Source of the DNA: a virus | DNA: 22,372 nt | IMG/VR virus record: IMGVR_UViG_3300017746_005593 | Location: 1-22,372 of that record | Reading direction: 5' to 3' (one strand) | In this document: in pieces, positions 1-22,372 of the stretch | Layout: the number at the start of each line of letters is the position of its first letter | How positions within the stretch are numbered: position 1 is the first letter of the stretch | Program-made: the position numbers and the translations under genes | The notes under the pieces: model-generated | Told to the model about the DNA's origin: nothing | Seen by the model: only the letters and a program-made list of their open reading frames with translations | The model's database searches: none

Positions 1-1
1 G

Positions 2-628
2 TTATGAATCCATTTTATCTGCCATATAGTTTTCAAAGTCTTCAACAAAATCTTCTTCACTAAAGTCTTTATAATCATCTACACCATCTAACCTGATAGC
101 ATTAACTAATGATTTAACATAAACAGCCCACATATTATCAATTGCTTGATTCTCAGTTATAAACTGATTCCATTTTGTATTGTAATTTTCTTCCATTTCT
201 TCTTTTTTTCCTTCATCTACAGGACCAAACATACTAGCAGCTAATGACATTTTATCATCAATTTGATCCATCATGCTTCTAATCCCCGTATTTTTTAATG
301 TAATCCACTCACCATCACCTTCAAACCAAATATAGCCATAATTACCACCATATTCATCTACTTTACCAGCCATTTCTTCCTGTGCATCTTCCCAATCACC
401 ATTTAATTTCATTTTATTAGGTGCTTCATCGTATTTTGAATTAATAGTTCCATCTTCGTCTATATACGAGATATAACCTTCATTTGCTACGAATTTTGCT
501 TTTTCATCAGAATTATAGTGATCCTTTAATGTTTTACCTAGACCTTCTGGGTAACCATCATAGTGGTTATATGTACAAGTGAAGTTTCTATCTTCATCTA
601 AATAACCTATAAGTGCTCTTGTTGCCAT
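2..628 (-). CDS. Hypothetical acidic phage protein, 208 aa
   Basis: I do not recognise a family with certainty. The protein is complete (ATG at 626-628, TAA at 2-4), strongly acidic and soluble-looking, with no signal peptide or membrane segment. It is rich in Tyr, Trp, Gly and Asp in its first half (residues ~8-110, e.g. GYLDED and YNHYDGYPEG) and ends in a Glu/Asp-rich helical tail (DFSEEDFVEDFE). The opening MATRALIGYLDED is of a kind I associate with conserved phage proteins of unknown function. The leader is A/T-rich (AAAAATTAAACAAC before ATG) with no Shine-Dalgarno sequence. It is the last gene of the minus-strand series in this window, 29 nt after the 138-aa gene. Gene call is firm; function unknown. 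Confidence 0.85.
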   Translation of the reverse strand: MATRALIGYLDEDRNFTCTYNHYDGYPEGLGKTLKDHYNSDEKAKFVANEGYISYIDEDGTINSKYDEAPNKMKLNGDWEDAQEEMAGKVDEYGGNYGYIWFEGDGEWITLKNTGIRSMMDQIDDKMSLAASMFGPVDEGKKEEMEENYNTKWNQFITENQAIDNMWAVYVKSLVNAIRLDGVDDYKDFSEEDFVEDFENYMADKMDS

Positions 629-657
629 GTTGTTTAATTTTTATTCGTTGATAAATA

Positions 658-1074
658 TTACAAATTATATTTAGATTGCCAAGATTTAATAAAACTTTCA
701 CCTACACCTAATTCTAGTATAACAGCTTTATCAGGTACACCTGGAAGTTTAGGAGCAGATAAAATATAATCTACATTTTCATTTTTCCAAACCTTCATTT
801 TTGTTTGAGCATTTGAACGATTTGATGTTTTAAATACCATAACTACTGGTAGTTTACCATATGGTTTACCTTTTTGGGGTTTTACTTTATGCTTTGATTT
901 TTTATCTAAAGGACCATCAAAAGTTTCTACTTTCCAAGCACCATTTTTATGTTTAGCATCATCAAAATGCCACAATTGTCTACCACCTAATTCTGGTTTT
1001 GATGGTACATCCACAAATTCTAAAACATATTTTGTTCTACGTTCTGTTTGTTCTGCTGGTCTACCTCTACTCAT
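658..1074 (-). CDS. Hypothetical basic phage protein, 138 aa
   Basis: Unrecognised. The N-terminus is basic (MSRGRPAEQTERR) and a Lys-rich stretch lies at residues ~57-73 (DKKSKHKVKPQKGKPYGK), so nucleic-acid binding is possible but not shown. The central part looks like a beta-rich fold (LPVVMVFKTS). There is no signal peptide or membrane helix. It starts 2 nt after the SWIM-protein stop (1077-1079), so the two are probably co-transcribed and translationally coupled. The leader AAAAATTTATAAAA before ATG has no Shine-Dalgarno sequence. Gene call firm, function unknown. Confidence 0.85.
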   Translation of the reverse strand: MSRGRPAEQTERRTKYVLEFVDVPSKPELGGRQLWHFDDAKHKNGAWKVETFDGPLDKKSKHKVKPQKGKPYGKLPVVMVFKTSNRSNAQTKMKVWKNENVDYILSAPKLPGVPDKAVILELGVGESFIKSWQSKYNL

Positions 1075-1076
1075 TT

Positions 1077-1523
1077 TTATAAATTTTTATTTAATTTCAT
1101 TCCTTTTACATGCTTACAATTACCCTTTGATCTCCAATAACCAGGACATGAACAATGATATTTACCTGATTCTGGGTAATATTTTGTGGTATATTCTCCT
1201 AACCCACTACCACTTATATGAGTTTCAATTACTGTCTTAGCTCTTTGTTTTTTAGGTTTGGGTTTAACCCATTCAATATCCTTAAGAGTAGTATTTGAAT
1301 CTACTTTTTGCCAAGTAGGAACTATATATTTTTGTCCTTCTTGATCAATAAATAAACTAGGGGGAATTATCTCATGTTTATATTCATATTTAAACATTTG
1401 AACATTTACAAATGAACCAAATCCTTTAGGATTAAAACCAAATGCTTCACCATCAGGTTTATAAATAATCCTAGATCTAATATTCCCGTATTTATTTAAA
1501 TTTGAAAATTTCCAAAGTGCCAT
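1077..1523 (-). CDS. SWIM zinc-finger protein, 148 aa
   Basis: The C-terminus carries a SWIM-type zinc-binding signature C-x-C-x9-C-x-H (Cys124, Cys126, Cys136, His138; YHCSCPGYW then GNCKHVKG). SWIM domains bind DNA or proteins and occur in recombination-associated and transposase-like proteins. The first ~100 residues have no recognised domain; residues ~87-96 are Lys/Pro-rich (VKPKPKKQRAK) and may be a linker. Two ATGs lie six bases apart, at 1529 and 1523. I chose 1523 because AAAGG sits 8 nt upstream of it and only 2 nt from the other; this is one of the few Shine-Dalgarno-like sites here. A promoter-like motif (1548-1557) and a TATAAATA box (1536-1543) lie just upstream, so it probably begins a transcription unit with the next two genes. 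Confidence 0.8.
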   Translation of the reverse strand: MALWKFSNLNKYGNIRSRIIYKPDGEAFGFNPKGFGSFVNVQMFKYEYKHEIIPPSLFIDQEGQKYIVPTWQKVDSNTTLKDIEWVKPKPKKQRAKTVIETHISGSGLGEYTTKYYPESGKYHCSCPGYWRSKGNCKHVKGMKLNKNL

Positions 1524-1535
1524 ATGCATTACCTT

Positions 1536-1557
1536 TATTTATACCTAAATATACGAA
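1536..1557 (-). promoter_or_regulatory. Putative promoter motif A upstream of the SWIM gene
   Basis: The coding strand reads TTCGTATATT (1557-1548) followed closely by TATAAATA (1543-1536). The 10-mer is identical to motifs in the gaps at 4407-4416 and 22225-22234. The TATAAATA matches the T4 late-promoter consensus, but it lies so near the start codon that a late transcript would be almost leaderless. The 51-nt gap between the kinase stop and the SWIM gene holds nothing else. Promoter function is inferred from recurrence and position only. Confidence 0.5.
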
Positions 1558-1580
1558 CAATATCTTGCTTCTCCAAATAT

Positions 1581-2327
1581 TTACATGGGAGTCTTTACAC
1601 CACGTTTTCCTACTACAATAGAGGATTGTTTATTAGCAATTTTAATTGCATTAGAAGCTGATTTAGCTGTAATATATGATAAAGCAAATGCAGCCGTAAA
1701 TGTATCTCCTGCCCCACTCACATCAATAGTTTCTTGTGGGTTTGGAGATGGAAATAATTCTCCATTATACATAGATCCTTTAGCACCTAAAGTTATAATA
1801 ATATTACTATCATCTAATTCCGTATTATTTATCCATTCCCCTTCATTTAATTTAACAAAGGTAAAATGTTTAGTAATACTATTACTAAGTTTTCTTTTAC
1901 TATCTAAAACGGAAACTTTAGAATGAAATGCTATTTTTTTTAAATCCCTATCTGAAAGATAACCTTTATCATAATCACTTATTACTACAATATCTGCTTC
2001 TTCTAGAAAATGAATATAACTATTATCCCATTTAAATGATTCAATGTCTTTATCTCCTTCATCAACTCTTAAAAACATATGGTTTGTTTTCTTTTCAACA
2101 TACCTAGTTTTAGTTATTTGTTTTAGATTAGAGAAATGGATTACTTGAGATTTAGGATCTAATGATTTAATATTAGCAACAGTATTCCCCGACATACCAG
2201 CGTTACTTTCGGTATATAATGGTTCTAATATTGGAACCAGCGCCTCTGGTGATAATCTATTGATAGAACAATAAATAAATCTATCAACACACGCTTCTCC
2301 TATTACTACTATTTTTGTATTTACCAT
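1581..2327 (-). CDS. PfkB-family sugar kinase, HldE N-domain-like (heptose-7-phosphate kinase type), 248 aa
   Basis: A ribokinase/PfkB-fold kinase that resembles the kinase half of HldE (RfaE), which phosphorylates D-glycero-D-manno-heptose 7-phosphate at C1 on the way to ADP-heptose. Visible matches: IGEACVDRF (residues 9-17), the RLSPEALVP stretch (24-32, like RISPEAPVP of HldE), TKTRYV, VISDYDKGYLS, and the PfkB signature GAGDTF (205-210) with catalytic Asp208. It ends IVVGKRGVKTP, like the end of the HldE kinase domain. At 248 aa it is shorter than that domain (~310-320 aa), mainly between the SGNTVANI region and TKTRYV. There is no attached nucleotidyltransferase domain. I set the start at ATG 2325-2327; the upstream in-frame TTG (2342) is less likely. 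It overlaps the preceding small ORF by 44 nt. The substrate is inferred; another sugar phosphate is possible. Confidence 0.8.
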   Translation of the reverse strand: MVNTKIVVIGEACVDRFIYCSINRLSPEALVPILEPLYTESNAGMSGNTVANIKSLDPKSQVIHFSNLKQITKTRYVEKKTNHMFLRVDEGDKDIESFKWDNSYIHFLEEADIVVISDYDKGYLSDRDLKKIAFHSKVSVLDSKRKLSNSITKHFTFVKLNEGEWINNTELDDSNIIITLGAKGSMYNGELFPSPNPQETIDVSGAGDTFTAAFALSYITAKSASNAIKIANKQSSIVVGKRGVKTPM

Positions 2328-2472
2328 AACTTTCTTTTTCAATTTGTATATCTAAACTAATAAGTGTACACATTTTACGAAGTGAATCTGGATAAAATAA
2401 TGCCATTTCAATTAATATTTGATCATCAAATCCTTCAAAATAATTTATTTTGTCTATTTTTCTACCTTTCAA
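2284..2472 (-). CDS. Possible small ORF, 62 aa, TTG start or frameshift product
   Basis: This open frame has protein-like composition (KINYFEGFDDQILIEMALFY then PDSLRKMCTLISLDIQ) but no convincing start: the first candidate is TTG at 2470-2472 and the first ATG is internal (2404-2406). Its start lies inside the end of the 40-aa ORF (2462-2584), one base out of frame. The junction on the coding strand is GAA AGG TAG, and a +1 shift at AGG would read GGT and continue into this frame. It runs 44 nt into the kinase gene in another frame. It may be a TTG-started gene, the second half of a frameshifted or programmed-frameshift protein, or a decayed gene. No family recognised. Confidence 0.4.
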   Translation of the reverse strand: MKGRKIDKINYFEGFDDQILIEMALFYPDSLRKMCTLISLDIQIEKESYGKYKNSSNRRSVC

Positions 2473-2584
2473 TTTTATACAACGGTTTTGTTTTTGGTTT
2501 AATTTTTAAACTTCCTCTTTTAATCATCCAGTTTCTCCATTCTTTACTTTGATCAACTGTTTGCTTCATTGAATTCTTCCCCAT
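2462..2584 (-). CDS. Small basic phage protein, 40 aa
   Basis: ATG at 2582-2584, TAG at 2462-2464; begins MGKNSMKQTVDQSKEWRNWM and ends in a Lys-rich tail (KIKPKTKPLYKIER). Positive charge and size resemble other tiny conserved phage proteins. The gap after the 45-aa gene is 23 nt of A/T-rich DNA. Its last bases overlap the start of the 62-aa open frame. It could be the N-terminal part of a longer protein if the downstream frame is joined by a +1 shift or if an indel is present. Function unknown. Confidence 0.5.
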   Translation of the reverse strand: MGKNSMKQTVDQSKEWRNWMIKRGSLKIKPKTKPLYKIER

Positions 2585-2607
2585 GACTTTTTTATTAAAA
2601 ATTACTA

Positions 2608-2745
2608 TTAGATTTTACCTTGCCCTCTATAAGTTTTCTTATAGTTAGTTGCATTTTTGCTTTTTGATGATTTAGTTTTAGCATGAATCCCTGGTCTTTT
2701 TGTTTGTTTCTTTTTAGTATAGTTAGATGCTATTAATCGTGCCAT
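2608..2745 (-). CDS. Small highly basic protein, 45 aa
   Basis: ATG at 2743-2745, two stop codons in a row (TAA TAG) at the end. The sequence MARLIASNYTKKKQTKRPGI followed by HAKTKSSKSKN and YRGQGKI is extremely Lys/Arg-rich with no hydrophobic core, so it is probably disordered or nucleic-acid bound. It resembles small KRPG(I/V)HAKTK-type proteins that I recall from T4-like phages, function unknown. Its ATG overlaps the glucosaminidase stop codon by one base (TAATG), indicating translational coupling. A ribosomal-protein-like or capsid-internal role cannot be excluded. Confidence 0.7.
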   Translation of the reverse strand: MARLIASNYTKKKQTKRPGIHAKTKSSKSKNATNYKKTYRGQGKI

Positions 2746-3314
2746 TATTCAAATTTTTCTTTTAAGTTATTAATTTTAATTATATGTTGTAACGACGATA
2801 CATATGCAGGGGCTTCAGCATATTGTTTATCTAATAACTTAAATAACTGTTTTTCTGTTTTACATTTATAAGCGTATGTAGAATACCATAAGGCATAATC
2901 CATAACTGATTCTTCCCAATTATCATAATAAGCATGTCCATGTTGAGTACCTAAAGCTAAATTAAGCCTGACACGAGCTTCTTTCATACCAAATAAATTA
3001 TGATTTTCTTTAAATATTTTAGATCCATAATGACCTGTTTCTAGAATTGATTGAGCTAATACAATATGAGGAAATCTGAAGTTTAATTCATCTAATTTTT
3101 TAATTAATTTAGTTTCATCAAACTCATTATACTCATTAATAATTAATACTTTTTCAGTTTCAGTAATAACTTCAGGATCTCTAGGTGAAAATGTTAATCC
3201 TAAAAAGAAAACTGCTGATAAAAATAATGCTGTTATCTTTAAGAATGTAAGACCATAGTTTGTTGTTACTGATTCATATTGTAGTTTATCTTGATTGTAT
3301 TTGTATAATTTCAT
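2745..3314 (-). CDS. Membrane-anchored GH73-type glucosaminidase, 189 aa
   Basis: A peptidoglycan hydrolase of the mannosyl-glycoprotein endo-beta-N-acetylglucosaminidase (GH73) type, cutting glycan strands between GlcNAc and MurNAc. A single membrane segment at residues ~22-41 (LTFLKITALFLSAVFFLGLT) follows a basic N-terminus, so the enzyme would sit at the inner membrane with its catalytic domain outside. Catalytic domain: FPHIVLAQSILETGHYGSK (81-99) with probable catalytic Glu92, then NLFGMK (106-111), the family hallmark, and a YAEAPAYVSSLQHII segment typical of the domain end. It is shorter than bacterial autolysins because it lacks wall-binding repeats. Likely roles are lysis or local wall opening. 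The gene on its 3' side starts within its stop codon. Confidence 0.82.
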   Translation of the reverse strand: MKLYKYNQDKLQYESVTTNYGLTFLKITALFLSAVFFLGLTFSPRDPEVITETEKVLIINEYNEFDETKLIKKLDELNFRFPHIVLAQSILETGHYGSKIFKENHNLFGMKEARVRLNLALGTQHGHAYYDNWEESVMDYALWYSTYAYKCKTEKQLFKLLDKQYAEAPAYVSSLQHIIKINNLKEKFE

Positions 3315-3317
3315 AAT

Positions 3318-3494
3318 TTAAAATTTATCTAAAAAGTTTCCTTTAATTATTTTATTTTTTAATTTATTATTTTTATCTTCATCTTTTAACATTTTACTAG
3401 CTAAACGCTCTAAATGTTTTTCTTTTTGTTTATCATAATCATTAACAAGTTTATCATGTTTTGATCTTTTAATATTTCTTGTTTTTTTAGCCAT
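3318..3494 (-). CDS. Small Lys-rich protein, 58 aa
   Basis: ATG at 3492-3494 (overlapping the HNH-protein stop by one base, TAATG) and TAA at 3318-3320, only 3 nt before the glucosaminidase start. The protein begins MAKKTRNIKRSKHDKLVNDY and continues as a charged, probably alpha-helical or coiled segment rich in Lys, Asp and Asn, ending KIIKGNFLDKF. No family recognised. Its fixed position in a chain of overlapping genes and the clean start and stop support a real gene. Confidence 0.65.
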   Translation of the reverse strand: MAKKTRNIKRSKHDKLVNDYDKQKEKHLERLASKMLKDEDKNNKLKNKIIKGNFLDKF

Positions 3495-4120
3495 TATATT
3501 CTTGATATTATATTAAATTCATCTTCATCATCATCACCTAACCCTAACTCTTTTAAACGTTCAAGATGGTAATCATCTACTTCCCATTCAACTTTACCTT
3601 GATTTACTGGTTTATGGTCTTCAATTCCTTCAACTTGTTTATCACTAAAAATATCACCTACTGTTAAAAAATAATGATTATAACACAGTAATTCTATATT
3701 ATCTAATTTATAATTTTTTTTATTATTATCTTTAAAATGTAATAGTAAAGGCATTTTATAATCTAATACTCTACGTTCTTGAAACTCACATACAGCACAT
3801 TTTTCTTCTAAATACCCCTCAGTAATAAGTCTATATTTAATCTTAGCTGGAGTGAACGATGAGGCATTTGCTCTTCCTTCAATAATATCCAGTAATGCAG
3901 GTTCTTTCCCACCTGTTCTTAGAAATTTAGGTATACCTTTACCTGATTGGTTTTTATGTTGTTCAAATAAACTATCATGAGTTTCACTTTCATAGAACTT
4001 AGCCCATTTTTTATAATGTTGGTAAGAACAATTCAAATATCGAGCGGCTGCCATATTTGATTTTGTCTTAGCCATTGCAGCTAAAATAAGTTCTTTTGTA
4101 AGTGGTCTAGCTTTAGGCAT
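3494..4120 (-). CDS. HTH plus HNH-like domain protein, 208 aa
   Basis: The N-terminal ~42 residues look like a helix-turn-helix of Fis/homeodomain type (LTKELILAAMAKTKSNMAAA then RYLNCSYQHYKKWAKFY). The central part has an HNH-endonuclease-like pattern: Cys108-x2-Cys111, LLLHFKDNN (125-133), LDNIELLCYNHYF with Cys146 and His149. The two Cys pairs probably hold a structural zinc. The usual HH(I)DGN core reads His128-Phe129-Lys-Asp131-Asn-Asn, so the second His, normally the general base, seems replaced by Phe. It may be a degenerate nuclease or a DNA-binding protein. The C-terminus is acidic (LGLGDDDEDEF). It overlaps the zinc-finger gene by 8 nt. Confidence 0.65.
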   Translation of the reverse strand: MPKARPLTKELILAAMAKTKSNMAAARYLNCSYQHYKKWAKFYESETHDSLFEQHKNQSGKGIPKFLRTGGKEPALLDIIEGRANASSFTPAKIKYRLITEGYLEEKCAVCEFQERRVLDYKMPLLLHFKDNNKKNYKLDNIELLCYNHYFLTVGDIFSDKQVEGIEDHKPVNQGKVEWEVDDYHLERLKELGLGDDDEDEFNIISRI

Positions 4121-4364
4121 CTAAATCTTTATACGAGTCAAATTTAACTTTTTTGGAATTAGCTTCATCTGCTAATTTTGCTTGTTCTGGAGTCATTATT
4201 TGAATATCATTCCATGTATGATCACCAGTGCCGTTAATAGTACTTATAGCTTTATAAGCACCTATAGTTGAACAATCAACACAGACTTTATACCCAAATT
4301 TTGTTAATCTTAATTCAGGCATATCAACCCCACAAGAGGCACATTTTATCATTTTTAATTTCAT
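4113..4364 (-). CDS. DksA/TraR-type zinc-finger protein, 83 aa
   Basis: Four cysteines in two pairs, Cys8-x2-Cys11 and Cys28-x2-Cys31, in the context CASCGVDMPELRL and YKVCVDC match the C4 zinc finger of DksA/TraR proteins (C-x2-CG-x3-P-x2-R ... C-V-x-C). DksA-family proteins bind RNA polymerase through the secondary channel. This protein lacks the long N-terminal coiled coil of DksA but has a ~50-residue C-terminal tail, so an RNA-polymerase role is only a possibility. The 72-nt gap upstream holds promoter-like motif B, so it probably opens the transcription unit that runs to the kinase gene. It overlaps the next gene by 8 nt. Confidence 0.65.
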   Translation of the reverse strand: MKLKMIKCASCGVDMPELRLTKFGYKVCVDCSTIGAYKAISTINGTGDHTWNDIQIMTPEQAKLADEANSKKVKFDSYKDLDA

Positions 4365-4406
4365 CTATTGTATTTTTATATATTGTAACTAACATATAAC
4401 TATACC

Positions 4407-4416
4407 AATATACGAA
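4407..4416 (-). promoter_or_regulatory. Putative promoter motif B
   Basis: Exact TTCGTATATT on the coding strand, followed by GGTATAGTTATATG. It lies in the 72-nt gap between the 132-aa gene and the DksA-type zinc-finger gene, 42 nt before the latter's ATG. Same 10-mer as in motifs A and D. Function is inferred. Confidence 0.5.
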
Positions 4417-4436
4417 AAGGATATGACTAATCCAAA

Positions 4437-4835
4437 TTATATGTTTGATTTATATTTTATGTAACTCCAAAGATCATCAGAATTTTTAAGTAAAAATTGC
4501 TTTCCATTAGCATCTTCTAGAGGAACTATACTACCATCAGCATCAAACCTATCATAGATATACCACACAATCATATCACCTGCAACTTCTCCATATAACA
4601 TTTTTAAAGTATTTTCAACAACAAACCACAATCCATCTGTTACTTTAGTTAAATCTATTCCACTTGTCTCAAATACTTTATTTTCAATATTATAAGATGC
4701 TTCTAACTTATCAATAAATTTTTTAAAAATAAGTTCTTCAGATTGATCAATATTATCTTTAATATTTACATCAACCCCAAGAATTAAATTAAATAACTTT
4801 TTTAAATCTTTATTATGTCCTGATAGATCTTCCAT
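4437..4835 (-). CDS. Hypothetical acidic protein, 132 aa
   Basis: Unrecognised. Begins MEDLSGHNKDLKKLFNLILG and is mostly predicted helical, acidic, with no membrane segment. The C-terminal half holds LWFVVENTLKMLYGEVAGDM and WYIYDRFDADGS, aromatic-rich and suggestive of a compact helical fold. It starts 5 nt after the 53-aa gene and is followed by the motif B gap, so it is probably the last gene of the unit that starts upstream. Function unknown. Confidence 0.8.
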   Translation of the reverse strand: MEDLSGHNKDLKKLFNLILGVDVNIKDNIDQSEELIFKKFIDKLEASYNIENKVFETSGIDLTKVTDGLWFVVENTLKMLYGEVAGDMIVWYIYDRFDADGSIVPLEDANGKQFLLKNSDDLWSYIKYKSNI

Positions 4836-4840
4836 TTGTA

Positions 4841-5002
4841 TTATTTAATAACTTCTACAGAAAATAGTTTTTTAAAAGTATTTACATCCATTTTTTTAAT
4901 GGCAGCAAAATATTCATAAGCTTGATCAAATGATGATAAACCAGAAGCTTTTCCTATTGCATCCTTATTTGAATCTGTTTTTGAATAAAATTTAAATATC
5001 AT
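4841..5002 (-). CDS. Small conserved-looking phage protein, 53 aa
   Basis: ATG at 5000-5002 overlaps the TGA of the 112-aa gene (ATGA) and it ends with TAA at 4841-4843. The protein starts MIFKFYSKTDSNKDAIGK and continues SFDQAYEYFAAIKKMDVNTF, FKKLFSVEVIK. The pattern FYSKTDS followed by a helix and KLF-V is of a kind I recall from short proteins in T4-like phages. Soluble, mixed charge, unknown role. Confidence 0.65.
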   Translation of the reverse strand: MIFKFYSKTDSNKDAIGKASGLSSFDQAYEYFAAIKKMDVNTFKKLFSVEVIK

Positions 5003-5337
5003 AATTTGTATTTTTTAATTAATTTTTTTAATTGAGTACATCTTTCATATTCTTCATTTTGAAGAAATAAATTATTTACTTGTCCTAATACTGTTTTAAA
5101 TTGTTCTTTTTTTAATTCTAGAATTATAGACATATTAAAAATATTAAACAATTCGGCTTTTTCTTCATTGTTTTTTAAAGCAGAAATAATAGCTTTTAGG
5201 GTTTCTTCAAGAATAAACTCAACGAATTCAGGTGAATTAGCTAAATTAAATAAATCTTCTTGATTATCCCAAACTAATTCAATATTTTTAACCTCTCTTC
5301 TTTTAATATCTTCCATATCTTTTTTGTCATCTTTCAT
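4999..5337 (-). CDS. Hypothetical helical protein, 112 aa
   Basis: A highly charged, all-helical protein: an acidic/basic N-terminus (MKDDKKDMEDIKRREVK), a helical middle (FILEETLKAIISALKNN) and a C-terminal helix NEEYERCTQLKKLIKKYK. That last stretch resembles the UvrB/UvrC (UVR) interaction motif, which often reads EDYERAAELRDxI. This is a short-motif similarity only. It lies 35 nt downstream of the GT2 gene; that gap and the GT2 stop can form a hairpin (5342-5389). Function unknown. Confidence 0.75.
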   Translation of the reverse strand: MKDDKKDMEDIKRREVKNIELVWDNQEDLFNLANSPEFVEFILEETLKAIISALKNNEEKAELFNIFNMSIILELKKEQFKTVLGQVNNLFLQNEEYERCTQLKKLIKKYKL

Positions 5338-5341
5338 TTTA

Positions 5342-5389
5342 GAGGGGATTAATGGGTTACGTTTATAAATATTTAAAACTTAATCCCCC
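5342..5389 (-). other. Inverted repeat at the end of the sugar-gene cluster
   Basis: Arms GGGGATTAA (coding strand, 5388-5380) and TTAATCCCC (about 5352-5344) can pair over nine bases. The ~27-nt A/T-rich loop itself contains a near-palindrome (GTTTTAAATATTTATAAAC). The 5' arm lies in the last codons of the GT2 gene. There is no U-run after the 3' arm, so it is not a standard intrinsic terminator; it could be an RNA-processing or stability element. Confidence 0.35.
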
Positions 5390-6164
5390 TAATAGTATTT
5401 CCTTTAGGACTATGAGAATTATTTTCATATAACGTTGGATCTATTCCCCATTTATATTTGAATAATTGTGCCGCAGGCCCTTCTGTTGCTCTAAATTTAT
5501 TTCCTTCTTTACCATTTTTAGTAGCTGTACTACCAAAATGATATAAGTGTGAGTTATGAGTTCTTGAAAAATTTAACCCTATTAATTCTAATTTTAAAAA
5601 GAAATCCCAGTCACAAATAAAAGGTGATTGATACATTGTATCAAAACCACCAACAGCCATATAATATTTTTTATACATGGCAAACGGGAAAATTCCCCCA
5701 TCAGGTGTTAAGTGATTTTTTTTAATTGTATACTCATAATTTATAAAATCCTCATATTGAAATTCTTTAGGATTACGACCAAAATCATTAACTGGAAAAT
5801 TAAATATTCCAGGACCTGTAGGTTCAATTTGATTAAGTGTTAATACAGATTTTTCTTTTAATGATGATTTAATTTCATTATCCCAATGTCTACCAAATAC
5901 ATTATCATCATTTACTATAAAAATGATTTCATTAGTTGCATTTATAACTCCTAAATTAAGAGCTTGTTGCATTCCTTGATTTTCTCCTAAATCAAGTACT
6001 TTAATATTATTTTTATATTTATCTAAAATTTCTTGACTTTCTTCGATAAATCCATCTACAGCAACAATTATTTCATTTTCACTTAGTTGTTGTTCAATAG
6101 CTGATTGTAAGCAGATGTCTAAATATTCTGGATTTCTATATGTTGGTATTATTAATGATATCAT
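5373..6164 (-). CDS. GT2-family glycosyltransferase (GT-A), 263 aa
   Basis: An inverting GT2-type sugar transferase. The N-terminal Rossmann half shows the family opening MISLIIPTYRNPEYLDICL, a donor-nucleotide Asp (VAVDGF, Asp37) and a metal-binding DxD-like motif in IIFIVNDDNVFG (Asn85-Asp86-Asp87). The centre has a GG-x-F/D acceptor region (AVGGFDTMY then CDWDFFLKLE) typical of GT2 enzymes that act on surface or protein-linked glycans. There is no membrane segment, so it is cytoplasmic. It is the last gene of the sugar cluster and follows the methyltransferase gene by 3 nt. Donor and acceptor cannot be read from the sequence. Confidence 0.85.
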   Translation of the reverse strand: MISLIIPTYRNPEYLDICLQSAIEQQLSENEIIVAVDGFIEESQEILDKYKNNIKVLDLGENQGMQQALNLGVINATNEIIFIVNDDNVFGRHWDNEIKSSLKEKSVLTLNQIEPTGPGIFNFPVNDFGRNPKEFQYEDFINYEYTIKKNHLTPDGGIFPFAMYKKYYMAVGGFDTMYQSPFICDWDFFLKLELIGLNFSRTHNSHLYHFGSTATKNGKEGNKFRATEGPAAQLFKYKWGIDPTLYENNSHSPKGNTIRGIKF

Positions 6165-6167
6165 ATT

Positions 6168-6746
6168 TTAAAATTTATAAACAATTAACACATCATCTTC
6201 TCTATTTTTTTCATTTCTTAAATCAACAATTTCACATTCCCAACTTAATCCTTTTAAATGTAAAAATTCATTTTTAACTGAATCTAAATTTGCTACATCT
6301 TCAATAATGTATATTCCCCCTTTATTCATATGATCTCTTAATAGATTAAAAGTTTTTACTTGATCTTCAAATCTATGACTACCATCATCTATAATAATAT
6401 CAAATTTATCACCTTCAAAATATGATTTAATAAGAGGATTTGTAGCATCTACAATATTAATATTAAATCTTTCATCATTTAAGTAAGGACCAATTTCATT
6501 TGTATGAATGTCAGCCCCATAAATTTTTCCTTTAGAAAAGTATTCATACCACATTTCTAAAGATTCTCCATAAGCAACTCCTATTTCTAGAAGTTTTATA
6601 TTTTTTTCTCTATAGGGACTAAGTAATCTTTCATATTCAGGAATGTAAGAATGTACTGTTCCTTTATCACCATGACCACATCCATAGGCTGCTTCACCTT
6701 TAACCTGCTGTGAATGATGATCAAAAATTTGTTGTAATGTTTTCAT
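6168..6746 (-). CDS. TylF/MycE-like SAM-dependent O-methyltransferase, 192 aa
   Basis: A class I SAM methyltransferase. Motif I is KLLEIGVAYGES (51-62), the post-motif acidic residue is in YGADIH (Asp79) and the metal-site hallmark IIIDDGSH (117-124) is followed by RFEDQVKTFNLL. That DDGSH block is typical of metal-dependent sugar O-methyltransferases of the MycE/TylF/ElmM type, which methylate sugar hydroxyls. Its place among glycosyltransferases fits capping of a glycan. I used ATG 6744-6746, which overlaps the upstream TGA (ATGA); the longer frame to 6779 begins with TTG and would overlap the neighbour by 37 nt. Cytoplasmic. Confidence 0.82.
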   Translation of the reverse strand: MKTLQQIFDHHSQQVKGEAAYGCGHGDKGTVHSYIPEYERLLSPYREKNIKLLEIGVAYGESLEMWYEYFSKGKIYGADIHTNEIGPYLNDERFNINIVDATNPLIKSYFEGDKFDIIIDDGSHRFEDQVKTFNLLRDHMNKGGIYIIEDVANLDSVKNEFLHLKGLSWECEIVDLRNEKNREDDVLIVYKF

Positions 6747-7432
6747 ATTTTTTCCCAATTTGTTAATGGTGATAACCAATCTGTTTCCCCATGTGTTGAA
6801 TAACCTGGTAGTGGTGTAATTAATAATTCATTTTTTTCTCTTAATTCTAAAAACATACTAAAATCATTAGGATGAGTAGTATTAGTATGTTTACGTAAAA
6901 TTTCTTCTGTACGTTTTAATGTTGAAACTTTAGCTGCAAATGTCATAGTAGTACTATTTGTTATCTTCCAATGACAACTATCTGTTAAATACACTCTAGT
7001 ATCTTCAGCTCCACCTTCACAATATGGATTACCCCCTTTATCTGGTCCTATATATTTATCTGGATGATCATATAATGAGACAAATGATGCTCCTAATTCA
7101 AATGCTTCTTGGATTATTTTTTGAGAACCTGGTTTATGAAGATAATCATTTTCTATAAAATAAATAATTTCATCATCATCATACATTAAAGCTTCATCTA
7201 ATGCCATATTAAATGTTGCAGCTCCATTACCTTTTTCAGTATATAAAATACAATTTCGTGTTACATACTTTTGAATCATATTATTAGTATCTTCAGATAC
7301 ATTATCTGCTATAACACTCCATTCAACATCATCAAATTCTTTAGTAGCATTAGCTAAACAACTTTCATTATTTATATAATCAGGTTTGACTTTATTATAA
7401 CCTGCATCTGATATTCTATATATTATTCTCAT
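6743..7432 (-). CDS. Putative divergent GT-A glycosyltransferase, 229 aa
   Basis: Probably a GT-A fold transferase, though the match is weak. The N-terminus alternates strands and helices (MRIIYRISDAGY, WSVIADNV), residues ~64-80 (TEKGNGAATFNMALDEAL) resemble the GT2 loop before the donor Asp, and IIYFIENDYLHKPG (89-102) places Glu94-Asn95-Asp96 where the DxD metal motif is expected. The C-terminal half has aromatic and Thr-rich acceptor-like segments (TNSTTMTFAAK; LPGYSTHGETDW). ATGA overlaps at both ends tie it to the neighbouring glycosyltransferase-like and methyltransferase genes. Substrate unknown. Confidence 0.65.
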   Translation of the reverse strand: MRIIYRISDAGYNKVKPDYINNESCLANATKEFDDVEWSVIADNVSEDTNNMIQKYVTRNCILYTEKGNGAATFNMALDEALMYDDDEIIYFIENDYLHKPGSQKIIQEAFELGASFVSLYDHPDKYIGPDKGGNPYCEGGAEDTRVYLTDSCHWKITNSTTMTFAAKVSTLKRTEEILRKHTNTTHPNDFSMFLELREKNELLITPLPGYSTHGETDWLSPLTNWEKI

Positions 7433-8220
7433 ATAACTAAAACATTTTGATCAGGGTATTGGAAATGACATATTCCTTCTACCATGATATTTTTATGACT
7501 ACAATCGTGAATTTGTTGTTTCTTTACTGTTTGTAACAATATACGATAATTTTCATTAGAAACCAAATGATATTTAGAAAGATTATTTCTAATTATACAT
7601 TTTTTAAGAAAGTCTTCACAAGTCCATCCTTCAATATGTTCCCAAACTCTACCACTATAATTTTCTAAATTTTGGATAAAATTGTAAGTATCATCAACAT
7701 ACTCTTTATCATAGAGATAATCTATTTTAGTTGTATCTATGAAATAAAAATTTGTTTGTGGGTAAAAATCTTCTTTAGCTATTCTATCTAAGTCAAAATT
7801 ATATTTTTCCATCCCCCCAAAGCCAATACCATTCATATAATAAAAGTCACTATTATCAATTTCAATGTCTAAAATTGTAGGTTGGAATACTACATCATAA
7901 GAAGATTTACATATCCATTTTATATTTTTAGCATGACAATAATCTATTATAGCATTTTCTTGATCTGCTATTCCAAATGAATGACCCCTATTCATTCCTA
8001 AATCTAAAATTATACAATCTGGAAAGTATTTTTTCCATAAAGCATTATTTTCTTCTCGGAGATTTTCTGAATAGTTAGTTACTACTATATGACCTTTATA
8101 TTCTTTTAATACTGAGAGGTTATATAGTATGTATCTTTCATGTAGCTCTAGATCACTTTTATTACCTATATGACCTATAGTACAATAATAACTTTTATTT
8201 ATTAGATTTTTTAGTTTCAT
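7429..8220 (-). CDS. Putative glycosyltransferase-like protein, 263 aa
   Basis: No confident family, but the layout suggests a GT-A-like enzyme: KGHIVVTNYSENL, then CIILDLGMNRGHSFGIADQE, NAIIDYCHAKNIKWICKSSY with Asp-Val (YDVVF) near the usual metal-motif position. After that comes an aromatic acceptor-like half with WEHIEGWTCEDFLKKC. It ends with a His/Cys-containing tail (HDCSHKNIMVEGICHF). I set the start at ATG 8218-8220, preceded by GGAAAA and overlapping the epimerase gene by 26 nt; the upstream TTG (8271) and ATG (8256) would lengthen the overlap. The stop overlaps the next ATG (ATGA). Role in the sugar cluster inferred from context. Confidence 0.6.
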   Translation of the reverse strand: MKLKNLINKSYYCTIGHIGNKSDLELHERYILYNLSVLKEYKGHIVVTNYSENLREENNALWKKYFPDCIILDLGMNRGHSFGIADQENAIIDYCHAKNIKWICKSSYDVVFQPTILDIEIDNSDFYYMNGIGFGGMEKYNFDLDRIAKEDFYPQTNFYFIDTTKIDYLYDKEYVDDTYNFIQNLENYSGRVWEHIEGWTCEDFLKKCIIRNNLSKYHLVSNENYRILLQTVKKQQIHDCSHKNIMVEGICHFQYPDQNVLVI

Positions 8221-9220
8221 TTTTCCAAAAACTATAGATTCCTTTTTCAATTTCATATTTAGGCCATACAAATCTATCTCTCATTGGTTGATTTTTAGCC
8301 CACTCCCACATTTGAGTTAAACCTTCTTTCATTGTAGTTTTATACTTAAAATCTAATAAATCAATTGATTTTTGGTATGTTGGTATTGAATGTTTTACTT
8401 CATGTCTACCTTCTAAATGTACAATTTCTCCTTCACCTATTACTTCTCTTAAAATTAAAGATGCGTCTTTTATAGATACTTCTTCAATTCCCCCTAAATT
8501 AATAATTTCTTTACTTGCTTGAGGTCTAACAGCAGCATTCCATAATGGTTCTAATGAATCATCAATAAAACTAAAGGCTCTAGTTTGTTCACCATCCCCA
8601 AAGATTGTCATATCCATTCCATTTAAATGTTGATACATCCAAATACCAAGTACATTTCTGTATTTATCCCAAATATTTTGTTTAATACCATAAACATTAT
8701 GAGGTCTAATAATACACCAATCCAACCCATGTTGTTCACCAGCAATCTGAATGTCCATTTCACAACCATATTTAGCTACTCCATAAGGATCAATTGGTGA
8801 TTGTTGTTGATCTTCATCAAATATTCCACCATTACCATGCCCATATACTGCGAGAGTTGACGTAAATACCAGTCTTTTAACGTCGTGTTTTATACATTCA
8901 TTAACTATGCGGGCTGTGGATTTTAAATTATTATCATAATTATAACAACGAATAAATGGAGATAAACCTTCAGCAGCGTAAGCAGCAAAGTGAAATACAT
9001 AATCAAAATTATTTACTTCAAAACAATTTTCAATTGGGTGTTCTGTAAGATTCATTTGCCAAAAATCTACTTTTGGGTTAATGTTTTCTTCAAAACCACC
9101 ACTTAAATCATCAATACCTACTACTTTATATTCTGGTTTATTTTCAATGATCCAATCTGCTAATCTACTTCCTAGTAGTCCTGCTACTCCTGTAATTAAT
9201 ACTGTTTTTTGCTTATCCAT
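8195..9220 (-). CDS. Extended SDR NAD-dependent sugar epimerase/dehydratase, 341 aa
   Basis: A nucleotide-sugar epimerase of the extended short-chain dehydrogenase family (GalE/UDP-glucuronate epimerase-like). The NAD motif is ITGVAGLLGSR (Gly11, Gly14, Gly17), the conserved segment VFTSTLAVYGHG (118-129) holds the catalytic Ser/Thr, and YGVAK gives catalytic Tyr146 and Lys150. IRPHNVYG and TRAFSFIDD are family landmarks. Length is usual for the family (310-350 aa). It follows the sugar dehydrogenase by 10 nt and overlaps the next glycosyltransferase-like gene. The exact sugar substrate cannot be assigned. Cytoplasmic. Confidence 0.88.
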   Translation of the reverse strand: MDKQKTVLITGVAGLLGSRLADWIIENKPEYKVVGIDDLSGGFEENINPKVDFWQMNLTEHPIENCFEVNNFDYVFHFAAYAAEGLSPFIRCYNYDNNLKSTARIVNECIKHDVKRLVFTSTLAVYGHGNGGIFDEDQQQSPIDPYGVAKYGCEMDIQIAGEQHGLDWCIIRPHNVYGIKQNIWDKYRNVLGIWMYQHLNGMDMTIFGDGEQTRAFSFIDDSLEPLWNAAVRPQASKEIINLGGIEEVSIKDASLILREVIGEGEIVHLEGRHEVKHSIPTYQKSIDLLDFKYKTTMKEGLTQMWEWAKNQPMRDRFVWPKYEIEKGIYSFWKNETKKSNK

Positions 9221-9230
9221 TTTTTAATAA

Positions 9231-10055
9231 TTATATAATTGCTCTTCCTTTCATTTTTTCCCAATCACGATTTTCTCTTACGTCATTGTTTTTATTATCA
9301 GTTGCTGTTAACATTCTTGGTGATAAATCTGCTTCAATAGCTAATGCTATTAAAGCTTTAACATCCTTTGGGAAACAATGTCCCCCATACCCAAAATCTC
9401 CATCAGGTCCTGGTACATTCCAATGTGATTTTCCTAACCTTTCATCGTATGTAGCATATTCTACAACTTTATCATAATCAATATTTAATGCCTCACATAT
9501 TTGATACATTTCATTTGCAAATGATACTTTAGTGGCTAGAAAACTATTAGTAACATATTTAACCATTTCAGCATATGATGAATCTGTTTTAACAATAGAG
9601 GCTTTAGGAAATGCTTTAGCATATAGTTGTTTTAATTTAGTAGTAGCTGGTCTTGGTCCTCCTAATATAATTCTTGTTTGGTTATCAAAGTCACTAACCG
9701 CATTTGCCTCTGTTAAAAATTCTGGATTGAATACAATATCTACTCCAGGGAATTTAGTATTCCATTTTTTTACTGTACCTGGGGGTACTGTGGATTTAAT
9801 AACTATAATTTTAGCTGTATTAATTTTATATATGCGTTCAATAGCATCTTCAACAATATCTATATGGCATGTATTGTCTTCATTCATTGGTGTTGGTAAA
9901 CATACAAATACAATTTCATTATTCATAGTTTCGTGTTCATCACTATTACAATGAATCCTACCTTTTATATCATATGTTTTAACATCATAATACTTACTAA
10001 ACTTTTGGTAAATTGCATTACCTACAAAACCTTGACCTATTATCCCTATTTTCAT
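9231..10055 (-). CDS. UDP-glucose/GDP-mannose-type 6-dehydrogenase lacking the C-terminal domain, 274 aa
   Basis: A nucleotide-sugar 6-dehydrogenase that would oxidise the C6 hydroxyl of a UDP- or GDP-sugar to a uronic acid in two NAD-dependent steps. Visible: Rossmann GIIGQGFVG (4-12), FVCLPTP (50-56), KSTVPPGT (87-94), FNPEFLTEANAV (109-120), the helical link with Lys166 and Asn170, and GYGGHCFPKD (222-231) with catalytic Cys227. The family is normally 390-450 aa; this stops about 40 residues after the catalytic Cys, so most of the C-terminal sugar-nucleotide domain is missing. The stop is clean and the next gene begins 10 nt on, with no leftover reading frame, so this looks like a genuine short form rather than a recent break. 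Confidence 0.86.
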   Translation of the reverse strand: MKIGIIGQGFVGNAIYQKFSKYYDVKTYDIKGRIHCNSDEHETMNNEIVFVCLPTPMNEDNTCHIDIVEDAIERIYKINTAKIIVIKSTVPPGTVKKWNTKFPGVDIVFNPEFLTEANAVSDFDNQTRIILGGPRPATTKLKQLYAKAFPKASIVKTDSSYAEMVKYVTNSFLATKVSFANEMYQICEALNIDYDKVVEYATYDERLGKSHWNVPGPDGDFGYGGHCFPKDVKALIALAIEADLSPRMLTATDNKNNDVRENRDWEKMKGRAII

Positions 10056-10056
10056 A

Positions 10057-10197
10057 TTATATGTTTCTATAGCGTCTTTTATCAGACCATTTAACTTTTT
10101 TACTATTACCTAACATTGATAATCTACTAACTTTTTGATTTAAATTATTTCGAGTTTCATTTGTGTGAGGATTACCATTATTTTGAGTATCTGCCAT
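10057..10197 (-). CDS. Small Asn/Lys-rich protein, 46 aa
   Basis: ATG at 10195-10197, TAA at 10057-10059, filling the gap between the GT2 and dehydrogenase genes almost exactly (1 nt on each side). It begins MADTQNNGNPHTNETRNNLN, an Asn-rich disordered stretch, and ends in a basic segment (SKKVKWSDKRRYRNI). No family recognised. Exact fit between neighbours supports a real gene; its role in a sugar cluster is unclear. Confidence 0.6.
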   Translation of the reverse strand: MADTQNNGNPHTNETRNNLNQKVSRLSMLGNSKKVKWSDKRRYRNI

Positions 10198-10198
10198 T

Positions 10199-10822
10199 TT
10201 AAAGAGTATTATAATAATTATTTTGTTTTACTTGTCTTTCTATATCTTTAGGATGATATAAAGCAAACTCTTCAACTTCATGTAGATTAGACCATGTTTC
10301 ATAGCCTTCCAATACTTCATGTACTTTATTTTTCCATTGAATTTTAGGATGATTTTTATAAATTCTCCACTGAAAATCAGGCCAATTAACCCAACCTTTA
10401 TCATCAACTCTCCAACCCCATTGTTTAATATATTCTTCAGTTAAACCAAATACTGTGTTAACACGGGGTACTCTAATTACTTCATTTTTTGGATTACTTA
10501 ACAAAATTTCTGGTAAGTATTCTATTAATGTTTGGTGGGGTATTTCATCAGCATCAATTTGGAATATATAATCCCCACTACATAAGGAAGTTAAATAATT
10601 TTTCCAATCAGCAAAATGTCCTTCAAATTCTTTTTTATGCCAAAGAAATTCATTATTAATAGAATGAGATCGTAAATATTCTTCAACAGTATTAGTTCCA
10701 TTTTTTGAATCAAATAATATTACTATTTCATCCTCGTATCTTTTATTTTCTAGAAGAAACGATACTAATCTTTGTATTTCTACAGCTTCATTACAAACTG
10801 TTATAGCATAACTAATTTTCAT
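10199..10822 (-). CDS. GT2-family glycosyltransferase, 207 aa
   Basis: A short GT2/GT-A transferase: the strand MKISYAITVCNEA opens the fold, VILFDSKNGT holds the donor Asp (Asp38) and YIFQIDADEIPH (85-96) carries a clear DAD metal motif (Asp90-Ala-Asp92). The downstream WPDFQWRIYKNHPKIQW and KVHEVLEGYE segments are typical of the WaaE/KdtX-like group, which transfers sugars such as heptose or glucose to lipopolysaccharide cores. The gene abuts the epimerase gene with no spacer. Donor and acceptor are unknown; the WaaE-like resemblance is from memory of the motif only. Confidence 0.82.
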   Translation of the reverse strand: MKISYAITVCNEAVEIQRLVSFLLENKRYEDEIVILFDSKNGTNTVEEYLRSHSINNEFLWHKKEFEGHFADWKNYLTSLCSGDYIFQIDADEIPHQTLIEYLPEILLSNPKNEVIRVPRVNTVFGLTEEYIKQWGWRVDDKGWVNWPDFQWRIYKNHPKIQWKNKVHEVLEGYETWSNLHEVEEFALYHPKDIERQVKQNNYYNTL

Positions 10823-11701
10823 TTAGTATAAATTTTGAATATAATCTAATAATCTATCTTGGGGCTCCCAACCTAAAATATCTTGAGCTGTAGTATCAGT
10901 ACATAAAGTTTTTCTATAATTACCAGGTTGGTCAGAAATATATTTTATGGGACAACCTGTTTTGTGTTGAAAAGATTCTGCTAATTCTTTAATAGAATAA
11001 TTAACTCCTGTTCCTAATTCCCAAGCTTCAATTGATGATGGTCGTTGAAAGTCAGCTTCACCTGCATAAAAATTAGATAAACCAATTCTGTATAATCCAT
11101 CTACAATATCATCTACATGGGTGAAATCTCTTTTTTGTTCTCCATCCCCAACAATTTCAATATGAGATTCTCTTGCTATTCTAGATCTCCAAATACCAAT
11201 CACATTACCATTTTTTTCATCTAATGCTTCACCAGGACCATATACATTGTAAAATCTACAAACCTCAATATTTACTCCAAATGATTCTTTATATAAATTA
11301 CATACTCCTTCACCTAAATATTTATACATAGCGTAAGGAGAAGTAGCTGGGTTATGGTGTTTAGATGATGATCCTGCATATACAACTTTTGCTCCTATAC
11401 GAGAAGCAAATTTACAAACTTCTTCTGTTCCTTTTACATTTATTTTAAAAGTTTCAGTTGGGTTAGCAAATGAAGGTTGTACTCTAGATTGAGCCGCTAA
11501 ATGAAATATTAAATCATAATTTTTATCAATATTATCTATGGTTGAAATATCACCATGCCAATATCTACAACCCTCAACTTCATTTTCTACAGTACCTGTA
11601 GAGTAATTATCTAATGATTGAACTTCATGCCCTTCATCTAATAATCTTTTTACTAAATTACTTCCTATAAAACCCGCTCCACCTGTAACTAATATTTTCA
11701 T
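10823..11701 (-). CDS. Extended SDR nucleotide-sugar epimerase, 292 aa
   Basis: A second NAD-dependent epimerase, GalE-like. Canonical GGAGFIG (Gly7, Gly10, Gly13), DNYSTG (31-36, adenosine-ribose contact), HLAAQSRVQPS, KVVYAGSSS (105-113) and catalytic SPYAMYK with Tyr123 and Lys127; RFYNVYGPG follows. The run AAQSRVQPS resembles UDP-glucose and UDP-glucuronate 4-epimerases. It is slightly short (292 against 310-340 aa), mostly at the C-terminus. It overlaps the zinc-ribbon gene (ATGA) and directly abuts the GT2 gene. It is distinct in sequence from the epimerase at 8195-9220, so the phage keeps two non-identical enzymes. Confidence 0.88.
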   Translation of the reverse strand: MKILVTGGAGFIGSNLVKRLLDEGHEVQSLDNYSTGTVENEVEGCRYWHGDISTIDNIDKNYDLIFHLAAQSRVQPSFANPTETFKINVKGTEEVCKFASRIGAKVVYAGSSSKHHNPATSPYAMYKYLGEGVCNLYKESFGVNIEVCRFYNVYGPGEALDEKNGNVIGIWRSRIARESHIEIVGDGEQKRDFTHVDDIVDGLYRIGLSNFYAGEADFQRPSSIEAWELGTGVNYSIKELAESFQHKTGCPIKYISDQPGNYRKTLCTDTTAQDILGWEPQDRLLDYIQNLY

Positions 11702-12162
11702 TTTTCTTCTGCAGTAAATATTCCAATAAAATCTAAAGCTTCTATATAATCTCCTTCACCAAATTCCTTTAAAGTACTCATATCCATTCTCCACTCATAA
11801 TATTCACCTTCTTTATGTGGATTAGGATATTTTTCCTTTTCTTCTTCTTTAACAGGTACTGCTAAAACAGCAGCCCATTTCCAATCAGATGAACTTTTAC
11901 CATTAGCAAAAACCATTCCTTTTCCTGGCATATTAACTGTTGAAGGCATCCAAATTTTTCCTTCTTCATCTTCACCCATTAACTCTTTATAAAGATTAGG
12001 AAGTAATTCCATTTGTTCATTAAAAAATTGTGTATCTTTTACTAATAAGCTGTTAGTTATAAAACCACAACCATAACATTGGTAGTTTTTAATTTTATCA
12101 TTTACTTCTTGTACATAGCATGCATCTGATCCACATCTATCACATATTATTAAATTATCCAT
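11698..12162 (-). CDS. Zinc-ribbon protein, 154 aa
   Basis: The N-terminus forms a zinc ribbon: Cys7-x2-Cys10 (IICDRCGSD) and Cys29-x2-Cys32 (YQCYGCGF), about 20 residues apart as in TFIIS-like ribbons. The rest (residues ~40-154) is a soluble, Trp/Glu-rich domain (WMPSTVNMPG; SSSDWKWAAVLAVPV; YYEWRMDMSTLKEFG) with no recognised family. It is embedded between a GT4 gene (1 nt away) and an epimerase gene (ATGA overlap), so it is co-expressed with the sugar genes, though nothing in it is sugar-related. A DNA/RNA-associated or late phage role is possible. Confidence 0.7.
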   Translation of the reverse strand: MDNLIICDRCGSDACYVQEVNDKIKNYQCYGCGFITNSLLVKDTQFFNEQMELLPNLYKELMGEDEEGKIWMPSTVNMPGKGMVFANGKSSSDWKWAAVLAVPVKEEEKEKYPNPHKEGEYYEWRMDMSTLKEFGEGDYIEALDFIGIFTAEEK

Positions 12163-12163
12163 A

Positions 12164-13450
12164 TTATTGTAATGTTGGTAGCTTAACTCCTTTAATCTCA
12201 GGTAATTTTAAACTTACTTGAGAAGGAACGTCGACATTTTTATCTAAAATATCTATTAATTTTGTTTTCATTGCCTCATAACTAAAGTTTTTCTTTAATC
12301 TATTATTTAAAGTTTTACTTTGTTTACTCCACTTTTTATAGTTTTTCTTAACATCTTTTAGAAAGTGTCCTAAATGACCATGATCAACTTCAAACCATTC
12401 AGAACCTTCAATTAGTACATCTTTTTGTACTGAAGAAGGATCAAGTTTAGCTAATTTACCTCCCATTAATGGTGATAATTTAGGATTTAAAAAGTCAATA
12501 TGTCCACTCCAAGCTGTTGCCATTACAGGTTTTCCTGTTAAAGCAAACTCTAATAAAGGTCTACCAAATCCTTCTCCTTTAGTAGCACTAACCATAGCTT
12601 TAATTTTAGGATGGTTATATAATTCATTAATTTCACTATCTGATAAATCCCCATGAATTAAATAAACATTTGGTAATTTTTCAGAAGGGATTGATTTACG
12701 AATAGAATGTATTCTTTTCATTATTTCCCTTCTATCCATATGTGATCCTTTACCAATACTTGTTTTTAAAATTAAGGCAGGAGAATTAGATTTATTTTTA
12801 AATACTTCATAAAAAGCTTTAATTAATAACCCAACATTTTTTCTATCATGTCCTAAATTACCTTGTAACCAATGTCCCACAAATAAATAAGCGAATTTTT
12901 CAGGAATATCTTGAATATAATCAAATAACTCTTTATTAGTAAACTCTTTAATTCCTTTATAAACATCTAAATTAGCACCTTCAAATAATACTTCAACAGG
13001 GGTTTTAATGTCTAAAGTAGTATCTTGTCCTGTTTGCTCATTTTTAACTGTGTATTTTGTATGTTCAAATACCTTTTTACTATGTTCAGATGAAGTTAAA
13101 ATTAAATCCATTCTATTACAACCTTCAATCCATTGAGGAGCACAAGCTGTTGTTTCAATCCCAGCTGTAAGTCCTATATTATACACTCCTACTTTTTGAA
13201 ATTCATTAGGAACTGTTACTTGACACCAAATATCAGGTTTTGCTTGTAATTGAGGAACAACATAATCTAACATAAATTCCCATTCTGGATGGTCATTTAA
13301 AAATCCCATTCTAGTTTCTCCCCATCTTTGAGATAAAATTTTAACCTCATATTTATCTGATTCTATTAGAGCTTTTACAAAATCTCTAGATCTTGCCCCA
13401 TATCCTGAATAGGTGTTTACGGGAGCGCTTATAACAAATGTATTTTTCAT
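12164..13450 (-). CDS. GT4-type (GT-B) glycosyltransferase, 428 aa
   Basis: A retaining GT-B glycosyltransferase. The N-terminal acceptor half begins VISAPVNTYSGYGARSRD, with the Gly-rich loop of GT4 enzymes. The C-terminal donor half contains FVGHW, LILKTSIGKG, IHGDLSDSEINELYN and the EX7E donor motif Glu293-GFGRPLL-Glu301, followed by LTGKPVMATAWSGHIDF. About 45 residues follow the fold, ending in a Pro/Lys-rich tail (LKLPEIKGVKLPT). Cytoplasmic, no membrane segment. Its start directly abuts the stop of the second GT4 gene, so the pair is coupled and may act in sequence on one glycan. Sugar donor unknown. Confidence 0.86.
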   Translation of the reverse strand: MKNTFVISAPVNTYSGYGARSRDFVKALIESDKYEVKILSQRWGETRMGFLNDHPEWEFMLDYVVPQLQAKPDIWCQVTVPNEFQKVGVYNIGLTAGIETTACAPQWIEGCNRMDLILTSSEHSKKVFEHTKYTVKNEQTGQDTTLDIKTPVEVLFEGANLDVYKGIKEFTNKELFDYIQDIPEKFAYLFVGHWLQGNLGHDRKNVGLLIKAFYEVFKNKSNSPALILKTSIGKGSHMDRREIMKRIHSIRKSIPSEKLPNVYLIHGDLSDSEINELYNHPKIKAMVSATKGEGFGRPLLEFALTGKPVMATAWSGHIDFLNPKLSPLMGGKLAKLDPSSVQKDVLIEGSEWFEVDHGHLGHFLKDVKKNYKKWSKQSKTLNNRLKKNFSYEAMKTKLIDILDKNVDVPSQVSLKLPEIKGVKLPTLQ

Positions 13451-14884
13451 TTAATATTCTAATTTGTGGTTTAATTGTCTTGTTTTATAATCTGTATCTT
13501 TCGAAAATGTGAAAGATTTTCTGGGAGTCCAAGTTGAGAATAATTTATCAATACATTTAGTAAAATTCTGACCCATTTTTTCAGCTGTAAATCCAGCTTC
13601 ATCACTCATAGCCCATTCTCTACCAGAATTACCAATTCTTTGTCTTTCATCTTTAGACATTTTATATAGTTCTACAATTCTATCTTTTGCATCTCTAAAA
13701 TCACATCTACTATCCCAAATATAAGGAGTAATTGGAGAACCAACCATCCCCATAGCTTTAGGATAAACAGATAATGCCCATTCTCCGTGTTCTGTATAGG
13801 TCCCAAATTGATTAGAAGGCATTTCAATAGAATTAGTATACCAATTACCTTTTTCATCAACAAATCTCATTTGATCTTGCATACCACCTGTTACATTAGC
13901 AATAAATGGGGTACCTGTAAGTAATGATTCAGTTAATGATAATCCCCAACCCTCAGCTGCTGATAATAATATTACACCATCAGCCATATTATAAAGATAA
14001 TTCATATGAGTGTATGGAAGTTTTTGATTGGAAATTACTACAGTTTCATCATCATCACCAAATAGATATTCAATTACTGCTGGTAGGTCTGTTCCATGAT
14101 CACTTACAGGATCTGTGTGTAGTATAAATAATACTTTTTCTTTTTCTTTTTCAGTTAAAGAGTCTACAAATAATTTCCAAGCTGTTAATGCATCTGGGAT
14201 TGATTTTCTTCTAATATTTCTTGAATTAAAAAATAAAATAAAATCTCTTTCTTTTCCTAAAGTTAATGCATTTTTAAATTCTTCATATTCTTTATTATAG
14301 TCATCAGACATTGGAAAGAATTTTTTATCATCTAACCCATGAGGAACATATTCAATAACTTTATTACTTGCTTTATCACCTAAAACAATTTTATTAATAG
14401 CTACTGTTTGTTTAGAAATACCAAATAAAGCATCACAAGATTCATAAAATTCCTCATTATATTGAGGTGCAGGCATATCATCCCAAATGTTAAGATACGC
14501 TATTGGAATTTTAGCTCTAATTTCATCTTCCATTTGGAAAACCCATTGAAAATATCTTGGGTCTGTAATTAATAATATAGCATCTGGTTTTTCTCTTTGA
14601 ATTACTGCTCTTAAAGTATCAGGATTACCATATCCATCTACAGGATATAAATTACAATAAGCATCTTCAACTTCCATTTCAGTTTTGATATGGGGAGCAA
14701 AATCTTCAACTTTACCTTTATCAGGATGTTTTACTGAACCTGCAATTTGACACCAATTATATCGATGAGCAGTATTTAAAACAATCTCTCTTCCAATTTG
14801 AGCAACACCCGAATGAACTCTAATATCATCCGTGAGTAATAAAATTTTCTTTCTATCACTTTGTTTAATATAACCTTCTTTCAT
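13451..14884 (-). CDS. GT4-type (GT-B) glycosyltransferase, 477 aa
   Basis: A second large GT-B enzyme. N-terminal half: KILLLTDDIRVHSGVAQIGR with the GT4 loop, and ITDPRYFQWVFQ. Donor half: FFNSRNIRRKSIPDALTAW (phosphate-binding Arg/Lys), LFILHTDPVSDHGTD, QKLPYTHMNYLYNMADG and the EX7E motif Glu311-GWGLSLT-Glu319, then LTGTPFIANVTGG. A TYTEHGEWALSV stretch in a loop after the donor motif and a C-terminal tail (~30 aa, basic) are extra. It is the first enzyme gene of the sugar cluster, 10 nt after the ribbon-helix-helix gene. Leader AAATAAAATTAA before ATG lacks a Shine-Dalgarno site. Confidence 0.86.
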   Translation of the reverse strand: MKEGYIKQSDRKKILLLTDDIRVHSGVAQIGREIVLNTAHRYNWCQIAGSVKHPDKGKVEDFAPHIKTEMEVEDAYCNLYPVDGYGNPDTLRAVIQREKPDAILLITDPRYFQWVFQMEDEIRAKIPIAYLNIWDDMPAPQYNEEFYESCDALFGISKQTVAINKIVLGDKASNKVIEYVPHGLDDKKFFPMSDDYNKEYEEFKNALTLGKERDFILFFNSRNIRRKSIPDALTAWKLFVDSLTEKEKEKVLFILHTDPVSDHGTDLPAVIEYLFGDDDETVVISNQKLPYTHMNYLYNMADGVILLSAAEGWGLSLTESLLTGTPFIANVTGGMQDQMRFVDEKGNWYTNSIEMPSNQFGTYTEHGEWALSVYPKAMGMVGSPITPYIWDSRCDFRDAKDRIVELYKMSKDERQRIGNSGREWAMSDEAGFTAEKMGQNFTKCIDKLFSTWTPRKSFTFSKDTDYKTRQLNHKLEY

Positions 14885-14894
14885 TTAATTTTAT

Positions 14895-15086
14895 TTAATT
14901 ATTAATTTCTAAATTTGTTTGAGAATTTATTTTTTTTCTAAAATCTTCATCTGTAAGATACAAAAAGATAGCTCGATCTGCAAGTTTTTGGAAACTAAAT
15001 TTTCTTTTTACACATTCGATTTTGAAATTTTCAAATAAATTACTTTTTACTTTTACACTAGTAAGTGTCATTTCTTTCTTGTCCAT
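14895..15086 (-). CDS. Ribbon-helix-helix-like small regulator, 63 aa
   Basis: The pattern fits a ribbon-helix-helix (Arc/MetJ-like) fold: a beta strand TLTSVKVKSNLF (residues ~7-18), helix A FENFKIECVKRK and helix B SFQKLADRAIFLYL, then a charged tail (TDEDFRKKI). Such dimers bind palindromic operators through the paired strands. It stands first in the run leading into the two GT4 genes and is separated from the nuclease gene by a 45-nt gap with promoter-like motif C, which contains the palindrome ATACGTAT (15115-15122). Autoregulation is therefore plausible. No experimental or database support here. Confidence 0.65.
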   Translation of the reverse strand: MDKKEMTLTSVKVKSNLFENFKIECVKRKFSFQKLADRAIFLYLTDEDFRKKINSQTNLEINN

Positions 15087-15100
15087 AATTTTAATTTTTA

Positions 15101-15122
15101 ATGTATATTTATCTATACGTAT
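15101..15122 (-). promoter_or_regulatory. Putative promoter/operator motif C
   Basis: The coding strand reads ATACGTATAGATAAATATAC, related to but weaker than motifs A, B and D (shared CGTATA core, then an A/T-rich box). The perfect 8-bp palindrome ATACGTAT lies at 15115-15122. It occupies most of the 45-nt gap upstream of the ribbon-helix-helix gene and could be its promoter, its operator, or both. Inference from position. Confidence 0.35.
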
Positions 15123-15131
15123 GTACGGATT

Positions 15132-16079
15132 CTAAAAAGTTGCCGAACATAAATGCGTTTTATTAAAAGGACACCAATTACAATTATTATTAGGGTTATT
15201 AGGGGTTGGTTGATGGTCTACATCAGCATATCCTTTTTGATTAAATACTTTTGTAATAAATTCATCTAAAGCTTTTGTAGCTCTATTCATTTTTACTTTT
15301 CCTGAAGCCGGAACAAATTGTTGTATTCTAGGAATTACATAATCTTCACTTTCATAAAGTCTTCGTTTAACAATAAAAAATTCAATGTTTATATTTTCTA
15401 AAGGTATGTTAAATGTTTCACTAAAGAATTTTTTATATAATATTAATTGAAATTGTTTATCCTCATCTTTTTTGGCTTTAGCATTCCATCCAGATGTTGA
15501 TGTTTTTATATCAAGTATATGAAATTGATTTGTTGGTTCATGGTATAGTACAACATCCAAGAAACCTTGATATAATACGTTGTTATAACGTTTATTAGGC
15601 GATATCATTATGGGTACCTCACAACCTGCAAGATACCAACCACGTTTGCTAAAATATCTACTTCTATTTTTCTTTAAATAATTAATAATAGTAACCCCAT
15701 CATCATAAAATTCTCTTAATTGTTCTGGGGTACTAAAATGGGTTTCATTATTTTTTTTATATTGTTTGGCATATTCTTCTCTTAAACAATCTTCAAACAT
15801 ACCTATAATATCTTCTCTATCAGCAGCTGCAGCACTTTTATCATACATTATTGTTAAATAGTGCTGAACTGCTTCATGTAGAGCTGTACCAAATATTGTG
15901 TGAATTGTTGGGGTATATTGTTTATGACCTTCTTTATATTGAAGTGACCATTTTTTAGGACATTGTCTAAACATAGAAAGTTGAGAATATGAAACATTTT
16001 TTTGATACCCATAGTTTAAGGGTTCTGGTTCATAATTTCTAATTTCTTTTACAATACTTGGTATCTTTTTCTTACCCAT
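15132..16079 (-). CDS. PD-(D/E)XK nuclease with probable Fe-S cluster (Cas4/AddB/RecB-like), 315 aa
   Basis: A RecB/Cas4-family nuclease. Motifs in order: VSYSQLSMFRQCPKKW (29-44, first cluster ligand Cys40), FGTALHEAV (63-71, His68), GFLDVVLY (172-179, Asp175), HILDIKTST (187-195, the D-x-K with Asp190 and Lys192) and the downstream Gln of QFQLILY. The C-terminus supplies Cys300-x2-Cys303 and Cys311, so Cys40/300/303/311 match the 4Fe-4S arrangement of AddB and Cas4. Such enzymes trim DNA ends during recombination, repair or host-DNA degradation. No helicase domain is fused. It lies 9 nt after the methyltransferase gene. Confidence 0.85.
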   Translation of the reverse strand: MGKKKIPSIVKEIRNYEPEPLNYGYQKNVSYSQLSMFRQCPKKWSLQYKEGHKQYTPTIHTIFGTALHEAVQHYLTIMYDKSAAAADREDIIGMFEDCLREEYAKQYKKNNETHFSTPEQLREFYDDGVTIINYLKKNRSRYFSKRGWYLAGCEVPIMISPNKRYNNVLYQGFLDVVLYHEPTNQFHILDIKTSTSGWNAKAKKDEDKQFQLILYKKFFSETFNIPLENINIEFFIVKRRLYESEDYVIPRIQQFVPASGKVKMNRATKALDEFITKVFNQKGYADVDHQPTPNNPNNNCNWCPFNKTHLCSATF

Positions 16080-16088
16080 TTTTATATA

Positions 16089-16619
16089 TTATTTTACCCA
16101 TTTAATATAATTAGTATAATAAGCATAACCGTGTACTATATTAGTACTTAAAAATACTTCTAAATCAGGATATCTAGATTTCATTATTCTAGGTGTTAAA
16201 TCTGGTTGATGGTGAATTTCTGATTCTACTCCACCAACAGCTCCTTGTTCATGTAGATAAGGAACAGCTACCATACATTTAATTCCTTTTGATGTAATAT
16301 CTTTGATTAATTTTTGTGCGGGTTCAACTTTGATATGTTCTAATACATCTCCAATTATGATATAATCATAATCATCATAATCAAAGTTTAGAATATCTCC
16401 TACAATAACATTATTGTAATAACGATGAAGGCCATATTCTTTAATATAGGGTTCATGAATTTCTAAAGCATCAATATGTAAATCTTGTAAATTTGATCCC
16501 CATACTCCAATCCCAGCTCCTACATCTAGGATTTTATTTCTATAAGGAAGATGTTCTAGAACTACAGTACGAATATGTTCATACATTACATCTTTAAAAG
16601 TATTAGTACTTGATGGCAT
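16089..16619 (-). CDS. Class I SAM-dependent methyltransferase, 176 aa
   Basis: Motif I KILDVGAGIGVWG (29-41), acidic motif II around LEIHEPY (52-58) and IIIGDVLEHI (87-96), the DVLEH form common in Methyltransf_11/23-type small-molecule, lipid and sugar methyltransferases. The tail includes VPYLHEQGAVGG and ESEIHHQPDLT, which may be the acceptor region. No DNA-methylase catalytic motif (DPPY, NPPF or PCQ) is present, so it is unlikely to be a DNA adenine or cytosine methylase. It sits between the nucleotide-modification-associated gene and the nuclease. Substrate unknown. Confidence 0.8.
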   Translation of the reverse strand: MPSSTNTFKDVMYEHIRTVVLEHLPYRNKILDVGAGIGVWGSNLQDLHIDALEIHEPYIKEYGLHRYYNNVIVGDILNFDYDDYDYIIIGDVLEHIKVEPAQKLIKDITSKGIKCMVAVPYLHEQGAVGGVESEIHHQPDLTPRIMKSRYPDLEVFLSTNIVHGYAYYTNYIKWVK

Positions 16620-16643
16620 TTTATTTAATTTAAATTGTTGCTA

Positions 16644-17039
16644 TTATTTTTTCCACTTATTACGTCCTACTAGTAAACCAATTATACCATAATTAGCAAT
16701 ATCAATAAAAGTATCTTCCATTCCCTCTCCTTTAACAAAATTTCTTCCATTAACTAAAAGATTTTTTAAACGGGATATTTTATCTGTAAGTCTAATAGCT
16801 AAACCTGTTAATGAGAATTTTTTATCATCTTCATTATTTATAATGTCTCCCCCTAATGCAATATTGTTTAAACCATAATCCATATGTTTGCGAGCAAACA
16901 TTTCATACATTTCTGATTGGATTTCTTTAAATTCATTAGATAATTCTGGGTATTCTGATTCGAATATTTCTATGGTTGATTGGGGTTGAGATTTTTTATC
17001 ATCTATACTATCAAAATATTTTTCTACTGTACTACTCAT
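16644..17039 (-). CDS. DUF1599-type nucleotide-modification-associated protein, 131 aa
   Basis: All-helical protein with the landmarks of the DUF1599 / nucleotide-modification-associated domain 1 family: ARKHMDYGLNN (49-59), RLTDKISRLKNL (83-94) and EDTFIDIANYGII (108-120). This family resembles MazG-like all-alpha NTP pyrophosphohydrolases, whose acidic E-D and D-x2-N residues bind metal, and occurs near phage base-modification genes. The N-terminal ~30 residues are polar and extra. It may cleave or handle modified nucleotides. It overlaps the 75-aa gene by 8 nt. Family call is from memory of the motifs; enzymatic activity is inferred. Confidence 0.72.
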   Translation of the reverse strand: MSSTVEKYFDSIDDKKSQPQSTIEIFESEYPELSNEFKEIQSEMYEMFARKHMDYGLNNIALGGDIINNEDDKKFSLTGLAIRLTDKISRLKNLLVNGRNFVKGEGMEDTFIDIANYGIIGLLVGRNKWKK

Positions 17040-17259
17040 TGATCAAGGTTTTTTGGTTAAAATAAACTTTTAAAGTATTAATTCTGTCATCAGCATCCAC
17101 CAACATAGTAAGAGCTTCTTCAGCATTTTTATAAAAATCCTCAGTAGAATGATCACCAATACCTACTGCTTTATTACCCAATAATTCTAGTGATAATAAT
17201 GCTTTTGATTTATCAGCTTCTACAGATTTCATAAGCATATTAAATAGTTGTGTTGTCAT
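17032..17259 (-). CDS. Hypothetical small helical protein, 75 aa
   Basis: Unrecognised function. Helical, acidic: MTTQLFNMLMKSVEADKSKA, then ALLSLELLGNKAVGIGDHST, EDFYKNAEEALTML. The segment ELLGNKAVGIGDH is likely a conserved turn. Its ATG overlaps the gp62 stop (ATGA), and its 3' end overlaps the next gene by 8 nt, so it is tightly coupled to the replication genes. No membrane segment. Confidence 0.75.
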   Translation of the reverse strand: MTTQLFNMLMKSVEADKSKALLSLELLGNKAVGIGDHSTEDFYKNAEEALTMLVDADDRINTLKVYFNQKTLINE

Positions 17260-17669
17260 ATTTTAAATAATTTGGTTATTTCTTTTTTTTCTTTTCCTAT
17301 AGATTTAAGAATGTTTTTAATTTCTTCTTTACCTATAATGTCAATATAATGATCTGCTTCGTGGGATCCAACTTCAAAATAACCAGCTATTAATTCAACT
17401 AACTCTTTATTTTTTGATTTAATTTTAGATTTAATATACTTATTCCATACTTTTTTCTTAGGAATCATATTACAATAAAAATTGTAAATACCTATTTTAT
17501 CTGTAGGTAAAAATCTTTGAGCCATATTAGATATCTCTATATTGCTTTGCCCCATAGACATAAATCTATGAACCATATAAGAATTCCAGCTCTCCCAATC
17601 TTTCTCACTAAATTGAGAGGCTGGAGTTTTCCTAACAGTAATTTCGTCTAACCAATCCCAAAGCTTCAT
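17256..17669 (-). CDS. 62: Clamp-loader small subunit, T4 gp62-like, 137 aa
   Basis: Begins MKLWDWLDEITVRKTPASQF and contains WNSYMVHRFMSMGQSNIEI, a layout that I recognise from gp62-type clamp-loader subunits of T4-like marine phages. The rest is helical (IYNFYCNMIPKKKVWNKYI; ELVELIAGYFEVGSHEADHY). In T4, gp62 is the single non-ATPase subunit that completes the gp44 tetramer and loads the sliding clamp gp45 onto primed DNA. It is shorter than T4 gp62 (187 aa), as in other distant relatives. The presence of gp44 at 18742-19662 in the same transcription direction supports the call. TAATG and ATGA overlaps link it to its neighbours. Confidence 0.75.
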   Translation of the reverse strand: MKLWDWLDEITVRKTPASQFSEKDWESWNSYMVHRFMSMGQSNIEISNMAQRFLPTDKIGIYNFYCNMIPKKKVWNKYIKSKIKSKNKELVELIAGYFEVGSHEADHYIDIIGKEEIKNILKSIGKEKKEITKLFKI

Positions 17670-17920
17670 TAGGCAATGATATGATCTTTATACTCTTCTC
17701 TTAAATCCGCAGGGATAGTTTCATTTAAAATTTTACCTGTTGAAGGGTCATAAAATACTGGAATTGGCATTAGAGCATCTTCTTCAGCTCCTACTACGAA
17801 TTTAGATACTTTACGCAATAATACTCCTTGTTGAAATACTACTCCACCTTCAGGTGTTTCCATAGATGTAGTGTTTTTAACATCTACATTCATGTTCATT
17901 TGTTGTTGTTGATTTGCCAT
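17669..17920 (-). CDS. Hypothetical phage protein, 83 aa
   Basis: Begins with a Gln/Met/Asn-rich stretch (MANQQQQMNMNVDVKNTTSM) followed by GGVVFQQGVLLRKVSKFVVG, then MPIPVFYDPSTGKILNETIP. The latter half looks folded and contains a Pro/Tyr-rich hairpin-like core. I chose ATG 17918-17920; the longer frame starts at a TTG (17956) and overlaps the preceding gene. One-base overlap with the gp62 start (TAATG). Function unknown; its position between gp44 and gp62 makes a replication-linked role possible but unproven. Confidence 0.7.
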   Translation of the reverse strand: MANQQQQMNMNVDVKNTTSMETPEGGVVFQQGVLLRKVSKFVVGAEEDALMPIPVFYDPSTGKILNETIPADLREEYKDHIIA

Positions 17921-17924
17921 TTTT

Positions 17925-18119
17925 TTAATGTTTTTTGTTTTGTTGTTTAAAATCAATTATAAATCCAATCGCTACTAAAATATTAAGACCTACACTAGCG
18001 ATTATTTCATGCAAGTCTTTATATACATTTAAAGATAAATGAACATGCCCAATCATCCAAAATGGAATAGCCATTTGTTGGCTGTACCATATTAGGGCAA
18101 ATTCAATAAATTTTTTCAT
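17925..18119 (-). CDS. Small membrane protein, 64 aa
   Basis: Begins MKKFIEFALIWYSQQMAIPF and has one clear membrane segment IIASVGLNILVAIGFIIDF (~38-56) ending in a charged tail (KQQNKKH). The aromatic N-terminal helix (~4-25) may be a second, weaker segment. I took ATG 18117-18119 because it overlaps the methyltransferase TGA as ATGA; an in-frame ATG at 18137 adds six residues. Two short hydrophobic segments and a basic end resemble holin-like or membrane-anchor proteins, but no specific family is recognised. Inner-membrane location is inferred. Confidence 0.7.
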   Translation of the reverse strand: MKKFIEFALIWYSQQMAIPFWMIGHVHLSLNVYKDLHEIIASVGLNILVAIGFIIDFKQQNKKH

Positions 18120-18742
18120 TCTACTTTTATTACGCATTTAGGAATAAAATAAGTTTTTAATTTAGTATCAAAATATTGATGTTTCAAAGATTGATTAGAG
18201 TCATTTTTTATTGAAATTTCTATAGGTGTAATATCAAAATCTTCATTTAAAATATTATATGATTGTTTTGCTATATTATTTACTACACCCCCATTAGGAT
18301 TATTAAAAAATGAATATATTCCTTTAGGTTTTAATAAATTTTTAACATTTATATCAAATTCTTTTTGAGATTCTAACCAAGTATCAAAATATATTCCATC
18401 AAATTTAGGTAAATATTTTATTACTTCTTGCCAAGGTTTAAATATAACTTTTACATTAGGTTTTTTTAACCAACCATCTTCAATTATTTTTCTTTGTACA
18501 TCTGGGTGGGATTCTATTATCCAATGTGTTTTAGGATTCCAATTTTGGATATAGCTATCAATAAAACCTAACCCAAATCCTATATTAAGAATATCTCCCC
18601 CATTTTTACAAATTTCAAAAGCACTATATTTCATAATGTTTTCTTCCCACCCCATCATAATAGCACTACCATTTGAATCTAATAAAAGATTATCATCAGT
18701 ATATGTTAATTTTTCATTATGATAATTAGGGTTAATATTCAT
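18116..18742 (-). CDS. GAMT/arginine-N-methyltransferase-like SAM methyltransferase, 208 aa
   Basis: Resembles guanidinoacetate N-methyltransferase (GAMT) and the related RMT2 arginine methyltransferases. Signatures in order: AIMMGWEENIMKY (27-39), DILNIGFGLGF (50-60, SAM motif I), HWIIESHPDVQRKI (73-86; Glu77 would bind the adenosine ribose), KPWQEVIKYLPKFDGIYFDTW (Asp120 in the YFDTW block). In GAMT the equivalent Glu of the VMERWE segment and the Asp of LYDTY bind the guanidino group; residues at both places are acidic here (Glu33/34, Asp120). A guanidino or arginyl substrate is therefore plausible. It is inserted between gp44 (TAATG overlap) and the small membrane gene. Family call by motif, substrate inferred. 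Confidence 0.75.
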   Translation of the reverse strand: MNINPNYHNEKLTYTDDNLLLDSNGSAIMMGWEENIMKYSAFEICKNGGDILNIGFGLGFIDSYIQNWNPKTHWIIESHPDVQRKIIEDGWLKKPNVKVIFKPWQEVIKYLPKFDGIYFDTWLESQKEFDINVKNLLKPKGIYSFFNNPNGGVVNNIAKQSYNILNEDFDITPIEISIKNDSNQSLKHQYFDTKLKTYFIPKCVIKVE

Positions 18743-19662
18743 TATAAAGTAATTAATTGGTTAATTAAAGCCATACAGTTTATTTCTTTATCAATTCTAA
18801 AATTAGATTGGTAAGTATATTCATTAATGTAATATGCTACCATTCCTTCTTTATCTGGTGCAAATTCATGAGCATTATCATAAAGATAACGATATAACTC
18901 TTCAAAATCTTGAACATTAGCATCTGCAATTATTTGTCTAATAGTTTTGAAAGATTTGGATTTATATGTTTTAGATTTAGATAATTCACTAACTACTTCA
19001 GACATATAATTAGATGATACTAATATAGATTTATCAATCTTTAATTTGTTATCTTGGGTTGATAGTTGAACGGTATTTAAACATTTACGTAAATCAGGGT
19101 AGAATTGATTAACTATGATTTTAAGATCTTTTATATCATAAGTTGTACCTTCTTCTTCCATAATCCAAGCAATATGTTTTGCTACATCAGTTTTAGTTGG
19201 TGGAACTATTTTTAATGTTTGACATCTTGATTGTAATGGATCAATGATACGTTCTACATAATTACAAGTTAAGATAAACCTAGTAGTACGCGAAAACGTT
19301 TCAATGACATTACGGAGAGAAGCTTGCGCCTGTATAGTAAGAAAATCAGCTTCATCCAAAATGACCACTTTAAGTGATTTAAAACTAGCTGATGATGCAA
19401 ATCCTGAAACTTTATCTCTAATCGTTTCAATACCACGTTCATCCGAGGCATTAATATAAAGATGCTCACAATCAAGATTTTTAACAATGAGTTTAGCAAG
19501 AGTTGTTTTTCCCGTTCCTGCAGGTCCATAAAATATAAGATTTTGAATATCGTTTTGTCCTAGATATTGTTTAATACTTTTTTTAATATGATCATTCCCT
19601 ACATAATTATCTAAATTAATGGGACGATACTTCTCTACTAATAAACTATGATTCTTATTCAT
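18742..19662 (-). CDS. 44: Clamp-loader large subunit AAA+ ATPase, T4 gp44-like, 306 aa
   Basis: AAA+ ATPase that with gp62 opens and loads the sliding clamp for DNA replication. Seen: VEKYRP (9-14), the diagnostic opening of RFC/gp44 proteins; Walker A GPAGTGKT (46-53); Walker B VVILDEADFL (99-108); sensor-1 region ILTCNYVERI; and the SRC arginine-finger motif (145-147). The C-terminal ~100 residues form the helical collar. Length is close to T4 gp44 (319 aa). The start is immediately preceded by TATATTCACGT, the same 11-mer found upstream of the 98-aa gene near 22220, but no Shine-Dalgarno site. The missing partners regA and polymerase (gp43) are not next to gp62 here. Confidence 0.93.
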   Translation of the reverse strand: MNKNHSLLVEKYRPINLDNYVGNDHIKKSIKQYLGQNDIQNLIFYGPAGTGKTTLAKLIVKNLDCEHLYINASDERGIETIRDKVSGFASSASFKSLKVVILDEADFLTIQAQASLRNVIETFSRTTRFILTCNYVERIIDPLQSRCQTLKIVPPTKTDVAKHIAWIMEEEGTTYDIKDLKIIVNQFYPDLRKCLNTVQLSTQDNKLKIDKSILVSSNYMSEVVSELSKSKTYKSKSFKTIRQIIADANVQDFEELYRYLYDNAHEFAPDKEGMVAYYINEYTYQSNFRIDKEINCMALINQLITL

Positions 19663-19678
19663 ACGTGAATATAATAAC
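19663..19678 (-). promoter_or_regulatory. Promoter-like motif E at the gp44 start
   Basis: The coding strand reads GTTATTATATTCACGT directly before the gp44 ATG. TATATTCACGT is identical to the last 11 bases of motif D (22230-22220), and TTATTATATT differs from TTCGTATATT at two positions. It touches the start codon, so either transcription starts inside the gene or this is not a promoter. The 36-nt gap otherwise holds only A/T-rich DNA. Confidence 0.3.
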
Positions 19679-19698
19679 TTTTATTTAAAAAACCAAAT

Positions 19699-19971
19699 TT
19701 AAACACCTTGTCTAAATTCTCCATACATACCATATACTTTTGGAGATTCTTTTTTAACTTCTACTTCTGATTTTTGGATAGCATATAATTTACTATCCAT
19801 AGGATCTAATCTAAAAGCACCATTAAAATTTGTTTGATGAAAAAATGCTTCTAAAGCATCTGTTAAATTACCAAATACTTCTTTTTTAGGGTCCCCCACA
19901 AGTGACCAACGGTCACCTGGGGGTACTCTAGTTGCTATTAACTCATTATGTTCTATTATTTTTTTATCCAT
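19699..19971 (-). CDS. Hypothetical protein with GC-rich hairpin in its coding region, 90 aa
   Basis: Unrecognised. Begins MDKKIIEHNELIATRVPPGD, then RWSLVGDPKKEVFG and helical TDALEAFFHQTNF; the tail has KKESPKVYGMYGEFRQGV. The stretch VPPGDRWSLVGDP is encoded by unusually GC-rich codons (CCC CCA GGT GAC CGT ... GTG GGG GAC) that form a two-part hairpin at 19893-19923 in an otherwise AT-rich genome. It lies 2 nt after the groEL stop and 36 nt before gp44, so it may be the last gene of the chaperone unit. Function unknown. Confidence 0.75.
   Translation of the reverse strand: MDKKIIEHNELIATRVPPGDRWSLVGDPKKEVFGNLTDALEAFFHQTNFNGAFRLDPMDSKLYAIQKSEVEVKKESPKVYGMYGEFRQGV
19893..19923 (-). other. 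GC-rich hairpin inside the 90-aa gene
   Basis: Coding strand arms CCCCC (19923-19919) with GGGGG (19897-19893), and inner arms GTGACC/GGTCAC (19916-19911 with 19907-19902) around a 3-nt loop GTT. The two stems are separated by an asymmetric internal loop (AG opposite TTGT). It is much more GC-rich than surrounding DNA and lies about 50-80 nt downstream of the start codon. There is no U-tract, so it is not a standard terminator. Confidence 0.55.
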
Positions 19972-19973
19972 AA

Positions 19974-21602
19974 TTAAGACATTCCATCTGGTGTTGGATC
20001 TTTCTGATTAGGATGATCAACAACAACACACTCTGTTAAAAGAATAGTTCCGGCTACTGAAGCAGCATTTTGTAAAGCTGTATATGTAACTTTAGAAGGA
20101 TCTAAAATTCCAGCATCTTCCATATTTACTACTTTTTCATTTCTAATATCGTAACCCGCCCAATAATCATTACCTGAATTAATTAAATCATTAGCAATAA
20201 TTTCAGCTTCTGTTATAGAATAACCGGCATTAGTCATAATTTGGGTAAATGGCTTTCTACAAGCTTCTTTAACAATATTAGCTCCAAGATTATTATTTTC
20301 TAACCCATTAGAAGCATACAATAAAGCAGCTCCACCACCTGGAACTATTCCAGCTTCAAGTGCTGCTTTTGTTGCATGAAGAGCATCATCTACTCTATCT
20401 TTCTTCTCTCTCATTTCAGTTTCAGTATAACCACCTACATGAATAATAGATACTCCACCAATCATTTTAGCTAATCTATTTTGTAAATGTTCAACAATAT
20501 AAGGTGTAGTTTCTTGATCAATATTTTTCTGGAGATCTGCTACTCTACTATTAATAGCATCAGCTTCACCTTTACCATCTACAATTGTTGTTTGTTCTTT
20601 AGTAACAGTTACAGTTCGTGCTTCACCAAACCAATCATAAGAAAATTTATCAAGTTTCATTCCTTTATCTTTGTCAAATACAACACCACCTGTTAAAGTA
20701 GCAATATCTTCAAGAAGCAACTTTTTTCTATCTCCAAAATCAGGAGCCTTAACAGCAGCTACTTTAAGAATACCTCGTGCTTTATTAACAATTAAAGTTG
20801 CTAAAGCTTCACCATCAATATCATCTGCTATAATAAGTAAAGATTTATTAGCATTAGAAACTCCTTCTAAAATAGGAAGTAAATCTTTTACTTGAGTGAA
20901 TTTATGATCTGCAATTAATACATAAGGATTTTCTAAAGTACATGACATATCTCCATTATTAGTAACAAAGAAATGTGATTTATATCCTCTATCAAACTGC
21001 ATTCCTTCAACAGTTTCAAGATAAGTATCACCTGATTTGCTTTCTTCGATATGAACTACTCCGTCTTGTCCTACTTTATCAATAGCCGCAGAAATAAGTT
21101 TTCCAATTTCAACATCATTATTAGCTGAAATAGTAGCAATTTGTTGTAGTTGTTCTTCACTACTAATTTCTTTACTAATATTATCTTTAATAACCGAAAC
21201 AATTTCATTAACGGCTTTATCAATATTCCTTTTAATTTCAACAGCATTTTCACCATTATTTAAATGTTTTAATCCTGCTTTAACTAATTCTCTAGCTAAA
21301 AGTGTTGATGTTGTGGTACCATCTCCTGCTTTATCTGCAGTTTTTAAGGCAGCTTGTTTTACCATTTGAGCTCCTAAATTTGGAATTAAACCATCTACTG
21401 TAATATTTTTTGCTACAGTAACACCATCTTTAGTATGGGTGGGTTTATTTAATTCATTATAACCACTGTTATCAATTAATACATTACGACCATTAGGTCC
21501 TAAAGTACAAACAACAGCATCTGCTAAGGTATTAATACCTTTCATTAATTCAGTCCTTGCTTCAGTACCGAATCCAATTTCTTTTTTATAATCTACTGGC
21601 AT
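19974..21602 (-). CDS. groEL: GroEL-type group I chaperonin, 542 aa
   Basis: A full-length chaperonin that folds proteins inside a ring capped by GroES, using ATP. Landmarks: TLGPNGRNVLID (catalytic-site Asp equivalent to Asp52), THTKDGVTVAK, GDGTTTSTLLA (Asp equivalent to Asp87), the apical region with EGMQFDRGY, DDALHATKAALEAGIVPGGG (Asp equivalent to Asp398). Between ID and TKDG there are four extra residues compared with E. coli GroEL. The C-terminus ends NQKDPTPDGMS, lacking the Gly-Gly-Met tail that fills the ring cavity in bacterial GroEL. Normal length for the family is 540-550 aa. It lies 10 nt after groES, as in bacterial operons. Confidence 0.95.
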   Translation of the reverse strand: MPVDYKKEIGFGTEARTELMKGINTLADAVVCTLGPNGRNVLIDNSGYNELNKPTHTKDGVTVAKNITVDGLIPNLGAQMVKQAALKTADKAGDGTTTSTLLARELVKAGLKHLNNGENAVEIKRNIDKAVNEIVSVIKDNISKEISSEEQLQQIATISANNDVEIGKLISAAIDKVGQDGVVHIEESKSGDTYLETVEGMQFDRGYKSHFFVTNNGDMSCTLENPYVLIADHKFTQVKDLLPILEGVSNANKSLLIIADDIDGEALATLIVNKARGILKVAAVKAPDFGDRKKLLLEDIATLTGGVVFDKDKGMKLDKFSYDWFGEARTVTVTKEQTTIVDGKGEADAINSRVADLQKNIDQETTPYIVEHLQNRLAKMIGGVSIIHVGGYTETEMREKKDRVDDALHATKAALEAGIVPGGGAALLYASNGLENNNLGANIVKEACRKPFTQIMTNAGYSITEAEIIANDLINSGNDYWAGYDIRNEKVVNMEDAGILDPSKVTYTALQNAASVAGTILLTECVVVDHPNQKDPTPDGMS

Positions 21603-21612
21603 TTTTATTTAT

Positions 21613-21903
21613 TTAATTGTTAATTTTTGCTAATATTTGATTTTCTGGTCCTACCCAATATTCTTCTCCTTCATAAGGTAATTTTGTAAAACCCTGTGTA
21701 GGTAATACTACTATATCTCCTACTTTAGTTATAGTTTCATTAAAACTACCCATAAGAGTATTTTGTCCAGGTCCTACAGAAATAACTTCTCCGGTTTGAT
21801 TTTTGTCATTACCCATATCTGGAACTATAATGTTACCATGTTGGGTTTCATCTGCCTCAATAGGTTTAACTATAACGGCATTAAATAGTGCTTCTAATTT
21901 CAT
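21613..21903 (-). CDS. groES: GroES-type co-chaperonin, 96 aa
   Basis: The lid of the GroEL ring. LFNAVIVKPIEADETQHGNI opens the Cpn10 fold; ETQHGNIIVPD is the mobile loop with the hydrophobic IIV tripeptide that docks on GroEL, and TGEVISVGPG (36-45) and VGDIVVLPTQGFTKL (61-75) are conserved core strands. Length is normal (~95-100 aa). This is a true Cpn10, unlike T4 gp31, which only replaces GroES structurally. Its ATG overlaps the upstream gene's TGA (ATGA). It is paired with groEL directly downstream, so the phage carries the whole chaperonin. Confidence 0.93.
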   Translation of the reverse strand: MKLEALFNAVIVKPIEADETQHGNIIVPDMGNDKNQTGEVISVGPGQNTLMGSFNETITKVGDIVVLPTQGFTKLPYEGEEYWVGPENQILAKINN

Positions 21904-22196
21904 AATTTGTTGTAATTTAATATTTCACTTAGTTCATTTTTAATTTTATCCCATTCATCTATATACTCTTTTATACTTGTATAATGTTCTTTATTACTAT
22001 TAAGTTTTTCCTTGTAAACTCTTTCAAGTGCTTTTGAAAAATTAGAATAGTGAGCAACAGGTTTTTCATAATCCTTGCCTTCACTTCCTTTTTCTAAATA
22101 TTTTGCTTGGGGAGTTACTACTTCATACACTGTGTAACAGTGAGAATCTTTACCTATGTAATAGGGGTCCATTTTTGGATCTGTAATCTTTGACAT
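21900..22196 (-). CDS. Hypothetical phage protein, 98 aa
   Basis: Begins MSKITDPKMDPYYIGKDSHC and YTVYEVVTPQAKYL, then a Lys-rich helix (YSNFSKALERVYKEKL) and a C-terminal helix (EYIDEWDKIKNELSEIL). The opening resembles short MDPYYIG-type proteins that I recall from marine phages; no function is assigned. It is the first gene after promoter-like motif D and its stop overlaps the groES start (ATGA), so it is probably the leader gene of the chaperonin unit. Soluble, no membrane segment. Confidence 0.75.
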   Translation of the reverse strand: MSKITDPKMDPYYIGKDSHCYTVYEVVTPQAKYLEKGSEGKDYEKPVAHYSNFSKALERVYKEKLNSNKEHYTSIKEYIDEWDKIKNELSEILNYNKL

Positions 22197-22210
22197 ATAA
22201 CTATTTTTTA

Positions 22211-22234
22211 TTTATTATAACGTGAATATACGAA
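22211..22234 (-). promoter_or_regulatory. Putative promoter motif D upstream of the chaperonin unit
   Basis: The coding strand reads TTCGTATATT (22234-22225), then CACGTTATAATAAA. The 10-mer is exactly that of motifs A and B; its last eleven bases with the following CACGT recur before gp44. It lies 28 nt upstream of the 98-aa gene and just downstream of a hairpin ending the heat-shock gene, the usual place for a new transcription unit. Confidence 0.55.
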
Positions 22235-22251
22235 CAGAATCAATATAAGCC

Positions 22252-22274
22252 AACCTAAGGGCGCAATTTAGGTT
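22252..22274 (-). terminator. Hairpin after the heat-shock gene, possible terminator
   Basis: The coding strand has AACCTAA, a 9-nt loop (ATTGCGCCC) and TTAGGTT, a perfect 7-bp stem. The 5' arm overlaps the stop codon TAA of the heat-shock gene. After the 3' arm come GGCTTATATTG, so the U-tract is poor. It may stop or stabilise the upstream transcript before motif D starts the next one. Confidence 0.45.
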
Positions 22275-22372
22275 ACTTAATTTTAATTGTTTTTGTTTTG
22301 GCTTCTTCAGCTAATGGGATAAAAATATTTAATAATCCATTTTCTAAAGTAGCATCTATTTTTCCCAGATCA
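22273..22372 (-). CDS. Hsp20/alpha-crystallin small heat-shock protein, C-terminal end (partial)
   Basis: Only the last 32 residues are inside the window; the gene continues beyond 22372. The visible part, DLGKIDATLENGLLNIFIPL then AEEAKTKTIKIK and TAA (22273-22275), matches the end of the alpha-crystallin domain: the xATLENGLLxIxIP strand pair, followed by the C-terminal I-x-I motif (IKI) that dimers use to form oligomers. Small heat-shock proteins hold unfolded proteins without ATP. They also occur in T4-like cyanophages. It directly precedes the chaperonin genes. The call is firm for the fold, but the N-terminus is not visible. Confidence 0.75.
   Translation of the reverse strand, partial: DLGKIDATLENGLLNIFIPLAEEAKTKTIKIK

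Follow-up and report, generated by a model that had tools for sequence, protein, structure and literature searches.

A near-constant glycosyltransferase anchor beside a variable sugar-gene interior: a possible phage glycotype cassette

Introduction

What might a phage build with its own sugar-making and sugar-transferring enzymes, and to what would the product be attached? Virus-built glycans are, to our knowledge, well studied in giant algal viruses and little studied in marine phages. The question is raised here by 22,372 nucleotides of viral DNA (the window; its source record, IMGVR_UViG_3300017746_005593, is a 22 kb fragment), in which an original prediction had seen twelve consecutive genes that could make an oxidised, epimerised and methylated glycan, with phage DNA, virion proteins or the host surface as possible acceptors. 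The reading that we favour, tentatively, is a phage 'glycotype' cassette, in which a constant core and a variable outer glycan are made in the cytosol and placed, most likely, on a virion protein. A literature search for this kind of locus, with subscription papers mostly outside its reach, found no description of one, and the accessible part of a paper on Baltic Flavobacterium phages (PMC7077304) does not mention Flavobacterium phage immuto, the relative compared below.

Results

Organisation of the locus

ORF coordinates, a shared strand and tight spacing confirm the cluster, all of whose genes were called on the minus strand between 5373 and 14884. Intergenic distances are 0, 1, -4, 0, 1, 1, 10, -77, -4, -37 and 3 nt, and the touching and overlapping genes noted originally thus appear as an operon-like packing, with gaps from -77 to +10 nt. 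Both large overlaps become smaller if GTh starts at Met18 (8220), which is conserved in the alignment, and MT at Met12 (6746), an internal methionine read from the sequence. The features are as follows.

15132-16079: PDDEXK nuclease, before CopG63
14895..15086, minus: small conserved 63-aa protein directly before the cassette, labelled CopG63 by eye; synteny
13451..14884, minus: GTa, GT4-type glycosyltransferase, 477 aa, anchor; PF00534, PHROG 2170
12164..13450, minus: GTb, GT4-type glycosyltransferase, 428 aa, anchor; PHROG 2170
11698..12162, minus: 'Zn' protein, Cys-rich, 154 aa, anchor; in 25/25 complete islands
10823..11701, minus: EpiD, NDP-sugar epimerase/dehydratase family, 292 aa; PF01370
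10199..10822, minus: GT2e, GT2 glycosyltransferase, 207 aa, anchor; PF00535
10057..10197, minus: doubtful 46-aa ORF
9231..10055, minus: Ugd, compact UDP-glucose-type 6-dehydrogenase, 274 aa; PF03721 and PF00984
8195..9220, minus: EpiG, NDP-sugar epimerase, 341 aa; PF01370
7429..8271, minus: GTh, predicted GT-A fold glycosyltransferase without a family, 280 aa; start probably 8220
6743..7432, minus: GTi, GT2-like transferase, 229 aa; profile match to GT2k
6168..6779, minus: MT, SAM-dependent methyltransferase, 203 aa; PF13578, PF13847, PHROG 21658; start perhaps 6746
5373..6164, minus: GT2k, GT2 glycosyltransferase, 263 aa, last cassette gene; PF00535
3494..5337, minus: far border, with 112-aa, 132-aa and 83-aa proteins and an HNH nuclease
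1581..2342, minus: PfkB-family sugar kinase, possible accessory; PF00294

Eleven of the twelve predicted genes are solid and the 46-aa ORF is doubtful, since Ugd directly abuts GT2e (gap -4 to 2 nt) at 23 other loci on 13 contigs, leaving no space for an equivalent. The assignment to a phage is supported by the neighbouring genes (PDDEXK nuclease, endolysin, HNH and a GroEL 58% identical to that of immuto) and by gene order shared with a complete genome of a phage. The locus lies between replication and HNH/endolysin genes, not beside virion genes, and the four border genes recur past the variable interior in relatives, with varying completeness.

Anchor proteins

Family models agree with the two GT4 and two GT2 transferases predicted originally. 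GTa matches PF00534 at 29.9 bits (cut-off 26.4) and PHROG 2170 at 1.6e-18; GTb reaches 25.9 bits with PF00534, 0.5 bits below the cut-off, matches the PHROG 2170 glycosyltransferases at 6e-26, and has a profile related to that of GTa at 95.6%. E-x7-E is the GT4 signature, and both proteins have a GT-B C-terminal domain carrying it, in which the two Glu residues, E311/E319 of GTa and E293/E301 of GTb, do not vary among 24 and 21 aligned sequences, respectively. By profile, the nearest solved sequence to both GTa (4e-10) and GTb is chlorovirus B736L. Further afield, a relative of GTa at 27% identity occurs in Rhodothermus phage RM378, where the next gene matches the GTb profile at only 47.7%. 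The GT2 proteins GT2e and GT2k score 35.0 and 71.6 bits with PF00535 (curated cut-off 23.3).

'Zn' is only a label for the Cys-rich anchor protein, in which zinc binding is putative. It has no Pfam or PHROG match, and its profile finds nothing among solved structures at E<=1. The AF2 model (pLDDT 92.5) likewise has no match to solved structures at E<=0.001 (best Z 3.4), which does not imply a new fold, and matches one uncharacterised phage protein.

Interior enzymes

The two predicted epimerases both belong to PF01370 (EpiD 153.7 bits, EpiG 137.7 bits). UDP-glucose 4-epimerase 4zrm is the nearest solved structure to each (1.3e-41 for EpiG), followed for EpiD by UDP-glucuronic acid decarboxylase 4m55. 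A Thr-Ser-Glu motif goes with UDP-xylose synthase (UDP-glucuronic acid decarboxylase) activity. We set aside EpiD as a UDP-xylose synthase despite the decarboxylases among its top solved matches, as Thr-Ser-Glu is not seen at the catalytic Ser/Thr, where EpiD reads SSSKHHNP and EpiG TSTLAVYG; this synthase step is a route discussed for RB69 arabinose.

Family models place Ugd with the short UDP-glucose-type dehydrogenases (PF00984 97.8 bits, PF03721 79.6 bits, TIGR03026 212.6 bits against a cut-off of 189.8). It has the N-terminal NAD and central domains of UDP-glucose/GDP-mannose dehydrogenases, and the motifs GGHCFPKD and STVPPGT, read from the sequence, which we take to be catalytic. The UDP-sugar 6-dehydrogenase of the original prediction therefore stands except for the C-terminal UDP-binding domain, which finds no Pfam match in a protein that stops at 274 aa; relatives are also compact (274-276 aa). 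With that domain lacking and Ugd in just 4 of 25 complete islands, 'oxidised' is the weaker part of the predicted glycan, while the enzyme families support, at sequence level, sugars made by the phage's own enzymes. The PfkB kinase (62.9 bits) is nearest, among solved structures, to heptose-7-phosphate kinase (8e-13, residues 174-251), and in 3 of 25 islands relatives of it sit within the cassette.

The two weakly predicted transferases also gained support. GTh has no transferase family match, its profile finds nothing among solved structures at E<=1, and it matches the GT2k and GT2e profiles at 10% and 0.2%. An unrelated fold had been named beforehand as a possible refutation; the AF2 model (pLDDT 79.2, pTM 0.80) instead predicts a GT-A fold, superposing on CHSY3-CHPF with a VIA-align Z of 12.3 (180 residues, rmsd 3.1), and all 50 Foldseek matches listed are glycosyltransferases, at TM-scores of 0.26-0.37. 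Nucleotidyltransferases match the model too (6pd1, Z 10.2; 7p97, Z 9.5), so that the activity is predicted, not proven. The GTi profile matches that of GT2k at 91.8% (E 7e-7) and that of GT2e at 0.1%; GTi scores 18.5 bits with PF00535, below the cut-off of 23.3, and only chance-level matches to solved structures (best E 0.34). MT exceeds the cut-offs of PF13578 (31.5 bits) and PF13847 (33.4 bits), and PF05711 (TylF) is missing from its matches at E <= 0.1, which limits the predicted 'TylF/MycE-like' assignment to the level of the methyltransferase superfamily. Relatives of GTi and MT are fused into one protein in three loci (L067, L090, L091).

A constant anchor and an exchanged interior

The division into constant anchor and variable cassette had escaped the original prediction. 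We compared 25 complete islands, the window's own included, across which the GTa-GTb-Zn-GT2e block is nearly constant. In 69 of 73 lineages GTa immediately precedes GTb, and downstream come Zn in 51 of 55 and GT2e in 53 of 55. The interiors comprise 68 families in 22 distinct arrangements; Zn and GT2e (the latter also in 25/25) are the only two families in at least 80% of islands, and 28 are restricted to one island each. Genes in families common to at least 80% of islands make up 16% of the interior against 83% of the upstream block, a control restricted to the 15 islands (of 25) whose sequence includes GroEL, with similar gene numbers per island (7.3 and 7.0). GT2k-labelled genes occur in 21 of 25 islands as two sequence families (14 and 7), and other interiors carry aminotransferases, acyl- and sulfotransferases, RmlC, GT9, GT10 and methyltransferases. 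Loci with GTb identity as low as 42-45% retain the anchor order, although neither Zn nor GT2e was observed in four loci at 32-35% (L132, L133, L135, L136).

Exchange can be traced in pairs of relatives. L067 and L081 have backbones alike on both sides (70-96% identity in 500-base bins), but L081 gives no blastn match to the 12.4-16.9 kb stretch of L067, a replacement that spans the whole interior. In L094 and L095, whose backbones are distant, a stretch of about 2 kb is 100% identical within flanks of 67-79%; this block may be an assembly chimera. GTa identity follows that of GTb (Spearman 0.91, 2213 pairs), whereas EpiG identity does not (-0.01, 210 pairs). Exchange also reaches past the interior: HNH, which lies outside, follows GTb at just 0.48, against 0.83 for GT2k within. 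EpiD is a mere remnant in L005 and L006, and the identity of L002 to the window, otherwise 99%, falls to 89-95% at its extreme end within EpiD, a stretch too short for a breakpoint. Taken across these genomes, the comparison shows an anchor that is nearly constant and an interior that varies between lineages and, in the traced pairs, was exchanged as a block.

Discussion

Proposed function and acceptor

In the proposed cassette, a single conserved acceptor would receive a constant inner glycan from the anchor transferases and a variable outer one from the interior enzymes, with activated-sugar families (epimerases and dehydrogenase here, aminotransferases and RmlC elsewhere) supplying sugars to further transferases, and methyl, acyl and sulfo families capping the product. 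For the window phage, this outer glycan may hold an epimerised, perhaps uronic sugar and an O-methyl group, with GTi and MT acting on the same glycan end. Synthesis would take place in the cytosol, given enzymes that appear soluble and the lack of any recognised initiating transferase: by hydropathy the window cluster has no membrane helix, and by that measure no membrane flippase, polymerase or initiating transferase; PF02397, the initiating transferase family, has no match in 7 large records; and 7 of 236 interior proteins pass the hydropathy threshold against 40 of 559 ORFs outside, 4 of the 7 being SDR-like Rossmann proteins. The most likely acceptor would be a virion protein that receives its glycan in the cytosol ahead of assembly, and cassette exchange would therefore alter the particle's sugar coat. 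A more specific version, dedicated serotype switching, we regard as rather unlikely: a conserved initiation complex (the GT4 pair and the small protein, which targets it to one virion protein) would write the core and a wholesale-exchanged cassette the outer glycan, so that coats could be interchanged among marine flavobacterial phages much as capsule loci allow in bacteria.

The position beside replication rather than virion genes would suit a role on DNA or the host surface equally. Remodelling of the host surface, in which host LPS, O-antigen or capsule sugars are extended or replaced, blocking superinfection or freeing progeny, with receptor competition driving the variability, is the lesser possibility but one to be taken seriously. 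Host O-chain modification is the published reading of comparable pelagimyophage loci with glycosyltransferase, Ugd and rfaE genes (accessible text of PMC7029224), and the heptose-kinase-like PfkB protein and a GT9 heptosyltransferase-family member in the related island L072 would fit it. It is harder to reconcile with a cluster that has no membrane protein by hydropathy, with the 3 of 236 interior proteins left once SDR-like ones are removed, and with the absence of PF02397 from the large records, and a lytic phage would be short of time to rebuild a surface polymer; cassette enzymes could, though, lengthen lipid-linked sugars of the host with no need for their own membrane enzymes.

Hypermodified DNA, with the transferases glycosylating a modified base against nucleases, appears improbable, and we keep it as a rival because QueC and a homologue of DpdA were found in 5 of 7 large records, so that a modified base may occur in most of these relatives. 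T4-like phages do glycosylate DNA with virus-encoded transferases (PMC6024577, in the part accessible). We rejected hydroxymethylpyrimidine DNA, as far as the relatives go, since PF00303 (thymidylate synthase/hydroxymethylase superfamily) has no match in six large IMG/VR records, of which G001 and G002 belong to one close group; it is absent from Mel-JY01 too, and across 8 records it matches only the annotated ThyA of immuto. C5 DNA methylase is absent in 6 of 7 records and QueF occurs in immuto only (1/7), while G006 (perhaps incomplete) and Mel-JY01 have transferase relatives, yet neither of the 7-deazaguanine genes QueC and DpdA was found in them. Tet_JBP had no match in 7 large records, with its control silent, and PF01702 (TGT) none in 7; as PF01702 also misses immuto's annotated DpdA, the DpdA search was redone with the immuto protein as query. 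A base sugar would also hardly call for several transferases together with amino, acyl and sulfate genes. Least probable to us is a loose set of horizontally acquired bacterial sugar genes hitchhiking as auxiliary metabolic genes with no common product. Fast interior turnover (28 of 68 families in single islands) and the EpiD remnants are what it would expect; the anchor order held down to 42-45% GTb identity (with Zn and GT2e not seen in the four loci at 32-35%), Zn and GT2e in every complete island, and the L067/L081 replacement of an entire interior argue against it. Gene content as a whole counts against a DNA acceptor and against phage-encoded lipid-linked export, and would fit a virion protein or a host glycan without distinguishing them.

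Comparison with known systems

The constant anchor and swappable interior make the acceptor question testable, as the anchor predicts one conserved acceptor and is present in isolated immuto phages. Were the acceptor the virion, phages would possess something like bacterial capsule types; were it the host surface, the locus would be a fast-evolving superinfection barrier. For biochemistry, it offers a sugar dehydrogenase of compact form, a fusion of transferase and methyltransferase, and a small conserved protein whose fold is unassigned.

In phage immuto (Immutovirus), gp183-gp169 show this same anchor (GTb 53%, GTa 48%, Zn 41% identity) and the same flanks, with an interior of aminotransferases, a pilin-glycosylation-type protein and other transferases, with no gene annotated as Ugd. 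The variable loci of marine T4-like pelagimyophages and cyanomyophages also hold transferases, UDP-glucose 6-dehydrogenase and rfaE, usually in the structural region with tail fibres but also in small groups elsewhere, as far as the available text of PMC7029224 goes; unlike these, the window locus lies between replication and HNH/endolysin genes and is anchored by GT4-GT4-Zn-GT2. The DNA glycosylation of RB69/T4 likewise pairs a T4-like phage's own transferases with candidate UDP-sugar genes of its own (PMC6024577, consulted in part), but requires hydroxymethylcytosine, and such an enzyme family is absent from the six large IMG/VR relatives. Glycans on virions are known from the capsid and tail tube subunits of mycobacteriophages, as described in the accessible part of PMC12619734. 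Chlorovirus capsid glycans (PBCV-1), with a conserved core of five sugars (PMC7826918, seen in part), are, as proposed here, made by virus-encoded transferases and methyltransferases, and A064R is a transferase-methyltransferase fusion, while the acceptor of B736L, the enzyme nearest to GTa and GTb, is unproven (both from excerpts of PMC9614988). Chloroviruses infect eukaryotes and their acceptor is known, whereas the phage cassette is known from its genes; at that level, the two share transferases organised as a constant and a variable enzyme set.

Gene layout and phage setting

The window is a fragment of a virus, 22,372 bases long, with phage-type genes for a PDDEXK nuclease, an endolysin-type glucosaminidase, an HNH nuclease and GroEL, as well as genes related to the annotated clamp loader and GroES of other phages. 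Its GroEL is nearest to that of Flavobacterium phage immuto (58%), so the host is likely to be flavobacterial. Among the replication genes lie a methyltransferase-like gene (16089-16619) and a gene without a Pfam or PHROG match (18116-18742). The original prediction described a cluster of twelve sugar genes that touch or overlap; the close packing on one strand is borne out, and eleven of the genes are solid, the remaining member being just a 46-aa ORF.

14884 down to 5373, minus strand: sugar cluster, genes head to tail, intergenic distances from -77 to +10 nt
10057-10197: 46-aa ORF, filling the gap between GT2e and Ugd

As transcribed, the order is GTa and GTb (GT4 transferases), Zn (our label for a 154-aa Cys-rich protein), EpiD (an epimerase), GT2e (a GT2 transferase), the 46-aa ORF, Ugd (a compact UDP-glucose-type dehydrogenase), EpiG (an epimerase), GTh and GTi (weak transferases), MT (a methyltransferase) and GT2k (a GT2 transferase). 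The gap between GT2e and Ugd is missing from 23 other loci, where the two genes abut.

A constant anchor and a variable interior

Scanning viral contigs with GTb gave 404 relatives, the best 80 of which were combined with a GTh scan, annotated phages and 18 MAG contigs. An intact GTb ORF was present in 119 loci, some sharing a contig, which fell into 78 lineages at 95% identity (L001, L106-L118 and L137 were left out, and ORFs below 60 aa were not counted). GTa lies directly upstream of GTb in 69 of the 73 lineages with sufficient sequence, while downstream Zn is found in 51 of 55 lineages and GT2e in 53 of 55. The same anchor is present in phage immuto, which was isolated on Flavobacterium sp. 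LMO8. Three contigs (L122, L123 and L124) that were binned with Woesearchaeota, Pelagibacter and Euryarchaeota carry the same phage block; they are probably phage contigs assigned to those bins.

Complete islands, in which the far border is visible, were available for 25 lineages, including that of the window. Zn and GT2e are present in all 25 and a gene labelled GT2k, from two sequence families, in 21; the remaining genes are less regular (GTi 14, GTh 13, EpiG 13, EpiD 12, Ugd 4, PfkB 3 and MT 2). The islands hold 68 families, two of them in at least 80% of islands and 28 in one island alone, in 22 distinct arrangements. As a control, in the 15 islands with GroEL visible, genes from families shared by at least 80% of islands made up 83% of the upstream block versus 16% of the interior (proteins of at least 100 aa, interior counted without Zn and GT2e). 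In two loci (L005 and L006) EpiD is reduced to a remnant of ∼70 aa between Zn and GT2e. The PfkB kinase of the window (1581-2342), nearest to heptose-7-phosphate kinase, lies outside the cassette; in L061, L068 and L076 its relatives lie inside.

Pfam scanning of 20 interior proteins picked from complete and open islands identified one GT10, one GT9 and one GT2 transferase, two DegT aminotransferases, RmlC, WbqC, a cytidylyltransferase, an epimerase, a PglD-like acyltransferase, a sulfotransferase, a weak GH43/130-like protein, a GNAT-methyltransferase fusion, TylF and one further methyltransferase; five of the 20 had no Pfam match at E≤0.001.

Exchange of the interior

Comparison of loci L067 and L081 illustrates the replacement. 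Both flanks share 70–96% DNA identity (500-base bins having a match), while 12.4 to 16.9 kb of L067 has no blastn match in L081; judged from this alignment, the interior is swapped immediately after GT2e. The opposite case is seen between L094 and L095, where ∼2 kb at 100% identity, which could also reflect a chimeric assembly, sits within flanks of 67–79%. Across lineages, GTa identity tracks GTb identity (Spearman 0.91) whereas EpiG identity does not (-0.01), with intermediate values for GTi (0.18), GTh (0.57), GT2e (0.58), Zn (0.70), EpiD (0.74) and GT2k (0.83). Outside the cassette the values are 0.85 for GroEL, 0.77 for PDDEXK, 0.71 for the clamp loader and merely 0.48 for HNH. Given these differences from gene to gene, and the low HNH value, exchange is uneven among cassette genes and extends outside the cassette.

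Predicted functions of cassette proteins

The weak TRANSFERASES of the original prediction, GTh and GTi, were tested for unrelated folds. GTh, which matched no transferase family and no solved sequence, is modelled with a GT-A fold (pLDDT 79.2, pTM 0.80) that aligns to chondroitin polymerase with Z 12.3 and an rmsd of 3.1 over 180 residues. All of the 50 Foldseek matches listed are transferases, at low TM-scores of 0.26–0.37. Nucleotidyltransferases also align with the model (Z 9.5–10.2), so the GT-A fold is no proof of activity. The GTi profile matches that of GT2k with a probability of 91.8% and does not match that of GT2e (0.1%). Both proteins therefore withstand this test, GTh through its modelled structure and GTi solely through its sequence profile.

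The dehydrogenase and METHYLTRANSFERASE pair examined comprises Ugd and MT. Ugd contains the NAD and central domains and ends at 274 aa, ahead of the UDP-binding domain. Since its relatives are equally short (274–276 aa), the compact Ugd is an inherited form of a predicted dehydrogenase and not a sequencing error. One relative (57%, at L126:5819) lies upstream of the PDDEXK nuclease, outside the cassette. MT, originally described as a TylF/MycE-like O-methyltransferase, belongs to the class I methyltransferases; the narrower assignment fails, as the TylF model does not match MT, and a related cassette, that of L018, does hold a genuine TylF member. In three loci a single protein of 422–427 aa joins relatives of GTi and MT:

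L067:14716-15984: GTi-MT fusion
L090:9234-10517: GTi-MT fusion
L091:10843-12126: GTi-MT fusion

The fusion suggests that GTi and MT may act on the same glycan end.

In an alignment of 34 Zn sequences Cys7 and Cys32 are invariant, and from its cysteines we would guess that the protein binds zinc. Its predicted model is confident (pLDDT 92.5), with no solved structure matching at E≤0.001 (best Z 3.4) and one uncharacterised phage protein matching at that threshold in a viral library. We suggest Zn as a putative link between the transferases and the acceptor.

Acceptor of the sugar

Hydropathy predicts no membrane helix in any protein of the window cluster. Across the 25 islands the threshold was passed by seven of 236 interior proteins, four of them SDR-like Rossmann proteins, and by 40 of 559 ORFs outside the interior. 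The initiating transferase family PF02397 was found in none of seven large records, in a search whose control worked. It is possible that the cassette enzymes extend lipid-linked sugars of the host; the scarcity of membrane proteins and the absence of PF02397 point instead to putative assembly on a soluble acceptor.

DNA as an acceptor was considered through genes of base modification in large records, some of which may be incomplete. PF00303 was found neither in six large IMG/VR records nor in phage Mel-JY01; immuto carries ThyA. Five of seven large relatives (NC_055915.1 (L111), G001, G003, G004 and G005) carry QueC together with a DpdA homologue, and neither was found in G006 or Mel-JY01, though transferase relatives are present there. 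QueF was found in immuto alone and a C5 DNA methylase in Mel-JY01 alone. The Pfam TGT model fails to match the annotated DpdA of immuto. By elimination of other acceptors, and by analogy with the capsid glycans described for chloroviruses (PMC9614988), a virion protein would be our preferred choice of soluble acceptor, with an even chance at best.

Comparison with known phage loci

Variable phage loci with transferases are already known. One study describes such loci in pelagimyophages, with transferases, Ugd and rfaE, interpreted as modifying the host O-chain (PMC7029224), and another reports four core transferase groups in large aquatic phages of one lineage (PMC12619734). Variable transferase genes and Ugd are common to the pelagimyophage loci and the window-type cassette. 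As far as the literature searched for such loci shows, what is new is the GT4-GT4-Zn-GT2 anchor adjoining replication genes, with the whole interior replaced.

Follow-up and report, generated by a model that had tools for sequence, protein, structure and literature searches.

A methyltransferase gene in a phage clamp-loader neighborhood

The stretch of DNA analyzed here (the window) covers positions 1 to 22,372 of the IMG/VR virus record IMGVR_UViG_3300017746_005593. Its minus strand carries a clamp-loader neighborhood (Table 1), in which the identity of gp44 is certain and that of gp62 is supported by its sequence matches. Directly downstream of gp44 is an uninterrupted ORF, running from ATG to TGA, whose product is a predicted methyltransferase of the GAMT/RMT2 superfamily. 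Its ATG overlaps the gp44 stop codon as TAATG, while its 3' end is overlapped by 22 bases of a gene for a small hydrophobic protein. A sequence-only reading of this DNA had placed the gene between gp44 and gp62; it is indeed flanked by both, but it does not abut gp62, as two small ORFs intervene. The clamp-loader operon is adjoined by a chaperonin gene pair, and the window further holds a large sugar-related gene cluster and two more methyltransferases.

Table 1. Features of the window, with coordinates, strand and basis of assignment
Feature	Position	Strand	Basis or remark
Glycosyltransferase and sugar-nucleotide gene cluster	5373..14884		
Further methyltransferase	6168..6779		
Further methyltransferase	16089..16619		
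gp62 clamp-loader small subunit	17256..17669	minus	PHROG 225 E 3.1e-16; Pfam Phage_clamp_A 6.8e-5 (below cut-off)
Small conserved protein, member of the gp44-gp62 backbone	17669..17920	minus	neighborhood comparison
Small hydrophobic protein, probable membrane protein	17925..18137	minus	kept at the site with or without the methyltransferase
GAMT/RMT2-superfamily SAM-dependent methyltransferase (predicted)	18116..18742	minus	208 aa; key residues E33, E77, W104, D120
gp44 clamp-loader large subunit	18742..19662	minus	PHROG 168 E 2.3e-76
Phage GroEL and GroES-like pair	19974..21903		

The window protein is a relative of GAMT

The four GAMT-like blocks that had been read from the letters are all present in the intact protein, namely GWEEN (31-35), NIGFGLG (53-59), HWIIE (73-77) and FDGIYFDTW (114-122), and the protein has no family in Pfam, PHROGs or NCBIfam. 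A phmmer search with it against the PDB recovered four GAMT sequences (E 2.8e-14 to 1.4e-11) and, besides these, nothing below 0.05, the next unrelated match lying at 0.068; a profile built from 29 of its relatives reached GAMT at 5e-36. These values place the resemblance far beyond chance: the window protein is an intact relative of GAMT, the creatine-making enzyme of animals.

Structure prediction, which the sequence-only reading had proposed as a check, bears this out. The AlphaFold2 model (pLDDT 91, pTM 0.90), for which the input consisted of the window and locus sequences with one row from the annotated phage collection left out, displays a GAMT superfamily fold: in Foldseek searches GAMT ranks first to fifth (1xcj at E 1e-13, TM 0.79), with the spermine and spermidine synthases (3e-8) far behind. 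In alignments using a human GAMT sequence identical to 3orh_A, human E46, E90, W117 and D135 correspond to E33, E77, W104 and D120 of the window protein, E90 being the acid at the SAM ribose, so that acidic residues (E33 and D120) do stand at the two positions with which GAMT binds guanidinoacetate, as had been claimed. The likeness to GAMT (PDB 1xcj, 3orh) thus comprises the fold, the SAM motif, the equivalents of E46/E90/D135 and a C-terminal YY/P motif, whereas overall identity is about 21-25%.

RMT2 is a type IV protein arginine (delta-N) methyltransferase of fungi and plants with an N-terminal ankyrin region. The window protein may share several blocks with RMT2 (LNIGFG-GxID, HPDV, GW-KxNV, FDGIY-DT and FSFFN), and its 41% identity over 161 aa to a provisional yeast RMT2 sequence serves as a lead only. 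Unlike RMT2, it comprises the methyltransferase domain alone, with the N-terminal extension missing.

Two phage lineages and their cellular kin

Among 50,697 phage records, a relative of the window enzyme was found in only one, an uncultured jumbo phage. In uncultivated phages, two scans yielded 188 and 365 methyltransferase candidates, respectively of a gp44-type and a tail-type named for their genomic contexts (see below). The earlier remark that phage enzymes of this kind are unusual therefore applies to named records and fails for uncultivated phages, in which they are common. The window enzyme and its relatives make up a large phage methyltransferase family, so far undescribed, with these two lineages. 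Among viral proteins, the top fold match is UniProt A0A8D9CBY1 from an uncultured marine phage (32% identity, E 4e-18), which bears the name “putative guanidinoacetate methyltransferase”, and for which we found no reported function beyond that name. Literature searches on phage GAMT or phage-encoded arginine methyltransferases returned nothing relevant; the fold family of GAMT is known, one phage homolog already carries a name, and this kind of phage enzyme is undescribed in the literature found.

Phylogenetic analysis groups the gp44-type with TPR-fused alphaproteobacterial proteins (support 98/92), apart from the tail-type (96/88). Among cellular proteins, these fusions of TPRs to an RMT2/GAMT-like domain (L040-L045) are closest to the window enzyme, with 44% identity across the domain, and differ from it in their N-terminal TPR domain. 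A further cellular branch is found in Flavobacteriaceae NRPS clusters (L049, L050, L051), whose GAMT-like proteins have lost both guanidino-binding acids, with Q or L in place of E33 and H in place of D120; judging by these replacements, they likely act on a different substrate.

In the phage proteins E33, E77, W104 and D120 are identical in 159/159 cases (35 gp44-type and 52 tail-type lineages at 90% identity). As the NRPS-linked paralogs lack both substrate acids, this retention points to constraint and not merely to fold. It also bears on the idea of a degenerate or non-catalytic SAM-binding protein, which no computed result supports and which the invariance of all SAM and substrate residues across the 87 lineages makes very hard to credit.

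Variable cargo between gp44 and gp62

Of 80 loci recovered in a scan for gp44 relatives, 79 were examined. The backbone of gp44, the small conserved gene and gp62 is constant in these 79 loci, and the hydrophobic gene is present in most. The methyltransferase occupies the gap between gp44 and gp62 in 21 and is absent from the other 58. Near relatives share the gp44-methyltransferase order, a point that the sequence-only reading had proposed to check in related genomes. Alternative inserts at the gap, to which we assigned names by eye from sequence, include an FkbM-like methyltransferase, another, unrelated methyltransferase of 179 aa, and proteins resembling CorA and a thioesterase; such unrelated inserts, two other methyltransferase types among them, were seen in L080, L083, L091, L101, L107, L121 and L143. 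The window methyltransferase is thus optional cargo at a variable and usually empty site.

When gp44-type methyltransferases themselves were scanned for, 53 of 79 loci had the gene at the gp44 spot and 26 elsewhere. The off-site copies adjoin a glutamine synthetase-like gene, sugar-nucleotide genes, or sulfotransferase-/oxygenase-like genes (names again by eye). In several related contigs the glutamine synthetase-like gene overlaps the methyltransferase (e.g., L288:2841-4618).

Cargo status means that position alone is no argument for a role in replication, and the replication or early function suggested by the sequence-only reading gains no support from an insertion at a spot that is usually empty or filled with other genes. 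On that reading the protein would act early, methylating a protein of replication or of the host, and its adjacency to gp44 would be functional. The start overlapping gp44 does imply joint early expression, and host protein methylation rises early in infection by flavophages that are not known to encode methyltransferases (PMC13288928). Nevertheless, with the gene wanting at most related gp44 loci, unrelated cargo at the same spot and a third of the gp44-type copies (26/79) lying elsewhere, we hold this function to be improbable.

The same contexts raise the prospect of a non-guanidino target, for example a glycan or a glycosylated virion protein built through the sugar and glycosyltransferase genes in the vicinity. 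Since some gp44-type copies are lodged among sugar-modifying genes, one of them between sugar-nucleotide genes, a glycan substrate fits too, as do the dense sugar-related cluster of the window and the FkbM-like and other methyltransferases at the same gp44 spot in relatives. Against it, the guanidino-binding acids are strictly kept in the phages, though lost in the cellular paralog branch. We also know of no glycan methyltransferase in the GAMT/RMT2 superfamily and count this against a glycan target, which we accordingly regard as unlikely.

A tail-fiber cassette in the sister lineage

The distant relatives of the window methyltransferase that form the tail-type lineage occur in tail modules, directly after long fiber genes. 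In the best 80 of the 365 tail-type candidates (52 lineages), the next gene encodes a partner protein of ~230 aa in 80/80 cases, and the upstream fibers mostly have in common a C-terminal domain ending in GDxVRxxGY...FNPD. The resulting cassette of fiber, GAMT-like methyltransferase and CBM-like partner was seen in L310-L389 (e.g., L339:5293-6594). Conversely, searches starting from the partner found the methyltransferase directly upstream in 31 of 33 testable loci, the two exceptions having no methyltransferase on their 46- and 27-kb contigs.

No Pfam or PHROG family matches the partner, whose predicted structure (pLDDT 88) is similar to chondroitin sulfate- and alginate-binding CBMs (E 1e-4 to 7e-4, TM about 0.5). 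Across 66 partners (L310 numbering), conservation is highest at R63 and D171 (100%) and at R54 of a Gly-Arg-Gly loop (97%). The partner scan used a closer sequence set with the RG motif in its search pattern, which biases RG conservation in that scan. The L339 partner model places the Arg of the Gly-Arg-Gly loop (R51) in the loop of a hairpin and R60 in a strand. Both partner loci that lack the methyltransferase retain the Gly-Arg-Gly loop, and the loop Arg may therefore be structural or ligand-binding. Moreover, deeper tail-type branches possess the fiber with different downstream proteins, so the fiber and the partner are equally good candidates for the substrate.

Two tail-type proteins (L036:5989-7038 and L039:5887-6939) have a C-terminal extension of ~150 aa that appears Hint/intein-like by eye; a Pfam search of L036 gave no Hint/intein-type match. 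A Flavobacteriales MAG contig with the tail cassette (L047) probably derives from a phage, for which it hints at a host among the flavobacteria.

Relationship between the gp44 and tail copies

The window gene is positioned at gp44, not between a fiber and its CBM-like partner, and falls in a clade separate from the tail-type. The 164-kb relatives of the window have exactly one methyltransferase, at gp44, and keep a fiber (with the same C-terminal domain) and the partner, separated by no gene and just a few bases. A 158-kb relative, whose neighboring glycosyltransferase is 81% identical, has its single methyltransferase copy between the fiber and the partner. This one genome group suggests that the gp44 copy and the tail copy are alternative solutions to one task. 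The partner is missing from other gp44-type genomes, including one of 166 kb, and was not found in 15 methyltransferase-free phage records.

Three scenarios were considered and rejected. A relocation of the gene from the tail module to gp44 in the lineage of the window is contradicted by the separate clades and the grouping of the gp44-type with the TPR-containing cellular proteins. Presence of the partner in all gp44-type genomes is contradicted by the other gp44-type carriers. Finally, the proteins found at the place of the partner in methyltransferase-less relatives are not divergent partners, as profile comparison shows no homology.

Predicted chemistry and substrate

In GAMT, the carboxylate of guanidinoacetate is bound by backbone amides at human L171/T172. 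The equivalent anchor loop of the window enzyme is N148-P149, and Pro occupies the T172 position in 77/79 gp44-type proteins; at the level of sequence, this leaves no amide donor there to anchor a carboxylate. Genes of the amidinotransferase family (PF02274) are absent from 9 phage records, some of them fragmentary, though the host could supply guanidinoacetate. With the altered loop and no amidinotransferase gene, guanidinoacetate, put forward earlier as a possible substrate, is unlikely to be the one used, and creatine synthesis by the window enzyme appears unlikely. More generally, a small-molecule guanidino methyltransferase, acting on guanidinoacetate (to creatine), arginine or agmatine, could alter host metabolism in infection; GAMT is the nearest characterized relative, and both guanidino-binding acids are retained. 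However, these 9 records have neither an ADI nor an amidinotransferase gene, the anchor loop is altered and the sister lineage is linked to tail structural genes, for which reasons we deem such an activity quite improbable.

From the invariant acids we infer guanidino chemistry as follows: the GFGLG loop would keep SAM in place together with E77, and the guanidino group would be clamped by E33 and D120, with D120 accepting the proton while the methyl moves to the nitrogen. The latter step would be as in GAMT, where D134 (rat numbering) is the proton-accepting residue (PMC12471008). The TPR fusions, the cassette with structural genes and the lack of an amidinotransferase suggest that this guanidino group is most likely that of a protein arginine. 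We hence favor, with about even confidence, an active N-methyltransferase of the GAMT/RMT2 superfamily that is optional cargo in marine T4-like phages and probably acts on protein arginine.

For the tail lineage, the substrate would most likely be the adjacently encoded tail fiber or CBM-like adhesin, and the window enzyme may perform the same job on a fiber or adhesin in trans, which makes these its candidate targets. Speaking against the partner as a general target, the lineage of the window is phylogenetically separate and other gp44-type carriers do without the partner. The wider proposal, that marine phages possess a dedicated family of GAMT/RMT2-derived protein arginine methyltransferases modifying the host-binding tip of the virion (the fiber C-terminus or the CBM-like adhesin with its Gly-Arg-Gly loop), with genes that sit in the tail cassette or, like that of the window, travel as clamp-loader cargo, is tentative, and we would sooner bet against it than for it.

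The first report of methylated proteins in phage virions dates from 2026 and concerns marine flavobacterial phages: in marine Cellulophaga phages, which are not known to encode methyltransferases, methylation was seen at Lys and Arg residues of virion proteins, one of them a tail fiber (PMC13288928). Such modification hence exists in the same ecological setting, and the GAMT-like family provides concrete phage-encoded candidates for it, with the strict fiber-methyltransferase-adhesin cassette pointing to both the enzyme and its likely substrate. If true, this would be the first phage-encoded protein arginine methyltransferase, as far as we have searched, and a new way for phages to tune host recognition.
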